From positions 496,001 through 560,000 of the forward strand of contig NZ_JAPEOR010000002.1 in NCBI RefSeq assembly GCF_026341125.1: 64,000 bases of DNA. The letters are read 5' to 3'. The translations under genes and the position numbers were made by a program. The notes beneath the pieces were generated by a model that was not told the DNA's origin, ran no database searches, and saw only the letters and a program-made list of their open reading frames with translations. The DNA is from Streptomyces sp. NBC_01142. GTDB lineage: Bacteria; Actinomycetota; Actinomycetes; Streptomycetales; Streptomycetaceae. Shown here piece after piece: positions 1 to 64,000 of the stretch (position 1 is its first letter; each line of letters begins with the position of its first letter).

Positions 1-253
1 TGTCGTCGACCACGTTCACCACGAGAGCCTTGGTCTCGGTGTCGTAGTACGCACCGGCCTCGTCGGCACCCAGGTCCGCGCTCAGCGTGGAGGCAAGATT
101 TCCGGCCGCCACCACCGACAGCGGCTTGACGGTGAACTGCTCAGTGTTGTCACTGGCGTTCGCACTCTGGAAGGTGACGCCCGCGGCGATCAGCGCGACG
201 ATCGCGCCGCCTGCCATCGCCGCTTTCCTCTTGGGCATGCGTCGGTGCTTCAA
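1..253 (-). CDS. sprD: Streptogrisin D-like S1 protease precursor (5' part only)
   Basis: Only the first 84 or so residues lie in the window; the protease domain is beyond the left edge. The N-terminus is a secretion signal: a basic stretch (KHRRMPKRK), a hydrophobic run (AGGAIVALIAAG) and a small-residue end (SANA). The next part (LSADLGADEAGAYYD, then LVVNVVDD) matches what I remember of the streptogrisin D propeptide, which chaperones folding and is later cut off. A TTG start at 253 is preferred over the ATG at 256, because AGGAGG sits 6 nt before the TTG but only 3 nt before the ATG, and KHRR then follows the initiator as in the family. The catalytic triad cannot be checked here. A complete paralogue, sprB, lies 12 kb away. 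Confidence 0.8.
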   Translation of the reverse strand, partial: MKHRRMPKRKAAMAGGAIVALIAAGVTFQSANASDNTEQFTVKPLSVVAAGNLASTLSADLGADEAGAYYDTETKALVVNVVDD

Positions 254-647
254 CATCGACCTCCTGTGGGGGCCGCGGCCGGACAAGTGGGGTGCCCGGA
301 CACGGAGGATGGGGCGCCCACTATTCCGATACCGATCGGTAGCACACAAGGCCGACTTCAGGACGCGCACACGACAACGCGAGGGCGTTCACAGCGCCTT
401 CACAGGAACTGTCGCCACTGGTCGGTTTCGATTGCGAACACCGCGTGCATCGCCGCATGGGCGCTGCGTGAGGACTAGACCTGTCCTGTTTTCGACTCTG
501 CGTATATCCGCGCCTCTTCGACGGTAGTTCCCAAATGACGTCAAAGGGAGTCCCGCAAAGGGCCCCTGATGGGTCATCATCGAAGGGGTGGGGAAATGCC
601 TGGCTCACCACGGCTTCATAGGGCACGCACAACGAAGGGGGCGCCGG
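254..647. other. Intergenic region between sprD-like gene and hydrolase
   Basis: No convincing gene is seen. It should hold the promoters of the two divergent genes. Visible elements are a perfect 12-bp palindrome TACCGATCGGTA at 330-341, which could be an operator for the protease gene, and TGACGTCA at 536-543. No clear -35/-10 pair was found. Confidence 0.5.
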
Positions 648-1514
648 GTGCGACGTCGGATGCGCGCGACGGACGGGCGGCATCTGATGGTGGAGCGTCT
701 GGGGGATCCGCACGGCAGACCGGTCTTTCTGCTGCACGGCACACCGGGCAGCCGGCTGGGCCCGGCACCGCGCGGCATGGTGCTGTACCAGCGCGGTACG
801 CAACTGATCGCGTACGACCGCCCCGGCTACGGCGGTTCGGACCGGCTGGCGGGACGCAGCGTCGCCGATGTGGCCCAGGACGTACGGGCGATCGCCGACG
901 AGCTGGACCTGGAGCAGTTCGCCGTGGTGGGCCGCTCGGGCGGCGCGCCGCACGCCCTGGCCTGCGCAGCCCTGATGCCCGAGCGGGTCACCCGGGCCGC
1001 GGCGCTGGTGACACTCGCCCCCAGGGACGCGGACGGGCTCGACTGGTTCGAGGGCATGGCCGCCTCCAACGTGACGGAGTTCACCAGGGCCTCGCTCGAC
1101 CCGGTCGGCCTGGCGGAGCGGTTCATCGTCCGCTCCGCCGAGATCAGGAAGGATCCGATCCGCCTTCTCGACGATCTGCGCAGGGAGCTGACCGACTCCG
1201 ACCGGATGGTCGTCGCGGACGCGGGCGTCAGGTCCATGCTCCTGCGCAACTATCAGGAGGCGCTGCGCACTTCGGCGTACGGCTGGATCGACGATGCGCT
1301 CGCCTTCTGCAGCCCCTGGGGCTTCGACCCCGCCGACATCAAGAACCCGGTCATGCTGTGGCACGGGGAGAAGGACGTCTTCTCACCCGTGGGCCACTCC
1401 CGCTGGCTCGCGGAGCGCATCCCGGGCGCGACGGCCGTCCTCGAACCGGCTGCCGCGCACTTCGACGCCCTGCACGCGCTTCCCCGGATCCTCACATGGC
1501 TCCTGGACCACTAG
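648..1514 (+). CDS. Alpha/beta hydrolase
   Basis: A 288-residue cytosolic alpha/beta-hydrolase-fold protein. Visible motifs are the HGTPGS oxyanion loop (around residue 30), the nucleophile elbow GRSGG with Ser97, an acid region near HGEKDVFSP, and a late His in AAAHFDAL that would complete the triad. The substrate cannot be told from sequence; members include esterases, haloperoxidase-like enzymes and lactonases. GTG 648 is chosen because AAGGGGG lies about 6 nt upstream. The frame is open further upstream (ATG 588), but that part is Arg/His-rich and lacks a ribosome site. It stands alone, divergent from the protease gene and convergent with fxsT. Confidence 0.85.
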   Translation: MRRRMRATDGRHLMVERLGDPHGRPVFLLHGTPGSRLGPAPRGMVLYQRGTQLIAYDRPGYGGSDRLAGRSVADVAQDVRAIADELDLEQFAVVGRSGGAPHALACAALMPERVTRAAALVTLAPRDADGLDWFEGMAASNVTEFTRASLDPVGLAERFIVRSAEIRKDPIRLLDDLRRELTDSDRMVVADAGVRSMLLRNYQEALRTSAYGWIDDALAFCSPWGFDPADIKNPVMLWHGEKDVFSPVGHSRWLAERIPGATAVLEPAAAHFDALHALPRILTWLLDH

Positions 1515-1547
1515 AGAGTGTTTGATCTTGCCGCCGGCACAGCCCTC

Positions 1548-1585
1548 AACGGCCGGACGGGCTGATGTCGGCCCGTCCGGCCGTT
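1548..1585. terminator. Bidirectional hairpin terminator
   Basis: A perfect 15-bp inverted repeat (AACGGCCGGACGGGC and its complement) with an 8-nt loop lies between the convergent hydrolase and fxsT stops, so it can end both transcripts. Confidence 0.75.
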
Positions 1586-1594
1586 GCGGACAGT

Positions 1595-4500
1595 TCAGAC
1601 CGCCAGCGGCTCCAGATCGCGGTGCACCCTGCGCTCGTCGCGCGCGAGCCGGGTCAGCGCATGCTCGTCGCCCAGCAGCCGCTGCAGCTCATCCACGGTC
1701 TCCGCCCGCAGCTGCGCCGCCTCGTCCTTGCGGCCCAGCATGCCGAGCGTGACGGCCACGTTGGAGGCGACACCGAGCACCTCGGGATGGTGCGCGCCCA
1801 GCACCTCGCGCAGCCGGGCCACGGTCCGCTGCTCGATCGCCAGCGCCTCCTCGAGACCGCCCAGATCCGCGAGCGCATTGGCCAGATTGATGGTGCTGAA
1901 GAGCGCGTGCGGGTGACTCTCCCCCAGGACCTCCCGCATGGTCCTGGTCACCCTCAGCAACAGCTGCTCCGCCGCCTCCGGAGCGCCGCAGCCCCACTGG
2001 AAGATGCCGAGGTTGTTGATGGCGGCCAGGGTGTACGGGTGCCGGTCCCCCGGCACCTTCGTGTACTGGTCGACGACCTCCTGCGCCAGATCGCGCGCCG
2101 CCACCGGCTCACCGGCCGCGAACAGGTCGGCCGCCAGGTTCAGGTCGCAGGCCAGCGAGTCCGGGTTGGCCGAGGTGTACTTGGCGCGGTAGCGGTTGCG
2201 GGTGGCTGTGGTGAGCCGCCGCGCGTCCTCCAGGCGGCCTGCTCTGCGCAGCGAGACGGCAAGGCTCTTGGCCGCGGCGAGCGTGCCCGGGAAGGCCCGG
2301 CCGAGCTGCTCCTTGTACAGGTCGTAGGTACGGCTGAGCATGGAGACCGAGTCCTCGTACCGGCCGACCTCCCGCAGGTCCCGCGCCAGATTCATGGCCG
2401 AGGAGAGGGTGTACGGATGGTCCGGGCCGAGCACCTCGGTCCGCCGGTCGAAGACCTCCTGGTCGATCTCGCGCGCCTTGGCGTACTGGCCGACCATGCG
2501 CAGGTTCAGCGCCAGGTTGTTGGCTGCCGCGAGCGTACGCGGATGGGACTCGTGGAAGATCTGGCTGAATCCCTCGTGCGCCTGTGTCGCCAGTTCCATG
2601 GCCCTGCCGTAATCGCCGAGGGTGCCGAGGTCCATCGCCAGACCGCTGGTGGTCATGTACGTATGCGGATGGGACGTCCCCAGCACCTCCTGCTGACGCT
2701 CCAGGGTCACCTCGTCCAGCTCCTTGGCCTCCACATAACGGCCCTGCGAGCGAAGGATGTTGGAGAGGTGGAAGCGGAGGTAGAGGTACTGCAGATCGTC
2801 GTTGCCGAGCTTCTCCTTCCAGATCTCGCGCAGTTCGCCGCCGAGCGCCGAGGCCGCGTTCCAGTCACCGCGCTTCCACAGATAGCGCACCCGGTCGATC
2901 ATCAGCCGGCGTGTCTCCGGCTCCTTGCAGAACCGGGCCTCCGAGGGGCCGAGGTGCGGCCAGATGGTGGCGAACCGCGGCCATGTCTCCGGGTTGTCGA
3001 TCGGCTCGTCGTCGTCGGGCCGCGCACCGGCGAGGACCCGGTGGACGGCGTGCCGCGCGTCCCGCTGCTCCTGCTCGGACAGCTGGGCGCGGATCACGGC
3101 CTGCACCAGCCGGTGCACCTGGATGCTGTTGGAGACCTGATCGACCTTGGCCAGCGCGAACCGGCCGATCTCCCGGATGACCCGGCCGAGCACCAGCTTC
3201 TCCTGGAGCGAGGAGTCGTACGGCTTGAGCGCGTCGATCATCTCCTTGCTGTAGAGGAGGTTCGCGGAGATCGGCTCGGGCGCGAAGAAGGCGCAGAGCT
3301 GGAGGAGGCGCACCGCGGCGGGCGATCGCTCCTTGAGCCGCTCGATGGAGACGTTCCAGGTCGCGGCGACCGGCTCGGGATACCCGGCGGGCTGGTTGAG
3401 CGCCAGGACGCTCGCCGCCTGCTCCCTGAGCTGCTCCAGATACTCGGCGACCGGGGTCGCCGTCTCCGCGATCCAGGCCGCGGCCTGTTCGACGGCGAGC
3501 GGCAGGTCGCCGACGGCCGTGGCGACCTGGTCGGCGTCCTGGATGCTCAGCCCTCGGGCACGCCGCTGAAGGTGCTCGATGGACTCCTCGCGCAGAAACA
3601 CATCGACGGGCAGCGCATCTCCGTACTGCGACCACGACTGGTTTCTGGAGGTGACCAGGATGTGTCCGGGTCCCTGCGGCGGGAAGAAGCGCTTGAGCTG
3701 CTCGGGGTCGTCGGCGTTGTCGAAGACGAGCAGCCAGCGCGTGGACGGCACCCCGCGCCGCAGCAGGTCGATGGCCTCCTGCGAGGCGGCCGCCATGTCC
3801 TCGCCGCCCTGGGCGCCCAACCGGACGGCGAGTTCGGCGAGCCCGGCCACCACATCGTCGGGCTGCTCGGCCGAGATCCACCAGACCAGGTCGTAGTCGG
3901 CCATGAAGCGGTGGACGTACTCCAGCGCCACCTGCGTCTTTCCGACGCCGCCGAGTCCGTACAGGGTCTGTGGCTGGGGCAGCACCGCGGCCACGGCCAT
4001 CCCACCGCCGAGCTGGTCGCGCATCCGCTCCAGCACCACCGAGCGCCCGGTGAAGCCGGGGTTGCGGGGCGGTGCGTTCCAGATCTTCGGCACGGTGCCG
4101 GGGAAGCGCGGTCCCGGCGACGACCCGTCGGGGAGCTGGACCGGCCGGTCCAGCGCGCGCAGCAGCGAGGTGGTGGCGTGGACCTCGTCGAGCCGGAAGA
4201 GATCCACCGGGTTGCGGTCGATGTACGGGGTGGTGAGCCGGACGTCGCCCACTCTGATCGGCAGCAGATGCCGCCGACCGCCGCCGGGGTCCTCGGCCGC
4301 GGCCCGCGCCCAGACCTCCACCGCCCTGGCGGACTTGAGATAGGCGCTGGAGAGCAGCACGACCGTACGGGCGGCGTTCTCTGCCGCGGCCGCGTCCGCG
4401 TCGACCGCGTCCGGTTCGGCGGAGACATCGCGCGGCACGACCCGGAAGCCGGCCCGGGTGAGCACACTCTCGACCCAGTCGGCCCACATGCGGTTCTCGG

Positions 4501-5536
4501 CCACATAGCTGAGGAAAAGGTCGGCGGGCAGGGCGGGGCGGCGGCGGGTGAAGGCGTCCCTGATCCGGAGCCTGGCCTCCTCGCCGACCTGCGGCATCGC
4601 GGTGATCTGCTGGTCGGTGACGACGGAGGTGAGCCGTTCGAAGGCGGAGAGCAGGGAGTTGGTCAGCCCGGCGTCGTCGCCGAAGGTGGCGAGCGTCTCC
4701 TCGTAGGCGTAGTAGGGCCGGTACGGAATCTCCACCGCGCCCCAGTAGGCGGTGAGCTCCTCGCCGGACAGGCCGGTGGGGAAACGGTCGAACTTCAGCC
4801 GGGCCAGGGCGCGTCCGGCGTCCGCCTTCTCCTTCTCCCCCTCGTCGATCCGCATCGGCACCGGGAAGATCTTGATACCGCGGCCGCCGTACCGCTCGTC
4901 GATCTGCCGGGCGACCGCGGCGGCGCCGTCGATGGACTGGTCGCTGAGGGTGAAGCAGTCGACGAGGATGTCGGGCAGATGGACGGTGCAGATGTCGGCG
5001 ATGTCGCTCAGGCCGGTGCGGCTGTCGATGAGGACGTAGTCGTAGTTGGCCTTCATGTCGTCGCGCAGGGCGTCGAAGAAGTGTCCGCCGCCGAGCCGGT
5101 CGTAGAAGTTGTCCCAGTCGAAGGTGGAGACCGTCGCCGAGTACTCGCGGTTCTGTTTGCCCGCGGAGACGAAGTCGAGCGTGCCGCCCTCGGGGAACTC
5201 CCAGCCCAGTGCCTCCGGGGTGAGGGAGACAGCGTGCGGCTGGATACGTGCGTAGTCGATGTGCCAGTCGTCGCGGCGGGGTTCGGGGCTGGTCGCGGCC
5301 CAGGCGTACTCGGTGATCAGATCGATCACTCCGGTGGTGGCGCCGAGCGTGGAGGGATCCAGGAACGGGTGGAAGAAGCGGTGCAGGCCGGGCGCTTCCA
5401 GGTCCCAGTCGACCGCCAGGACCCGCCTTCCGTTCGCGGCGAGAATCCAGGCCGTGTTGGCCAGGGCCATCGTGCGGCCCGTACCTCCCTTGTACGAGTA
5501 GAAGGTGACGATGCGCCCGTCACGACTGGCTGTCAT
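1595..5536 (-). CDS. fxsT: FxSxx-COOH system NB-ARC/tetratricopeptide repeat protein FxsT
   Basis: A 1313-residue multidomain STAND-type protein, the last gene of the fxs cluster. In order it shows an N-terminal ParA/MinD-like ATPase with a deviant Walker motif (YSYKGGTGRT, near residue 15) and DWDLEAPG; a TIR-like domain near residue 337 (ADLFLSY, then WADWVESVL and VVPRDVS); an NB-ARC NTPase with P-loop GLGGVGKT near residue 525 followed by WWISAEQ and LLVFDNADD; and C-terminal tetratricopeptide repeats from about residue 910 to 1295 with the recurring HPHT/HPYTL signature. The family accompanies FxsB, but its function is unknown to me; the architecture is NLR-like, implying sensing plus oligomerisation. 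ATG 5536 overlaps the fxsC stop by 17 nt, implying coupling. The TIR helix SAYLKSARAVEVW does not place a Glu at the usual catalytic position. Confidence 0.88.
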   Translation of the reverse strand: MTASRDGRIVTFYSYKGGTGRTMALANTAWILAANGRRVLAVDWDLEAPGLHRFFHPFLDPSTLGATTGVIDLITEYAWAATSPEPRRDDWHIDYARIQPHAVSLTPEALGWEFPEGGTLDFVSAGKQNREYSATVSTFDWDNFYDRLGGGHFFDALRDDMKANYDYVLIDSRTGLSDIADICTVHLPDILVDCFTLSDQSIDGAAAVARQIDERYGGRGIKIFPVPMRIDEGEKEKADAGRALARLKFDRFPTGLSGEELTAYWGAVEIPYRPYYAYEETLATFGDDAGLTNSLLSAFERLTSVVTDQQITAMPQVGEEARLRIRDAFTRRRPALPADLFLSYVAENRMWADWVESVLTRAGFRVVPRDVSAEPDAVDADAAAAENAARTVVLLSSAYLKSARAVEVWARAAAEDPGGGRRHLLPIRVGDVRLTTPYIDRNPVDLFRLDEVHATTSLLRALDRPVQLPDGSSPGPRFPGTVPKIWNAPPRNPGFTGRSVVLERMRDQLGGGMAVAAVLPQPQTLYGLGGVGKTQVALEYVHRFMADYDLVWWISAEQPDDVVAGLAELAVRLGAQGGEDMAAASQEAIDLLRRGVPSTRWLLVFDNADDPEQLKRFFPPQGPGHILVTSRNQSWSQYGDALPVDVFLREESIEHLQRRARGLSIQDADQVATAVGDLPLAVEQAAAWIAETATPVAEYLEQLREQAASVLALNQPAGYPEPVAATWNVSIERLKERSPAAVRLLQLCAFFAPEPISANLLYSKEMIDALKPYDSSLQEKLVLGRVIREIGRFALAKVDQVSNSIQVHRLVQAVIRAQLSEQEQRDARHAVHRVLAGARPDDDEPIDNPETWPRFATIWPHLGPSEARFCKEPETRRLMIDRVRYLWKRGDWNAASALGGELREIWKEKLGNDDLQYLYLRFHLSNILRSQGRYVEAKELDEVTLERQQEVLGTSHPHTYMTTSGLAMDLGTLGDYGRAMELATQAHEGFSQIFHESHPRTLAAANNLALNLRMVGQYAKAREIDQEVFDRRTEVLGPDHPYTLSSAMNLARDLREVGRYEDSVSMLSRTYDLYKEQLGRAFPGTLAAAKSLAVSLRRAGRLEDARRLTTATRNRYRAKYTSANPDSLACDLNLAADLFAAGEPVAARDLAQEVVDQYTKVPGDRHPYTLAAINNLGIFQWGCGAPEAAEQLLLRVTRTMREVLGESHPHALFSTINLANALADLGGLEEALAIEQRTVARLREVLGAHHPEVLGVASNVAVTLGMLGRKDEAAQLRAETVDELQRLLGDEHALTRLARDERRVHRDLEPLAV

Positions 5537-6857
5537 CCGTGTCCTCCGCATCGGGGGCGATGTCACGCATGTTCGGGACGTAGTGCGTGGTGCCGTACTC
5601 CGCCGCCATCGGGCCGCGGAGCCGGGGCCGTTCGATCGGGGCCGCTCCGGGCCGCGCCGCCGGCGGGAAGACCTCGGCGTGGCGCAGATACTCCTGGGCT
5701 GCCGACTCCACCACCTGGGGCAGGATCTGGCCGAAAGCCTCCATGCTGAGCACGCCCTTGGCGGCTGCCCGGCAGGCGGCGCGTCCCTGGCGCATCTGGT
5801 GCGGCATTGTTCGTTCCAGCTTCTCCACCAGCTCGGCCTCCGATATCCGGCTCTGGGGGTCGTCACGGTTCCAGGGGACGACGACGCTCACCCAGGGGCG
5901 CGGCTCCGCGTCGAAGGCCGCGAGTCTCTCGCGCCGCTCCTCGTCCTCAAGGGCCCAGCGGTCGACGAGAAGTATCTCGGGCCGGGTGGGCGGCTGACTG
6001 ATGTCGGGCGGTGTCTCGTGGTCGAAGGAGGAGACTGTCGCCTGGTAGTTGAGGGAGCGCACCAGATCCTGGGCGACGTACGCCAACGGCCGTGCGGAGT
6101 CCGGATGGTACGGATTCCAGTCCTGCGACTGCTTGCCGTAGTAGTCGGCGGCCCGGCCGTCGGGAAGGTCGTGGCTGGTGGGCGCGGCGACGGTGACATG
6201 CATCGGGCGGGGGCCGCCGGTGGGCTTGCCGAAGGCACTGGGCGCCTGTCGGTAGTCGACGGGGCTGCCGGAGCCCACGCGCGTCGTGTCCGCCACGCTG
6301 ACAATGCGTTTGGCCAGTTCATAGACGGCTGCCTCGTACTCCTCGGCGAATATTCGGAGTTTGATCAGTCCGTAGAGACCGTCGGTCACATACCGGTCCC
6401 CGAAGGCACGGTGGTTGAACTGCAACCGCTCTGCGGGTCCGGGGAGTTGCTCCGGCGGCATCGGCACCCACAGTGCGGGCACGATCGCCTCCGCCGGCTT
6501 GTTGCTCTTCGCCTGGTGGTAAATGGCCCGCTGGGCGAAGGCGTACCACTCCTTGCCGCACATCTCGCTGGCGAAGTACCTCGGCGAGAAGAGCGGAACG
6601 AACACCCGGCAGGTGGAGAGCACTTCGCCCAGCCGCTCCGACCAGCCCTCCCCCGAACGGATCTCCCGGTCCATGAACCCGGCAGGAGCGCCGGCCGGCA
6701 GATCGGTCATGGCCATCACATGACCGCACAGATCACGGAAGAGCCGCTCGACCCACATATCGGGGTCCGGTCCCCCTGCCCCGTACCGCGGTGTGTGCGC
6801 ATAACTCAAGAAGAAGTACGGCCGATGGTCCGCCGCTCGCTGCGATGAATCTGACAC
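5520..6857 (-). CDS. fxsC: TIR-like protein FxsC
   Basis: A 445-residue protein of the FxSxx-COOH peptide system. The N-terminal part (residues about 12-150) is a TIR fold: PYFFLSYAHTP at 13-23, MDREIRSG at 62-69, and SPRYFASEMCGKEW at 91-104. The Glu103 position matches the catalytic Glu of TIR NADases (pattern S-x-x-F-x-x-S-x-x-C-x-x-E), so NAD cleavage is possible but not shown. The C-terminal half carries the FxsC-specific region (DWNPYHPDS, PPDISQPPTRPEILLVDRW). GTG 6857 is chosen: GGGGG lies just upstream and the TIR strand begins soon after, whereas the open frame before it has no ribosome site. It is followed by fxsT with overlap and preceded by a 112-nt gap that includes an AT-rich patch, possibly a second promoter. 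Confidence 0.87.
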   Translation of the reverse strand: MSDSSQRAADHRPYFFLSYAHTPRYGAGGPDPDMWVERLFRDLCGHVMAMTDLPAGAPAGFMDREIRSGEGWSERLGEVLSTCRVFVPLFSPRYFASEMCGKEWYAFAQRAIYHQAKSNKPAEAIVPALWVPMPPEQLPGPAERLQFNHRAFGDRYVTDGLYGLIKLRIFAEEYEAAVYELAKRIVSVADTTRVGSGSPVDYRQAPSAFGKPTGGPRPMHVTVAAPTSHDLPDGRAADYYGKQSQDWNPYHPDSARPLAYVAQDLVRSLNYQATVSSFDHETPPDISQPPTRPEILLVDRWALEDEERRERLAAFDAEPRPWVSVVVPWNRDDPQSRISEAELVEKLERTMPHQMRQGRAACRAAAKGVLSMEAFGQILPQVVESAAQEYLRHAEVFPPAARPGAAPIERPRLRGPMAAEYGTTHYVPNMRDIAPDAEDTDDSQS

Positions 6858-6969
6858 ACGACCCCCGTCCTGTGTGAACGCCCGCCCCCGCACTCACGAG
6901 CGAGGAAGGCTGCGAGCTAATTAATCATTCCGGAGCAGGACACTCTCCATCCCCCCGACGTTCAGTCAA

Positions 6970-7746
6970 TCAACACCGCTTTTCGGTCATCCAGCTCTGT
7001 GCATGGTCGACCGCGTCCTTGATCGAGAACAATCTTGCGGGCCTTCCTCCCAGTTGTCCCTTCTGCTCCGTCCCCCAGGGGAAGGTGGCGCCGATCGCGT
7101 CGAAATCGCTGTCGTCCAGTTCGACATCGGTGTACTCGGCCCATTCCTTGCCGCCGCCAGGTCGCTGCACCACACAACGATAGGTGCGCCGGGGCGATCC
7201 GGTCCGGTATTCGGCGAGATGGAATGCCGTACACACGGCGAAATCGACATCGATCATCAAAACCTGCGCCCCGGCCCGGTACAGAGCCCCGAGCGGCGAA
7301 TGCTCACCGAGATGGGATTCCAGTGGATGATCTGCGAGCAGTTCCGCGGCACGCCGTCCCAGCCCGGCGAACGAGGACTGCGGATGGGCGCTGCGTACGG
7401 CTCCTTCGGCGGTCCGTACGGACTCGGCCAACCGGCCCATCCCCTGGCTGCGTGAGGTCGCGGCGTCAAAGGCCGGCATCTCCGCCCGGAAGGCCGCCGC
7501 CTGCTCGGGTGTCATCCCCCGCACCCGTGCCAGATACGAGTGGGAGGTGTCGGAGTTCTCCATGGTGAAGGCGGGCACCACCAGGGTGCCGTCCTTGCCC
7601 AGGACCTCGGTCAGCGCGTCGCGCAGGGTGTCCGCGTCCAGTCCGGTGAAACGCAGTGAGGCATGGACGAGGAGCGTCATGCCCTCCTGCAGGCCCAGGC
7701 TCCTCAGTGCACGCACCGGCCGGTTCGTGCGCCCGGACTCAGCCAC
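6970..7746 (-). CDS. AAC(3)-family N-acetyltransferase
   Basis: A 258-residue member of the aminoglycoside 3-N-acetyltransferase fold. Visible signatures include GMTLLVHASLRF near residue 20, KDGTLVVPAFT near 50, and MIDVDFAVCTAFHLAEYRTG near 167, which corresponds to the family region with the conserved substrate-site residues. The GTG start overlaps the fxsB stop by 8 nt, so it is translated from the same message as the peptide-modifying enzyme. I recall AAC(3)-like genes sitting between fxsB and fxsC in other Streptomyces. In this setting acetylation of the peptide product, or of a lysine/amine on a partner, is as likely as antibiotic resistance. Family assignment is firm, substrate unknown. 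Confidence 0.85.
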   Translation of the reverse strand: MAESGRTNRPVRALRSLGLQEGMTLLVHASLRFTGLDADTLRDALTEVLGKDGTLVVPAFTMENSDTSHSYLARVRGMTPEQAAAFRAEMPAFDAATSRSQGMGRLAESVRTAEGAVRSAHPQSSFAGLGRRAAELLADHPLESHLGEHSPLGALYRAGAQVLMIDVDFAVCTAFHLAEYRTGSPRRTYRCVVQRPGGGKEWAEYTDVELDDSDFDAIGATFPWGTEQKGQLGGRPARLFSIKDAVDHAQSWMTEKRC

Positions 7747-10027
7747 GGCCGGCCTGTTCGCGGAGGTCGGCGACCAGACGCCTGCCGCTGACAGTCAGTT
7801 CAGCGGTGCGTTCCAGCGTCCGCAGCGCCTGTCCTGCCTGCTCCTGCTCCACACCTCCGGCTGCGGGCCCCAAGGCGGCCAGGCCCACGCGCTCGTACGC
7901 CCCGGCCAGCAGCTCGGACACCGGAACCGGCTCGTGCTGCCAGGGCGCCGGGTGGCGCCACCAGCCGTCCTGTGCATAGAGATCCGCGACCTGGGACAGG
8001 GCCTGGAGTGTGGCCTGCCGAAAGCCCCGCAGCAGTGCGGTCGCCACATCCGCGGGCGTGCCGCGCAGCGCGAGGCCGAGCGCTCCATAGGCGTGCCGGC
8101 CCACGGACGGCTCGCCAGGGGGCTCTGCGGAGGCCAGCGGCGTCAGGGTGGTGAGCGACCCGGCGAGCTCGGCGGCCTGCTCCGGTACGCCCGCGCGCAG
8201 CAGGGCCCACGCCTCGGTCAGCAGCGTGGCCCGGGCGGCTTCATCGCTCTGGCCGCGCTCTTGTACGGCCCCCTCGAAGCAGTCCCGGTACGGATCGATG
8301 TCGTCGATCACCAGGCCCGGCCAGCCGTCCAGAGCGAGCCGCTGCACGGGCCGCCAGGCGCGAGTGGCTTCGACACGGGTGGCATCGGCGCCTGTGGCTT
8401 CGGCACAAGTGGCTTCGGTGTGGGCGGCTTCGTTGAGGCGTACGGTCCACGGCTCGTGGCCGCGCACACGTACCTGGAAGGCCTTCTCGCTGCCGCGCAC
8501 CTCGGCCTCGCAGTACGCCCCCACGCCGTCCAGACGCAGCTCTCCGAGGGTCGGCAGCCGGAGCCTGCCGTCGTGGCAGTCCACCAGCACGGGGAGGTCG
8601 AGCCCGCCCCGTACGGCCGCTGCGGCGACGTACGACGACAGCCGGCGGGCGAGCTGCGGTGCCTCCGGCCGCCCCTCGCGCAGGGCGTCCAGACAGGTGT
8701 GCAGCCAGGTGCGGGTGTAGGGGTGGGCGCAGATCTCGTCGAGCCCGTCCGACGTCCGTTCGACAGCTGACGCCAGCTCCCAGGCCGTCTGCCATGCCGC
8801 GCCGCCGCGGCCGTCCAGTTCCTGGTGGAGGTCGGCGAGCATGGTGCGGGTCAGATCCTGTTGCAGGAAGAGCAGCGCTCCGGGGTCGGTCACGGCCGGG
8901 GAGACCATCGCGGCGGCCGTGCGCTGCTCGATGCCCAGGATCAGCGCCTCGAGGTCCGTGCAGTACACGGAGGTGTTGTCGAAGTCGTTCGCGGAGCGGT
9001 AGCGGTGGGTGTAGAGCCCGCCGCCGCAGGACCGTACGACCGGGCACTGCCGGCAGGTCTCGCTCACTCCGGCGAGCCCCAGTTGGCGCGCCCTGACGCC
9101 GGGGTGGGCGGCCACCTCGTCGAAGGAGTGGGCAAAAACATCGAATCCGGTGGCGGCCGCGCCTTCGTAGGCGCTCTTGAGCGAGTCGACCTGTTCGAGG
9201 GTGCCGTCGGTTTCGACGACGACGAGGTCGGTGGGCGCAAGGCCGAGGGATTCGGTGAGGCTGGGGCCGCCGCCGAGGGTGGAGAGCACGGATTCGAAGA
9301 GCCGCACCGGTACGTTGCGGCCCTGCGCCTCCCAGCGGTCGAAGATCGCGAGGATCCAGTCGGCGTAGGCGGTCGGCGATCCGTCCGGCCGGGCCGGCGG
9401 GTCGTCCCAGGTGGCGTGCGGCAGCAGAAAGTCGATGCGCGGGGGGTCCAGCTCGGTCAGCGCGTCGTACACGGCGATCGGGTCGTTGGCCACGTCGATC
9501 GTGCAGAGGAGCCCGAGGTAGAGATGGCGGTACTGCTCCTGCCGGAGCAGGTCGACGGCCTTGAGGACCAGGGGGTGACTGGTGCGGCCGTCCGCGAAGC
9601 GGCGGTGCCGGTCGTTCGCGCCGCGGTCCCCGTCGAGGGAGATGCCGACCTTGACGTCGTACTCGCCGAAGAGGTCGAGATAGCGGGGGCTGAGCTGCAG
9701 GCCGTTGGTATGGATCCGCAGATCGAGATCGGCGACCGAGTCGAGGGCTCCGGTCAGCTCCTCGCAGATGCGTCGCAGTCGTGCGGGTCCGGCGAGCAGA
9801 GGCTCCCCTCCGTGCAGGATCACTGACACGGAGGGCAGGGCATGGCTCTTGGCATGCTCGGCCAGTCGCAGAGCTGTCCAGGAAATCGCTTCGTCAGAGA
9901 TTGCCTTCGGGCGGGTACGCCAGCTCTGATCAGCGTGTTCGTAGATATAGCAGTGGTCACAAGCAAGATCACACCTGCTGTGGACCTTCAATACGATCTC
10001 GCGGAAAGGGACCAGGGGTCCAGTCAT
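7739..10027 (-). CDS. fxsB: FxsB-type radical SAM/SPASM peptide-modifying enzyme
   Basis: A 762-residue enzyme that installs the carbon-carbon cross-link (three-residue cyclophane) on FxsA-type precursors, per known family members. The radical SAM cluster motif is C19-x3-C23-x2-C26 (CDLACDHC), followed by YEHADQSW and the GGEPL strand. A SPASM Cys cluster (CRQC ... SCGGG ... VYC, about residues 324-358) binds auxiliary Fe-S. The C-terminal half (about 400-762) is the family's inactivated-metallohydrolase extension; I see no HExxH in it. A linker made of five 15-bp repeats interrupts it. ATG 10027 lies 9 nt after the fxsA stop. The first 60 or so codons use clearly more A/T-ending codons than the rest of the gene, which may indicate recent acquisition or a folding-free start. 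Confidence 0.93.
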   Translation of the reverse strand: MTGPLVPFREIVLKVHSRCDLACDHCYIYEHADQSWRTRPKAISDEAISWTALRLAEHAKSHALPSVSVILHGGEPLLAGPARLRRICEELTGALDSVADLDLRIHTNGLQLSPRYLDLFGEYDVKVGISLDGDRGANDRHRRFADGRTSHPLVLKAVDLLRQEQYRHLYLGLLCTIDVANDPIAVYDALTELDPPRIDFLLPHATWDDPPARPDGSPTAYADWILAIFDRWEAQGRNVPVRLFESVLSTLGGGPSLTESLGLAPTDLVVVETDGTLEQVDSLKSAYEGAAATGFDVFAHSFDEVAAHPGVRARQLGLAGVSETCRQCPVVRSCGGGLYTHRYRSANDFDNTSVYCTDLEALILGIEQRTAAAMVSPAVTDPGALLFLQQDLTRTMLADLHQELDGRGGAAWQTAWELASAVERTSDGLDEICAHPYTRTWLHTCLDALREGRPEAPQLARRLSSYVAAAAVRGGLDLPVLVDCHDGRLRLPTLGELRLDGVGAYCEAEVRGSEKAFQVRVRGHEPWTVRLNEAAHTEATCAEATGADATRVEATRAWRPVQRLALDGWPGLVIDDIDPYRDCFEGAVQERGQSDEAARATLLTEAWALLRAGVPEQAAELAGSLTTLTPLASAEPPGEPSVGRHAYGALGLALRGTPADVATALLRGFRQATLQALSQVADLYAQDGWWRHPAPWQHEPVPVSELLAGAYERVGLAALGPAAGGVEQEQAGQALRTLERTAELTVSGRRLVADLREQAGRG
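8361..8435. repeat. Five tandem 15-bp repeats inside fxsB
   Basis: Five imperfect copies of a 15-bp unit (consensus on + strand c-x-a-g-TGGCTTCGGCA) run head to tail from 8361, 8376, 8391, 8406 and 8421. On the coding strand they give an EAT-x-x pentapeptide series (TEATCAEATGADATRVEAT) between two parts of the FxsB C-terminal extension. The number of units is expected to vary between strains by slippage. Confidence 0.9.
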
Positions 10028-10036
10028 TCCACCAGT

Positions 10037-10201
10037 CTAGAGCGCCGAGTTGAAGGTGGAAGCACGCACAGTCCGGTCCGCAGAAGCGGGGAGCACTCGG
10101 GCCAGCTTTTTGGCGGCTTCTGCACCACGCACATCGATCTGTGCCAGCGGGACGCGATTCTTCTTCGCAGCGGCGAAGGAGGCGGAGGTCTGAATCGTCA
10201 T
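10037..10201 (-). CDS. fxsA: FxSxx-COOH peptide precursor FxsA
   Basis: A 54-residue open frame with ATG at 10201 (AAGGA 9 nt upstream) and TAG at 10037-10039. Its last five residues are F-N-S-A-L, exactly the F-x-S-x-x-COOH pattern that defines this RiPP precursor family. The leader region begins MTIQTSASFAAAKKNRVPLA and continues QIDVRGAEAAKKLARVLP; the core is at the extreme C-terminus (VRASTFNSAL). The three-residue cyclophane is expected to join the Phe ring to the Ser of FNS. It lies 9 nt upstream of fxsB and is the first gene of the operon. It is below the usual length cut-off of gene callers, so it may be missing in automated annotations. The family match is by pattern and context, both specific. 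Confidence 0.93.
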   Translation of the reverse strand: MTIQTSASFAAAKKNRVPLAQIDVRGAEAAKKLARVLPASADRTVRASTFNSAL

Positions 10202-10267
10202 GAGGGGCCGTCCTTGATGTTGTGTCCAGCGCAGCTGCCATGCACCGTTGCGGTGCCCGGCGGCACG

Positions 10268-10295
10268 ACTTTACTCTCATGGCCACCCGCAGCAA
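10268..10295 (-). promoter_or_regulatory. Candidate fxs operon promoter
   Basis: On the minus strand TTGCTG (10290-10295), a 16-nt spacer and TAAAGT (10268-10273) resemble a housekeeping-sigma promoter. Transcription would begin near 10261 and leave a leader of about 60 nt containing the small dyad CACCG-CAA-CGGTG before fxsA. This is inferred from sequence only. Confidence 0.35.
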
Positions 10296-10404
10296 CTCAG
10301 CACATGGACATGGAACAAAAGAGTTTCGCGGCATTCTCGCAGGACAGTACGGAACAAGCCATTCCGCCTAAAGAGTGAAGACAAAAGCGCAGACGGGGGC
10401 GCGC

Positions 10405-11337
10405 ATGTCCAGGAATCCCGGTCCACTGCAGAGCATGGTCTTCCGCAACACTGATCTGCCCGTCCTCTTTCACCGCACGGACACCATCGCCATCGCGCGC
10501 CAGCGCGAAGCCATCGGCGCCACCCGCTCCCAGCTGCTGCTCCTGGTCCTGGGCGCGGCGCTCGCGGCGCTGCCGTCCTCGCTCAGGCTCGGCAGCACGT
10601 TCCAACTCGCCGGCGCACTGAGCGCGTTGGCGTACGCCGGGGTGCTGGTGCTGAGCTACCGCTCGTCCCGGCACAGAGCAAAGTCGCACTGGCAACTCAA
10701 CCGTTCCGCAGCGGAGTTCATCAAATCGATGTGCTGGCGGTACGCCGTCCACGGAGCGCCCTTCGACTCCCGTTGCACCGATCCGGACGGGCTGTTCACC
10801 ACGCGCCTGGAGGAAGGGCTGCGGGAGCTGGCGAAGGTCGGCTGGCAGGACCCGCGGACAAACGACCAGGAGGCGGCCGCCGGTGACCTGCTCACCACTC
10901 CCATGCGGCGGCTGCGCGCCAAGCCGTTCAGTATCCGCAAGGAGACCTACGTCAGGGACCGGCTGATCGAGCAGCGCAACTGGTACCACCGGCGCACGGA
11001 GATCTCCCGTCGCGCCACCACACTCTGGTCCTTCTCGATCGGGCTGCTCACCCTGCTGGCGCTGCTCCTCGCGATGCTGCGGACCTTCTCGGTCGCCGAA
11101 TCCGTCGATATGGCGGGCCTGCTGTCGGCTGCCGCGGCGGCCTGTCTGGCGTGGAGCGAGATCCGGCGCCATCAACCGCTCATCGCAGCACACTCCTTGG
11201 TGGAGGAGGATCTGGCGGCCATGCATACGGCGATGGAGACCACGATCACCGATGTGGAGTGGCCGTCGGCGGTCTACGAGACGGAGCGCATCGTGTCACC
11301 TCAGCACACCGACTGGCTTGTCAGACACCGGAGTTGA
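10405..11337 (+). CDS. DUF4231/SLATT-type membrane protein
   Basis: A 310-residue protein with two pairs of transmembrane helices: about residues 43-90 (LLLLVLGAALAALP, then LAGALSALAYAGVLVLSY) and about 205-252 (FSIGLLTLLALLLAML, then AGLLSAAAAACLAW). Between and after them are charged helical regions (AKSHWQLNRSAAEFIKSMCW, SIRKETYVRDRLIEQRNWY). This matches DUF4231, a SLATT-superfamily member; SLATT proteins are predicted membrane effectors controlled by nucleotide-type signals. ATG 10405 is chosen because GGGGG lies 6 nt upstream; the frame is open to GTG 10375. It converges on a SLOG-like gene, the typical partner fold, and is divergent from fxsA. The effector role is inference from family and context. 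Confidence 0.8.
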   Translation: MSRNPGPLQSMVFRNTDLPVLFHRTDTIAIARQREAIGATRSQLLLLVLGAALAALPSSLRLGSTFQLAGALSALAYAGVLVLSYRSSRHRAKSHWQLNRSAAEFIKSMCWRYAVHGAPFDSRCTDPDGLFTTRLEEGLRELAKVGWQDPRTNDQEAAAGDLLTTPMRRLRAKPFSIRKETYVRDRLIEQRNWYHRRTEISRRATTLWSFSIGLLTLLALLLAMLRTFSVAESVDMAGLLSAAAAACLAWSEIRRHQPLIAAHSLVEEDLAAMHTAMETTITDVEWPSAVYETERIVSPQHTDWLVRHRS

Positions 11338-11339
11338 GA

Positions 11340-11402
11340 GAATGTCAGGTCAGCCTCGCTGAACGTCAGGTCAGCCTCGCTGAATGTCAGGTCAGCCCCG
11401 CT
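11340..11402. repeat. Three tandem 21-bp repeats
   Basis: Units at 11340-11360, 11361-11381 and 11382-11402 are 21 bp each and differ at one position each (GAATGTCAGGTCAGCCTCGCT type). The third copy covers the stop codon and last codons of the SLOG-like gene, so the array looks like a triplication of that gene's 3' end. It fills the whole gap between the two convergent genes. Confidence 0.95.
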
Positions 11403-11871
11403 CGAGGCCCTCGCGCCAGATGACCGTCACGGGCTTGCCGCGCTCGCGTGCGTAGCGGACGATGTCGCCCGTGCCGCCGAGGCCGCGGGCGGGGCGGCCG
11501 TCCCAGACGGCCAGGAGGCGGTCGCAATGGTCGGCGATGTAGGCGCCCGCCGCGTAGTAGGCCTCATCGGTGGAGTACGGGAAGCCCAGTTTGACCTCCC
11601 GGCTGGCCCGGCCCCTGAGGTCCTGGTAGCGGGCAAGTTCGCCGGGGGCGGTGAAGCCCCGTTCGTAGTCGCCGCTGGGGATGACCACGGTCAGCTCCGC
11701 CCCGCAGGCCAGCGCGATGTCCGCGAAGAGCTGGTCGGCGCCGACCGCCAGGCTGCTCAGGGCCTCCATCGCGCCCTGGTAGCCGCTGAGCGCTGCGCGC
11801 ATTCCGGCACGGATATGGGCATAGCCCTCGGGAGGGATGCCTCGGTGGCCGGTCACTCCAATGCGATTCAC
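11392..11871 (-). CDS. SLOG-like nucleotide-binding Rossmann protein
   Basis: A 159-residue single-domain protein. The N-terminal strand and loop IGVTGHRGIPP, the mid segment SLAVGADQLFADIALACG, the strand LTVVIP, and the C-terminal DRLLAVWDGRPARGLGGTGDIV are typical of SLOG/DprA-like Rossmannoid sensors that bind or make nucleotide-derived ligands. It converges on the SLATT-type membrane gene, with the 21-bp repeats between them; SLOG and SLATT proteins are a recognised predicted pair in nucleotide-signal conflict systems. The start is the ATG at 11871; the upstream region is GC-rich with a GGGGG ribosome-like site (GGACGGGGGTTGCGGGTC). The specific ligand is unknown. Confidence 0.75.
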   Translation of the reverse strand: MNRIGVTGHRGIPPEGYAHIRAGMRAALSGYQGAMEALSSLAVGADQLFADIALACGAELTVVIPSGDYERGFTAPGELARYQDLRGRASREVKLGFPYSTDEAYYAAGAYIADHCDRLLAVWDGRPARGLGGTGDIVRYARERGKPVTVIWREGLERG

Positions 11872-11937
11872 TGACCCGCAACCCCCGTCCGTCCAGTGCC
11901 CGACCGCTCCCCCAATCCTCTCAAAAGCGGGCGCGAC

Positions 11938-11974
11938 GTCGAGCCCCCGTCCGTTGCGGGGACGAGGGCTCGAC
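11938..11974 (-). terminator. Hairpin terminator after sprB
   Basis: GTCGAGCCC-CGTCC pairs with its complement at 11960-11974 with one mismatch, forming a long GC-rich stem 26 nt beyond the sprB stop. Confidence 0.65.
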
Positions 11975-11999
11975 TGCTGCCGGTTGCGCTGGTGGTACG

Positions 12000-12899
12000 T
12001 CAGTAGACGCTGACTCCATAGGCGCTGAGGGCCTCGGTCACCGGCTGGAAGAACGTCGTGCCGCCGGAGGAGCAGTTGCCGCTGCCGCCGGAGGTCAGGC
12101 CGATGGCCCGGCTGCCGGAGTAGAGCGGGCCTCCGCTGTCGCCCGGTTCGGCGCAGACGTTGGTGCGGATCATGCCGTAGACGACATCACCGCCGCCGTA
12201 GTTGACCGTGGCGTTCAGTCCGGTGACCCGGCCGCTGTGGGTGCCCGTGGTGGAGCCGCGGCGGGTGACGGACATGTTCACCGTGGCGTTGGCCGCGCTG
12301 GTGATGTCGACGCTGCCGACGGTGCCCGGGTGGGCGAGCGAGGTGTTGTCGTACCTCACGATGCCGTAGTCGTTGCCCGGGAAGCTGGATCCGACCGTGG
12401 GGCCGATGCTCGTGGTACGCGAGGAGTTGGTGTACCAGGGCGGGTTGCCGTCGGTGCAGTGGCCGGCGGTCAGGAAGTAGTAGGTGCTGCCGCTGCGGAC
12501 GTTGAAGCCCGCGGAGCAGCGCCAGCTGGTGGCGTAGACGGCGTCGCCGCCGGAGATGAGCTTGGAGAAGGTGCCGGGGGTGCGCTCGATGCGCAGCGCG
12601 CCGGCGTTGGATCCGGCCTCTTGCCTGATCTTGGCTATCTCGGCCTGGGAGACGGTGCTGTCGGCCGTGACGACCAGGGTGCTGGTCGCTCTGTCGATGT
12701 GCCAGGCGGTGCCTGCCACATTCGCGTCGAGTACGGCGTCACTCGCGGCGGTGAGCTGGTTGGCGCTGAAGGTCTGTGATGAATCGGCGCTGGCGGCGGG
12801 GACGGCCAGCGCTGCGGCGGCGAGCAGACCGGTGGTGACGGCGAGCAGACGCGTGCGTCTCGCCGCGCCACTGCGGGGGATGGTGCGCTTGATCCTCAC
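12000..12899 (-). CDS. sprB: Streptogrisin B precursor (secreted S1 serine protease)
   Basis: A 299-residue pre-pro-protease of the chymotrypsin/alpha-lytic type, the same length I recall for the S. griseus SGPB precursor. Residues 1-38 are an export signal (basic [14 protein letters not shown], hydrophobic [20 protein letters not shown]). Residues 39-114 are the propeptide, and the mature enzyme starts at ISGGDAVY (Ile115). The triad is complete: His147 in TAGHC, Asp177 in GNDYG, Ser255 in GDSGGP. Cys pairs at 128/148 and 249/276 fit the two disulfides. The C-terminus [16 protein letters not shown] is near-identical to SGPB from memory. GTG 12899 has GGAGG 8 nt upstream. It acts outside the cell in protein digestion. 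It stands alone, with its own 244-nt upstream region. Confidence 0.95.
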
Positions 12900-13143
12900 T
12901 TGTCGTTCCTCCCGAGGGGAATCGGGGGCCCGCTGTGGGGTTCCGGGCCCGTGAGGCGCAGCCAGTGAGCACCTTCGCTTTTCGGACAGGCGGTACTCCT
13001 GACAAGCGCTGTTCGGGAGTATTCGGGGCGTCAACTTCCGGCGCAAGGGCGCCTTTCGGCCGCGCAGCGCAGGCCACACGTGCGGCCCCGGCTGCTCGGT
13101 GGCCGCCGGGGCTGCGCTGCGTGTGTCCGGCCAGTGGGACGGG

Positions 13144-13944
13144 TCAGCGGCCCAGGAGGTTCCGCTCCCCCGCGGGGACGCCGGCCACGAGGGTGTTCCC
13201 GGGCGGCGGGAACGGGCAGATGAAGTGGTCCGCGAAGGCGCACGGCGGCAGCAGGGACCGGTTGAAATCGACGGTCACCGAGTTGTCGGCGGCCGGTGCG
13301 CAGGGCCGCAGAAAACGGAAGCGGTAGCTGGTGTCTCCGCTGGTGGCGTCCGCGAAGACCGCCCAGAGCGAGCCGTCGGGCTCGACCGCGACATGCAGCG
13401 TGCACTCCTCACCGTCGAGCGCGAAGACGATCTCACCGCCGAGGCCGAGCCCGCGCTCCCGTCCGTCGGCGTTCTCCACCCGTACGCTGCGGTGCTCGTA
13501 CGGACGGAAGCGGCCGGGCAGCACCCATCGGGCGTCGTACGCCGTCACGTCGATGCCTCTGAACGCCTGCCGCGCGGGTGAGGCCGGGTCGAAGTCGCGT
13601 ACCGCCCACAGCCCCTCGCGGCGCAGGAGCACCAGACGCCGCTCGCCGTGCGCGACCCGGGATTCGGAGATCGGGCCATGGTCGGCGGTGAGACGGATCC
13701 GGCCGGTGAGGGGCTTGCCGTCGACGGACAGACGGTCGTCGGCCGAGGCGGTCAGCACCACCTCGCCGCCGTCCTCGGTCCATGTCCCGGGGACGGCCGG
13801 AACTCGACCTTCCGGGTAGTCGGCGAGCCAGTGGGTGCCGGTGAGCGACAGCGGGCCGTACGGCGCCGAGACGGTGGCGGTGCGCTGTTCGTGCCACGTC
13901 TGCCAGTTCCGCCGGCCCGGGGCCGTCTGTGCGTCCGAGCTCAT
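13144..13944 (-). CDS. DUF1684 domain protein
   Basis: A 266-residue cytosolic protein of the DUF1684 family. Typical segments are [18 protein letters not shown] at the start, [19 protein letters not shown] near the middle, and the C-terminal [27 protein letters not shown], whose Asn-Arg ... Pro-Cys-Ala-Phe run is the family hallmark. No enzymatic activity is known to me. It is the last gene of the eight-gene uptake/monooxygenase operon, 4 nt after the upstream flavin oxidoreductase stop, so it probably helps process or sense the same compound. Confidence 0.85.
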
Positions 13945-13948
13945 GCGG

Positions 13949-15250
13949 TCAGCCTTTCCACACCGGCTCGGCGAGCCCGAGGTGCGACCGCAGCGTCGCG
14001 CCGGAGTACTCCGTACGGAAGGCCCCGCGCTCCTGGAGGAGCGGTACGACCTCCTCGACGAAGTCGTCGAGGCCGCCGGGGGTGAGATGGGGGACGAGAA
14101 TGAAGCCGTCGGCCGCGCCCTCGGCGACGAACTCCTCCATCTGCGCGGCGACGCTCTGCGCGCTGCCGATGAAGGACTGCCGGCCGGTGGTCTCGATGAC
14201 GGTCTGCCGGATGGACAGACCCTTCGCCTGCGACAGCGCCCGCCACTTGGCCGCGGTCGCGAAAGGATCAGCGATCTTGACCCGGCCCTGGACGAGGGCG
14301 GAGTCCGGGTCGGGATCGATGTCGGGGAGGGGGCCTTCCGGATCGTACGAGGAGAGATCGCGGCCCCAGATCAGCTCCAGGGCGAGGATCGCGTTCTGCG
14401 GGGAGACCTGCAGGCGCCGGATCTCGGCGGCCCGCTCCTGCGCCTCGGCGTCGCTGTCGCCGATGACGAAGGTGACGCCGGGCATGACCTTGAGGCCGTC
14501 CGGGCTGCGGCCGTAACGCGCCAGGCGCCCCTTGACGTCGGCGTAGAAGGCACGGCCCGCCTCCAGCGTGCCGTGCCGCGTGAAGATCACGTCGGCGGCG
14601 GAGGCGGCGAACTCCCGGCCCTCGTCGGAGTCGCCCGCCTGGATGACGACGGGGTGGCCCTGCGGCGAGCGTGGGACGGTGAACTCTCCCTCGATCGCGA
14701 AGTGCCGGCCGTCGTGGGCGAAGGGACGAGCAGCCCCGGCGGGTGACCAGGAGTCCCAGAGCGCACGGGCGACGGAGACGAACTCGGCGGCCCGGGTGTA
14801 GCGGTCGGCCCGGTCGAGAAAACCTCCGCGCCGGAAGTTCTCCCCGGTGAAGCCGTCGGAGGAGGTGACGACGTTCCAGGCCGCCCGGCCGCCGCTGAGA
14901 TGATCCAGGGAGGCGAGCCTGCGGGCCAGTTCGTACGGCTCATTGAAGGTGGCGTTGACCGTGGCGGCCAGGCCGAGCCGCTCGGTGACGGCTGCGAGCG
15001 CGCTCAGCACGGTGAGGGACTCGGGGCGGCCGACCACGTCCAGGTCGTGGATGCGTCCGTTGTGCTCCCGCAGCCGCAGCCCCTCGGCGAGGAAGAAGAA
15101 GTCGAACAGTCCGCGCTCGGCGGTGCGGGCGAGATGTTCGAAGGAGGAGAAGTCGATCTGGCTCTTCGAGCGGGGGTCGGCCCAGACGGTGGTGTTGTTG
15201 ACGCCCGGGAAGTGGGCGGCGAGATGCATCTGTTTGCGTACGGCGGTCAT
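13949..15250 (-). CDS. LLM-class flavin-dependent monooxygenase (NtaA/DmoA type)
   Basis: A 433-residue bacterial-luciferase-like monooxygenase of the long NtaA/SnaA/DszA/DmoA subgroup, which uses FMNH2 and oxygen to attack C-S or C-N bonds. Diagnostic stretches are LAAHFPGVNNTTVW at the start, LFDFFFLAEGLRL, ATVNATFNEPYELARRLASLDHLSGGRAAWNVVTS (family hallmark SGGR-AWN-VTS), and PVVIQAGDSDEGREFAA. Its ATG overlaps the stop of the next oxygenase by 4 nt. Presence with a polar amino acid-type ABC transporter suggests desulfurisation or degradation of an imported organosulfur compound; the exact substrate is not visible. Confidence 0.88.
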   Translation of the reverse strand: MTAVRKQMHLAAHFPGVNNTTVWADPRSKSQIDFSSFEHLARTAERGLFDFFFLAEGLRLREHNGRIHDLDVVGRPESLTVLSALAAVTERLGLAATVNATFNEPYELARRLASLDHLSGGRAAWNVVTSSDGFTGENFRRGGFLDRADRYTRAAEFVSVARALWDSWSPAGAARPFAHDGRHFAIEGEFTVPRSPQGHPVVIQAGDSDEGREFAASAADVIFTRHGTLEAGRAFYADVKGRLARYGRSPDGLKVMPGVTFVIGDSDAEAQERAAEIRRLQVSPQNAILALELIWGRDLSSYDPEGPLPDIDPDPDSALVQGRVKIADPFATAAKWRALSQAKGLSIRQTVIETTGRQSFIGSAQSVAAQMEEFVAEGAADGFILVPHLTPGGLDDFVEEVVPLLQERGAFRTEYSGATLRSHLGLAEPVWKG

Positions 15251-16314
15251 GAGGTTCCCCCGGCGAGGGCGTACTGGTTGGCGGGGCGGGCGAGACCCAG
15301 GTGTTCACGGAGCGTGCCGCCCGGATAGAAGGTGCGGAAGAGGCTGCGGTGCTGGAGCAGCGCCACGGTGCCGTTGACGATCCGCTCCAGGTCGCGTCCG
15401 GGTGCGAGAGGCACCAGATGGAAGCCGTCCACGGCCCCGTCCTGGTGCCACTGGGTGATCAGATCGGCGAGCTCGACCGGGCCGCCACTGAAGTACGAGC
15501 CTCCGGCGGCGAGTTCCGGCCTGCTCTCCAGGCCCGGCTCAGGCGACGCCTCCACCTCGCCGAGGTCGACAGCGAGGGATACCAGCACCCGGATCGCTTC
15601 CGGGTCGCGGCCGTGGGCGGACGCCCGGCGGCGCACGTCCTCGCGGATCACGGCTGCCTTGTCGGGTGCGCCCGCCCGCACGAGTACGACATCTGCGTGG
15701 CGGGCCGCCTCCTCCCTGCTCGCCGTCCCGGTCCCGTCGACGACGGTCACGGGGTGGCCCTGTGGGGGCCTGGGGACGATGGACGGTCCGCGGACCGAGA
15801 AGGCGGAGCCCTCGAAGTCGACATGGTGCAGCTTGTCGCGGTCGATGAAGCGCCCTGTCGCTGTGTCGCGAATCTCGGCGCCGTCCTCCCAGCTGTCCCA
15901 CAACCGCCGTGCCACATCGGCGACGTCGCCCGCCTCGCGCCACAGATCGGTGGCGGGGGCGGCCGGGCGACGGCCGAAGAGCCGGGCCTCGGTCTCGGTT
16001 GTCGACACGTCGACGGTCCAGCCGGCCCGGCCGCGGCTCACCCAGTCGAGGGTGGCGACGGCCGTGGAGACATGGAAGGGCTCGGTGTGGGTGGTGGTCA
16101 CGGTCGGCACCAGACCGATCCGTTCGGTGGCGGGGGCGATTCTCGACAGCACCGCGAGGGCGTCGAGTCCGGGCCGCGCGAAGGAGTCGCCCAGCGTGAC
16201 GAAGTCGAGGGCGCCCCGCTCGGCGAGACGGGCGAGTCCGACGTAGTGGTCGGCGTCGTAACGCGCCGGGCCGTCGAGCGCGACAGCCAGGTGCAGTGGA
16301 CGGATGGCAGACAT
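15247..16314 (-). CDS. LLM-class flavin-dependent oxidoreductase
   Basis: A 355-residue luciferase-like flavin oxidoreductase, shorter and divergent from its downstream neighbour. It has HLAVALDGPARYD at the start, GALDFVTLGDSF, VTTTHTEPFHVSTAVATLDWVSRGRAGWTVDVST (the SRGR-GW-V-ST hallmark) and GHPVTVVDGTG. Two LLM enzymes in one operon often act on related substrates or in sequence. It starts 22 nt downstream of the binding-protein stop, with GGAGAGG upstream of ATG 16314, and overlaps the next gene by ATGA. Confidence 0.86.
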   Translation of the reverse strand: MSAIRPLHLAVALDGPARYDADHYVGLARLAERGALDFVTLGDSFARPGLDALAVLSRIAPATERIGLVPTVTTTHTEPFHVSTAVATLDWVSRGRAGWTVDVSTTETEARLFGRRPAAPATDLWREAGDVADVARRLWDSWEDGAEIRDTATGRFIDRDKLHHVDFEGSAFSVRGPSIVPRPPQGHPVTVVDGTGTASREEAARHADVVLVRAGAPDKAAVIREDVRRRASAHGRDPEAIRVLVSLAVDLGEVEASPEPGLESRPELAAGGSYFSGGPVELADLITQWHQDGAVDGFHLVPLAPGRDLERIVNGTVALLQHRSLFRTFYPGGTLREHLGLARPANQYALAGGTS

Positions 16315-16336
16315 GGTGGAGGCCTCTCCTGCTCGG

Positions 16337-17317
16337 TCAGTTCTTCGGCCGGGGCAGGCCGGGCGGGTTGATCTCCGACTTCGGTACGGCCTCGCCGCTG
16401 AGCCCCCAGCGCTTCAGGACCTTGGCGTACGACCCGTCCTCGATGACGTGGTCGATGGCAGCCGCGTACGCCGCGACCAGACCGCTGTCCTTCTTCGTGG
16501 TCGCGGCGATCTTGCCCTGGACGAGGTCGCCGCCACCGGAGATCTTGCCGACGATCTCAGTCTGGCCCGCCGATGCGACGTGGTAGGCGGCCGACGGATT
16601 CGGCCCGAGATGGGCGTCGATACGGCCCGACTGGAGCGCCAGGTAGTAGTCGGTGTCCTTCTGGAAGTACTTGATGTCCACCGGCTTACGGCCGGCCTTC
16701 TCGTTCTGCTCGCTCCAGTCGATCAGGATCTTCTCCTGGTTGGTCCCGGAGGAGACGGAAATGGTCTTGCCCGCCACGTCCTTGGGTCCGTTGACCTGCC
16801 AGTGACTGCCCTTCCTCGCCTCAAAGGCCACGTCGTCGAGGCGATAGGTCGCGAAGTCGTACTTCTCCTTGCGCTCCTCCGTCACCGTGACGTTGGAGAA
16901 CACGGCATCGAACTTGGAGCTGTCCAGGCCGACGAAGAGGTTCTCCCAGGAGACCGCCTCGAAGTCGGCCTTGAGCCCGAGGACGTCGGCGACCAGCGTG
17001 GCGATGTCGATCTCGGAGCCGATCCGGGTCTCGTCGTCGGTGGCGTAGAAGCCGAGTGGTGGCGAGGCATCAGCGCTGGCACCGAGCTTGAGCGTGCCCC
17101 GCTTGCGGACGGCCTCGGGCACTGTGGCGGCGATCGCCTCGACCTTCTTCCCGCGGATCCGGTTCTGGTCGGGGCCGATGTTGACCCCTGGGCCCTTCTG
17201 CCCCTCGGGCCTGACGTTGTCGGAGGCGGCGCTGCTGCTGCCTCCGCAGGCGCCGAGCAGGGCCGATGCGGCGATCGCGGCGACGGCTGCGGCGAGGGAA
17301 CGGCGAGTGCGGTTCAT
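16337..17317 (-). CDS. ABC transporter substrate-binding lipoprotein
   Basis: A 326-residue family-3 (polar amino acid type) solute-binding protein. The signal is lipoprotein-type: RTRR, a hydrophobic Ala-rich run, and lipobox LLGAC with Cys24. Binding-fold signatures are PPLGFYATDDETRIGSEIDIATLVAD, KFDAVFSNVTVTEERKEKYDFA and DYYLALQSGRIDAHLG. It would capture the solute outside the membrane for the permeases encoded upstream. ATG 17317 has AGGAG 7 nt before it. A paralogue lies in the divergent transcript at 22622, giving the system two binding proteins. Confidence 0.9.
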   Translation of the reverse strand: MNRTRRSLAAAVAAIAASALLGACGGSSSAASDNVRPEGQKGPGVNIGPDQNRIRGKKVEAIAATVPEAVRKRGTLKLGASADASPPLGFYATDDETRIGSEIDIATLVADVLGLKADFEAVSWENLFVGLDSSKFDAVFSNVTVTEERKEKYDFATYRLDDVAFEARKGSHWQVNGPKDVAGKTISVSSGTNQEKILIDWSEQNEKAGRKPVDIKYFQKDTDYYLALQSGRIDAHLGPNPSAAYHVASAGQTEIVGKISGGGDLVQGKIAATTKKDSGLVAAYAAAIDHVIEDGSYAKVLKRWGLSGEAVPKSEINPPGLPRPKN

Positions 17318-17351
17318 GTGAGGGCTCCTGAACAGAGAAATCGACATGGGG

Positions 17352-18113
17352 TCAAAGGACCTTGGAGAGAAAGGCACGGGTGCGTACGTGCTGCGGGTTG
17401 TCGAGTACGTCACCGGGCGCGCCCTGTTCGACGATGCGGCCGTCGTCCATGAAGACCACGGTGTCGGCGACCTCACGGGCGAAACCGATCTCGTGCGTGA
17501 CGACGATCATGGTCGTGCCCTGCTGCGCCAGGTCCTTGATGACATCGAGGACTTCGCCGACCAGCTCGGGGTCGAGGGCAGAGGTGGGCTCGTCGAAGAG
17601 GAGAAGCTTCGGTTCGAGAGCGAGCGCACGGGCGATGGCGACGCGCTGCTGCTGCCCGCCGGAGAGTTGCTTGGGGTAGGCGGACGCCTTGTCGGCGAGG
17701 CCCACCCGGGCGAGCAGCTTCTCGGCCGCGGCGACAGCCTGCTTCCTGGGGCGGCCGAGCGCCGAGACGGGCGCCTCGATGATGTTGTCGAGGACGGTGA
17801 GATGCGGGAAGAGATTGAAGTTCTGGAAGACGAAGCCGATCCGGGTCCGCTGCTTGAGGACTTCACGCTCGCGCAGCTCGTAGAGCTTGTCGCCGGAGCG
17901 GCGGTAGCCGACGAGCGTGCCGTCGACGCTGATCCAGCCGCTGTCCACCTTCTCCAGATGGTTGATGGTGCGCAGCAGGGTGGACTTCCCCGAGCCGGAG
18001 GGGCCGAGGACGACGGTCACCTCTCCGGCATCGACCTCGAGGTCGATGCCGCGCAGCACCTCAAGCGTCCCGAAGCTCTTGTGCACGGACCTGACTTCGA
18101 CCATGGCGCTCAT
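17352..18113 (-). CDS. Amino acid-type ABC transporter ATP-binding protein
   Basis: A 253-residue ATPase of the polar amino acid uptake family. Walker A is GPSGSGKST at residues 37-45, the Q-loop is in [11 protein letters not shown], the signature is LSGGQQQR, Walker B is [13 protein letters not shown], and the switch His is in VVTHE. It energises the two permeases of the operon at the inner membrane face. The start overlaps the preceding permease stop by 4 nt (ATGA). The closest functional relatives import glutamate/glutamine, cystine or sulfur-containing amino acids; the monooxygenase neighbours favour a sulfur compound. Confidence 0.93.
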
Positions 18114-19033
18114 CGCGCGGCCCCCTTGGCGTAGTGACGTTCGACGTAGTGCTGGAGGACGGAGAGTGCGGTGGTCAGAAGGACGTACCAGGCGGTGGCG
18201 ACCATCAGCAGGGGCACGACCCTGCCGTTACGGCCGTAGATGACCTGGACCTGGTAGAAGAGCTCACCGATCGCCATGACGGAGACGATCGAGGTGCCCT
18301 TGAAGAGGGAGATGACCTCGTTGGCGGCGTTCGGCAGGATCGAACGCATCGCCTGCGGCAGCACGATCCGTCGCGCCTGCCGCAGCTTGGGGATGCCGAG
18401 CGCGGCCGCGGCCTCCAGCTGCCCGCTGTCCACGGCCAGTACGCCACCGCGCACGATCTCCGCGGCATAGGCGGCCTGGTGCAGTGCGAGCCCGAGGACT
18501 GCCGCGCTCATCGCCCCGACGAGTCCCATGGTGTCGAAGGAGAAGAAGCCCGGCCCGAAGGGGATGCCGAACTGCAGCTCCTTGTAGAGGTAGGCGAGGT
18601 TGAACCAGAAGAGCAGCTGCACGATGAGCGGGATCGACCGGAAGGCCCAGATGTAGGCGAATGCCACCGACTTCAGGAACGGACTCGCGGACAGCCGCAT
18701 GAAGGCGAGCACGATGCCGAGAGCGAATCCGAGCGCCGTGCCGTAGAAGGTCAGCTGCAGGGTGATCCAGACCGCCTTGACGATCACTTCGGCCGTGAAG
18801 AATTCGGCGAACACCTCCCACTCCCAGCCGGGATTGGTGGCGAGCCCGTGCACGAACTGCGCAAGGAGCACGGCGGTCACGGCGACCGCGGCCCAGCGCC
18901 AGGGGTGCCGCACCGGCACCACTTTCAGGGTGCCGTGGTCGTCCCTGGCGACCGTGGGTGGCGCTGGATCGACGGGAGGGTCAAGAGGGGGAACGCTGGG
19001 TGGGTCAAGAGGGGGATCGCTGGTGAGCGACAT
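18110..19033 (-). CDS. Amino acid-type ABC transporter permease
   Basis: A 307-residue membrane subunit. After a Pro-rich N-terminus ([17 protein letters not shown]) come about five transmembrane helices and the transmembrane-domain signature [16 protein letters not shown] and [16 protein letters not shown], with the ATPase-coupling EAA loop [23 protein letters not shown]. It forms the channel with the second permease of this operon. ATG 19033 is chosen from the start of the Pro-rich tail; a longer open frame extends upstream but is the shadow of the neighbouring gene. Confidence 0.9.
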
Positions 19034-19077
19034 GGGTTTCCTCGGGTCCGGATGTACGGGAACAGGCGACGCCGCGG

Positions 19078-20859
19078 TCAGGCGGTGAGCGGGGCCCGAC
19101 AGAGGAGGTCGCGCAGGAAGCCGAGCGCGGCGCGCGCGGTGGCGTCGTTCTGCCGGAAGGCCGGTCCGCCCGTGCGCGGCCGGGTGAAGGCACCGCCCGC
19201 CCGGGCGGTGGTGTGCGGGCCCAGCGCGAAATGGCGCGGATGCGGCCGGCCCGAGCGGTCGAGAACACGGCCGTCCGCGGGGTCGACCGAGAGCAGTCCC
19301 GTGGGGGTCGCGGCGGCGCCGTCTGCGTACAGCGCGCGCAGCAGCGGGCTTCGGGTGAGCTCCAGCGAGGGCTCGGGCAGCCGGGCCTCGACCAGCGCCC
19401 GGGCCTCGGTCCACTGCCCCGGCACGCTGGCGCTGCCCGCCCGGAATATCCCGCGCTCCTCGTCGGCCTCGACGGTGATGCCCGCCCCGAGGAAACGGAC
19501 GACACCCGCGCGGGAGAGGGCGAGGAGCTGGCGCAGCCTGGGCCCGGGCGGGCCGGATGCGAGATAGCTGAAGAAGCCGTGCCACCGGCCGCCGATGTCG
19601 CCGAGCCGGGTCAACTGCCCGTAGACGGAGAGCAGTCCGAGGAAGACGGCGAGGTCCTCGCTGTGGGCGGGGTCGTGGCGGCGGGCGAGGTTGTCTCTGA
19701 TGTAGGTGCGCATCCCGTCCTGGAGTGCTGCGCACGTGGGGAAGCGCACCCCGTCCAGCGGGTGGTCGAGCGCTTCGAGGTCGAGGCGGTCGGCCGGGTC
19801 GGGCACGGAGGCGGCGACCAGGGTGTGCAGTTCGGGGCTGCCCGGCTCGGCGGCGGCGTACTTCTCCTCGAAGTCGGGCCAGTCGACCGAGGTGCGCTCG
19901 GAGTGGGCGGTGAAGAGACGGTGGTAGTGGGCGAAGCCGAGCTCTTTGTCGATGAGTGGCCACACGTCGCGCCGGAAGTCGACGGGGCCGGGCCGGGCCC
20001 GCAGTGCGTCGATCTGTCCGGGTCCGAAGAAGCGTGGCAGCGGGGGCCGTTCGCCCTGCGGGCCGTAGCCGATCTTGGAGTGGTACGGGACACCGCGCCG
20101 GGATCCGACGTACAGGACGGGCTCCCGGCCCGACGGCACATACTCACCGTTCTCGTACCGTCCGCCGCGCCCTTCCGTGAGCAGCACCATCAGATCGATG
20201 AAGGCCAGTCCGAAGCCACGGACGATGACCTGCTCGCCGGCCAGGATGTTGTCGAGGTCGCTGTCCGCTGTGAAGTCCGGCGGCAGATGGAGCAGCCCGT
20301 GACGTTGCGCGAAGTCGGACAACTCCCTTTGCTTTTTGTCGAGTTCGGCGTCGAGGTGACCGAGCGTGAGCACCACCAGGTCGGCGGTCAGCGGCTGCGG
20401 ACGCCCTTCGAGCCAGACCCGCTGGCGGCCCTCGCGCGGGCCGCTGACGCGCAGCGCCCGCGCCCTGTGCTCGTGCACGGTGACGGTCGGCGGCAGGGCG
20501 GCGACGGCATCCTCGTAGACCCAGCGCAGATACTCTCCCTGCTGCTGTCTGCCGGGAAAGGCCTGGCCGTCGAGACCGGCCCACTCGGCGAGCGTGGGGC
20601 CGGGCCGCACCGGACCCTCCTGCACGACCGTGTCGTCGGTGAACATGGTGACGTCCTGGGCCATGGAGTTCATCCACAGCAGCGGGGACTGGTCCGCGCG
20701 CCAGATGCGGCCTCCGCCCGGCGGGTGCGGGTCCACCAGATGGATGTCCAGCGGCAGATCCCCGTACAGCTCGGGGGTGTTGGCGGCCAGTCGCTCCAGG
20801 AATCCGGTCCCGCGCGGACCGGCTCCGATCACGACGATGGACGGTGCGGGCGGCGTCAT
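19078..20859 (-). CDS. FAD/NAD(P)-binding protein (large, HI0933/YdhS-like)
   Basis: A 593-residue flavoprotein with an N-terminal FAD-binding Rossmann motif IVVIGAGPRGTGFLERL (residues about 8-24) and later segments PHPPGGGRIW, LLWMNSMAQDVTMF, VLTLGHLDAELD and GEQVIVRGFGLAFIDLMVLLTEGRGG. These are typical of the FAD-NAD(P)-binding family annotated beside transporters in actinobacteria. No enzyme activity is defined; it may supply reducing power or oxidise the imported compound together with the LLM enzymes. It lies between the two permease genes and overlaps the first by ATGA, so it is an integral part of the operon. Confidence 0.82.
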   Translation of the reverse strand: MTPPAPSIVVIGAGPRGTGFLERLAANTPELYGDLPLDIHLVDPHPPGGGRIWRADQSPLLWMNSMAQDVTMFTDDTVVQEGPVRPGPTLAEWAGLDGQAFPGRQQQGEYLRWVYEDAVAALPPTVTVHEHRARALRVSGPREGRQRVWLEGRPQPLTADLVVLTLGHLDAELDKKQRELSDFAQRHGLLHLPPDFTADSDLDNILAGEQVIVRGFGLAFIDLMVLLTEGRGGRYENGEYVPSGREPVLYVGSRRGVPYHSKIGYGPQGERPPLPRFFGPGQIDALRARPGPVDFRRDVWPLIDKELGFAHYHRLFTAHSERTSVDWPDFEEKYAAAEPGSPELHTLVAASVPDPADRLDLEALDHPLDGVRFPTCAALQDGMRTYIRDNLARRHDPAHSEDLAVFLGLLSVYGQLTRLGDIGGRWHGFFSYLASGPPGPRLRQLLALSRAGVVRFLGAGITVEADEERGIFRAGSASVPGQWTEARALVEARLPEPSLELTRSPLLRALYADGAAATPTGLLSVDPADGRVLDRSGRPHPRHFALGPHTTARAGGAFTRPRTGGPAFRQNDATARAALGFLRDLLCRAPLTA

Positions 20860-21719
20860 CGCGCACCGGCCGTGCCGCGGGCGTAGTACTTCTCGACGTA
20901 GTGCTGTCCGACGCTGAGCAGCGAGGTCACCACGACGTACCAGAGGGTGGCGACGAGCAGCAGCGGGACGACCTGGTAGGTGCGGTGGTAGACGAGCTGC
21001 ACCGAGTAGAGGAGGTCCTGTACGGCGATGACGCTGACGATCGAGGTGCCCTTGAGGGTGCCGATGAGCATGTTTCCGGCCGGCGGCACGATGGAGCGCA
21101 TCGCCTGCGGCAGGACGATACGGCGCAGCCTGCGCATGCGCCCCAGGCCGAGCGATTCGGCGGCCTCGATCTGTCCGCGCTCGACGGAGAGGATGCCGCC
21201 GCGCACCACCTCGGCGGCGTACGCGGCCTCGTGGAGCGTGAGCCCGATGATCGCGATGGTGACGGGGCCGAGCAGATCGACGGTCCTGACGCCGAGGATC
21301 TGCGGGTAGAGCGCTCCGATGTTGAACCAGAACAGCAGCTGCACCAGGATCGGCGTCGAGCGCAGCAGCCAGGTGTATCCCCAACTGACGTTACGCAGCA
21401 CCGGATTGGCGGACAGTCGCATCACGGCGAGGAGCGTGCCGAGGGCGAAGCCCAGCACCATCACGACGCCCGTCAGCCAGAGGGTGAGACCCAGGCCCCG
21501 CAGTACGGACGTGGAGGTGAAGTAGTCGCCGACGACGTCCCACTGGAAGGCGTCATTGCGTACGACGGAGGTGACGGCGCCCGCGAGCAGGAGCAGGACC
21601 ACAACTGCGGCCAGCCACTGGCCCGTTCGGCGTACGGGCACGATGCGCGGCTGCACGGCGTCGGTCTTGGACGGCGGAGCCGCGGGAGATTCGGGGAGGG
21701 TGTCTGTGGGCACAGCCAT
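20856..21719 (-). CDS. Amino acid-type ABC transporter permease (operon lead gene)
   Basis: A 287-residue permease and the first structural gene of the leftward operon. It shows transmembrane helices from about residue 34, the segment [15 protein letters not shown], the EAA loop [23 protein letters not shown] and the C-terminal tail GQHYVEKYYARG. It is paralogous to the second permease (18110-19033), and together they would form a heterodimeric channel. ATG 21719 has GGAGCC upstream. The 85-nt leader upstream contains a small open frame with a good ribosome site (GTG 21798) that runs into this gene in another frame. Confidence 0.9.
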   Translation of the reverse strand: MAVPTDTLPESPAAPPSKTDAVQPRIVPVRRTGQWLAAVVVLLLLAGAVTSVVRNDAFQWDVVGDYFTSTSVLRGLGLTLWLTGVVMVLGFALGTLLAVMRLSANPVLRNVSWGYTWLLRSTPILVQLLFWFNIGALYPQILGVRTVDLLGPVTIAIIGLTLHEAAYAAEVVRGGILSVERGQIEAAESLGLGRMRRLRRIVLPQAMRSIVPPAGNMLIGTLKGTSIVSVIAVQDLLYSVQLVYHRTYQVVPLLLVATLWYVVVTSLLSVGQHYVEKYYARGTAGAR

Positions 21720-21810
21720 GCGAAGGCTCCGTGGATGCAGAGATCGAACACGGGAATGCCTTCACCAGAAACACAACGTGGACCGAGCCCCTCAGCACGA
21801 TCCGCTCCTG

Positions 21811-21841
21811 AGGCTAAGCGGTGTGCACGGCTCACTGTCAA
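21811..21841 (-). promoter_or_regulatory. Candidate promoter of the uptake/monooxygenase operon
   Basis: A perfect TTGACA (21836-21841 on the minus strand) is followed by an 18-19-nt spacer and TTAGCC/TAGCCT (21811-21817). Transcription would start near 21804, giving an 85-nt leader before the first permease. Confidence 0.5.
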
Positions 21842-21912
21842 GCCTGTCCACACTGTGAGCCTTGCGTCTCAGCACAGTTGACGAAGAAACGGATGCCTGT
21901 TCCACTTGGACC

Positions 21913-21984
21913 ATGCATTCGCAGCAGTGGCTGGTCACGCGCTCCCACATCGACTTCGGTCGAGTGTGGTCCTCTTCCTGTTGA
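21913..21984 (+). CDS. Cysteine-ended leader peptide
   Basis: A 23-residue open frame, MHSQQWLVTRSHIDFGRVWSSSC without its first residues counted further. It fits the actinobacterial putative-leader-peptide pattern L-V-x-R-x-H-I/V-D-x-x-R-x-x-S-x-x-C, with one terminal Cys codon immediately before TGA. Such leaders sit upstream of sulfur-assimilation and transport genes and are thought to sense cysteinyl-tRNA supply by ribosome stalling. Here it precedes a GNAT gene and a binding lipoprotein by 143 nt. Upstream CACTTGGACC is only a weak ribosome site, so the message may be nearly leaderless. The pattern match is strong; the regulatory role is inferred. Confidence 0.8.
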   Translation: MHSQQWLVTRSHIDFGRVWSSSC

Positions 21985-22099
21985 GCTGACCCCTCTGCCT
22001 TCCCGCTCGCGCGTCTTCGCGCGGCGTTCTCGCTTCTCACGCTCTCCGCGCCTTCACGCACAACACCGCGCACCCTTCCCCTCGCCACACGCTTTTGTT

Positions 22100-22121
22100 C
22101 CTTCTGCCTGCTCGAAGAAGG
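22100..22121 (+). promoter_or_regulatory. Hairpin masking the GNAT ribosome site (possible attenuator)
   Basis: CCTTCT at 22100-22105 can pair with AGAAGG at 22116-22121, the Shine-Dalgarno stretch of the GNAT gene at 22128. In combination with the upstream cysteine leader peptide this could be the switch of a translational attenuator. The stem is short (6 bp), so support is modest. Confidence 0.35.
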
Positions 22122-22127
22122 GCACGC

Positions 22128-22625
22128 ATGACCTTCACCCCGAGCCGTGGCTCCGCACTGTCCGTACGCCGGACCACACTCGACGATCCTCTCGCCCGCC
22201 CGCTGCTCGATGAGCTGGCGCACGAATACATCAGCCGGTACGGCTCCGCCGTCGATCTGGAGCGCTATCCGTCCGAGGAGTTCGCTCCGCCCGGCGGCGC
22301 GTTTGTGCTGCTCCTGGAGGAGGGCCGGCCGGTGGCAGGGGGCGCGTACCGGCGCCATGACGCCACCACCGCCGAACTCAAGAGGATCTGGACACACTCC
22401 GCGCACCGCCGCCGGGGACTTGCCCGGCGAGTTCTGCGCGTACTCGAACGGGAGGCCGCCGAGCGCGGCTACTCCCGGATCTGCCTGACCACCGGTCCAC
22501 GCCAGCCCGAGGCCAGGGGCCTCTATCTGGCGGCCGGATACCGCCCGCTCTTCGATCTGTCCGCAGATCCGGAGTCGATCGGCCCGCTGCCGTTCGAGAA
22601 ACACCTGGAGACCCGCACGCCATGA
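22128..22625 (+). CDS. GNAT-family N-acetyltransferase
   Basis: A 165-residue acetyl-CoA-dependent acetyltransferase. The acetyl-CoA loop is in the RRRGLARRVLRVLEREA region (Q/RxxGxG/A-type motif, about residues 96-112), and the C-terminal part has RQPEARGLYLAAGYRP, the usual final strand of the fold. The acceptor is unknown; in this sulfur-type context an amino acid or thiol compound is plausible. ATG 22128 has GAAGAAGGG upstream and is better than the upstream open frame to 22095. Its stop overlaps the next gene by ATGA. Confidence 0.85.
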   Translation: MTFTPSRGSALSVRRTTLDDPLARPLLDELAHEYISRYGSAVDLERYPSEEFAPPGGAFVLLLEEGRPVAGGAYRRHDATTAELKRIWTHSAHRRRGLARRVLRVLEREAAERGYSRICLTTGPRQPEARGLYLAAGYRPLFDLSADPESIGPLPFEKHLETRTP

Positions 22626-23563
22626 GCCACAAACGTCACGTCGCCGCCTTCGCGCTGATCACCGCCGCCGCGCTCACGCTCACCGCCTGCGGTTCCGGGG
22701 ACCCGGCGGCCGCCGGTGGGGGTGCTGCTCCGGCCGGCAAGGCGGGCAGCATTCCCACCACCGATGTGGTGTCGTCGGTGCCGAAGGACGAGGCGATCGC
22801 GAAGCTGCTGCCCGCCGACGTACGCAACCGGGGCAGCCTCACCGTCGCCACGTCCGTCGGCAATCCGCCCGGCGCCACCTACCTGGAGGACGGCAGGACC
22901 GTCGCGGGTCAGGACATCGACTTCGCGGAGGCCGCCGCCAAGGTGCTCGGGCTGAAGCTGAAGCGCGAGGTGGCGAGCTTCGAGGCGATCCTGCCCGCGC
23001 TGGGCAGCGGCAAGTACGACCTGGGCACCGGCAACTTCGGTGTGACCGAGGAGCGCCGCAGGACCATCGACTTCGTCACGTACATCAATGACGGGCAGGG
23101 CTTCGCCGCGCTGAAGAGCAGCAAGCTGACGAAGATCTCGGACTTCACCGACCTGTGCGGCCTCCATGTGGCGACGGGCGCGGGCACCACCTTCGAGGCG
23201 TCCTTGGAGAAGAACAGGGGCCGCTGCTCGGATGCGGGGAAGAAGCCGTACAAGGTCCAGACGTACGCCGAGCCGGGTGCGATCTGGATCTCCCTCCAGC
23301 AGGGCCGCAGCGATGTGGTGATGAGCACCATCAACGGGCTCCGGTATGCCGTCATCCAGCAGGAGGGGACGAAGTTCCTCAATGAGTTCAAGCGGCTCGA
23401 CGTGGGGTTCGCCTTCAAGAAGGGCACCCCGCTGGCGCCCGCCTTCCAGGCCGCGGTGAACAAGCTCAAGACGGACGGAACGTACGACCGCATCCTGAAG
23501 AAGTGGGGCACCGCCGAGTCCGCGATCGAGACGTCGCAGATCTCTCCGCCGGAGATCACGTGA
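22622..23563 (+). CDS. ABC transporter substrate-binding lipoprotein
   Basis: A 313-residue family-3 solute-binding lipoprotein with lipobox LTAC (Cys23) and binding-fold segments TYLEDGRTVAGQDIDFAEAAAKVLG, KYDLGTGNFGVTEERRRTIDFVTY and LQQGRSDVVMST. It is translationally coupled to the GNAT gene and lies under the cysteine-ended leader peptide. No permease or ATPase is in this transcript, so it most likely serves the divergent transporter encoded at 17.3-21.7 kb, where a second binding protein already exists. Confidence 0.9.
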   Translation: MSHKRHVAAFALITAAALTLTACGSGDPAAAGGGAAPAGKAGSIPTTDVVSSVPKDEAIAKLLPADVRNRGSLTVATSVGNPPGATYLEDGRTVAGQDIDFAEAAAKVLGLKLKREVASFEAILPALGSGKYDLGTGNFGVTEERRRTIDFVTYINDGQGFAALKSSKLTKISDFTDLCGLHVATGAGTTFEASLEKNRGRCSDAGKKPYKVQTYAEPGAIWISLQQGRSDVVMSTINGLRYAVIQQEGTKFLNEFKRLDVGFAFKKGTPLAPAFQAAVNKLKTDGTYDRILKKWGTAESAIETSQISPPEIT

Positions 23564-23573
23564 TCTCCGGCGG
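23546..23573. terminator. Perfect 28-bp palindrome, bidirectional terminator
   Basis: CCGCCGGAGATCAC followed directly by its reverse complement. It contains the last codons and the TGA of the binding-protein gene and lies 20 nt beyond the stop of the convergent DUF5685 gene. Confidence 0.75.
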
Positions 23574-23593
23574 CGAAACGGTCTGACGCCGGA

Positions 23594-24799
23594 TCAGCAG
23601 TCGCATCCGCAGCAGTCGCAGCAGTCCGGGCAGTCGCAGTCCCGGCAGCAGCCTTCGCGCTTCTTGCGGGACCAGGGGCCTTCGTACTCCTTGGCGCAGC
23701 AGATCTGACAGGTGCAGAAGAGCCCGGTGAAGACCGCGCAGCCGGCCAGGAAGCCGCGCCGCTTGGGTGTCGGCGGCTCACCGCCGAACTGCGGAGGCAG
23801 CCCACCCGGTCCACTCGGTCCGCCCGGGGCTCCCGGGATGCCGCCGCCGTAGGGGTTGTTCGAGCCGTAGGGCCCGTAGCCACTGCCCTGGTACGGGTTC
23901 TGCGGCCCCTGTGGTGTGCCCCCGTACCCCTGGTGCGCGCAGGTCGTCGTCCCGAAGGCCCGGTTCACCGAGTTCCGCAGCTCGTGGGCGAGCAGCACAT
24001 GCACCAGCTTGTCGTCCACGAACCGTGCCTCGCGCAGCGCGAGCCGTACCCCGTGCACCGCGTCGTCCGCGAGTCGGCGCGCCTCGACGAGCGAGGTGCC
24101 GGTCGCGGTGAGCGGATTCCAGGCACCCGACGCCGCGTCAGCCTGCCTGTCCTCCACGGCATCCAGCAGATGCGCGAGACGCCCGAAGAGCCTGCCCGCC
24201 TCGGCCAGCGGTGCCAGGTTCTCCGGCCGGCCGGCGAGGACTGCCGTGTGCGCGAAGGCGGCCGCGGTCGCCGTCTCCGTCGGCTCGGTGACGGTCAGCA
24301 GCGGGGTGCCGAGGCCGGCCAGCGCCTCGATCCCGGTCTGCCGGTCGACCGCGTCGAGCAGCACCGCCGTGTCGAAGCCGAGCTCAGCGCCGGTGCGCAC
24401 TCCGGCCCGGTCCCAGCCCGCGGCGACCCTGCGCGCGGCGGCCGCCACCGGCTTGCGGGCCAGTACCCCGTCCCGGTCCACGACGTGGTCGCGTACCTTC
24501 GCCGACGCCAGCACCAGCGAGACGGCCGCGGCGAGGCGGGCTCCCTCGCCCCGGGCGACGGGCGCGGTGCGCATCGCGCGCAGCGGGCACGGGCCCGCGG
24601 TGCGCCGTGACGCGGGGGTGCGCTCGGTCTGAGCCTCCGTCAGAACCGAGACGATCAGGCCGTCGTAGTTGGTGACGACCCGCGCGAACTGGCCGTGGTC
24701 GGAGCGAAGTGCCAGGCAGAGCCCACAGAGATGGGCCATCCACTCGGTTTTCAGCCCGTCGGCGAGACGGTGCGTACAGGGCCTGACTATTCCGAACAC
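23594..24799 (-). CDS. DUF5685-family protein with Cys-rich tail
   Basis: A 401-residue protein of the DUF5685 family found widely in actinobacteria. The N-terminus GIVRPCTHRL and MAHLCGLCLAL and the conserved block FVDDKLVHVLLAHEL mark the family. A Gly/Pro/Tyr-rich linker (about residues 290-345) leads to a final 48-residue segment with 15 cysteines in CC and CxC arrangements, ending CCGCDC. Such a tail suggests metal (Zn, Cu or Fe-S) binding. GTG 24799 has GGGGGA 5 nt upstream. No function is known to me. It is divergent from sflA. Confidence 0.82.
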   Translation of the reverse strand: MFGIVRPCTHRLADGLKTEWMAHLCGLCLALRSDHGQFARVVTNYDGLIVSVLTEAQTERTPASRRTAGPCPLRAMRTAPVARGEGARLAAAVSLVLASAKVRDHVVDRDGVLARKPVAAAARRVAAGWDRAGVRTGAELGFDTAVLLDAVDRQTGIEALAGLGTPLLTVTEPTETATAAAFAHTAVLAGRPENLAPLAEAGRLFGRLAHLLDAVEDRQADAASGAWNPLTATGTSLVEARRLADDAVHGVRLALREARFVDDKLVHVLLAHELRNSVNRAFGTTTCAHQGYGGTPQGPQNPYQGSGYGPYGSNNPYGGGIPGAPGGPSGPGGLPPQFGGEPPTPKRRGFLAGCAVFTGLFCTCQICCAKEYEGPWSRKKREGCCRDCDCPDCCDCCGCDC

Positions 24800-25088
24800 G
24801 ACGGTCCCCCGAGAGTCGTTCAACAGTGCGGCAGGCATCGTATCGAGCTATCCGTTCACCCATACGTCCCCACGGTCACCCGTCCGGCCCGACTTTCATA
24901 TTTTTATTCCGGCACGCCCCGTACGCAGGCGGAACCTTGACGAATCGCCACATCTTCTGCACCAGTACCGTCACGAATCCCCTGCGCGGTGACTATCCAC
25001 TTGGCGCGCGATCCGCATTATGGACGACCATAGGGATGCGGAACGACAGAAGGCCGCAGTGAGCGGACTGCAGCGGAAGGAGGCGTCC
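24800..25088. other. Divergent promoter region DUF5685 / sflA
   Basis: No gene is seen. An AT-rich island at about 24893-24911 (CTTTCATATTTTTATTCC) is exceptional for this genome and probably contains promoter elements for one or both genes. Confidence 0.45.
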
Positions 25089-25523
25089 ATGGGTTCTGTG
25101 CGCAAGGCGAGCGCCTGGCTGGGTCTCGTCGAGGACAGCGACGAGCGTTACTACGACGAGGAGTACGCCGAGGGCGGCGAGACGGGTGACTCGTGGGTCA
25201 CCGACCCCCGGGTACGCGTGGCCTCCGAGTCCGCCCAGGAAGTGGGCCGCCGGATCGCCACGGTCTCCCCGGACAGCTTCCGGGATGCCCGCGCGATCGG
25301 TGAGCTCTTCCGGGACGGCGTCCCCGTCATCGTGAATCTCACGTCTATGGAGCCCACCGACGCCAAGCGCGTGGTGGACTTCGCCGCCGGACTGACCTTC
25401 GGGCTGCGCGGCTCGATCGAGCGCATCGCCACCCGGGTCTTCCTGCTGAGCCCCGCCGACACGCTCGTCGTCAGCGGGGAGGCCGCAGGTCGTACGCCGG
25501 ACGGATTCTTCAACCAGAGCTGA
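25089..25523 (+). CDS. sflA: SepF-like cell division protein SflA
   Basis: A 144-residue SepF-family protein. It has a short amphipathic N-terminal helix ([13 protein letters not shown]) for membrane contact, an acidic linker ([17 protein letters not shown]), and the SepF core with [54 protein letters not shown]. In Streptomyces the SepF-like proteins SflA and SflB prevent Z-ring assembly at wrong places; the genomic setting (upstream of an acyl-CoA dehydrogenase and some 15 genes from der) matches SflA as I remember it. ATG 25089 has GGAAGGAGG 5 nt upstream, a strong site, and is preferred over the open frame to 25020. Confidence 0.87.
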
Positions 25524-25527
25524 GCAG

Positions 25528-25581
25528 GGCGCTCGCCGGCCCCTTCCGGTCTACCGGAAAGCGTCGAGGCCGGTGAGCGCC
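25528..25581. terminator. Nested hairpin terminator between convergent genes
   Basis: GGCGCTCGCCGGCC (25528-25541) pairs with 25568-25581 (one G-U), and inside it TTCCGGT/ACCGGAA (25544-25559) forms a second hairpin. The outer right arm lies within the last codons of the acyl-CoA dehydrogenase gene. Confidence 0.6.
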
Positions 25582-26741
25582 TTGCCCAGCACCAGCTGGT
25601 GCATCTCGACGGTGCCCTCGTAGGTGAGCACCGATTCGAGGTTCGTCGCATGACGCATCACGGGGTACTCCAGCGAAATTCCGTTCGCACCGAGGATGGT
25701 GCGCGAGGTGCGGCAGATCTCGATCGCCTCCCGCACGTTGTTGAGCTTCCCGAAGCTGACCTGCTCGGGACGGAGCTTGCCCGCGTCCATGCGCCTGCCG
25801 AGGTGGTGCGCGAGCAGGATGCCCTTGTGCAGTTCGACGGCCATGTCGGCGAGCTTGGCCTGGGTGAGCTGGAAGCCGCCGATCGGCTTGCCGAACTGCT
25901 CGCGTGTCTTCGCGTACGCCACCGCTGCCTCGAAGCTGGACCGGGCCGCCCCCATCGAGCCCCACACGATTCCGTAGCGGGCGTGCGAGAGACAGCTCAG
26001 CGGCCCCTTCAGGCCGGTGACGTCCGGCAGTACGGCGTCGGCCGGCAGCCGTACCTCGTCCAGGACCAGTTCGCTGGTGACGCTGGCCCGCAGTGACCAC
26101 TTGTGCTTGATCTCGGGCGCGGAGAAGCCGGGGGCATCGGTCGGGACGACGAATCCGCGGATGCCGTCGTCGGTCTGTGCCCAGACGACGGCGACCCCGG
26201 CCACCGAGCCATTGGTGATCCACATCTTGCGGCCGGTGAGCACCCAGTCGCCGCCGTCGCGCTTGGCGTAGGTACGCATTCCGGCCGGGTCGGAGCCGTG
26301 GTCGGGCTCGGTCAGCCCGAAGCAGCCGATGATCTCGCCCGCCGCCATGCCGGGCAGCCACCGCTGCTTCTGCTCCTCGGAGCCGAAGCGGTGGATGGCG
26401 TACATGGCGAGCGAGCCCTGGACGGAGACGAGCGAGCGGATGCCGGAGTCGGCGGCCTCGAGTTCCAGACAGGCCAGTCCGTACTGGACGGCGGTGGCGC
26501 CCGCGCAGCCGTACCCCTTGAGCGACATGCCGAGCGCACCGATCGAGCCGAGTTCGCGGGCCAGCTCGTGGATGGCGGGGAGCTCCCCGCGCTCGTACCA
26601 GTCGGCGATGTGCGGCAGGACGCGGTCGGCGGCCCAGGCCCGGACGGTGTCGCGGATCGCGAGGTCCTCGGGGTCGAGCAGATCGTCGATGCCGAGGGGG
26701 TCGCTCGGGTCGAAGGGCGGAAGCTTCGAGGGTGCGGACAT
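25551..26741 (-). CDS. Acyl-CoA dehydrogenase, glutaryl-CoA dehydrogenase-like
   Basis: A 396-residue FAD enzyme. Family features are IGCFGLTEPDHGSDPAGM (FAD/substrate loop), WITNGSVAGVAVVWA, YAKTREQFGKPIGGFQLTQAKLADM and YEGTVEMHQLVLG, the last containing the catalytic Glu in the position used by glutaryl- and short-chain acyl-CoA dehydrogenases. It would oxidise a short or glutaryl acyl-CoA, passing electrons to ETF. ATG 26741 has GGAGG 7 nt upstream. It is a single-gene unit, with an operator-like dyad at 26783-26797. Confidence 0.9.
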   Translation of the reverse strand: MSAPSKLPPFDPSDPLGIDDLLDPEDLAIRDTVRAWAADRVLPHIADWYERGELPAIHELARELGSIGALGMSLKGYGCAGATAVQYGLACLELEAADSGIRSLVSVQGSLAMYAIHRFGSEEQKQRWLPGMAAGEIIGCFGLTEPDHGSDPAGMRTYAKRDGGDWVLTGRKMWITNGSVAGVAVVWAQTDDGIRGFVVPTDAPGFSAPEIKHKWSLRASVTSELVLDEVRLPADAVLPDVTGLKGPLSCLSHARYGIVWGSMGAARSSFEAAVAYAKTREQFGKPIGGFQLTQAKLADMAVELHKGILLAHHLGRRMDAGKLRPEQVSFGKLNNVREAIEICRTSRTILGANGISLEYPVMRHATNLESVLTYEGTVEMHQLVLGKALTGLDAFR

Positions 26742-26782
26742 GAACTGGCCTCCGGCGGCGCTCACACAGCGGATCACGGAAA

Positions 26783-26797
26783 ACTAGCAGTGTTAGT
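26783..26797. promoter_or_regulatory. Operator-like imperfect palindrome
   Basis: ACTAGCA-G-TGTTAGT has 7-bp arms with one mismatch and lies about 40 nt upstream of the acyl-CoA dehydrogenase start, in an otherwise GC-rich stretch. A TetR-type acyl-CoA-responsive repressor site is a reasonable guess. Confidence 0.3.
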
Positions 26798-26821
26798 CAC
26801 GGCTCCGGCTGACGTTACGAC

Positions 26822-28498
26822 TCAGTGTCCCGCGCGTCCAGACCCGGCTGCCGTAGGGGTACCCCCGGGCGTCAGCTGTGCGGGAGGGGCCCCGCCGGGC
26901 GGAAGCGAGAGATCCGCTGCGTCCGCGGGACGTCTGGGCTGCGGGCACTTCTCGGTCACCGGCGCGCACTCCATGGTCCGCGGCAGCCGCAGCGCGGCGA
27001 GCGCGCCGAGCAGCAGCAGCCCCGCGCTGACCAGGAGCGTGACATGGAGGCCATGGACGAAGGAGTGGCGTGCCGCGGTGCGCAGTACGTCCCCGGCCGT
27101 GCCGCCGAGCCCGTCCGCCACCTGGTACGCCTCGCCCAGGGAGTTGGCGGCGGCGGAGCTGGCGGAGCCCGGAACACCGGAGACGGAGGCGAGCGCGGGC
27201 GCGTAGGCCGCGTTCATGACGCTGCCGAGGAGGGCGATCCCCATGCCCGCGCCCAGCTGGTAGGAGGTCTCGCCGATCGCGGCCGCCCCGCCCGCCTGGT
27301 CCGCGGGGGCTTCGCTGAGCATCGACTCGTACGCCGCGAAGAGCGTGGTCTGCAGCCCGAAGCCGAGGAGGACGAAGCCCGTGGTGAGCAGCCAGGGGCG
27401 GTCGTGCTGTCCCATCAGGGTCAGCAGCAGCACGGCCGCCGCGGTCAGCACGAAGCCCCAGCCGACCATCCGGCGCGGGCCGATGCGCTGCAGGGTGTGC
27501 GAGCCGGTGGCACCCGCGGCCATTGCGGCGAAGGTCAGCGGCAGCAGCCGCAGGCCGGTCTCCAGCGGGCTCAGCCCGAGGACCAGCTGGAGGTACTGGA
27601 CGGCGATCAGCTCCAGGCCGACCAGCGCGAGCATGGCCAGCACGATGCAGCCGACAGAGGTGGAGAAGGTGGCGCGGGCGAACATCCGCATGTCGATCAG
27701 CGGATGCTCGCGGCGCCTCTGCCGCCGTACGAACAGGGCCAGCAGCACACAGCCGAGCAGCAGCGGACCGACGGTCTTGATGTCGAGCACCGAGCCGCCT
27801 GCGCCGAGCCGCTTCACCCCGAGAACCGCGCCGAGCACGGCGGCCGCCGCCATCAACGCGCCGACCACGTCCCAGGGTCCGTCGGCGCCGCCGCGGGACT
27901 CGGGCAGCAGCCAGCGGCCGACCGGCAGGATCAGGGCCATCAGCGGGATGTTGATCAGGAAGACCGAGCCCCACCAGTAGTGCTCGACGAGAAAGCCGCC
28001 GAGTACGGGCCCGGTGGCGGCACCGACCGCGGCGACCGCGGTCCAGATGCCGATCGCCATCGCCCGCTCCCGCCGGTCCGGGAAGACCGCGCGGAGGATG
28101 GAGAGCGTCGCGGGCATGATCATCGCGCCACCTATGCCGAGCAGCGCGCGCGCCCCTATCAGCACTTCCGGGGTGGTGGCGAGCGCGGCGACCGCCGAGG
28201 CGGCGCCGAAGATGCCGTAACCCATCAGCAGGATGCGGCGGCGGCCGACCCGGTCGCCGAGGGTGCCGAAGAGGATCAGCAACGCGGCGCAGATGAGGGG
28301 ATACGCGTCCACGATCCAGAGCAGCTCGACGCCGCTGGGGCGGAGATCCTCCGTGACGGCCGGGACAGCGACATGCAGCACGGTCGCGTCGAGGGCGACC
28401 AGCAGAAGACTGATACAGAGAACGACAAGGACGACCCAGCGGTTGGCACCGCCGCCGGCGGCACGCAGTCGTGCTCCGGCCGTGGTCGTCCCGGACAT
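26822..28498 (-). CDS. MFS drug exporter, EmrB/QacA type (14 helices)
   Basis: A 558-residue major facilitator of the drug:H+ antiporter-2 class. Visible motifs are LVALDATVLHVAVPAV in helix 1 (motif D1), the loop motif GDRVGRRRILLMG (motif A), the helix-5 antiporter motif GPVLGGFLVEHYWWGSVFLINIP (motif C region) and many Leu/Ala-rich spans to about residue 505. The C-terminus is a Pro-rich cytosolic tail. It probably exports a toxic organic compound. ATG 28498 has GGGAGG 7 nt before it. No regulator of the TetR type is adjacent. Confidence 0.9.
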   Translation of the reverse strand: MSGTTTAGARLRAAGGGANRWVVLVVLCISLLLVALDATVLHVAVPAVTEDLRPSGVELLWIVDAYPLICAALLILFGTLGDRVGRRRILLMGYGIFGAASAVAALATTPEVLIGARALLGIGGAMIMPATLSILRAVFPDRRERAMAIGIWTAVAAVGAATGPVLGGFLVEHYWWGSVFLINIPLMALILPVGRWLLPESRGGADGPWDVVGALMAAAAVLGAVLGVKRLGAGGSVLDIKTVGPLLLGCVLLALFVRRQRRREHPLIDMRMFARATFSTSVGCIVLAMLALVGLELIAVQYLQLVLGLSPLETGLRLLPLTFAAMAAGATGSHTLQRIGPRRMVGWGFVLTAAAVLLLTLMGQHDRPWLLTTGFVLLGFGLQTTLFAAYESMLSEAPADQAGGAAAIGETSYQLGAGMGIALLGSVMNAAYAPALASVSGVPGSASSAAANSLGEAYQVADGLGGTAGDVLRTAARHSFVHGLHVTLLVSAGLLLLGALAALRLPRTMECAPVTEKCPQPRRPADAADLSLPPGGAPPAQLTPGGTPTAAGSGRAGH

Positions 28499-28946
28499 GT
28501 ACGTACCTCCCAATGAGTCCCTCGCGCTCGGCGGGCCAGTCAGGGACCGTGCTGCTGGGTGTCCCCCGGGGCGGCCCGGCATCGACGGGCGAGTGAGCCG
28601 TCAGCGTACGCGAAGCCGGCCGGGTGGCGCGTGGTGGATCTCTCACCCCGGCGAGCACGCACGTGTGGCGTGCGCCACGCCGCGACGCGCCCGAAGCCGA
28701 TCCCGAGTGGCCCTGAACGAACGGGAAATTCCGTACGGGGTGGTGGTGAACCATTTCTGGACCACAGAAAGAACCCTCACGTGAAGGCCCGCCGGGAATT
28801 GGCGGACAGGCCCGCCGACAAGGTCATCCGGCTTTCCCGACCGCCCGGGAATATATCCGGATCTGAGACATACTCCACATCACATCGGCATCACAAAGAC
28901 ACCGGATCGGCCTAGCCACGCACTCACTCGCTGTAACGTCGATTGG
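28499..28946. other. Divergent intergenic region, MFS exporter / PAP2 phosphatase
   Basis: I see no reliable gene here; open frames are Arg-rich shadows. It should hold the two promoters. TAACGT at 28934-28939, 7 nt before the PAP2 GTG, could be a -10 box of a leaderless transcript. Confidence 0.45.
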
Positions 28947-29933
28947 GTGCGTACCGACATCTTTGCCCGCCTCGACCGGGAGCCGGAACCGCCGAAGATA
29001 GAGATCCCGCGGATGACCCGCACTCGTCTCGCCCTCTTCGGCGGGACGTCGGCGTTCTATCTCGCCATCGTCGTCGCCGTGCTGGCGTCAACCTGGCTGG
29101 TGATCATCGACTGGAAGATCATGCTGTTCCGCCCCTATCAGCAGTGGCCGGACCTGCACGCCTTCCTCGACTACTTCGTGGTCCTCGGTCAGCGCGGCCC
29201 CACGGCCGTGATGGTCGCGGCCTGGCTGGGCTGGCGCTCCTGGCGCCAGCACACCCTGCGGCCCCTGCTGGTACTGGGCGCCTCGCTGCTGCTGCTCAAT
29301 GTGACCGTTGGTGCGGTCAAGATCGGACTCGGGCGGGGCGGCCCCCACTACGCGACTCAGATCGGATCGGCCGAGCTCTTCGCCGGCGGCGATATATTTC
29401 CCTCCGGGCACACCGCGAATGCGGTCGTGACCTGGGGAATCCTGGCGTATCTGGCCACCACACCGCGGGCTCGGCGCTATCTGTCTGCACTGTCGGCCGT
29501 GGTCTCCCTCGGCGTCGGCCTGACCACCGTGTACCTCGGTACACACTGGCTGAGCGATGTGCTGCTCGGCTGGGCGGCCGGGCTGCTGATCCTGCTCACG
29601 CTGCCCTGGTGCGAGCCGCTGATCGGCCGTGCGGAGGCCTGGGTCTTCTCGGTGCGCGAGCAGTGGCGTGCGCGCCGCCGGCTCGCCCCGTCGCTGCCGG
29701 TCGCCTCCGGCGGCCCGCGGCCTGCGATATTCCCGCAGAGAGGGCCGTCGGAGAAGAAGGGCACGCCCCGAGAGCCGGTGGCCGCAGGCAGCGGCAACCG
29801 GTCCACGTCCGCGACCAGGACCTCGACGCACCTCGCCCAGCCCCGGCCGCACGCGGTGCGCTCCGAGCGGACGCCGGTCACCCCGTCCGGCAGCCGCCGT
29901 CCGCCGCACTCGCGGGCGGCCACGGGCGGCTGA
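28947..29933 (+). CDS. PAP2-family membrane phosphatase
   Basis: A 328-residue membrane lipid phosphatase. About six transmembrane helices are visible. The phosphatase motifs are KIGLGRGGP (around residue 117), FPSGHT (around 152) and LTTVYLGTHWLSDV (around 192). The first is a variant of the usual K-x6-RP. The last 100 residues are a Pro/Arg/Ser-rich cytosolic tail without recognised domains, an unusual extension. Likely substrates are undecaprenyl pyrophosphate or phosphatidic acid. GTG 28947 has no clear ribosome site, suggesting a leaderless message. Confidence 0.87.
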   Translation: MRTDIFARLDREPEPPKIEIPRMTRTRLALFGGTSAFYLAIVVAVLASTWLVIIDWKIMLFRPYQQWPDLHAFLDYFVVLGQRGPTAVMVAAWLGWRSWRQHTLRPLLVLGASLLLLNVTVGAVKIGLGRGGPHYATQIGSAELFAGGDIFPSGHTANAVVTWGILAYLATTPRARRYLSALSAVVSLGVGLTTVYLGTHWLSDVLLGWAAGLLILLTLPWCEPLIGRAEAWVFSVREQWRARRRLAPSLPVASGGPRPAIFPQRGPSEKKGTPREPVAAGSGNRSTSATRTSTHLAQPRPHAVRSERTPVTPSGSRRPPHSRAATGG

Positions 29934-29965
29934 TCCACTTCCCCTGTCCGTACGACGCATAGCGG

Positions 29966-29998
29966 CGAAGGCCCCGACAGTGACTGTCGGGGCCTTCG
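29966..29998. terminator. Bidirectional hairpin terminator
   Basis: CGAAGGCCCCGACAG, a TGA loop and the exact complement form a perfect 15-bp stem. Outer bases GTACGAC/GTCGTAC add further pairing. It lies between the convergent PAP2 and I78-like genes. Confidence 0.85.
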
Positions 29999-30031
29999 TC
30001 GTACGTGTGCGCCGTATGTGTTCGAGACGGG

Positions 30032-30247
30032 TCAGCCGGGCCAGCAGCGGACGACGGTGCCGCCCTCGACCTCGAAGTTGAGCCGGCCCGACACATACTC
30101 CATGGTGATGATCGCGCCCGGCGGCAGCGCTCTGACGGTGCTCCAGCCACGCTCTCGGGCCAGCCGCTCGGCGCCCTCGGCGGCGAGGCCCAGATATGAC
30201 TCGGGGGCGTCGTCGGGCTGTACGGGAGGGGTCGGTATGGGTGCCAT
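30032..30247 (-). CDS. I78-family peptidase inhibitor-like protein
   Basis: A 71-residue small protein. The segment ESYLGLAAEGAERLARERGWS, then VRALPPGAIITMEY and GRLNFEVEGGTVVRCWPG, follows the pattern of proteinase inhibitor I78 (potato inhibitor I-like fold), with the exposed loop near RALPPG. No signal peptide is present, so it acts in the cytosol. Inhibitory activity is not established for most bacterial members. ATG 30247 follows GGTGGGTGG. Confidence 0.75.
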   Translation of the reverse strand: MAPIPTPPVQPDDAPESYLGLAAEGAERLARERGWSTVRALPPGAIITMEYVSGRLNFEVEGGTVVRCWPG

Positions 30248-30653
30248 GCCACCCACCGTAGGCGGCGGCGGACGGTGACGGAAGCCGGGTCCATGGGATG
30301 CCCTCACAGCCCCACGTACCCCAGCGGTCACGCTTCTGTCACAGGATCACGACACGCGTTCTCTTCGAACTCCGTCACTCGAACGAGCAGTTCAGCGACG
30401 CCTGCGCGGTAATTCAGCGCTCCCTGGCTATCATGCTCAATTCCTGACGGAAAATGCCCTGCCAAGGCGCTGCGGGTGAATTGACGGAGCGTAGATAATT
30501 TACTGCTTCCTTACACAATCCCCCCGAGTCTTCGTACATGCTCTCGGCCGAGCGGCCATCGCGCCCTGTCGCAGACGACCCGACGCGAGCATCATGTCTG
30601 GAGCCCGATACCGAATGACCGAAGCCCGAGCCGCGCAGAGCCAGGGGGCAGCG
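30248..30653. other. Divergent intergenic region, I78-like gene / ctaD
   Basis: I see no convincing gene. An AT-richer stretch at 30478-30525 (TTGACGG ... GATAATTTACTGC) probably contains the ctaD promoter, but -35 and -10 boxes with normal spacing are not evident. Confidence 0.45.
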
Positions 30654-32363
30654 ATGGGTACGGAAACCGCCGAGGCGCCGGCCGTCCCGGCACCGGTACG
30701 GCATCCGGGCAGGGTGTTCGTGGACTGGCTGACCACGACGGATCACAAGAAGATCGGGCACCTCTACCTGATCACCTCGTTCCTCTTCTTCCTGATCGCC
30801 GGGCTGATGGCGCTGATGATGCGCGCCGAGCTGGCCCGCCCCGGGCTGCAGCTGATGAGCAACCAGGAGTTCAACCAGGCGTTCACCCTGCACGGCACGA
30901 TCATGCTGCTGCTCTTCGCGACCCCGGCGTTCGCCGGCTTCGCCAACGAGATCATGCCGTTGCAGATCGGCTCGCCGGACGTGGCCTTCCCCCGGCTGAA
31001 CATGCTCTCGTACTGGCTGTATCTCTTCGGCGGCCTGATCGTGCTGAGCTCGCTGCTGGTGCCCAGCGGACCGGCGAGCTTCGGCTGGTTCGCGTACGCC
31101 CCGCTCAACTCCCTGGAACGCTCGCCGGGCATCGGCGCGGACCTGTGGATCATGGGGCTCGCACTCTCCGGCTTCGGCACGATTCTCGGCGCGGTCAACT
31201 TCATCACGACGATCATCGGGATGCGCGCGCCCGGCATGACCATGTTCCGGATGCCCATTTTCACCTGGAACGTGCTCTTCACCTCGATCCTGGTGCTGTT
31301 CGCCTTCCCGGTGCTCGCGGCGGCGCTGCTGGTGCTGGAGGCGGACCGGCAGTTCGGATCGGTGGTGTTCCAGCCGGAGTTCGGCGGGGCGCTGCTGTGG
31401 CAGCACCTGTTCTGGTTCTTCGGCCATCCCGAGGTCTACATCATCGCGCTGCCGTTCTTCGGCATCGTCACCGAGATCCTCCCGGTCTTCTCCCGCAAGC
31501 CGATCTTCGGCTACCTGACGCTCGTCGCCGCGACCATGGCGATCACCGGGCTCTCGGTGGTGGTGTGGGCGCACCACATGTTCGCCACCGGCGCGGTGCT
31601 GCTGCCCTTCTTCTCCTTCATGTCCTTCCTGATCGCGGTCCCGACCGGGGTGAAGTTCTTCAACTGGACGGGGACGATGCTCAAGGGCTCGCTCTCGTTC
31701 GAGACACCGATGCTGTGGTCGATCGGCTTCCTGGTGTCGTTCCTGTTCGGCGGGCTGACCGGCGTCATCCTGGCCTCGCCGCCGATGGACTTCCACGTCA
31801 CCGACTCGTACTTCGTGGTGGCGCACTTCCACTACGTCGTCTTCGGCACCGTCGTCTTCGCGACCTTCGCCGGCTTCTACTTCTGGTGGCCCAAGTTCAC
31901 CGGAAAGCTGCTCGACGAACGGCTCGGCAAGATCCAGTTCTGGACGCTGTTCGTCGGCTTCCACACCACGTTCCTGGTCCAGCACTGGCTGGGCGCGGAG
32001 GGCATGCCACGGCGGTACGCGGACTATCTGGCGGCCGACGGCTTCACAGCCCTCAACACCGTGTCGACCATCGGCTCGTTCCTGCTCGGCATCTCGACGC
32101 TGCCGTTCCTCTACAACGTCTGGAAGACGGCCAAGTACGGGAAGAAGGTCGCCATGGACGACCCGTGGGGCTACGGGCGTTCGCTGGAGTGGGCGACATC
32201 CTGCCCGCCGCCCCGGCACAACTTCACGACCATCCCCCGCGTCCGCTCCGAGTCACCCGCCTTCGATCTGCACCATCCCGAGTACGCGGCCGTCGACCAG
32301 TCGGCCGGGGCGGCCGGGGCGGTCACTCCAGGGCCCGGGACAGCCGGTCCCGGGCCGTCCTGA
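30654..32363 (+). CDS. ctaD: Cytochrome c oxidase subunit I (isolated copy)
   Basis: A 569-residue, 12-helix heme-copper oxidase core subunit that reduces oxygen and pumps protons. Metal ligands are in place: heme a His in TLHGTIM, the CuB/Tyr motif [11 protein letters not shown], the CuB pair WAHHMF, and the heme ligands in AHFHYVV. The start is ATG 30654, with AGGGGG 5 nt upstream; the frame is open to 30594. No subunit II, III or heme assembly genes are nearby, so it is a second copy outside the main cytochrome oxidase operon. Its last 41 nt overlap the convergent WYL regulator gene. Confidence 0.95.
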
Positions 32364-33282
32364 TGTGCTCGGTCAGTTCCTGCGGCTCGATCACCTCGAA
32401 GTCCACGCCCATGAGCATCACATGGATCACCAGCACGTCCAGGCTCGCGGCCCCGGTGCGCAGCAGGCACGAGGTCTCGTCGACGGCCTCGAGAACTCCG
32501 TCCGACGGGCCGACGACCTGGGCGGCCTGCTCCGCCGACGTATTGAGTCTGATGACCGCCTGCGCCGCGTAGACGCGGGTGGAAACGCCCTGGGACACAT
32601 ACGCGGCGAGATCCTCGGCCGGCGGGGTGCGCGGAACGAAGCGCGGGCCGTGCGGCGGCCTCGGCGTGATCCGGTCGGCCCGGAACGTACGCCAGTCGGC
32701 GCGCTCCAGATCCCAGGCCACCAGATACCAGCGGCGCTCGGTGCACACCAGGCGATGCGGTTCGACGGACCGGCGGGTGGCGGAGCCGCCGTGGTCCAGG
32801 TACTCGAAGCGCAGCCGCTCGCTGTCCCGGCAGGCATTGGCCAGTTCGGTCAGCACACTCGCGTCGACGGTGGAGTTCTGCGGACCGCGCAGCATGGGCA
32901 CGGTGAAGGCATGGAGCGCGCCGACCCGGCGGCGCAGCCGGTGCGGCAGCACCTGCTCCAGCTTGGCGAGGGCGCGCACGGAGGTTTCGCCGATGCCCTC
33001 GATGCCGTTGCCGGCCGCGGTGCGCAGACCGACCGCGACGGCCACCGCCTCCTCGTCGTCCAGCAGCAGCGGCGGCAGCTCGGCCCCCGCGCCGAGCTGA
33101 TAGCCGCCGCCCGTGCCGGGGCTGGCGTTGACCGGGTAGCCGAGATCGCGCAGCCGGTCGACATCGCGCCGTACGGTACGCGGCGTGACACCGAGCCGGT
33201 CGGCCAGATCGGCGCCGGACCACTCACGGTGGGCCTGCAGCAGTGAGAGCAGGCGCAGCAGTCTTGCCGAGGTCTCCAACAT
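32323..33282 (-). CDS. HTH-WYL transcriptional regulator (YafY type)
   Basis: A 319-residue regulator. The N-terminal helix-turn-helix (residues 1-60: [34 protein letters not shown]) is of DeoR type. The WYL domain (about 140-220: [32 protein letters not shown]) carries the W-Y-L signature, which senses nucleic-acid or nucleotide ligands in known members. The C-terminal WCX region follows. A perfect palindrome lies 19 nt upstream of ATG 33282 and may be its own operator. It overlaps the end of ctaD. Confidence 0.9.
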
Positions 33283-33300
33283 GGTGTCGAGTCTGTCAGC

Positions 33301-33327
33301 CCTTGAGGACAGCCACTGTCCTCAAGG
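33301..33327. promoter_or_regulatory. Perfect dyad upstream of the WYL regulator (operator or terminator)
   Basis: CCTTGAGGACAG-CCA-CTGTCCTCAAGG is a perfect 12-bp inverted repeat with a 3-nt centre. It lies just after the stop of the gene at 33348 and 19 nt before the WYL gene start. The symmetry and position suit an autoregulatory operator; it could also end the upstream transcript. Confidence 0.55.
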
Positions 33328-33347
33328 CTGCCGCCGCGGAGCGTTCC

Positions 33348-34154
33348 TCAGCCCGCTGCGGTGAGGCGGACGCAGAGGTCGTTGTCGCCGGTGTAGCAAG
33401 GGGCGGCCACGCAGGTGTCCGTCGTCTGCTCCGGGTACACGAAGATGCTCTTCCGGTCCCAGACGTCGTCGAGGATGCGGGAGATCCGTATCCCGGCGGC
33501 GTCCGCCGACGGGCGCAGCCACAGCTCCCACAACTGCTCCTTGGCGACGGGCTGCCCGGCCAGCAGTCCGTAGGGCAGGGTGAAGCCGAAGGCCCTGCCC
33601 TCGCCGGTCACCGGCACCTCGTGCACGCGGTCGCCGGAGCGCAGCCTGGCCTCGGCCACGGCACCCACGCCCAGCTCGGCGCCGTACAGCACTCCGTCCA
33701 CCGTCATCGCGCCCTGCTCGGGCGCGAGGCCGATCGGGCCGGCCTCGGCGTGCGGCGCACGCACCCAGCAGCGCACCGCGAGTCGGCCGTCCGCCGTCGG
33801 ATACGGAACGCGCACGGCGATCCGGCCCGTCTCGGGAGCCTGGTCGACCAGAGCCCGCAGATCCCGGATGCCGGGCTCTATGGCGTCACCGGTCTCCGTG
33901 CCGCCCTGGCTGAGATACGTGTCCCAGCGGCCCTCGGCGAGCTCGACGGTGCTGGGCAGTACGGCGCGCGAGCTGCCGTTCCCCGAGGGGGTCAGCGGCA
34001 GCCGCAGCTCGTCCGCCGCTCCCTTGCCGCCGCGCCTCTTCAGCACGAGCACCGCGTCCGGCGCGCCCGCTCCCGCCACGTCGAAGGTGATGCCGCCGGC
34101 CGCATCAGCAATGCAGTCGGCCTGCGGCGTCAGCCGCTCGATGGACGTGGTCAT
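33348..34154 (-). CDS. Conserved protein of unknown function, coupled to glycosyltransferase
   Basis: A 268-residue soluble protein that I do not recognise. It is rich in beta-strand-like segments (GITFDVAG, DAVLVLKRRGG, GRIAVRVPYP, RLAVRCWVRAP, SIFVYPEQ) and has four Cys, two of them near the C-terminus (CVAAPCY). The layout resembles the beta-sandwich accessory regions found with wall-polymer transferases. Its start overlaps the glycosyltransferase stop by 4 nt, so the two products probably act together on a surface glycan. Confidence 0.7.
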   Translation of the reverse strand: MTTSIERLTPQADCIADAAGGITFDVAGAGAPDAVLVLKRRGGKGAADELRLPLTPSGNGSSRAVLPSTVELAEGRWDTYLSQGGTETGDAIEPGIRDLRALVDQAPETGRIAVRVPYPTADGRLAVRCWVRAPHAEAGPIGLAPEQGAMTVDGVLYGAELGVGAVAEARLRSGDRVHEVPVTGEGRAFGFTLPYGLLAGQPVAKEQLWELWLRPSADAAGIRISRILDDVWDRKSIFVYPEQTTDTCVAAPCYTGDNDLCVRLTAAG

Positions 34155-35437
34155 GAGCTCTTCTTCCCTTTGCGGAGCACGTCCGCGGCAAGATAGCGCA
34201 GGGAGTAGGCCCCGTCATAGAGCGCACCTCGGCCACGGTGCACGGCATCGCGCAGCGCGCTGCGCGAGCGGCCGCCCTCGCCGCGCGCGACCAGCTCGGC
34301 GAACAGGGCCTCGTGGCGCTCCGCGATCCGAGCCGGATCGAAGCGGGCGGCGGCGGAAAGCGCTGTCTGTCCCATGCGCCGCCGCAGCTCGTCGTCGCCG
34401 ATCAGCCCGAGCAGCGCATCGGCGATCGCGTCCACATCGCCGACCGGTACCAGCCGGCCGTCGACACCGTTTTCGATGATCTCGCCGGGCCCGTGCGGGC
34501 AGTCCGTCGAGACGACGGGAAGGCCGCAGCGCATCGCCTCGACGATGGTCATGCCGAACGACTCCAGGCTGGAGGTGACCGCGGCGATCGAGCCCTTGAC
34601 CCACTCCGGCTCGAGCGGGTTGGCGGATCCCATCAGGAAGACATGGTTGTGGAGCCCGCGTTCCTGGATCAGGGCGCGCAGGGCGTTCTTCTCGTTGCCG
34701 GTGGCATCCCCGCTGCCGTAGATCCGCAGCCGCCAGTCGGGGCGTGCGGCGACCACCTTGGAGAAGGCCTTGATGAGCAGGTCGTACCGCTTGACCCGGG
34801 TGAGCCGGCCGGCTGCGACGATCCACTTGGCAAAGCCGTCGGCCGGGGCGACGGAGGGCGCGGGCACGCTGTTGGGCACCGACTCGATCCGTACGCCGGG
34901 CAGCTTCAGCCGCGAGCGGTAGGACCGGGCGTCCGCCTCGGTGACGGTGGTGACCGCGTCGAGGAGGGGATAGCGGTGTGCGATCTCGCGGCGCAGCCGG
35001 TAGCCGTGGCTGTCGAGCGTGAGATGTTCCTGGCCGATGCGGACCGGGCCGCGCCTGGTCTGGCGGGCGATATGGACGTTGAGCCCGGGCCGGGTGCCGA
35101 CGACGACATCGGCCTCGATGGCCCCCAGATGGGCGGCGATCCGGGCATCGGTGAGGCGGCTGTACTGCTTGTGGCGGCCGTCGCCGCGTGGGAAGACCCT
35201 GGCGGGGCGCTTGTACTCCGGGTTGTCGCCGTCGTAGCCGGGGCTCTTCTTCCGCAGATCGACCAGATGCTTCATGGTGACGCCGGCGGGCGCGCCCATG
35301 GTCGGTTCGTCACGGTGGCGGAAGACGGAGACGATCTCGACGTCGTGCCGTTCGGCCAGGGTCTGCGCGAGGTTGAACGTCGTCCGGATCGTCCCGCCGA
35401 TGCCGTACGCGTTGTGGAGCAGGAAAGAGATGTGCAT
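34151..35437 (-). CDS. Glycosyltransferase family 4 protein
   Basis: A 428-residue GT-B glycosyltransferase. The N-terminal acceptor domain opens ISFLLHNAYGIGGTIRTTFNLAQ. The donor domain has WIVAAGRLTRVKRYDLLIKAF, RIYGSGD and the EX7E motif in ESFGMTIVEAMRCGLPVV, followed by PHGPGEII. It uses a nucleotide sugar and retains anomeric configuration as GT4 enzymes do; the acceptor is unknown, possibly a wall teichoic-like polymer. The start is ATG 35437; the open frame before it is Pro/Arg-rich. It is coupled to the next, unknown gene. Confidence 0.87.
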   Translation of the reverse strand: MHISFLLHNAYGIGGTIRTTFNLAQTLAERHDVEIVSVFRHRDEPTMGAPAGVTMKHLVDLRKKSPGYDGDNPEYKRPARVFPRGDGRHKQYSRLTDARIAAHLGAIEADVVVGTRPGLNVHIARQTRRGPVRIGQEHLTLDSHGYRLRREIAHRYPLLDAVTTVTEADARSYRSRLKLPGVRIESVPNSVPAPSVAPADGFAKWIVAAGRLTRVKRYDLLIKAFSKVVAARPDWRLRIYGSGDATGNEKNALRALIQERGLHNHVFLMGSANPLEPEWVKGSIAAVTSSLESFGMTIVEAMRCGLPVVSTDCPHGPGEIIENGVDGRLVPVGDVDAIADALLGLIGDDELRRRMGQTALSAAARFDPARIAERHEALFAELVARGEGGRSRSALRDAVHRGRGALYDGAYSLRYLAADVLRKGKKSS

Positions 35438-35907
35438 GCGCCGCCGCGTCCCCCTGTCTGGTGTGTGCAGGAGTGGACTGTACTTGGCTGCTGAAGCCGA
35501 GAGGGGAGCTGGGGCACGGTGAAGCAGTTCCGGCCCGTCCCGCCGCGCCGTACCTGTCTTGCCCACCCCCTGCCGTCCTGCCGGCGCGCGACGGGCGGAC
35601 AGGTGCGGCGCGTTGTGGGTGGCCCGGGGCCCGTTTCCCGTACGAGACGCTCCGGCGGTGAGCAGCGCGTGCTCGCCGTCTCCCGGGGGAAGTCCCGTGG
35701 TCCTTCATGAACTACGGCGCGGCACCGTGGTGTTCGGCGGACAGCCCGCCCGGCTGACGCCGGAACGGCCCGCAACGCACCGGCGTTGAGCCGGTCCGGA
35801 GCGCTCTCGACCACCTCCTTGTCGGCCCGTAGCGGGCCCCGCCCGCCCTCGATCCGGTAGCGCGCGGCGATCGAGGAAGGCGGACTCCGGGGCTTGCGGG
35901 GGCGGGC
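35438..35907. other. Intergenic region upstream of the glycosyltransferase gene
   Basis: No convincing gene or RNA is seen in these 470 bases. It should contain the promoter of the glycosyltransferase gene. Open frames present have no ribosome sites and codon use unlike the neighbours. Confidence 0.4.
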
Positions 35908-35952
35908 GGCGGGCAGCCCCACCCGATCGGGCCCGGGGTGGGGCTGCCCGCC
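35908..35952 (-). terminator. Hairpin terminator after rpf
   Basis: A perfect 17-bp stem (GGCGGGCAGCCCCACCC and complement) with an 11-nt loop lies 7 nt beyond the rpf stop. Confidence 0.85.
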
Positions 35953-35958
35953 AACAGC

Positions 35959-37205
<1,247 letters not shown>

Positions 37206-37985
37206 GTGCCGCGCATGCTCGACGTCAGCGAGGACGTACGCGCCGAGATCGGCGACGAAGAAGCCGACCGGCTGCTCGCGGGCGAGAACGCCCCGGGCAG
37301 CTACGACTGCACCTCCTGCCGCACCCCGGGCGACTCGGAGCAGGAACGCACCAGCACCGTGCTGTTCGTCGGCGAGGAGACAGCCGTTCTCGCCTTCGCC
37401 CACGCCACCTGCATCCCCTCCCAGGTCGTCCAGGTCGCCGAGGACCAACTGCAGGGCGCCGTAAGGTCCATCACCGGTGAGGAGGCGCGCACACCCGGCG
37501 CCGCCCCCGAACAGGCCGTCCTCGGCATCACCAGCGGTCTCGTACTGATCGAAGGCGAACTGCACCCGGCCCTGGTCGTCGAACCGACCGCGCCCATCGC
37601 CCGCCCCGGCACGACCGGCAACGGCGGCGACGACTTCCTCCCGCTCCTCATCGAGCAGGGCTTCCTGCCGATCTCCGATGTGAACCAGCGGCCCCATCAG
37701 CTGTCCGGCTGGTCCGTCCTGGTCGCGATGGGCCAGCTGCACGCCGTGCTCCAGCCCGGTACGGGCGGTGGCAGCCCCGTCGCCTGGTGGCAGGCACACC
37801 AGCCGCTCCAGGTCACCGACGGCTGGCGCTCGGCCGCCAACAAGTCGCACACGGTCCTGGTCTTCGCCGCTCCGGTCGGCTCCATCGGCCAGCAGCCGCG
37901 CGAGGACCTGCTGCGCGACGCACTGGAGAAGGCCGCGGCAGGAGGCAGGCTGGTGGCCGCGGCGATGCCGCTCGCGGGCACCTGA
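37206..37985 (+). CDS. Conserved Streptomyces protein of unknown function
   Basis: A 259-residue soluble protein that I do not recognise. It begins PRMLDVSEDVRAEIGDEEADRLLAGE and contains a Cys pair in YDCTSCRTPG, a later HATCIPSQVVQVAE, and an alpha/beta-like C-terminal half (LLIEQGFLPISDVNQRP, GWSVLVAMGQLHAVLQ, TVLVFAAPVGSI). The CxxC plus later Cys could bind a metal, but no known motif is completed. GTG 37206 has GAGGAG 6 nt upstream and is preferred over the ATG 37146 frame start. A hairpin follows the stop. Confidence 0.75.
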   Translation: MPRMLDVSEDVRAEIGDEEADRLLAGENAPGSYDCTSCRTPGDSEQERTSTVLFVGEETAVLAFAHATCIPSQVVQVAEDQLQGAVRSITGEEARTPGAAPEQAVLGITSGLVLIEGELHPALVVEPTAPIARPGTTGNGGDDFLPLLIEQGFLPISDVNQRPHQLSGWSVLVAMGQLHAVLQPGTGGGSPVAWWQAHQPLQVTDGWRSAANKSHTVLVFAAPVGSIGQQPREDLLRDALEKAAAGGRLVAAAMPLAGT

Positions 37986-38005
37986 GCACTCTTGGAGGGA
38001 CACAT

Positions 38006-38035
38006 GCCGGGGGTGCGCGGCCGTACACCCCCGGC
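38006..38035 (+). terminator. Hairpin terminator
   Basis: GCCGGGGGTG, a 10-nt loop and CACCCCCGGC lie 21 nt beyond the stop of the gene at 37206. Directly downstream are two direct copies of TGTGTGCGTACGGCC. Confidence 0.6.
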
Positions 38036-38154
38036 GCTTGTGTGCGTACGGCCGGCTGTGTGCGTACGGCCTGCCCACAGGGCATGCCCGTCCCCCGGAA
38101 GAATGCAGCTCCGCCGAGCCCGCATCCGTCCGACGGCGGGGTCGTTTCACGTAC

Positions 38155-38490
38155 GTGCACTCATACGACCCCTCCCGCCAGCCGTACCAGAGCCAGATCC
38201 CTTCCATGCGCCCCGCGCGCGACGCGGTGGCGTCCCACTCCCCCACGCCGATCTACGACGCTCTGTACTCCGAGTACCGCCGGGCATTCCGGGCGCTGCC
38301 GGGCGATCGGAGCGGCGAGGAGGATCTCGACTTCAGGAGCTTCGGGACGGGGCTGCACAGCAGCCGCGGCGGACCCTCCGGGCATACGAGTCACTCCGGG
38401 GCGGGGTGGCAGCCGTACCCGGTGAGCCGGCCGCACAACGGAAACCTCCATCCGGTGGCGCTGCCGCCGGGTCCTCGCCGGGGTCTGTGA
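38155..38490 (+). CDS. Small conserved Streptomyces protein of unknown function
   Basis: A protein of about 111 residues with the recognisable block SPTPIYDALYSEYRRAFRALPGDRSGEEDL, which I recall in hypothetical proteins encoded beside der in Streptomyces, then a Gly/Ser/His/Pro-rich, probably disordered tail. The start is uncertain: GTG 38155 is chosen because codons from there keep the third-position GC bias, but no ribosome site is clear; ATG 38206 is an alternative. No function can be inferred. Confidence 0.6.
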   Translation: MHSYDPSRQPYQSQIPSMRPARDAVASHSPTPIYDALYSEYRRAFRALPGDRSGEEDLDFRSFGTGLHSSRGGPSGHTSHSGAGWQPYPVSRPHNGNLHPVALPPGPRRGL

Positions 38491-38506
38491 CCCGCGGAAC
38501 GACATG

Positions 38507-38555
38507 ACGACGGCGCTGCCCCGGACCGTTCACCGGTCCGGGGCAGCGCCGTCGT
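38507..38555. terminator. Strong bidirectional hairpin terminator
   Basis: A perfect 22-bp stem (ACGACGGCGCTGCCCCGGACCG with its complement) and a 5-nt loop lie 12 nt beyond the der stop and 17 nt beyond the stop at 38490. Confidence 0.9.
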
Positions 38556-38566
38556 CGTGCGTCACA

Positions 38567-40027
38567 TCACTTCTTGCGGCCGCGCTTCTCGCGCACCCGC
38601 ACCGAGATGTGGATCGGGGTGCCCTCGAAACCGAACTCCTCGCGCAGCCGGCGCTCGACGAAGCGGCGGTAGCCGTGCTCCAGGAAGCCGGAGGCGAAGA
38701 GCACGAACCGCGGCGGCTTGGTGCCGGCCTGCGTGCCGAAGAGGATGCGGGGCTGCTTGCCGCCACGGATGGGGTGCGGGTGGGAGGCGACGATCTCGCC
38801 GAGGAAGGCGTTGAGCCGGCCGGTCGGGACCCGGGTCTCCCAGCCCTCCAGCGCGGTCTCGATCGCCGGGACCAGCTTCTCCATGTGGCGACCGGTGACG
38901 GCCGAGACGTTCACCCGCGGTGCCCACGCGATCTGGGCGAGCTCGGTCTCGATCTCGCGCTCCAGGTAGTAGCGCCGCTCCTCGTCGAGGGTGTCCCACT
39001 TGTTGAACGCGACGACCATGGCGCGGCCCGCCTCGACGGCCATCGTGATGATCCGCTGGTCCTGGACGCTGATGGACTCGCTGGCGTCGATGAGGACGAC
39101 CGCGACCTCCGCCTTCTCGACGGCGGCGGCGGTCCGCAGCGAGGCGTAGTAGTCCGCGCCCTCCTGGAGGTGGACCCGGCGGCGGATACCGGCCGTGTCG
39201 ATGAACTTCCAGGTGATGCCGCCGAGCTGGATCAGCTCGTCGACCGGGTCCCGGGTGGTGCCCGCCATCTCGTTGACGACGACCCGGTCCTCGTTCGCCA
39301 CCTTGTTGAGCAGCGAGGACTTGCCGACGTTCGGCCGGCCGATCAGGGCGATGCGGCGCGGGCCGCCGGCCGCGGCACCGAAGGTCTGGGCCGGGGCCTC
39401 GGGGAGCGCCTCCAGGACGGCGTCGAGCATGTCGCCCGTACCGCGGCCGTGCAGCGAGGAGACCGGGTGCGGCTGGCCGAGGCCGAGCGACCACAGGGCG
39501 GTGGCGTCCGCCTCGCCGCTCTGTCCGTCGACCTTGTTGGCACAGAGCACGACGGGCTTGCCGGCCCTGCGCAGCAGCTTGACGACGGCCTCGTCGGTGT
39601 CGGTGGCGCCGACCGTGGAGTCCACGACGAAGACGACCGCGTCGGCAGCCTCGATCGCGTACTCGGCCTGAGCGGCGACGGAGGCGTCGAGGCCCAGCAC
39701 GTCCTGCTCCCAGCCGCCGGTGTCGACGACCTTGAAGCGGCGGCCCGCCCACTCGGCCTCGTACGTGACGCGGTCGCGGGTGACGCCCGGCTTGTCCTGG
39801 ACGACGGCTTCACGGCGGCCGATGATGCGGTTCACCAGGGTCGACTTGCCGACATTGGGGCGGCCGACGACGGCGAGGACGGGCAGCGGGCCGTGACCGG
39901 CCTCACCGATCGCGCCCTCGACCTCCTCGGCGTCGAAGCCCTCCAGCGCGGCGAGCTCCATGAACTCCGCGTACTCGGCGTCGCCAAGCTCCCCGTGCTC
40001 GTCGCCGGAGTGGATCTGGTCGTTCAT
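38567..40027 (-). CDS. der: Ribosome biogenesis GTPase Der (EngA)
   Basis: A 486-residue double-GTPase needed for 50S subunit maturation. The first G domain has GRPNVGKST at residues 55-63 with DTGGWE and NKVD; the second has GRPNVGKSS at 230-238 with DTAGIRRR and NKWD. A KH-like domain ends in [10 protein letters not shown]. An acidic N-terminal extension of about 46 residues precedes the first G domain, as is usual in actinobacteria. ATG 40027 follows GAGGTAAG. It is the last gene of the cmk-plsC-der operon. Confidence 0.96.
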
Positions 40028-40094
40028 GAAGTACTTACCTCGTTCGTTTGCATCATCGATGGACCACGCCTGCGGCCCACTACTCAAGTCTCGC

Positions 40095-40763
40095 CTAGCG
40101 CCCGGTGAGGCGCTTGGCGTTTTCCAGGTGGGCGGTCAGCCGCTCCTGGATCCGTACGGTGGCGTCGTCCAGCGCCTTGCGCGTACCTCTCCCGGCTGTG
40201 CCGGGGGAACCCCCGGCACTGTCGTCGCCCGCTTCGAAGGCCTCGCCGAAGACGACGTCGATCTTGCTGCGCAGCGGCGGCAGCCCCCGTATCAACCGTC
40301 CGCGGCGCTGTGTGCTTCCCAGCACCGCCACGGGGACGATCGGGGCTCCGCTGCGTACGGCGAAGTACGCAAGCCCGGCGCGGAGCGAGGCGAAGTCGCC
40401 TTCGCCCCTGGTGCCCTCGGGGAAGATTCCGAGGACCCCGCCGTTCTTCAGGACACCGAGCGCTCCCGTGATGGCGGTGCGGTCGACGGTCGTACGGTCC
40501 ACCTTCAGCTGACCGATTCCGAGCAGGAACGGGTCGAGGGGGCCGACGAACGCCTCCTTCTTGATCAGGAAGTGCACCGGACGGGGAGCGGTACCCATGA
40601 GCATCGGTCCGTCGATGGCGTTCGAGTGGTTCACCGCCATGATGACGGGTCCGGACGCCGGCACCCGCCAGGCACCGAGTACCCGCGGCTTCCACAGCCC
40701 GTACATCAGGCCGATGCCGATACCCCGCCCGACCGCCGCGCCCTTGGGGGACGGTGCTGTCAC
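40095..40763 (-). CDS. 1-acylglycerol-3-phosphate acyltransferase (PlsC type)
   Basis: A 222-residue membrane-associated acyltransferase making phosphatidic acid. The catalytic H-x4-D is NHSNAID (His46, Asp51); block II is in KKEAFVGP, block III is FPEGTRGEG, and block IV is PIVPVAVLG. The GTG start overlaps the cmk stop by GTGA, so the genes are translationally coupled. A GC-rich palindrome at 40198-40219 adds an in-frame segment [13 protein letters not shown] near the C-terminus, absent from the usual family core. Confidence 0.88.
40198..40219. repeat. Small palindrome inside plsC coding region
   Basis: GTGCCGGGGG-AA-CCCCCGGCAC, 10-bp perfect arms. It resembles the short G5/C5 palindromes scattered through Streptomyces genomes (another lies at 41593-41621) but here lies in frame within a gene. 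Confidence 0.7.
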
Positions 40764-41458
40764 CGGGCGGCCCGCTTCTCGGTGTCGTCGGTCGTGCTCC
40801 GCCTCTCCTCGACGAGGGTGACGACGCACTCGATGACCTGCTGAAGCGTGAGGTCCGTGGTGTCCACCTCGACCGCGTCGTCCGCCTTGGCCAGCGGGGA
40901 GGTCTTACGGCTGGAGTCGGCCGCGTCCCGCTTGACCAGGGCTTCCCTGGTGGCCGCGACGTCGACGCCCTTCAACTCCCCGCTGCGGCGGGCGGCGCGG
41001 GCCTCGGGCGACGCGGTCAGGAAGATCTTCAGGTCCGCGTCCGGCAGGACGGTGGTGCCGATGTCGCGTCCCTCGACGACGATGCCCTTCTCGGCGGCCG
41101 CGGCGATGGAGCGCTGCAGCTCCGTGATCAGCGTCCGCACCTCGGGCACGGCGCTGACGGCGCTCACCTTGGAGGTGACCTCCTGGGTGCGGATCGGTCC
41201 GGAGGCGTCCTGGCCGTCGACGGTTATGGCCGGGGCGGCCGGGTCGGTGCCGGAGACGATGACGGGCTTGGCCGCGGCGGTGGCGACGGCAGCCGAGTCG
41301 TGCACGTCGACGCCGTTGCTGATCATCCACCAGGTGATCGCGCGGTACTGGGCGCCGGTGTCGAGGTAGTTCAGCCCCAGCGCCGCGGCGACTGCCTTGG
41401 AGGTGCTCGACTTGCCCGTGCCGGAGGGGCCATCGATGGCTACGATCACGGATTCCAC
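40760..41458 (-). CDS. cmk: Cytidylate kinase
   Basis: A 232-residue (d)CMP kinase. The P-loop is GPSGTGKSS at residues 10-18. Further family marks are LDTGAQYRAITWW, the DGQDASGPIRTQEVTSKVSAVSA insert of the CMP-binding region, VEGRDIGTTVLPDADLKIFLTA and the lid R residues in EARAARRSGE and RDAADSSRKTSPL. GTG 41458 is chosen to give M-E-S-V-I-V as in relatives; AGGAAGG lies 12 nt upstream, and GTG 41470 is possible. It precedes plsC and der. Confidence 0.93.
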   Translation of the reverse strand: MESVIVAIDGPSGTGKSSTSKAVAAALGLNYLDTGAQYRAITWWMISNGVDVHDSAAVATAAAKPVIVSGTDPAAPAITVDGQDASGPIRTQEVTSKVSAVSAVPEVRTLITELQRSIAAAAEKGIVVEGRDIGTTVLPDADLKIFLTASPEARAARRSGELKGVDVAATREALVKRDAADSSRKTSPLAKADDAVEVDTTDLTLQQVIECVVTLVEERRSTTDDTEKRAAR

Positions 41459-41592
41459 GGTGTCGGACACCTTCCTGGTACGCGGTGAGGGCCGGCGGGA
41501 GTGCCGATGCGCCTCGCACAAGGTTACCGAGGATTCCGCCACGCCCGGCACGCGCTGCCGGGGGCGGGGTCCCGGCCCGCCCGGCAGCCCCT

Positions 41593-41621
41593 GGATGTGG
41601 GGGTAGGGGACCCCCACATCC
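41593..41621 (-). terminator. Hairpin terminator after tyrA
   Basis: GGATGTGGGGGT, a 5-nt loop and ACCCCCACATCC form a perfect 12-bp stem between the tyrA stop and cmk. It is also of the G5/C5 palindrome type common in Streptomyces. Confidence 0.65.
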
Positions 41622-41657
41622 GCTGCGCCGCGGCGGTTTTGCGCAGCCTGTGCCCGG

Positions 41658-42743
41658 CTACTGGCGGATCGACCAGCCACGCTCCCGCAGCGACGCGCTC
41701 AGTACCGTCGCCGCAGCCGGCTCCACCATCAGCTGGACCAGACCAGCCTGCTGTGCCGTCGCGTGCTCGATGCGCACGTCCTCGATGTTCACGCCCGCGC
41801 GGCCCGCGTCCGCGAAGATGCGTGCCAGTTCGCCCGGCTGGTCGCTGATCAGTACCGCCACGACCTCGTACGACGTCGGTGCCGCTCCGTGCTTGCCCGG
41901 GACCCGGACCCGCCCGGCGTTGCCCCGGCGCAGGACGTCCTCGATGCCCTCCGCGCCGCCCTGGCGCTTGGACTCGTCGGAGGACTGCAGGGCCCGCAGC
42001 GCCTGGACCGTCTCGTCCAGGTCGGCCGCGACCCCGGCCAGTACGTCCGCGACCGGGCCCGGGTTGGCGGAGAGGATCTCGACCCACATCCGCGGGTCCG
42101 AGGCCGCGATCCGGGTCACATCGCGGATGCCCTGGCCACAGAGCCGTACCGCCGTGTCGTCCGCCTCCTCCAGCCGCGCCGCGACCATCGAGGAGATCAG
42201 CTGGGGGGTGTGGGAGACCAGGGCGACCGCCCGGTCGTGGGCGTCGGCGTCCATGACCACCGGGACGGCACGGCAGAGCGCGACGAGTTCGAGGGCCAGG
42301 TTGAGGACCTCGGTGTCGGTGTCGCGGGTGGGTGTGAGCACCCACGGGCGGCCCTCGAAGAGGTCGGCGGTGGCCGCCAGCGGGCCGGAGCGCTCCTTGC
42401 CCGCCATCGGATGCGTACCGATGTAGGGGGTGAGGTCGAGTCCGAGCGCCTCCAGCTCCCGGCGCGGGCCGCCCTTGACGCTGGCGACATCGAGGTAGCC
42501 GCGGGCGATCCCGGCGTGCATCGCGTCGGCGAGCGCGGTGGCGACATGCGCGGGCGGAACCGCGACGATCGCGAGGTCGACGCGCCCCTCGGGCGGCTCG
42601 TCCGTCCCGGCACCGAGCGCCGCGGCGGTGCGGGCCCGCTCCGGGTCGTGGTCGACGAGGTGGACGGCGACACCGCGGCTCGCCAGGGTGAGGGCGGCGG
42701 ACGTGCCGATCAGGCCGGTTCCGATGACGACGGCGGTTCTCAC
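41658..42743 (-). CDS. tyrA: Prephenate dehydrogenase
   Basis: A 361-residue enzyme of tyrosine biosynthesis, oxidising prephenate with NAD. The dinucleotide-binding motif is VVIGTGLIGTSAALTLA (residues 5-21). Catalytic-region marks are GTHPMAGKERSGP and DRAVALVSHTPQLIS (with the family His). An ACT domain at the C-terminus (EVVAVLISDQPGELARIFADAG, ANIED-like VNIEDVRIE) suggests feedback by aromatic amino acids. The GTG start overlaps the aroH stop by GTGA. Confidence 0.94.
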   Translation of the reverse strand: MRTAVVIGTGLIGTSAALTLASRGVAVHLVDHDPERARTAAALGAGTDEPPEGRVDLAIVAVPPAHVATALADAMHAGIARGYLDVASVKGGPRRELEALGLDLTPYIGTHPMAGKERSGPLAATADLFEGRPWVLTPTRDTDTEVLNLALELVALCRAVPVVMDADAHDRAVALVSHTPQLISSMVAARLEEADDTAVRLCGQGIRDVTRIAASDPRMWVEILSANPGPVADVLAGVAADLDETVQALRALQSSDESKRQGGAEGIEDVLRRGNAGRVRVPGKHGAAPTSYEVVAVLISDQPGELARIFADAGRAGVNIEDVRIEHATAQQAGLVQLMVEPAAATVLSASLRERGWSIRQ

Positions 42744-43102
42744 TGGGCGATGTCCTTGCGGAGGGCGGCCGCGGCACCGAGGTACACATGCGCGATCTCT
42801 GATTTGGGCAGGTCGGACTCTACGTGCGCGAGGATCCGTACGACGCGGGGCATGGCCCCGGTGATGTCCAGTTCCTGGGCGCAGATCAGCGGTACATCGG
42901 CGATGCCGAGGTTGCGCGCCGCGGCCGCCGGGAAGTCGCTGTGCAGATCCGGAGTGGCCGTGAACCAGACGCTGATCAGATCGTCCGCGCCGAGTCCGTT
43001 GCGCTCCAGTATGGCGGTGAGCAGCTCGCCGACCTGCTCGTCCATGTGCCCGGCCTCGTCCCGCTCCAGCTGGACGGCTCCCCGGACCGCTCGTACCGCC
43101 AC
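42740..43102 (-). CDS. aroH: Chorismate mutase, AroH type
   Basis: A 120-residue monofunctional chorismate mutase of the B. subtilis AroH trimer type. RAVRGAVQLERDE at the start supplies the active-site Arg, and SVWFTATPDLHSDFPAAAARNLG, VPLICAQELDITGAMPRVVRIL and KSEIAHVYLGAAAALRKD follow the family closely. It converts chorismate to prephenate for the tyrA product encoded next with a 4-nt overlap. Confidence 0.94.
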   Translation of the reverse strand: MAVRAVRGAVQLERDEAGHMDEQVGELLTAILERNGLGADDLISVWFTATPDLHSDFPAAAARNLGIADVPLICAQELDITGAMPRVVRILAHVESDLPKSEIAHVYLGAAAALRKDIAQ

Positions 43103-43249
43103 GTCGTGCTCCTTGTCTGTGCGAGTGCTCCATTCAGCCTAGGGCGTGTGGGAGAAGGAGCGCCGTCCGCCCGCAGGGCGGGCCCCGCGGCCTGCGGTGT
43201 GTGCCATTCCGCGATCGCCTTGCCGCACACCTGCGCTACAACTGGCGGC

Positions 43250-43582
43250 ATGCTCTTTCATGTGGTGCCCCTGGACGAATGGACGGCGGACGTGGAGCGT
43301 CCGTACGCCCCCGCATCCCTCACCACCGACGGCTTTGTGCACTGCTCGCCCCACGCGCCGGCCGCCCTGGCCATCGCCGACGGCCCCTACCGGGATGTGC
43401 CCGACCTGCTGGTGCTGGTGATCGACGAGGCGCGGCTGGGCGCGGAGATCCGTTGGGAGGGGTCGGAGGACATGCTCTTCCCGCATGTGTACGGGACGGT
43501 CGAGCGGGCCGCTGTCACCGCGGTGATGGCGGTACGGCGGGACGCGGACGGGCACGCCCGGGAGCTCACCCCCTGGGTCTGA
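43250..43582 (+). CDS. DUF952 family protein
   Basis: A 110-residue protein matching DUF952: FHVVPLDEWTA at the start, SLTTDGFVHCSPHAPAALAIAD in the middle (conserved G-F-x-H-C-S), LVLVIDEARLGAEIRWEG, and FPHVYGTV near the end. Its function is unknown; the conserved His/Cys/Asp suggest a small-molecule enzyme. It stands alone, divergent from aroH. Confidence 0.88.
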   Translation: MLFHVVPLDEWTADVERPYAPASLTTDGFVHCSPHAPAALAIADGPYRDVPDLLVLVIDEARLGAEIRWEGSEDMLFPHVYGTVERAAVTAVMAVRRDADGHARELTPWV

Positions 43583-43872
43583 ACAACCCGTCCTCCGAAA
43601 CACGGCGTGCACGGCAACACGGCATGCACAGCACGCGCGGCACGCACGGCGCGGCCCGCACGGCGCCGGCCGTCCGCCTGATCCCCTCGCGAGCCCCTCG
43701 CCTCCCTCGCCTCCCTCCCGACGTGTCCGCAGCACTCGACTGCCCGTACGGACTGGGCTATCTGACGGACAACTCGCGCCCGATGCGGTACTCGCTGCCC
43801 AATTGCTTCTTCTCCGGTGCGTTCGGCGCCAAGATGCTGCGCACGTGGGGGGCACGACGTAGGGAGACGGTC

Positions 43873-44340
43873 ATGGACACGCGGCGACGGACAGTTCTGG
43901 CGGCGGGTGCGGCAGGCGCCGCGACTCTGGTGAGCGGTTGCGGCGACAGTGGCGGCGGGGACGGCGGCACCGCCTCCGAACCGCCGGCGGACGCCGCGAG
44001 CAGGCCTGCGGGCGAGACACTGAACGAAGGCGCGATCCCGCCGCCGCAGGCCGGCAAGGAGCTCGCCGAGACCTCCGACATCCCGGTGGGCGGCGGAAGG
44101 CTGTTCGCCGACCAGAAGGTCGTGGTGACCCAGCCGCAGGCCGGCGACTTCAAGGCCTTCTCCGCCATCTGCCCCCACCAGGGCTGCACGGTCAGAACGA
44201 TCGCGGACGGCACCATCGACTGCCCCTGTCACGAGAGCAGGTTCCGGATCACCGACGGCTCGGTCGTGGAGGGACCCTCGACCCGCCCGCTGCCGCCGGC
44301 GCAGATCACCGTTTCCGGGGGCACGGTCCGGCTCGCCTAG
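43873..44340 (+). CDS. Rieske [2Fe-2S] lipoprotein
   Basis: A 155-residue exported iron-sulfur protein. The N-terminus has a twin-arginine motif (TRRRTVLAAG) and a lipobox (LVSGC, Cys23), fitting Tat export of a folded cluster protein followed by lipid anchoring. The cluster ligands are Cys100 and His102 in CPHQGC and Cys117 and His120 in CPCH, with Cys105 and Cys119 placed to form the disulfide of high-potential Rieske proteins. An acidic/Pro linker separates anchor and domain. The partner is unknown. GGGAGACGG precedes ATG 43873. The 290 nt upstream contain only low-complexity CACGGC-type sequence. Confidence 0.9.
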   Translation: MDTRRRTVLAAGAAGAATLVSGCGDSGGGDGGTASEPPADAASRPAGETLNEGAIPPPQAGKELAETSDIPVGGGRLFADQKVVVTQPQAGDFKAFSAICPHQGCTVRTIADGTIDCPCHESRFRITDGSVVEGPSTRPLPPAQITVSGGTVRLA

Positions 44341-44387
44341 CCGGCTTGCCTCCGGCCGGCCCGGCCCCCTCGCGTACCCTCACGCGC

Positions 44388-45143
44388 ATGGCCCCCGCAG
44401 TGACCCCCGAGGCGCTCGTCCGCGACCACACCATCTACTCCTGTGTGATGGGTTCGCGCGCCTTCGGGCTGGCCACGGACGGCAGCGACACGGACCGCCG
44501 AGGGGTCTTCCTCGCGCCGGCCCCGCTCTACTGGCGTATGGACAAACCTCCTACCCATGTCCAGGGGCCGGCCGACGAGCAGTTCTCCTGGGAGCTGGAG
44601 CGCTTCCTCGAACTCGCCCTGCGCGCCAACCCCAACGTCCTGGAGTGTCTGCACTCGCCGCTCGTCGAGCGCCTGGACCACACGGGCCGGGAGCTGCTCT
44701 CGCTGCGTGGGGCATTTCTGTCCCGCGAGGCCCACCGGACGTTCGTGCGCTATGCCGTCGGTCAGCGCAAGAAGCTGGAAGCGGATGTGCGCCGGCACGG
44801 CGCCCCGCGCTGGAAGCACGCCATGCATCTGCTGCGGCTCCTCGCCTGCTGCCGCGATCTGCTCCGCAGCGGCGAGCTGGTGATCGACGTCGGCGCGGAC
44901 CGGGAGCGGCTGCTCGAGGTCAAGCGGGGCGAAGTGGCGTGGCCACGGGTCGAGGCGTGGATGACACGCCTCGCCGAGGAGGCCGATGCGGCCGCGCCGG
45001 GCTCTCCGCTCCCGCGCGAGCCGGACCGGGCCCGGGTCGAGGACTTCCTCGTCCGTACCCGCCGGGCCTCAGCGCTCCAGACGTACACGCACCACGAGGT
45101 CGCGCAGGGCGTCGTAGGCGGTGGGCTCGTCGGGCAGCAGTGA
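44388..45143 (+). CDS. Nucleotidyltransferase-fold protein (COG3541/YcgL type)
   Basis: A 251-residue protein with a polymerase-beta-type nucleotidyltransferase core: GSRAFGLATDGSDTDRRGVF at residues 22-41, giving the G-S and D34-x-D36 catalytic motif, then RFLELALRANPNVLECLHSPL and a helical C-terminal part (KHAMHLLRLLACCRDLLRSGELV). Substrate unknown. It converges on a paralogue at 45069-45821 and overlaps it by 75 nt, so the last 25 or so residues lie on the opposite strand of that gene. It borders the NAD/ADP-ribose operon. Confidence 0.82.
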   Translation: MAPAVTPEALVRDHTIYSCVMGSRAFGLATDGSDTDRRGVFLAPAPLYWRMDKPPTHVQGPADEQFSWELERFLELALRANPNVLECLHSPLVERLDHTGRELLSLRGAFLSREAHRTFVRYAVGQRKKLEADVRRHGAPRWKHAMHLLRLLACCRDLLRSGELVIDVGADRERLLEVKRGEVAWPRVEAWMTRLAEEADAAAPGSPLPREPDRARVEDFLVRTRRASALQTYTHHEVAQGVVGGGLVGQQ

Positions 45144-45821
45144 GGCTGTCCGCGCCTCGTCGAGGACGGTGTGCAGCGCGTCGACCTCGCCGCGTATGCG
45201 CTCCGGTTCCACGCCCGAGGCGGGGCTGTGTTCGGCCTCCGCCTTGGCCGCTATGAGGCCGGGCAGGTACGCGGGAGCATCGACCTCCCCGAGCAGCGTG
45301 GGCAGATGCGCCTGCACCTCGCCGCTGCGCATCAGATGGATGCCGGTCAGCAGCGCGCGGAAGGTGTAGAGCAGCGGTTTCAGCTCGCCGGTCTTCTCGA
45401 AGAGCCGCCACTGGGTGTTCGCGAACCCCCGGTAGTGGTGGGCGTGGTGGCTGGTCAGCACGCCCGGGGCGAGCGCCGTCAGCTCCTCGTGCACCGGTGA
45501 GGTGTGCACCACCAGCGGCGAGAGCAGCTGTTCCAGTACGTATCCGTTGCGCCGCAGCATCAGCCGTACGAACTTCCGTACGTCGTGCGTGACCAGGTCC
45601 ATCTCGACGCCGTCCCGGTCCCACATCCGGGACCGGGTCTCGTCCGGCTCGTGCAGCCCCAGCAGCTCCTCGACGGGCAGCAGATGGACGCCGCGCAGGT
45701 CTACGTCCGAGTCACGGGACGGGAAGCCGTACAGATGTGCCCCGGAGACGGTGGCGAAGAGCAGCGGGTCGCGCTGTTCGGCAAGGACGGGGGCGAGTTC
45801 CATGTCCAGCGGATCAATCAT
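45069..45821 (-). CDS. Nucleotidyltransferase-fold protein, paralogue
   Basis: A 250-residue relative of the convergent gene. The catalytic loop is SGAHLYGFPSRDSDVDLRGV (Asp39, Asp41), followed by MDLVTHDVRKFVRLMLRRNGYVLEQLLSPL and a helical tail. It starts 3 nt after the ADP-ribosylglycohydrolase stop, so it is the last gene of the nrtR operon and shares its regulation. A role in nucleotidyl transfer to or repair of an ADP-ribosylated or NAD-derived molecule is a reasonable inference only. Confidence 0.83.
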   Translation of the reverse strand: MIDPLDMELAPVLAEQRDPLLFATVSGAHLYGFPSRDSDVDLRGVHLLPVEELLGLHEPDETRSRMWDRDGVEMDLVTHDVRKFVRLMLRRNGYVLEQLLSPLVVHTSPVHEELTALAPGVLTSHHAHHYRGFANTQWRLFEKTGELKPLLYTFRALLTGIHLMRSGEVQAHLPTLLGEVDAPAYLPGLIAAKAEAEHSPASGVEPERIRGEVDALHTVLDEARTASLLPDEPTAYDALRDLVVRVRLER

Positions 45822-45824
45822 GGA

Positions 45825-46856
45825 TCAAGAGTCCCAGAGGGCGGCGAGCGACATCAGATCGCTGCGGTACTCGATCCGCTCGGCCCACTCCTTGGGCCAG
45901 GCGCCGGCTCCCAGGTGGGCACCCGCGAACGCGCCCGCGAGGCAGGCGATCGAGTCGGAGTCGCCCTTGGTGCACGCGGCCCGGCGCAGGGCTGTCACCG
46001 GCTCCTCGGGGAACAGCAGGAAGCAGAGCAGGGCCGTGGCGAGCGCCTCCTCGGCGATCCAGCCGTCGCCGGTGGCCAGGCACGGGTCGAGCTCCGGCTG
46101 CGGGTCGCGCAGCGCCGCCTCGAGCCGGTCGAGGACCTGCAGGCACTCGTCCCAGCCGCGCCCGATGAACGCCTCGGGGGTCGGATCGTGGGAGTAGCTC
46201 CACAGATTGCCGAGCCAGCGGTGGTAGTAGCGGCTGCGGTTCTCGTACGCGTACGAGCGCAGCCGGCCGACCAGTCCCATCGGCTCCGCGCCCTGCGCCA
46301 GCAGATGCACGGCGCGCGCCGTGAGGTCGCTCGCCGCCAGCGCGGTGGGGTGACCGTGGGTGAGGGCGGCCTGCAACTGCGCGGCACCCGCCCGCTGTTC
46401 GTCGCTCAGTCCCGGTACGAGTCCGACCGGCGCGACCCGCATATTGGCGCCGCAGCCCTTGGAGCCGAGCTGGCTGGCCTCCTGCCAGGGCCGGTCGCTG
46501 TCGAGCTTCTGGCAGGCGACCAGGCAGGTGCGGCCGGGGGCCCGGTTGTTCTCCGGGGAGTGGTACCAGCCGACGAACTCCTCGCGCACCGGCCGCGTCA
46601 GCCGGGAGGCCACGAGCAGCCCGCGGTCCATCGCGGTGCGTATCCCGCGCCCCAGCGCGAGTGTCATCTGGGTGTCGTCCGTGACGAGCGCGGGCCTCGG
46701 AAGGTCCATCTCCTGCCACGGCCCGCATGTGGCGAGGATCGACGGCACATCGTTGAACTCGGTCGGGAAGCCCAGCGCGTCCCCGAGCGCAAGCCCGATC
46801 AGCGAGCCGGTGGCCGCTTGTTTGGTGAGGGTCCTCGAGGTCTTCATGGTGGTCAT
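45825..46856 (-). CDS. ADP-ribosylglycohydrolase family protein
   Basis: A 343-residue dinuclear-metal hydrolase of the DraG/ARH fold. Metal and substrate motifs are GLALGDALGFPTE (Asp26), TDDTQMTLALG (Asp60, Asp61) and the C-terminal GDSDSIACLAGAFAGAHLG. It removes ADP-ribose from arginine or other acceptors, or cleaves small ADP-ribosyl compounds. The start overlaps the NUDIX regulator gene by ATGA. Neighbours (NrtR-like regulator, NMN/nicotinamide transporter remnant, nucleotidyltransferases) place it in NAD/ADP-ribose metabolism. Confidence 0.9.
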   Translation of the reverse strand: MTTMKTSRTLTKQAATGSLIGLALGDALGFPTEFNDVPSILATCGPWQEMDLPRPALVTDDTQMTLALGRGIRTAMDRGLLVASRLTRPVREEFVGWYHSPENNRAPGRTCLVACQKLDSDRPWQEASQLGSKGCGANMRVAPVGLVPGLSDEQRAGAAQLQAALTHGHPTALAASDLTARAVHLLAQGAEPMGLVGRLRSYAYENRSRYYHRWLGNLWSYSHDPTPEAFIGRGWDECLQVLDRLEAALRDPQPELDPCLATGDGWIAEEALATALLCFLLFPEEPVTALRRAACTKGDSDSIACLAGAFAGAHLGAGAWPKEWAERIEYRSDLMSLAALWDS

Positions 46857-47596
46857 GCGTGCCGTCCTTCCGGTCGCAGGAGTGGAGGATGCAGGGCGGG
46901 GGCAGCGCCCGCCCGGTAGAGCGCGGCCGGTTTCCCGCGGCCGCCGGTGCGGCGCGGCGGGCCCTCGACGGCTTCGACGAAGCCGGGCGTGGTGAGGACC
47001 TTGCGCCGGAAGTTGGGCCGGTCGAGCTCGACCCCCCAGACCGTCTCGTAGACCTGCTGGAGCTCGCCGAGCGTGAACTCGCGCGGGCAGAAGCTGGTGG
47101 CGAGGCAGGTGTACTCGAGCTTGGCGCCGACCCGCTCGTGTGCGTCGGCGAGGATCGTTTCGTGGTCGAAGGCGAGGTGGCCGGCGGATCCGAGCGGCAT
47201 CCACTGGGCGTGCGCGGCGTCCCCGCCGCCGCGCGGCTCGGGCAGATCGGGGACGAGCGCGGTGTACGCGACGGAGACGACCCGCATCCGCGGATCCCGG
47301 TCCGGGTCGCTGTAGGTCCGCAGCTGCTCCAGGTGGAGCCCGGCGACGGTCTCCTGCGACAGACCGGTCTCCTCGGCCAGTTCGCGTCGCGCGGCCTGTC
47401 CGGCGGACTCCCGGGGCCGTACGAATCCGCCGGGCAGCGCCCAGGCACCTTTGTACGGCTCCTCTCCGCGCTCGACGAGCAGCACATGCAGCCGGCCCTC
47501 GCGGACCGTGAACACGGCGAGGTCGACGGTGACGGCGAAGGGCGGGAAGGCACTCGGGTCGTAGCCCTCGGGCGAGTGGGGCGCGGGGGCGTTCAT
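46853..47596 (-). CDS. nrtR: NUDIX-type regulator, NrtR-like
   Basis: A 247-residue protein with a NUDIX domain fused to a C-terminal winged helix, the plan of NrtR, which represses NAD genes and is relieved by ADP-ribose-type ligands. The NUDIX box is complete (GGFVRPRESAGQAARRELAEETGL spread over about residues 59-82), so it may keep hydrolase activity. The tail LEYTCLATSFCPREFTLGELQQVYETVWG and RPNFRRKVLTTPGFVE is the DNA-binding part. It starts immediately after the pnuC remnant and overlaps the ADP-ribosylglycohydrolase gene. A 27-bp palindrome at 48081-48107 is the likely operator. Confidence 0.86.
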   Translation of the reverse strand: MNAPAPHSPEGYDPSAFPPFAVTVDLAVFTVREGRLHVLLVERGEEPYKGAWALPGGFVRPRESAGQAARRELAEETGLSQETVAGLHLEQLRTYSDPDRDPRMRVVSVAYTALVPDLPEPRGGGDAAHAQWMPLGSAGHLAFDHETILADAHERVGAKLEYTCLATSFCPREFTLGELQQVYETVWGVELDRPNFRRKVLTTPGFVEAVEGPPRRTGGRGKPAALYRAGAAPALHPPLLRPEGRHA

Positions 47597-48072
47597 CGCG
47601 CGGCCGGTTGCGCAGTCCGATGACGCACGGCGGCAGGAAGCCGGCGTACAGCAGGGCGTACTGCAGGGAGGTGGGACAGGGCTCCTGGTACGCGTGGAGC
47701 GGGATGTCCACCACCCCCGCCGCGAGCAGCCACGTCCACTCGGTGCGCGTGGTGCGCCGCACCGGGAGTCCGTCGAGACCTGGTCCACCCCCGTGGGTCC
47801 AGGTCCACCAGCCGTACACGGCGAGGGTGATGAAGACGATCTGCCGGCCTGCACCGGCGTACAGGCCGGCCCGCAGTGAAGAACAGGACGAAGAAGAGGT
47901 GGTTGGCGATGTGCCGACGGGCGATGTACCGACCGGCGCTGCACCGACGGGCGACGAGCCGGACGCAGAGCGCACCGCTGCCGAACCCGGGGAACTCGGT
48001 CCGGCTCACCGGGGTGTCCAAAACGGTGAACAGCGGCCGCTGCAGGGGTTCGACGACGTCCGCGAAGCTCAC
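47593..48072 (-). pseudogene. pnuC: PnuC-type nicotinamide/NMN transporter, broken
   Basis: A GTG with AAGGAGG 5 nt upstream opens a frame reading VSFADVVEPL, PLFTVLDTPVS and FGSGALCVRLVARR, then HLFFVLFFT. PnuC similarity then jumps to another frame at about 47873: RAGLYAGAGRQIVFITLAVYGWW, typical of the NMN transporter. After TEWTWLLAAGV the sequence goes directly to VDIPLHAYQ and LLYAGFLPPCVIGLR, so about 50 residues of the middle are missing. The final frame does not reach the TGA that overlaps nrtR ATG, implying another shift. With two frameshifts and a deletion it cannot make a transporter. The message probably still serves as leader of the nrtR operon. Confidence 0.8.
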
Positions 48073-48080
48073 GCCCGCCT

Positions 48081-48107
48081 CCTTAATAGTCATTGTGACT
48101 ATAAAGG
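48081..48107. promoter_or_regulatory. 27-bp palindromic operator of the NAD/ADP-ribose operon
   Basis: CCTTAATAGTCA-TTG-TGACTATAAAGG has 12-bp arms with a single mismatch. It lies immediately before the pnuC remnant and overlaps its ribosome site (48078-48084). The adjacent NrtR-like regulator is the obvious binder. The core ATAGTCA-N3-TGACTAT is perfect. Confidence 0.75.
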
Positions 48108-48134
48108 TGAGGGAGCTGGTTCCACAAGATGCGA

Positions 48135-48165
48135 GAAGCCCGCGGCCGGTATGGCCGCGGGCTTC
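48135..48165. terminator. Hairpin terminator after rluB
   Basis: GAAGCCCGCGGCC, a 5-nt loop and its complement form a perfect 13-bp stem 22 nt beyond the rluB stop. Confidence 0.85.
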
Positions 48166-48187
48166 GTTGCGTGAGTAAGAGGCAGGC

Positions 48188-49279
48188 CTACAGGCCGACT
48201 TCCTTCATCAGCATGCCGACCTCGGTGTTGGTCATACGCCGCAGCCAGCCGGACTTCTGGTCACCCAGACCGATCGGCCCGAAGGACGTCCGTACGAGCC
48301 TGTCGACCGGGAAGCCCGCCTCGGCGAGCATGCGGCGGACGATGTGCTTGCGGCCCTCGTGGAGGGTGACCTCGACCAGATAGTTCTTGCCGGTGTTCTC
48401 GACGACGCGGAAGTGGTCGGCGCGGGCGTAGCCGTCCTCCAGCGCGATGCCGTCCTTGAGCCGCTTGCCGAGGTCACGCGGGAGCGGGCCCTGGATCGCG
48501 GCGAGATAGGTCTTCTTCACGCCGTACTTGGGGTGGGTCAGCCGGTGGGCCAGCTCGCCGTGGTTGGTGAGCAGGATGATGCCCTCGGTCTCGGTGTCGA
48601 GCCGGCCGACGTGGAAGAGACGGGTCTCCCGGTTGTTGACGTAGTCGCCCAGGCACTGGCGACCGTCCGGGTCCTCCATGGTGGCGACGACGCCGGCCGG
48701 CTTGTTCAGCGCGAAGAACAGGTGCGACTGGGTGGCGACGGTCAGGCCGTCGACCTTGATCTCGTCGTTCTGAGGGTCGACCCGCATGCCCTGCTCGGTG
48801 ACGATCTGGCCGTTGACCTCGACCCGGGCCTGGTCGATCAGCTCCTCGCACGCACGGCGGGAGCCCATGCCGGCACGGGCGAGGATCTTCTGCAGCCGCT
48901 CGCCCTCCTGCTCGGCGCCGGGGAAGGTCTTGGGGGTCGTGACCTGCGGCTTGTCGGCGTACCGGTCCCGGTTGCGCTGCTCGATCTTGGCGTCGAGCTC
49001 GCGCGGACGCGATTCGCGCTGGCCGTGCGGGCCACGGCGCGGGGCACCGGCCCTGCCGCCGCCCTGCGGGGCCTTCGGGCCGCCCTTGGCACCGCCGCGG
49101 GCGGACGCGCCGCGGCCTCCCGACTTGCCGCCCTCGGAACCCTGGCTGCCGCCGACGTCGTAACGGCGCTCCTCGGGACGGGGTCGGCTCTCACGCTTCT
49201 GCTTGTCGTCGCGCCCCTTGCCGCCGGCGCCCCGCGAGTCCCGGTTGCCGCTTCCGCTGTTCCTGCCGCTGCTTCGCAT
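48188..49279 (-). CDS. rluB: 23S rRNA pseudouridine synthase, RluB type
   Basis: A 363-residue RsuA/RluB-family synthase. The first 115 or so residues are a basic Gly/Arg/Ser-rich extension, common in actinobacteria and likely to bind RNA. Then follow an S4 domain (RLQKILARAGMGSRRACEELI) and the catalytic domain with GRLDTETEGIILLTN, which has the nucleophilic Asp, and GRKHIVRRMLAEAG. It isomerises uridine in helix 89 or thereabouts of 23S rRNA, by family. ATG 49279 overlaps the scpB stop (TGATG); a TTG one codon upstream is possible. Confidence 0.92.
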   Translation of the reverse strand: MRSSGRNSGSGNRDSRGAGGKGRDDKQKRESRPRPEERRYDVGGSQGSEGGKSGGRGASARGGAKGGPKAPQGGGRAGAPRRGPHGQRESRPRELDAKIEQRNRDRYADKPQVTTPKTFPGAEQEGERLQKILARAGMGSRRACEELIDQARVEVNGQIVTEQGMRVDPQNDEIKVDGLTVATQSHLFFALNKPAGVVATMEDPDGRQCLGDYVNNRETRLFHVGRLDTETEGIILLTNHGELAHRLTHPKYGVKKTYLAAIQGPLPRDLGKRLKDGIALEDGYARADHFRVVENTGKNYLVEVTLHEGRKHIVRRMLAEAGFPVDRLVRTSFGPIGLGDQKSGWLRRMTNTEVGMLMKEVGL

Positions 49280-49881
49280 CAAAATTCCGTCTTGTCGTCT
49301 GCGTCGGTGTCCGGTGCGTCCGGATCGAACGACGGCACACCCTCTTGCGTCTCGGCCTCGATCGCCTCCGCCTCGGGGAGGAAGGGCGCGAGCTCCGGGA
49401 GCTCGTCCAGGCCACGCAGGCCCATCCGCTCCAGAAAGTAGTTCGTCGTCCTGTACAGGATCGCACCTGTTTCGGGTTCCGCGCCCGCCTCCTCGACCAG
49501 ACCGCGCTGAAGGAGGGTCCGCATGACCCCGTCACAGTTCACTCCGCGGACGGCGGACACTCGCGAGCGGCTGACCGGCTGGCGGTACGCGACGACTGCG
49601 AGGGTCTCCAGGGCGGCCTGGGTGAGCCGGGCCTGCTGCCCGTCGAGGACGAAGCGTTCCACGGCCTCGGCATGCTCGGCCCGCGAATAGAACCGCCAGC
49701 CGCCCGCCACGAGCCGCAGCTCGAATCCGCGGCCCTGGACGGTGTACTCGTCCGCCAGCTCCCGCAGCGCGTCCGCCACGGCCCTGCGCGGCTGCTCCAG
49801 GACCTTGGCGAGGTGCTCCTCGGTGGCCGGCTCGTCGACGACCATGAGTACGGCTTCGAGCGCGGGCTTGAGATCACTCAC
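49279..49881 (-). CDS. scpB: Segregation and condensation protein B
   Basis: A 200-residue kleisin-partner of the SMC-ScpAB condensin. Two winged-helix domains are visible: KPALEAVLMVVDEPATEEHLAKVL with RRAVADALRELADEY, and LTQAALETLAVVAYRQPVSRSRVSAVRGV with DGVMRTLLQRGLVEEAG, the family hallmark being AYRQP-x-R-x-x-V-x-x-RGV. The C-terminus is an acidic tail. It overlaps scpA by 4 nt and rluB by one codon, giving a tightly coupled parA-scpA-scpB-rluB order. Confidence 0.94.
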   Translation of the reverse strand: MSDLKPALEAVLMVVDEPATEEHLAKVLEQPRRAVADALRELADEYTVQGRGFELRLVAGGWRFYSRAEHAEAVERFVLDGQQARLTQAALETLAVVAYRQPVSRSRVSAVRGVNCDGVMRTLLQRGLVEEAGAEPETGAILYRTTNYFLERMGLRGLDELPELAPFLPEAEAIEAETQEGVPSFDPDAPDTDADDKTEF

Positions 49882-51212
49882 GCCTTCTCCTCCTCCTGGT
49901 TCTGGCGAACCTCTTGATCGTTCTGCCGGACCTCTTGATCGAATTCGTCGGTGACCAGGGGCTGCTCCGTGCCCTCGCCGCCCGCCCAGCGCACTGTCAG
50001 CTCGCCGAGGGCGTCCTCCTGGTCCAGGACGACGGCCTTCTCCCGGTACAGCTCCAGCAGTGCCAGGAAGCGCGCGACGACCGTGAGTGTGTCGGGTGCG
50101 CCGGCGGCAAGCTGCCGGAACGTCACCTCCCCGGCCTCCCGCAGCATCGCGACGACGACCTCGGCCTGCTCCCGTACGGACACGAGGGGGGCGTGGATGT
50201 GATCGACGTACACCTGCGGCTTGGGCCGCGGCTGCATGGCCTTCACAGCGAGCTTGGCGAAGCCCTCGGCGCCGATGCTGATGACGACCTCGGGGAGCAG
50301 CTCGGCGTGATGGGGCTCGAGCCCGACGGTTCTGGGGTACCGCCTGCCCTCTTCGTCCAGCCGTGTGCTGAAGATCTCGGCGATCTGCTTGTACGCGCGG
50401 TACTGCAGCAACCGTGCGAAGAGCAGGTCCCGCGCCTCGAGCAGTGCGAGGTCGGCCTCGTCCTCCACCTCGGCGGAGGGCAGCAGCCGCGCGGCCTTGA
50501 GATCGAGCAGGGTTGCGGCGACGACGAGAAACTCGGTGGTCTGATCGAGGTCCCAGTCGGGTCCCATGGCCCGGATGTGCGTCATGAACTCGTCGGTGAC
50601 CTTGGAGAGGGCGACCTCGGTCACATCGAGCTTGTGCTTGGAGATGAGCTGCAGCAGCAGATCGAAGGGCCCTTCGAAGTTGGCAAGCCGCACCTTGAAG
50701 CGGCCGTCCTCGACGGCGGGGGCGGGGGTTGGGGCCAGGGCGGGGGCGGCAGCCGACGGCGCGGGCTCCGGGTCCGCAACTGCGGGCTCGTCAGTCCCCG
50801 GCGCCGACTCGGGTGCCGCCGTCTCCGGCGTGGCGGACTCAGCTGCGCGGTCCTCGGAGCCGGGCTCAGCAACCGTCGCCTCCGCGGGCCCGGGCGCCGA
50901 CTCGGCGGCCTCGGGCGCGGCAGACTCCGGCCCGGCGGCGTTCCCGCATTCCGGCTCGGCAGGTCCGGGCGCTGCCTCGGCGCCGGGCCCGGGTGCCGGG
51001 GCGGGGGAAACAGCCCCCGTCCCACCCGGCTCCCGCGTCCCGTCCGACTCCCGCGCCGCCTCGGCCGCCGCCGCCCCCGGGACCGCCTCGCGCCCCCCAC
51101 CACCCGGCTCCCGGGGCTCGTCCCCGGAATCGGGCCGCGGCGCGCCCGGGCCGCGGCCCAGGCTGCGGCGGGGCGAGCGGGGCGGGAGAGCAGAGTCGTC
51201 GGTCGGCGGCAT
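49878..51212 (-). CDS. scpA: Segregation and condensation protein A, with long disordered N-terminus
   Basis: A 444-residue kleisin. The conserved ScpA region starts only at about residue 165 (FKVRLANFEGPFDLLLQLI, HKLDVTEVALSKVTDEFM, TEFLVVAATLLDLKAARLLP) and ends with a winged helix (VTFRQLAAGAP, VVARFLALLELYREKAV). Before it lie about 165 residues made almost only of Ala, Pro, Glu, Gly and Ser. The extreme C-terminus carries a tandem duplication DQEVRQN-DQEVRQN encoded by two 21-bp units at 49900-49941. It bridges SMC heads during chromosome segregation. An internal start nearer the conserved region is possible. Confidence 0.92.
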   Translation of the reverse strand: MPPTDDSALPPRSPRRSLGRGPGAPRPDSGDEPREPGGGGREAVPGAAAAEAARESDGTREPGGTGAVSPAPAPGPGAEAAPGPAEPECGNAAGPESAAPEAAESAPGPAEATVAEPGSEDRAAESATPETAAPESAPGTDEPAVADPEPAPSAAAPALAPTPAPAVEDGRFKVRLANFEGPFDLLLQLISKHKLDVTEVALSKVTDEFMTHIRAMGPDWDLDQTTEFLVVAATLLDLKAARLLPSAEVEDEADLALLEARDLLFARLLQYRAYKQIAEIFSTRLDEEGRRYPRTVGLEPHHAELLPEVVISIGAEGFAKLAVKAMQPRPKPQVYVDHIHAPLVSVREQAEVVVAMLREAGEVTFRQLAAGAPDTLTVVARFLALLELYREKAVVLDQEDALGELTVRWAGGEGTEQPLVTDEFDQEVRQNDQEVRQNQEEEKA

Positions 51213-51260
51213 CGCGGTCCAGGGGCAAAAGGAGCAGGCGGGGCAGCGCGCAGGCTACCG

Positions 51261-51851
51261 TCAGCGCCCGCGCAGACGTCGTACGAGAATGCTCGCGTCG
51301 CCCCGCTGCTCAAGGTCCGCCAGCACGACCGCGACCGCCTCGCGGACTATCCGCCCGCGGTCGACCGCCAGCCCGTGCTCGCCGCGCAGCACCAGCCGCG
51401 CATGCTCGAGGTCCATCAGTTCCTCGGCCGAGACATAGACCGTGATCTTCTCGTCGTGCCGTTCCCGGCCGCTGGGCCGGCGGTTCGCACCGCGCCCCCT
51501 GCGGCGCGTCTGCCCCGCGGGCGCCACAGCGGCGGCTCCGGCAGCCCCGCCCGCCTCCTGCGGGCGGCGGGCCTTGGCCGCGCCCTGACCGGCCTCCGCC
51601 CCCCGGCTGCGCGATTCGGCAGCGTCCGCGTCCGCGGCGGAGTGCTCCTCCGAGGACGACGAGGACGCCGGGGCGGACGAAGTCGTCGACGGGTCGGCCG
51701 CGCCCTCCGCCAGCGGGTCGCTCTCCCCGGCCGGCGCGGGCACCCGCGGCTCGCCGTTCGCCTGCCGCCGCGGGGAGGACGACTGCAGCGCCATGCCCCC
51801 GGTCGTACGGAACAGCTCGTCGGCCCCGGGCAGACTCACTCGGCGTGACAA
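51261..51851 (-). CDS. Ribbon-helix-helix-like protein between parA-like gene and scpA
   Basis: A 196-residue protein of unknown function. The first 125 residues are low-complexity Ala/Ser/Glu/Arg. The last 65 look like a ribbon-helix-helix DNA-binding unit: HDEKITVYVSAEELMDLEHARLVLRGEHG and DRGRIVREAVAVVLADLEQRG, a beta-strand then two helices. It begins inside the end of the parA-like gene (16-nt overlap), so it could be the DNA-binding partner that such ATPases need. Family name not known to me. Confidence 0.72.
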   Translation of the reverse strand: MSRRVSLPGADELFRTTGGMALQSSSPRRQANGEPRVPAPAGESDPLAEGAADPSTTSSAPASSSSSEEHSAADADAAESRSRGAEAGQGAAKARRPQEAGGAAGAAAVAPAGQTRRRGRGANRRPSGRERHDEKITVYVSAEELMDLEHARLVLRGEHGLAVDRGRIVREAVAVVLADLEQRGDASILVRRLRGR

Positions 51852-53023
51852 CGGGCGAGCACCTCCCTGGCGAGCTGACGGTACGCGGCGGCGCCCACCG
51901 AGTTCGAGGCGTACGTGGTGATGGGCTCGCCGGCGACCGTGGTCTCCGGGAAGCGCACCGTACGCCCGATCACCGTGTGGTAGACGTGATCGTCGAACGC
52001 CTCGACCACGCGCGCCAGCACCTCACGGCTGTGCACGGTCCGCGAGTCGTACATCGTGGCGAGGATGCCGTCGAGCTCCAGGTCGGGGTTGAGTCTCTCC
52101 TGGACCTTCTCGATCGTCTCCGTGAGCAGCGCCACGCCACGGAGTGCGAAGAACTCGCACTCGAGCGGCACTATCACCTTGTGCGCGGCGGTCAGCGCGT
52201 TCACCGTGAGCAGGCCCAGCGACGGCTGACAGTCGATCACGATGTAGTCGTAGTCCGACATCAGCGGCTTCAGCGCGCGCTGCAGCGTGGACTCGCGCGC
52301 GACCTCGCTGACCAGCTGCACTTCAGCGGCCGAGAGGTCGATATTGCTCGGCAGCAGGTCCATGTTGGGCACGGCGGTCTTCAGCAGTACCTCGTCCGCC
52401 GCCATGCCCCGCTCCATGAGCAGGTTGTAGACGGTGAGGTCCAGCTCCATCGGGTTGACGCCGAGGCCGACCGACAGGGCTCCCTGCGGGTCGAAGTCGA
52501 CGAGCAGCACACGCCGTCCGTACTCCGCGAGCGCGGCACCCAGGTTGATGGTCGACGTCGTCTTGCCGACGCCACCCTTCTGGTTGCACATCGCGATGAT
52601 CTTCGCGGGGCCGTGGTCGGTCAGCGGGCCCGGGATCGGGAAGTACGGCAGCGGCCGCCCCGTCGGGCCGACCCGCTCGCGGCGCTGACGGGCAGCGTCG
52701 GGCGCGAGGGTGGCCGCGTACTCGGGATCGGGCTCGTACTCGGCGTCGGGGTCGTAGAAGTGCCCTTCGGGGACTTCCTCGTAGGCGGCGAAGTGGGTGG
52801 ACTCTCGGCCACTCTCGTTGCCGGCCGTGGCGTTCACGTGTAGGCCGTCCATCATCTTCATCGTGTGGGCTGTCGTCATATGCGTCGTGTGCTGGTGTGT
52901 CGCAAGGGTTCGGACAGCGACGGAGCCGACAGCCTCGAGTCGGGGCTGTTCAGTTGACGGGACCCGGCCCCTCGCAGGCATACCTGGTTGACCACCCCCG
53001 GGAGTAAATGTCGACTCATTCAC
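51836..53023 (-). CDS. ParA-like chromosome partitioning ATPase
   Basis: A 395-residue ParA/Soj-type ATPase. The deviant Walker A is NQKGGVGKTTSTINLG (about residue 147-162), with DFDPQGALSVGLG and DYDYIVIDCQPSLGLLTVNAL downstream. A 140-residue N-terminal extension is unusual in length and mostly polar. It is not the oriC-linked parA, as no parB homologue follows; instead an RHH-like protein and scpAB do. The GTG start at 53023 has AAGGAGGT 10 nt upstream, a near-perfect ribosome site; ATG one nucleotide later is out of frame. Confidence 0.9.
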   Translation of the reverse strand: MNESTFTPGGGQPGMPARGRVPSTEQPRLEAVGSVAVRTLATHQHTTHMTTAHTMKMMDGLHVNATAGNESGRESTHFAAYEEVPEGHFYDPDAEYEPDPEYAATLAPDAARQRRERVGPTGRPLPYFPIPGPLTDHGPAKIIAMCNQKGGVGKTTSTINLGAALAEYGRRVLLVDFDPQGALSVGLGVNPMELDLTVYNLLMERGMAADEVLLKTAVPNMDLLPSNIDLSAAEVQLVSEVARESTLQRALKPLMSDYDYIVIDCQPSLGLLTVNALTAAHKVIVPLECEFFALRGVALLTETIEKVQERLNPDLELDGILATMYDSRTVHSREVLARVVEAFDDHVYHTVIGRTVRFPETTVAGEPITTYASNSVGAAAYRQLAREVLARCHAE

Positions 53024-53292
53024 AAGTCGTCTTACCTCCTTGGATGTGACCAGGAAACTTATCGATAGGTCAGCGTGGCATCATGCCGACGGTTGGCGAC
53101 TCTATGGCGTGTCACCGGTCCGCAGCAACACAATCCGCCGGACCCGGCCGGATGTGTCGGCAACCGAACACCCCTCTGTCAAGGGTGCACAGGGGTCGTG
53201 GCGTGACGCGGCCCGCATGTTTCACAGGTGTGCGAAACGGTTGAAGGGTTACGTTCACGGCGAGTTGAGCGAGTCTCGCAAACCGGTCGGAT
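53024..53292. other. Intergenic region upstream of parA-like gene
   Basis: No gene is seen. Together with the following terminator it makes a 339-nt gap. It should hold the promoter of the parA-scp-rluB operon; AT-richer sequence CTTATCGATAGG at 53056-53067 contains the palindrome TATCGATA and is a candidate control site. Confidence 0.4.
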
Positions 53293-53337
53293 ACGCATGC
53301 GGCCGGACCTTGCTCGGCAAGGTCCGGCCGCATGCGT
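53293..53337 (-). terminator. Strong hairpin terminator after ald
   Basis: A perfect 20-bp stem (ACGCATGCGGCCGGACCTTG with its complement) and a 5-nt loop lie 26 nt beyond the ald stop. Confidence 0.92.
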
Positions 53338-53362
53338 GAGGTTGACGACGCGTGTTGACGTG

Positions 53363-54487
<1,125 letters not shown>

Positions 54488-54580
54488 GGTCCTTGGCTCA
54501 GGGGATATAGGGGGCATTGCCATACATACCCGGATACGCGCGGCGTACCGGAACACACCTCGGGAACACATGGCGGAGCC

Positions 54581-54608
54581 AGTCTAATGAAGGACTTCTC
54601 GCTGTCTA
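54581..54608 (-). promoter_or_regulatory. Candidate ald promoter
   Basis: TAGACA (54603-54608), a 16-nt spacer and TAGACT (54581-54586) on the minus strand lie in an AT-rich stretch. Start near 54574 gives a leader of about 87 nt. The -35 box lies within 20 nt of the stop of the upstream gene. Confidence 0.5.
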
Positions 54609-54621
54609 GCCTTACAAAGCA

Positions 54622-56643
54622 TTAATCTTTTGACGAAGCACTGCGGATTTCGCAGGCAAAACCCTCCTCTCCCAGTAGTCTCTCCGCGGCGCCGCGGTGC
54701 AGTCGGGCGGCCGCCGGGTCGCCGAGCCGGTCAAGGGTGTCGGCCAGCCTGAGCTGCAGCGCTGCCTGCAACCGGGCGTCTCCCGCACGCCGCGCCAACT
54801 CCACCGCCTCCTGGCATGTGCGCAGTGATTCCTCCGGCCGGCCCGCGTATTCCTGTACGCGGGCGGTCTCGCTCAACGCCCGCGCCTGGGACGGGAGATC
54901 GCGGATCCTGCGATACCCGGCGACCGCGGCACGCCAGCTGCGCAGTGCCTCGCCGTACCTCCCCGCGTAGGTGTGCGCGGTGCCGAGGCGGCCGTGCAGC
55001 CGAGCCTCGTCCGCCCGTTCGCCGCGCATCTGCCGCTGGGCGAGCGCCCGCCCGTACCAGTCGGCGGCCCGCTGCCAGTCCCCCAGATCCTGGTAGGCGC
55101 CGCCTACGGATTCCATCGCACGGCCGGTCGCATAGGGATCGCTCGCGGCCCGTCCCGCGTCCAGAGCGGCCCGGTACCGGGCCAGCGCATCCTCACTGCG
55201 GCCGGTCTGCGCATCCAGATCCGCGAGATTCAGCAGGGCGGCGGCCTGCTCCCGGTACAGCCCGCGCCGCTCGGCGACATCGAGCACCAGCTGGTGCAGC
55301 CCATAGAGCTCGGGGGCCGCGTCCTCGGTGCCCCGGTGCGCGGCCAGCGCCCTGACCAGGGCGGCGACCAGCCGGCGCGCCAGGGTGTCCAGCTCACCGT
55401 CGTCGACCGCGAGCCGCGCGGACGCCAGCAGCGCGGGCTGCCTGATCCGCAGCCACTCGGCCGCGGCCGGCACGGTGGAAAAGCGCAGGGCGCGCGGCAG
55501 ACCGGCCAGCTTCTTGCGGGGCGGGGAGCCGTCCGGTTCGGTGATCGCCCAGCACGACTGAAGCTGTCGTACGGTCCGCTCCAGCATCCGCGCCCGGGCC
55601 AGCTGCACCTCGGCCGGCCGGTCATGCGCCTCCATCAGGGCACGGATCAGCGGAAGGAGGGCGCCGGGCACCGCGAACTGGGCACCGTCGGGGTGCAGGA
55701 GACCGAAGGCGGCGAGGTCGCGGAGCGTCGATTCGGCGGCCGAGACCGAACAGCCGGCCAGCGCGGACGCGGTGTGCGCGTCCGCGATACCGGCGGGCGC
55801 GAGGGCCAGCAGTCGCAGCGTCCGGGCGGCCGGCTGCGGGAGGGATTCGTATACCAGCCGGAAGGCGCGGGCCAGCGGTCTGGCGCTCTTGGGCTGCTCC
55901 CCGTCGTCGGGCAGTGCCCGCAGCCGCTTGGCCACATCGGCGACGGACGACCTCGGCCGGTCGGCAAGCCAGCCACCGACCAGGATCAGTGCGGCGGGCA
56001 GGCCGCCGCACTCCTCCGCGATGGACTCGGCGGCCTGCGGATCCACGGTGATGCGGACGGATCCGGTGAAGGTGCCGAGCAGCTCGATCGCGGACTTCGC
56101 GTCCATGCCGCCGAGCGTGCACGGCCGTACGTCGGGAATCCCGGTGAGCGGGCCCTCGGCCACGGCCACGGCCAGACAGTCGGGGTTGTCGGGCAGCAGC
56201 GGGTCGACCTGCCCGGCGTCACCGGCGTCGTCGAGGAACAGCAGCATCCGGCGTTCGGCGAGCGCCTCGCGCACCATCGCGGTCAGCTCGTCCTCGCCGG
56301 CTCCGGGCGGCGACGGGATCTCGAGGGAGTCGAGCAGTTCACGGGCCGCCCGGTCCATCGGGACCGGCCGGCCGCCGGGCTCGCTCAGCCGGACCCGCAG
56401 CACTCCGTCGGGGTAGTCACCGGCGAGCCGGCGGACCAGTTCCCCGGCGAGTGCGGTGCGGCCGGAGCCGGGCCGCCCGGCGATCAGGAGGACCCGGGCG
56501 CGGGGGGCCTTGCGGCCGGCGAGGGTGTCCAGACCGGCCCGCTCGATGTCGGCCTGAAGCGCCTTCAACTCCCGCTGCCGCCCGAAGAACCGGTCATTCG
56601 ACGCCCGGGCAGGGCCGCCCGAATCCACCGCCTGATCCGTCAC
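54622..56643 (-). CDS. STAND-type NTPase with TPR repeats
   Basis: A 673-residue protein with an NB-ARC-like NTPase (FFGRQRELKALQADI near residue 17, P-loop AGRPGSGRT near 55, Walker B MLLFLDDAGDA near 133, GLP-motif CGGLPAALIL near 215) followed by a helical region and TPRs (about residues 470-660: LNLADLDAQTGRSEDALARYRAAL, AYQDLGDWQRAADWYGRAL). The P-loop Lys is replaced by Arg, which often reduces ATP hydrolysis. No HTH or effector domain is seen. Signal and partner unknown. GTG 56643 has GGGAG 8 nt upstream. Confidence 0.82.
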   Translation of the reverse strand: MTDQAVDSGGPARASNDRFFGRQRELKALQADIERAGLDTLAGRKAPRARVLLIAGRPGSGRTALAGELVRRLAGDYPDGVLRVRLSEPGGRPVPMDRAARELLDSLEIPSPPGAGEDELTAMVREALAERRMLLFLDDAGDAGQVDPLLPDNPDCLAVAVAEGPLTGIPDVRPCTLGGMDAKSAIELLGTFTGSVRITVDPQAAESIAEECGGLPAALILVGGWLADRPRSSVADVAKRLRALPDDGEQPKSARPLARAFRLVYESLPQPAARTLRLLALAPAGIADAHTASALAGCSVSAAESTLRDLAAFGLLHPDGAQFAVPGALLPLIRALMEAHDRPAEVQLARARMLERTVRQLQSCWAITEPDGSPPRKKLAGLPRALRFSTVPAAAEWLRIRQPALLASARLAVDDGELDTLARRLVAALVRALAAHRGTEDAAPELYGLHQLVLDVAERRGLYREQAAALLNLADLDAQTGRSEDALARYRAALDAGRAASDPYATGRAMESVGGAYQDLGDWQRAADWYGRALAQRQMRGERADEARLHGRLGTAHTYAGRYGEALRSWRAAVAGYRRIRDLPSQARALSETARVQEYAGRPEESLRTCQEAVELARRAGDARLQAALQLRLADTLDRLGDPAAARLHRGAAERLLGEEGFACEIRSASSKD

Positions 56644-56848
56644 GGGCCACGCTCCCGTCCGTCCGCGCACGAGCCGAGCCCGTCGGGTCTCCGCACGGGC
56701 GTTCCGAGCGTAGTTCACGCTCTGCAACGATCCCGTTGACGCGTGGCGGGGCATCCCCCGATCGGATCAGCAGATCGTCGGACTAACCCCCGATCGGCCC
56801 CGCACCGGCCCCGCACGGGCCGCCGCTCGAACCCGTCCGGCCCGCTCG

Positions 56849-56887
56849 GATCCCGGCCGTGCCACGGCCGCGCCCGGCCGGGATCCC
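56849..56887 (-). terminator. Hairpin terminator after NUDIX gene
   Basis: GGATCCCGGCCG and its exact complement with a 15-nt loop lie immediately beyond the stop at 56890. Confidence 0.7.
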
Positions 56888-56889
56888 GC

Positions 56890-57516
56890 TCAGGCGTCGA
56901 ACGGGCGGGCGGGCCACGGTGCCTCGGCCGGACGCAGCGCGTCGAAGCCGTCGCCCGCGAGCGCCGCGGTGGCCGAGAGCACACCCACGACCAGGCAGTT
57001 GTTGTGCAGATCACCCGCGATCACACCACGTACGAGCTCCTCGAGCGGAACCCTCGCCAGCTCCATGTCCGCCTCCTCCTCGGAGACTTCGAAGCGCTCG
57101 CCCTCGGCCTCCGACAGATCGCGCGCGAGGAAGATGCGTACGGCCTCGTCGCACCCGCCGGGGGTGGTGTAGACGTCAGCGAGGACCCGCCAGTCCTCGG
57201 CCTTGACGTGCGCCTCCTCGTACAGCTCGCGCTGCGCGGCGTGCAGCGGGTTCTCCCCCGGCACATCGAGCAGGCCGGCCGGGATCTCCCAGAGCTTGTG
57301 GCGCACGGGGTGGCGGTACTGGCGCAGCACCAGAACACGGCCCGCCTCGTCGAGCGCGAGGATCGCCACGGAACCGGGGTGCACCTGATAGTCGCGGCTC
57401 ACCACCGTGCCGTCGGGCATGACCACCTCGTCCGTGCGGACACTGGTCTTGTTGCCCTGGAAAGGTGTCGCGGTCGCGGTGACCCGCCACTCCTCGGGCG
57501 TGTCCTTGATGGCCAT
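56890..57516 (-). CDS. NUDIX hydrolase, ADP-ribose pyrophosphatase-like
   Basis: A 208-residue NUDIX enzyme of the ADP-ribose pyrophosphatase type. The dimer-forming N-terminus (VRTDEVVMPDGTVVSRDYQVHPGSVAILAL) and VLVLRQYRHPVRHKLWEIPAGL precede the NUDIX box, ENPLHAAQRELYEEA, in which the final Gly of the consensus is His. It would hydrolyse ADP-ribose or a related nucleotide sugar. ATG 57516 has GGGAGG upstream. It lies just downstream of pyrG with an own terminator between them. Confidence 0.9.
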   Translation of the reverse strand: MAIKDTPEEWRVTATATPFQGNKTSVRTDEVVMPDGTVVSRDYQVHPGSVAILALDEAGRVLVLRQYRHPVRHKLWEIPAGLLDVPGENPLHAAQRELYEEAHVKAEDWRVLADVYTTPGGCDEAVRIFLARDLSEAEGERFEVSEEEADMELARVPLEELVRGVIAGDLHNNCLVVGVLSATAALAGDGFDALRPAEAPWPARPFDA

Positions 57517-57547
57517 GAAAACGTCCTCCCACCACACACAACAGAAA

Positions 57548-57581
57548 CCGGGGTACGCGTCCCGAAGAACCCGTACCCCGG
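57548..57581 (-). terminator. Hairpin terminator after pyrG
   Basis: CCGGGGTACG, a 14-nt loop and CGTACCCCGG lie 19 nt beyond the pyrG stop. Confidence 0.7.
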
Positions 57582-57599
57582 CAACCGTATCGCCTGTCG

Positions 57600-59258
<1,659 letters not shown>

Positions 59259-59702
59259 CGCCAAGAGGGGGCTCCCGTGGTCGCGAGGTGAGGTGCGTAC
59301 CGGCTGCCTTCCCGAGATCTCGGGAGGTGCCGTCGCTGCGGTTTCGGGGCCCCTGTTCTGACGCAGACTGGCCACCGGTCCACGGGGTACCAGGGTATCA
59401 GCGACAGCGGGTGACCGCTTCCGGCCACGCACTGCCCCTTGCGCACGCTGTTCACCAGGGACTCACCCGTGGCCCACCCGTTCGGAGCATCCGCGTTGCC
59501 GGGACCGCCGCGCAGATCATCAAGGTGCGTCGTATCCTGCTCGGGCACTCGCTGCCGAGCGATGTAGAAGGCGCGCCGAGCGCACAAGCAGGGTGGTGGT
59601 GGGCGGACGGGCGGGACGGCGATGGGCATCACCCCGGTCCGTTGGCCAGAACACGCGCTCGTCAACGACCCTTGACCGCAGTAAGCGCCCCGAGGGGCGG
59701 AC
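59259..59702. other. Divergent intergenic region, pyrG / GH15 gene
   Basis: No convincing gene or structured RNA is seen in these 444 bases. The promoters of both flanking genes should be here. A pyrimidine-dependent leader (C-run at the start) as in firmicute pyrG is not obvious. Confidence 0.4.
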
Positions 59703-61529
59703 ATGGCCGTTCGACTGGAGATGCACGTGGCCGGGCGCATCGAGGATTACGCACTCATCGGAGACATGCAGACCGCTGCCCTGGTCTGCCGGGACGGCAC
59801 GGCGGACTGGCTGTGCCTACCGCGCTTCGACTCGCACGCCATCTTCGCCGGCCTGCTCGGCACCGAGGAACACGGTTTCTGGAGACTGGGCCCGGCGCAC
59901 GCCGCGGAGTCGAAGCCGCCGGCCGCCGACCGGCGCCGCTATCGCGGGGACTCCCTGATCCTGGAATCGGAGTGGGACACGCCGCGCGGCACGGTCCGGG
60001 TCACGGACTTCATGCCGCCGCGCGACGGCGCGCCGCAGCTGATCCGGATCGTGGAGGGCGTGAGCGGGCGCGTGCCGATGCGCTCGGCGCTGCGGATGCG
60101 TTTCAGCTACGGGCGTGTGGTCCCCTGGGTCCACAAGGTCGACGGGCGCACGGTCGCCGTCGCCGGCCCCGACTCGGTGTGGCTCGACACCTCCACGGAG
60201 ACGTACGGCAAGGACCTCACCACGTACTCCGACTTCACCGTCTCTCCGGGCGAGCGGATCGCCTTCACGATCAGCTGGCAGCCCTCGCACCATCAGCCGC
60301 CCGCGCTGCCCGACCCCGAGGGCTCGCTGGAGGCGACCGCGGACTTCTGGCGGGAGTGGGTCGAGCACTGCACGTACCACGGGCCCTACCGCGAGGCCGT
60401 GGTCCGCTCACTGATCACGCTGAAGGCGCTGACGTACGCCCCGACGGGCGGGATCGTCGCCGCGCCGACGACATCGCTGCCGGAGGAGATCGGGGGCGTA
60501 CGGAACTGGGACTACCGCTACACCTGGCTGCGCGACGCGGCGATCACCCTCTCCTCACTGCTGCGCACCGGCTACCGCGAGGAGGCCCGCGCCTGGCGCG
60601 AATGGCTGCTGCGCGCGGTCGCCGGCGACCCGGAGAACCTGCAGATCATGTATGGGATCGCGGGCGAACGAGAGCTGGGCGAGGCCGAGTTGGACTGGCT
60701 GCCCGGCTATGAGAACTCGACTCCGGTACGGGTCGGGAACGGCGCCGCGCACCAGCTCCAGCTGGATGTGTACGGCGAGGTCACCGAGGCCCTGCATCTG
60801 GCCCATATGACCGGGCTCGCGCGCAGCGACTACGCCTCGCTGCTGCAGCTCAAGCTGATCCGCTATCTCGAGACGCACTGGGACCAGCCGGACGAGGGCA
60901 TCTGGGAGGTCCGTGGGCCGCGCCGGCACTTTGTGCACTCCAAGGTGATGGCGTGGGTCGCGGTCGACCGCACGATCAAGCTGATCGAGTCCGGCGACGC
61001 GGACGGGCCACTGCAGCGCTGGCGCGAGCTGCGCGACGACATCCACCGCGATGTGTGCGAGAAGGGGTACGACAAGGAACGCAACACCTTCACGCAGTCG
61101 TACGGCTCCAAGGAACTGGACGCCTCTCTGCTGCTGATTCCGCAGATGGGCTTCCTGCCGCCGGACGACAAGCGGGTCATCGGCACGATCGAGGCGATCC
61201 AGCGGGAGCTGTCCACGGAGGACGGGTTCGTCCTGCGCTATCCCACCGCGGGCGAGGACGCGGGCGTCGACGGTCTCGAGGGCGACGAGGGTGCGTTCCT
61301 GGCGTGCTCGTTCTGGCTCGCGGACGATCTGGCGATGATCGGGCGGGTGGACGAGGCGCGCAAGCTCTTCGAGAAGCTGCTGGCGCTGCGGAACGACCTG
61401 GGGCTGCTGGCAGAGGAGTGGGATCCGCGGCTGCAGCGGCAGGTGGGGAACTTCCCGCAGGCCTTCAGCCATGTTCCGCTGATCGACACGGCGCTGCGGC
61501 TGACGGCCAGCGGGGCATACGGGGGCTGA
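59703..61529 (+). CDS. Glycoside hydrolase family 15 protein (trehalase/glucoamylase-like)
   Basis: A 608-residue cytosolic alpha-glucosidase-fold enzyme. The N-terminal beta-sandwich opens RIEDYALIGDMQTAALV and DWLCLPRFDS; the (alpha/alpha)6 barrel contains GVRNWDYRYTWLRDAA (about residues 265-280), the family hallmark, and EEWDPRLQRQVGNFPQAFSHVPLI near the end with a catalytic-type Glu. Actinobacterial relatives hydrolyse trehalose. ATG 59703 has GAGGGG 5 nt upstream. Likely role: use of stored trehalose. Confidence 0.92.
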   Translation: MAVRLEMHVAGRIEDYALIGDMQTAALVCRDGTADWLCLPRFDSHAIFAGLLGTEEHGFWRLGPAHAAESKPPAADRRRYRGDSLILESEWDTPRGTVRVTDFMPPRDGAPQLIRIVEGVSGRVPMRSALRMRFSYGRVVPWVHKVDGRTVAVAGPDSVWLDTSTETYGKDLTTYSDFTVSPGERIAFTISWQPSHHQPPALPDPEGSLEATADFWREWVEHCTYHGPYREAVVRSLITLKALTYAPTGGIVAAPTTSLPEEIGGVRNWDYRYTWLRDAAITLSSLLRTGYREEARAWREWLLRAVAGDPENLQIMYGIAGERELGEAELDWLPGYENSTPVRVGNGAAHQLQLDVYGEVTEALHLAHMTGLARSDYASLLQLKLIRYLETHWDQPDEGIWEVRGPRRHFVHSKVMAWVAVDRTIKLIESGDADGPLQRWRELRDDIHRDVCEKGYDKERNTFTQSYGSKELDASLLLIPQMGFLPPDDKRVIGTIEAIQRELSTEDGFVLRYPTAGEDAGVDGLEGDEGAFLACSFWLADDLAMIGRVDEARKLFEKLLALRNDLGLLAEEWDPRLQRQVGNFPQAFSHVPLIDTALRLTASGAYGG

Positions 61530-61627
61530 CGGCCGGCGGGGGCTCACGGGGGCTGACGCCGCACGGCGCGCCAGGACTGTTCGAATTACGATGAGAAGGT
61601 CCTGTCGCGCCCTCGGAAGGGGGCATC

Positions 61628-63010
61628 ATGGCGCCCCAAGACATGGCGAACACGGCTCTGGCCGACCTCCGCCACCATCTGACCGGCGAAGTCATCGTCT
61701 CCGGTGACGCGGGCTACGACGAGGCGCGCACCATCTTCAACAGCATGATCGATCGGCGTCCCGCGGTCATCGCCCAGTGCGAGTCCGAGGCCGATGTGGC
61801 CAGGGCGATCCGTTTCGGGCGGGAGCACGATCTGGAGATCGCCGTCCGTGGCGGCGGACACAGCGTCGCGGGCATGGCCCTCAGCGACGGCGGCATCGTC
61901 GTGGACCTGCGCCGTATGCACACCGTGACCGTCGATCCCGGTGCCCGCGCGGCACGTATCGGCGGCGGCGCCACCATGAGTCATCTGGACCGGGCCACCC
62001 AGCCCTACGACCTGGCGACCACCGGCGGACGTGCGTCCACCACCGGGGTGGGCGGGTTCACGCTGGGCGGCGGATCGGGCTGGCTGGAGCGCAAGTTCGG
62101 GCTGGCCTGCGACAACATGATCGCCGTAGAACTGGTCACCGCCGACGGCAGCACGGTCCACGCCAGCGAGGACGAGAACCAGGATCTGTTCTGGGCACTG
62201 CACGGCGGGGGCGGCAACTTCGGCGTGGCCACCTCGGTCACTCTGCAGCTGCATGAACTGCCCGCGATGAGCGTGATCATGCTGCTGTTCCGGCCCGAGT
62301 CCGGGCCCGAAGTCCTCCGTGCGTACCGCGATTTCATGGATTCCGCACCGGCCGAGGTGGGCGGAGGTTGCATCCACCTCACCGGGCCGCCCGAGGACTT
62401 CGTCCCCGAGTATCTGGTCGACAAGCTCGTCTGCGCAGTTCTGGTCACGTACACGGGCACGGAATCGCAGGCCCGGAAGGTCGCCGAGCCGCTGATGGGG
62501 CTCGGCCACGACGCAGAGATGATCACCGAGCTGCCCTACGCCGATCTGCAGTGCATGCTCGACGACCCGCCCGGCCTGCGGAACTACTGGTCCGCGGAGT
62601 ATCTCGGCACGTTCCCCGACGAGGCCGTCGACGCCTACTGCTCCGCCGCTTCCACCATGATCGTGCCCTCCGGCTCCCAGCATGTGCTGTTCCCGCTGGG
62701 CGGCGCGGTGACGAACGGCCCGTCCGAGTACCCGGTGCCCTGGCGCGGGTACCCGTGGGTCGCCCACCCCTTCGGCATCTGGGAGAACCCGGCCGACGAC
62801 GAGCGGGGCAAGCAGTGGGTACGCGATGTCCGCGCCAAGGTACAGCCCTGGGCCGGCGGTGCCGTCTATCTGAACTTCATCGGGCAAGAAGGCAAGGAAC
62901 GGGTCGTCGCGGGGTTCGGCGAAGGCAACTACGAACGCCTCTCCGTCATCAAGCGCCGGTACGACCCCGACAATGTGTTCCACGTCAACCACAATGTCAG
63001 GCCCGCCTGA
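61628..63010 (+). CDS. FAD-linked oxidoreductase, berberine-bridge type
   Basis: A 460-residue flavin oxidase. FAD-binding marks are IAVRGGGHSVAGMALSDGG (His for covalent FAD near residue 79), RAARIGGGATMSHLD, TTGVGGFTLGGGSGWLERKFGLACDN, and the C-terminal BBE motif YERLSVIKRRYDPDNVFHVNHNVRP, placed as expected. The second covalent Cys found in some members is not seen (GGRASTTG instead), so attachment would be mono-covalent through His. Substrate unknown; relatives oxidise alcohols, sugars or alkaloid-like compounds. GGAAGGGGG precedes ATG 61628. Confidence 0.9.
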   Translation: MAPQDMANTALADLRHHLTGEVIVSGDAGYDEARTIFNSMIDRRPAVIAQCESEADVARAIRFGREHDLEIAVRGGGHSVAGMALSDGGIVVDLRRMHTVTVDPGARAARIGGGATMSHLDRATQPYDLATTGGRASTTGVGGFTLGGGSGWLERKFGLACDNMIAVELVTADGSTVHASEDENQDLFWALHGGGGNFGVATSVTLQLHELPAMSVIMLLFRPESGPEVLRAYRDFMDSAPAEVGGGCIHLTGPPEDFVPEYLVDKLVCAVLVTYTGTESQARKVAEPLMGLGHDAEMITELPYADLQCMLDDPPGLRNYWSAEYLGTFPDEAVDAYCSAASTMIVPSGSQHVLFPLGGAVTNGPSEYPVPWRGYPWVAHPFGIWENPADDERGKQWVRDVRAKVQPWAGGAVYLNFIGQEGKERVVAGFGEGNYERLSVIKRRYDPDNVFHVNHNVRPA

Positions 63011-63065
63011 GGTTGTTCATGGGACATTCGCCCAGGTAGCGTCCCGAGCCATGGCTGTGCCTGTT

Positions 63066-63081
63066 CGGGGGACGCCCCCCG
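63066..63081. terminator. Short GC hairpin between oxidoreductase and PucR gene
   Basis: CGGGGG, a 4-nt loop and CCCCCG form a small stem, possibly a weak terminator. Its place argues against starting the PucR gene at ATG 63051. Confidence 0.35.
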
Positions 63082-63143
63082 GACCCCGGGCCGGGAGGCA
63101 GGCCGGCGTACCGACCGGCGCGACACATCACGAGGCGAATCCC

Positions 63144-64000
63144 TTGGACACACAGGGCGGGATCACCGTGCAGCGGGCACTTGAGCTGCCCGGGCTGCGC
63201 AGCGGGCTGCCGGAGGTCGTGGCGGCGGGCGACCGGCTGAACCGCACGGTCCGCTGGGTGCATGCCGGCGAGGTCCCGAACATCGCGTCACTGCTCAAAG
63301 GCGGCGAGCTGCTGCTCACCACCGGGCTGGGACTGGGCACCCGGCCCGCCGACCAGCGTGAGTTCGTCCGCAGGCTCGCGGACCGCGGGATCGCCGCGCT
63401 GGTGGTGGAGCTGGGGCCGCGCTTCAGCCGACTGCCCGCGACGCTGGTGGAGACAGCGCGGGCCGCCGGGCTGCCGCTCGTACAGCTGCACCGCGAGGTG
63501 CCCTTCGTGACGGTGACCGAAGAGGTCCACACCGAGATCGTCAATGGGCACTACGCCCTGCTGCAGCGGGCCGAGGAGGTCCACCGGCGGTGCACGGAGG
63601 CCCTGCTGGGCGGTGGCGGCATCCCCCAAGTCCTGCACATCCTCGCCGACTTCGCCGGCAATCCGGTCTTCCTGGAGACCCCGGACGGGCAGCTGCTGTA
63701 CGCCGCCGCCACCGGCTCGGAACCCGCCTGCGCCGATCCGCTGCAGGTATGGGAAGGACTGCGCGGGCAGCGCGAGGCACGCGAGGACGGACCGCCGGCG
63801 GACACCGTCATGGTGGACGTACCGGGCGGCGGGCACGGTACGGGTGCCGTACGCGCCCGTCTCGTACTGCCGGCCGTGTCCGCGCCCACGATGCCGGTGC
63901 ACCGGATGGCGGCGGAGCGTACCGCGGGCATCCTGGCCGTCGTCCTGATGCAGGCACGTCAGGAGGAGGAGCTCGCCGCGCGCGGCCGCGGCGACTTTCT
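63144..64000 (+). CDS. PucR-family transcriptional regulator (3' part missing)
   Basis: The first 285 or so residues of a PucR regulator, cut by the right edge. The N-terminal PucR domain is clear: ITVQRALELPGLRSGLPEVVA, RTVRWVHAGEVPNIASLLKGGELLLTTGLGLG and RGIAALVVELG, followed by the linker ALLQRAEEVHRRCTEALL and a GAF-like part (IPQVLHILADFAGNPVFLETPDG). The DNA-binding HTH_30 at the C-terminus would lie outside the window. TTG 63144 is chosen from the family N-terminus (x-D-T-Q-G-G-I-T-V-Q) with GAGGCG upstream; GTG 63168 or ATG 63051 are in-frame alternatives. PucR proteins respond to purine or amino acid metabolites. Confidence 0.85.
   Translation, partial: MDTQGGITVQRALELPGLRSGLPEVVAAGDRLNRTVRWVHAGEVPNIASLLKGGELLLTTGLGLGTRPADQREFVRRLADRGIAALVVELGPRFSRLPATLVETARAAGLPLVQLHREVPFVTVTEEVHTEIVNGHYALLQRAEEVHRRCTEALLGGGGIPQVLHILADFAGNPVFLETPDGQLLYAAATGSEPACADPLQVWEGLRGQREAREDGPPADTVMVDVPGGGHGTGAVRARLVLPAVSAPTMPVHRMAAERTAGILAVVLMQARQEEELAARGRGDF

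Follow-up and report, generated by a model that had tools for sequence, protein, structure and literature searches.

The window analysed here is a 64,000-nucleotide stretch of the Streptomyces sp. NBC_01142 genome. Five of its genes lie together on the minus strand: fxsA (10037-10201), encoding a 54-residue precursor, fxsB (7739-10027), encoding a radical SAM/SPASM maturase, a gene for an AAC(3)/FrbF-like N-acyltransferase (6970-7746), fxsC (5520-6893) and fxsT (1595-5536). An earlier sequence-only reading had proposed this set and suggested a search with FxsA, FxsB, FxsC and FxsT models as a check. Run against NCBIfam, every model scored above its cut-off: TIGR04268 for FxsA (38.7 bits, cut-off 28), TIGR04269 for FxsB (585.9, cut-off 370), NF040588 and TIGR04276 for the N- and C-terminal parts of FxsC (234.3 and 225.1, cut-offs 130 and 55) and NF040586 for FxsT (1061, cut-off 300), which also scores 147.9 bits with NF047398. 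The five-gene set is thus borne out, with an AAC(3)-like enzyme as its fifth member. A gap of 9 nt separates fxsA from fxsB; the AAC(3)-like gene shares 8 nt with fxsB and, once the start of fxsT is corrected, fxsT shares 17 nt with fxsC. The start previously placed at 5866 is wrong because the initial ca 110 residues of that ORF come from translating fxsC out of frame; the ATG at 5536 matches the N-termini of homologues and gives a protein of 1313 residues. Nor is the cluster complete with five genes, as had been stated. A SLATT gene divergent from fxsA (10375-11337, plus strand), a SLOG-fold gene (11392-11871, minus strand) and an alpha/beta-hydrolase gene convergent with fxsT (588-1514, plus strand) belong to or accompany the unit.

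FxsA ends with F-N-S-A-L-COOH (codons at 10040-10054, minus strand). NCBIfam names FxsA a cyclophane-containing RiPP, and from this family membership a cyclophane is predicted on F50-N51-S52. Of 83 loci, 82 have at least one ORF terminating in FxSxx in the 250 nt preceding fxsB; L039 has two such ORFs, of which the nearer was taken and is probably not the real precursor. The last five residues are FNSAL in 25 of the 34 close Streptomyces loci and follow the pattern FxSxL in all 34. Inspection of the translation by eye revealed no recognisable signal peptide in FxsA.

FxsB is composed of a radical SAM/SPASM region (residues 8-367) and a C-terminal domain (residues 375-757). The radical SAM motif CDLACDHC corresponds to CxxxCxxC, found in 81 of 82 relatives. 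The C-terminal domain, absent from the earlier reading, is a relative of the aKG-HExxH hydroxylases that has lost the HExxH motif (400.7 bits with the "lost HExxH" model NF040587); NCBIfam has a separate model, FxsBH, for proteins of this kind. It is apparently the zincin-like peptidase of Kaur et al. (PMC7159879), with its motif lost here. None of the 47 loci with a strong SLATT match has an intact HE[FV]xH and, conversely, the 24 loci out of 80 that carry the motif are all devoid of a strong SLATT match, some of these "no SLATT" labels not being real absences because L054-L083 have only ca 1.5 kb of flank. One HExxH-bearing locus (L035) shows a weak SLATT match 9 kb away. In a tree of FxsB made by a quick method, with long branches flagged, loss of HExxH and gain of SLATT fall on a single clade, so that their association is effectively one event; an independent-pairs test has no power here. 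No paper dedicated to FxsB was found in the literature searched.

FxsC contains an N-terminal TIR domain (PF13676 TIR_2, 36.0 bits, cut-off 28) and a C-terminal domain; an alternative GTG start is present at 6857. Glu115 (codon at 6549-6551, minus strand) is invariant in the 50 sequences aligned, and the motifs flanking it are kept too. A glutamate at such a position is the catalytic residue of TIR NADases, and Glu115 is its putative counterpart. Two weak matches, 3h16 (E 0.042) and the flax TIR 7vu8 (E 0.3), have a glutamate aligned to it, within WPQKE and WCLME respectively. The structural model of this TIR domain is poor, with ten-residue pLDDT means of 29-76 across residues 1-220.

FxsT is made of a ParA-like domain, a degenerate TIR domain, an NB-ARC domain and TPRs; Pfam recognizes NB-ARC, TIR_2 and TPR_10/12. 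At the position nearest to FxsC Glu115, its TIR domain has Glu in 17, Asp in 11 and other residues in 14 of 42 sequences. As judged from sequence, the FxsT TIR has lost the catalytic glutamate pattern, and the P-loop of the protein is a KGGxGR variant. The ParA domain matches the PADLOC phage-defence candidate PDC-M28B (80.4 bits); searches with PADLOC models gave no match to FxsC or to the SLATT and SLOG proteins.

The gene at 6970-7746 (PF02522, 236.5 bits) and its coordinates are real, but the enzyme scores below every AAC(3) cut-off of NCBIfam among the matches listed (at best 139.5 bits, cut-off 270), and its closest solved relative in the PDB is FrbF (3sma, E 1e-41). Across 29 sequences, its HLAEY motif shows at least 95% conservation. 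The gene is found in 25 of 48 related loci and is considered accessory. The hydrolase (PF00561, 70.7 bits, cut-off 25.8) passes the Pfam cut-offs of both the S33 serine aminopeptidase model and Abhydrolase_1. It is present in 45 of 53 named loci, beyond the end of fxsT in 42 of those 45, and 48 of the 57 hydrolase-bearing genomes of the genus are FxsC-positive. The S33 match makes the earlier statement that no protease is present unsafe, as does an alpha-lytic-type protease gene at 12000-13079 (minus strand; PF00089 and PF02983). The latter is a flank outside the unit, independent of fxs, because 147 of 150 genus genomes carry it (E <= 1e-60) whether fxs is present or absent. It adjoins the hydrolase at 8 of the 9 hydrolase-positive, FxsC-negative sites.

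The divergent gene at 10375-11337 encodes a SLATT_3 + SLATT_1 protein (PF18184, 128.9 bits; PF18181, 128.7 bits; both cut-offs 26.3), also matched by NF033610 and NF033634, which is a predicted membrane effector. The 159-residue product of 11392-11871 has no sequence-family match in NCBIfam and Pfam profile searches. Its AlphaFold2 model (pLDDT 92.9) was compared with known structures using Foldseek. The best match is YpsA (2nx2, E 3.9e-8, probability 1.00, TM 0.78/0.70), followed by DprA, ShosA and LOG. The protein is therefore predicted to be a standalone YpsA-like SLOG, a putative nucleotide sensor.

FxsC is found in 56 of 150 genus genomes. At the thresholds used, which we set ourselves at a wide score gap for SLATT (>=250 bits; gap from 257.7 to 124.8) and at a narrow one for SLOG (142.0 to 120.6 bits), the SLATT and SLOG orthologue sets are identical. 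Both comprise the same 42 of the 150 genomes, all 42 FxsC-positive (Fisher p 1.9e-25, kinship among genomes ignored; these co-occurrences are not independent because the genus is one lineage). In 39 of the 42, SLATT lies 3.9-5.7 kb from an FxsC gene. The unit is larger than five genes: the SLATT and SLOG-fold genes are inherited along with the fxs core. A one-step deletion in relative L089, running from SLOG into fxsT, also favours a common unit.

The two genes could nevertheless be hitch-hikers, a separate module occupying the same chromosomal slot between protease and hydrolase and functionally unlinked to fxs. The counting of co-occurrence within a single lineage leaves room for this, and so do three kinds of loci. 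In one relative (L089), a single deletion has taken out the entire block, fusing SLOG codon ca 70 to the final ca 42 codons of fxsT; in genome G638 (L099), SLATT and SLOG form an orphan pair with no fxsB nearby; and Micromonosporaceae have fxs loci with neither gene. Such hitch-hiking is unlikely, however, in view of the 42/42 co-occurrence, set against the independence of the adjoining protease gene, of the linkage retained in L030 despite inversion of the fxs operon, and of a near-invariant element shared by the two sides.

Fourteen of the 56 FxsC-positive genomes lack SLATT and SLOG orthologues, as does every one of the 11 Micromonosporaceae loci retrieved, so the fxs system can run without them. 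This bears on a further possibility, that FxsC is itself a direct NAD+-depleting effector, as VMAP fusions may be, with SLOG and SLATT as a parallel arm or safety valve. The FxsC module also exists as a fusion partner, forming the C-terminus of SAV_2336-N/VMAP-ternary-type proteins on plasmids, two of which are mobilizable. The strict co-inheritance of SLATT and SLOG in the clade of the window argues the other way, and we give a directly acting FxsC a limited chance.

The element shared by fxsA and the SLATT gene is located between them, at 10241-10299 (minus strand). These ca 60 bp are nearly invariant in an alignment of 29 sequences, whose length limits left out 5 of 33 loci (L013, L018, L019, L024 and L026; their fxsA-side cores were found separately). 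When up to 2 mismatches are allowed, the core, GAGAGTAAAGTCG at 10278, occurs upstream of fxsA in 34 of 35 named loci with a divergent SLATT of at least 200 bits, and in 0 of the 18 others. Where the two genes are separated, SLATT-side copies give mixed support for a shared element: 16/20 positions in L019 (background 11) and 15/20 in L024 (background 12), 13 in L026 (background 12) and 12 in L018 (background 13); the orphan pair L099 has 15 (background 12). We infer that 10241-10299 may act as a regulatory element common to fxsA and SLATT. Two other candidates were rejected. The intergenic GTG(N)6GNCAC, which resembles a Streptomyces Crp motif, is present in 5 of the 29 sequences, where mononucleotide shuffling would yield about 1, and lies outside the conserved part. 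An RNA leader structure was not retained either (folding z-score -0.63; no Rfam match in positions 1-14000 of the window). A scan for sigma-70 promoters and terminators, uninformative in such GC-rich DNA, gave no promoter and one terminator-like site against 2.5 expected.

Ten genes scanned at 13-30 kb are all metabolic, transport or housekeeping genes and include no defence island. Farther out from the cluster are ABC-transporter genes (16-22 kb) and an MFS gene (26.8-28.6 kb). As the sequence-only reading had it, an exporter is absent among the genes found travelling with fxs. Another reading of the locus is a RiPP natural-product cluster, in which the modified peptide would be a secreted antibiotic or signal, with the TIR, STAND and SLATT proteins serving in regulation or in self-protection of the producing cell. 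The chemistry of the FxsB family, the acyltransferase, the hydrolase, the nearby protease and the naming of FxsA as a RiPP would all suit a cluster of this kind, as would the transporter genes farther out. It is very unlikely in our view, given that no co-inherited exporter was found, that FxsA is without a recognisable signal peptide and a near-constant core is kept, that the protease is independent of fxs and that the AAC(3)-like gene occurs in only about half of the related loci.

A role in sensing or conflict, preferred earlier over an exported antibiotic, fits the evidence because no exporter co-travels, FxsC is reused on plasmids, SLATT and SLOG are co-inherited and the FxsA core is near-constant; the unit for which it was proposed was too small. 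Rather than an export-type antibiotic cluster, this chromosomal locus would encode a cytosolic STAND-TIR pathway linked to a peptide, its TIR-SLOG-SLATT output resembling Thoeris; we hold this reading tentatively, at slightly less than an even chance. In such a pathway, FxsB would, as expected from its family, join Phe to Ser in a cyclophane within the F-N-S at the FxsA C-terminus. The modified C-terminus would be kept in the cell and control FxsT, a TPR-bearing NB-ARC switch whose TIR domain may serve as a docking surface for FxsC. FxsC would then act on NAD+. An ADP-ribose-type product could be read by the YpsA-like SLOG protein, of predicted fold and presumed ligand, and could open the SLATT membrane protein, so that the affected cell would cease to grow. 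The AAC(3)/FrbF-like enzyme and the hydrolase might perhaps add to or trim the peptide or the signal molecule.

Close Streptomyces loci share with the window a median identity of 92.9% in the FxsC TIR, 92.4% in ParA, 90.3% in NB-ARC and 80.6% in the TPRs. Conservation is strong in the first three of these domains, the latter two of which belong to FxsT, and physiological or developmental signalling is therefore as open as anti-phage defence. The same chain could answer to an internal trigger (development or stress) and decide cell fate, the near-invariant self peptide being a licence or a quorum-like ligand; TPR peptide receptors, with their quorum-like peptide ligands, are the basis of comparison for the FxsA peptide. 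Along with these identities, the lack of any sensor diversification seen, the constancy of FxSxL, the ordinary flanks and a search of viral contigs that returned no confirmed FxsC relative favour such signalling. Patchy presence in the genus, loss of whole cassettes and reuse of FxsC in plasmid systems of VMAP-ternary type are more conflict-like, and we regard cell-fate signalling as possible but rather unlikely.

The peptide-linked STAND-TIR pathway can be drawn more tightly, as a relay gated by a RiPP. A cytosolic, self-made cyclophane peptide would be the ligand or safety catch of the NLR-like FxsT, the dead TIR would dock the live one, and an NAD-derived product would reach SLOG and the SLATT pore. 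This version is improbable in its entirety. If true, a post-translationally modified peptide would govern chemistry of the Thoeris kind, and RiPP chemistry would be joined to NAD-based bacterial immunity. The SLOG sensor, SLATT effector, shared element and split between live and dead TIR domains would make an ordered, testable pathway in a large Streptomyces clade.

Radical SAM peptide chemistry coupled to TIR and STAND proteins, described earlier as unusual, was already reported by Kaur et al. (2020, eLife, PMC7159879), including a standalone form. Their standalone FxSxx systems, which include an AP-ATPase/TPR protein and an inactive MinD/ParA-like domain, are predicted conflict modules with the peptide as toxin or signal. 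The window shares with these the FxSxx C-terminal precursor, the rSAM/SPASM protein, the AP-ATPase (NB-ARC) with TPRs and the MinD/ParA-like domain, and differs by its co-inherited SLATT and SLOG and by the lost HExxH motif. The FxSxx section (24) of PMC7159879 does not mention SLATT, SLOG, AAC(3) or alpha/beta-hydrolase; in excerpts of its main text, SLATT is tied to GAP1 systems. The SLATT/SLOG addition is thus new relative to the standalone FxSxx description, and may be in print elsewhere. With the VMAP (vWA-MoxR) ternary systems, the likeness lies in the FxsC module used as C-terminal domain and in TPR content (L102); the ORFs scanned from 0.6 to 30 kb of the window include no VMAP, vWA or MoxR gene.

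Biosynthesis of triceptides (three-residue cyclophanes) also relies on an rSAM/SPASM maturase, but the precursor of the window sits in an immune-type operon with no dedicated transporter or leader protease identified. Phan and Morinaka (2022), to go by the title, reportedly dealt with actinobacterial triceptide maturases. According to an excerpt of PMC11002830, MscB makes C4(Phe)-Cbeta(Ser) links.

Excerpts of PMC9503650 describe YpsA-like SLOGs that include cADPR sensors, a predicted role for SLATT as a membrane effector regulated by ADPr, and pairings of TIR with SLATT and with SLOG. In the TIR-SLATT modules of firmicute phages, as these excerpts present them, TIR adjoins SLATT as in the window, but as a pair, sometimes with an HTH protein or a metallopeptidase, without peptide maturase, STAND protein or SLOG. 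Thoeris (TIR ThsB with SLOG-sirtuin ThsA), again from excerpts of PMC9503650, shows the same logic of TIR enzyme and SLOG sensor, the TIR domain being recognized here by sequence and the SLOG fold by its predicted structure. The SLOG of the window is standalone rather than fused to an effector domain, no sirtuin being found among the genes scanned. In contrast to Thoeris, the window has a STAND protein and a predicted modified peptide upstream, and the SLATT membrane protein is the proposed effector.

The window, C2:496001-560000 of a 10.1-Mb genome, contains all five genes listed by the sequence-only reading, and FxsA (10037-10201), FxsB (7739-10027), FxsC (5520-6893) and FxsT, all on the - strand, pass the curated cut-offs in an NCBIfam HMM scan. 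The nearest named relatives of this FxsB are from Streptomyces. The five-gene set had been called complete; it overlooked three genes. A SLATT_3+SLATT_1 protein (10375-11337, + strand) is divergent from fxsA and upstream of it, a 159-residue SLOG-fold protein (11392-11871, - strand) comes next after SLATT, and an alpha/beta-hydrolase (588-1514, + strand) is convergent with fxsT. The listed start of fxsT also had to be corrected, as the first ~110 residues of that ORF are fxsC in another frame. Homologues of fxsT begin shortly before the 'GRIVTFYSYKGG' block and the start is therefore placed at the ATG at 5536. HMM scans identify the C-terminal, second domain of FxsB as a relative of aKG-HExxH beta-hydroxylases and assign it to the 'lost HExxH' type. 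The ParA domain of FxsT is the KGGxGR variant (NF047398). The 159-residue protein gave no match in Pfam and NCBIfam scans. Its AlphaFold2 model (pLDDT 92.9) predicts a SLOG fold, with YpsA as the best Foldseek hit (E 3.9e-8), followed by DprA, ShosA and LOG.

SLATT and SLOG are inherited together with FxsC. FxsC was found in 56 of 150 genomes of the genus, 54 of them above the cut-off. Orthologue thresholds were set by us at gaps in the score lists, at ≥250 bits for SLATT (next score 124.8) and ≥142 bits for SLOG (next score 120.6). The two proteins then occur in 42/150 genomes each, the sets being identical and all 42 FxsC-positive (Fisher's p 1.9e-25, uncorrected for phylogeny). Weaker SLATT relatives were found in five further genomes, one of these FxsC-positive, and the SLOG tally reaches 84 when distant relatives are included. 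SLATT is 3.9-5.7 kb from FxsC in 39 of the 42 genomes; the two are on separate contigs in G610 and G714 and 468 kb apart in G638. In all 14 FxsC-positive genomes without the SLATT-SLOG pair, FxsC scores at most 173 bits, two being under the cut-off. As a control, the protease just beyond SLOG (12000-13079, - strand) is present in 147/150 genomes (E <= 1e-60); FxsC-negative genomes, for example G690, G612 and G665, carry orthologues 78-84% identical to it. The G638 locus (L099) has an orphan SLOG-SLATT pair at 5378-6797, adjoining another protease, and no fxsB in the 14 kb fetched.

The fxsA-SLATT intergenic region contains an element (10241-10299), near-invariant across 29 aligned sequences, that we read as a putative shared operator or promoter. 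Of the named loci, 35 have a divergent SLATT scoring at least 200 bits, and 34 of these (all but L036) carry the core of the element, with at most two mismatches, upstream of fxsA; none of the 18 remaining named loci does. Where an insert separates fxsA from SLATT, L019 and L024 retain a decayed second copy on the SLATT side; in L026 such a copy is doubtful, and in L018 none was found. A copy has also been kept beside the orphan SLATT of L099.

Among the 53 named loci fetched by FxsB, 48 have long flanks and were used for gene counts: AAC(3) 25, FxsC 44, FxsT ParA 45, SLATT 31 and SLOG 30. The SLOG count is only 30 because of the 9.5-kb limit; in L030, whose fxs operon is flipped with respect to the neighbouring genes and whose SLATT comes after fxsT, SLOG is at the edge. 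Neither SLATT nor SLOG was seen in 11 Micromonosporaceae loci, eight of which have the hydrolase (not L041, L042 and L044). The only other loci of the 53 that lack the hydrolase are L028 and four truncated ones (L004, L005, L020 and L053). Three loci (L028, L029, L032) have fxsB without FxsC or FxsT; L028, where fxsA, fxsB, AAC(3), SLATT and SLOG were found, is perhaps an intermediate of loss. Upstream of fxsB in L034 (9550-10020) no FxSxx precursor ORF was found, the sole such case in 83 loci. L035 of Streptacidiphilus carbonis carries, upstream of the fxsB operon, a second FxsC-FxsT-like pair and two extra alpha/beta-hydrolase genes (734-9218). L100 (4230-5365) and L041 (12225-12947), both outside the window's clade, each encode a second TIR protein, which is of the FxsC N-terminal type.

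The hydrolase is found in 57 of the 150 genomes, 48 of them FxsC-positive (Fisher 1.3e-21). All nine hydrolase-positive, FxsC-negative sites were fetched, among 13 stretches. At eight, the protease adjoins the hydrolase without fxsB; in the ninth, G636, the hydrolase is followed by an fxsB. One of the eight, G588, bears a scar (L089, 3139-3475): SLOG codons to ~70 join directly onto the last ~42 codons of fxsT, the SLOG start is split over two frames around codon 13 and the intervening genes are all gone. Judged from this junction, the scar is one natural deletion of the cassette.

Glu115 of the FxsC TIR domain is invariant (50/50 sequences), and the domain's FFLSYA and GFxD motifs are conserved. 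Weak profile matches to solved TIRs align Glu115 with their corresponding glutamate. The matching position of the FxsT TIR is variable (E 17, D 11, other 14; n=42), so this is probably a docking domain. Across 47 sequences, NB-ARC largely keeps its P-loop, LPLA and HR blocks. Best local alignments of close loci with the window give median identities of 92.9% for the FxsC TIR, 92.4% for ParA, 90.3% for NB-ARC, 85.5% for FxsB rSAM, 84.1% for the FxsT TIR, 83.7% for the hydrolase, 80.6% for TPR, 74.8% for SLOG, 74.3% for the protease, 74.0% for the FxsC C-terminus, 71.9% for SLATT, 69.3% for AAC(3) and 48.3% for the FxsB C-terminus. The receptor and TIR parts are thus strongly constrained and the dead hydroxylase domain is drifting; SLATT and SLOG are not conserved above the flanking protease. 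An intact HExxH motif is found in 24/80 loci, none with a strong SLATT, and SLATT in 47 of the 56 loci without the motif. Since the FxsB tree puts both on one clade, loss of HExxH with SLATT is effectively a single event.

FxsC matches were also found in five plasmid records. On three annotated plasmids, two mobilizable circular and one linear (67, 67 and 37% identity), the FxsC module is the C-terminal end of 1337-1566-residue proteins (L102, 8605-13179; L103, 8479-13179; L104, 9181-13194) in VMAP-ternary-type loci, L103 by annotation only. HMM scans of L102 and L104 show an N-terminal SAV_2336-N domain and an adjoining AAA ATPase gene. The L102 fusion also contains FxsT-like TPRs (NF040586, 381.5 bits), and its locus a VMAP-M2 protein. 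The other two matches are in S. chartreusis (partial, 50%) and Rhizobium (27%). The fusions tie FxsC to ternary conflict systems independently of the peptide genes.

Gene content, co-inheritance, residue patterns, the shared element and the predicted SLOG fold make up the observed part of a mechanism in which FxsA would be cross-linked by the chemistry of its family, the peptide would contact FxsT, the TIR domains may dock onto each other, an NAD-derived signal would be made and SLATT would open. In PMC11002830, MscB is described as forming a Phe-Ser link. PMC9503650 places cADPR sensors among YpsA-like SLOGs and describes SLATT as a predicted ADPr-regulated membrane effector. FxSxx peptide systems with rSAM enzymes were already described by Kaur et al. 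2020 (section 24, PMC7159879), together with standalone FxSxx forms having an AP-ATPase with an inactive MinD/ParA domain. As far as the literature searched shows, the co-inheritance of SLATT and SLOG with its shared element, the apparent split between live and dead TIR domains, and the scar and empty-site evidence are new relative to these known systems.
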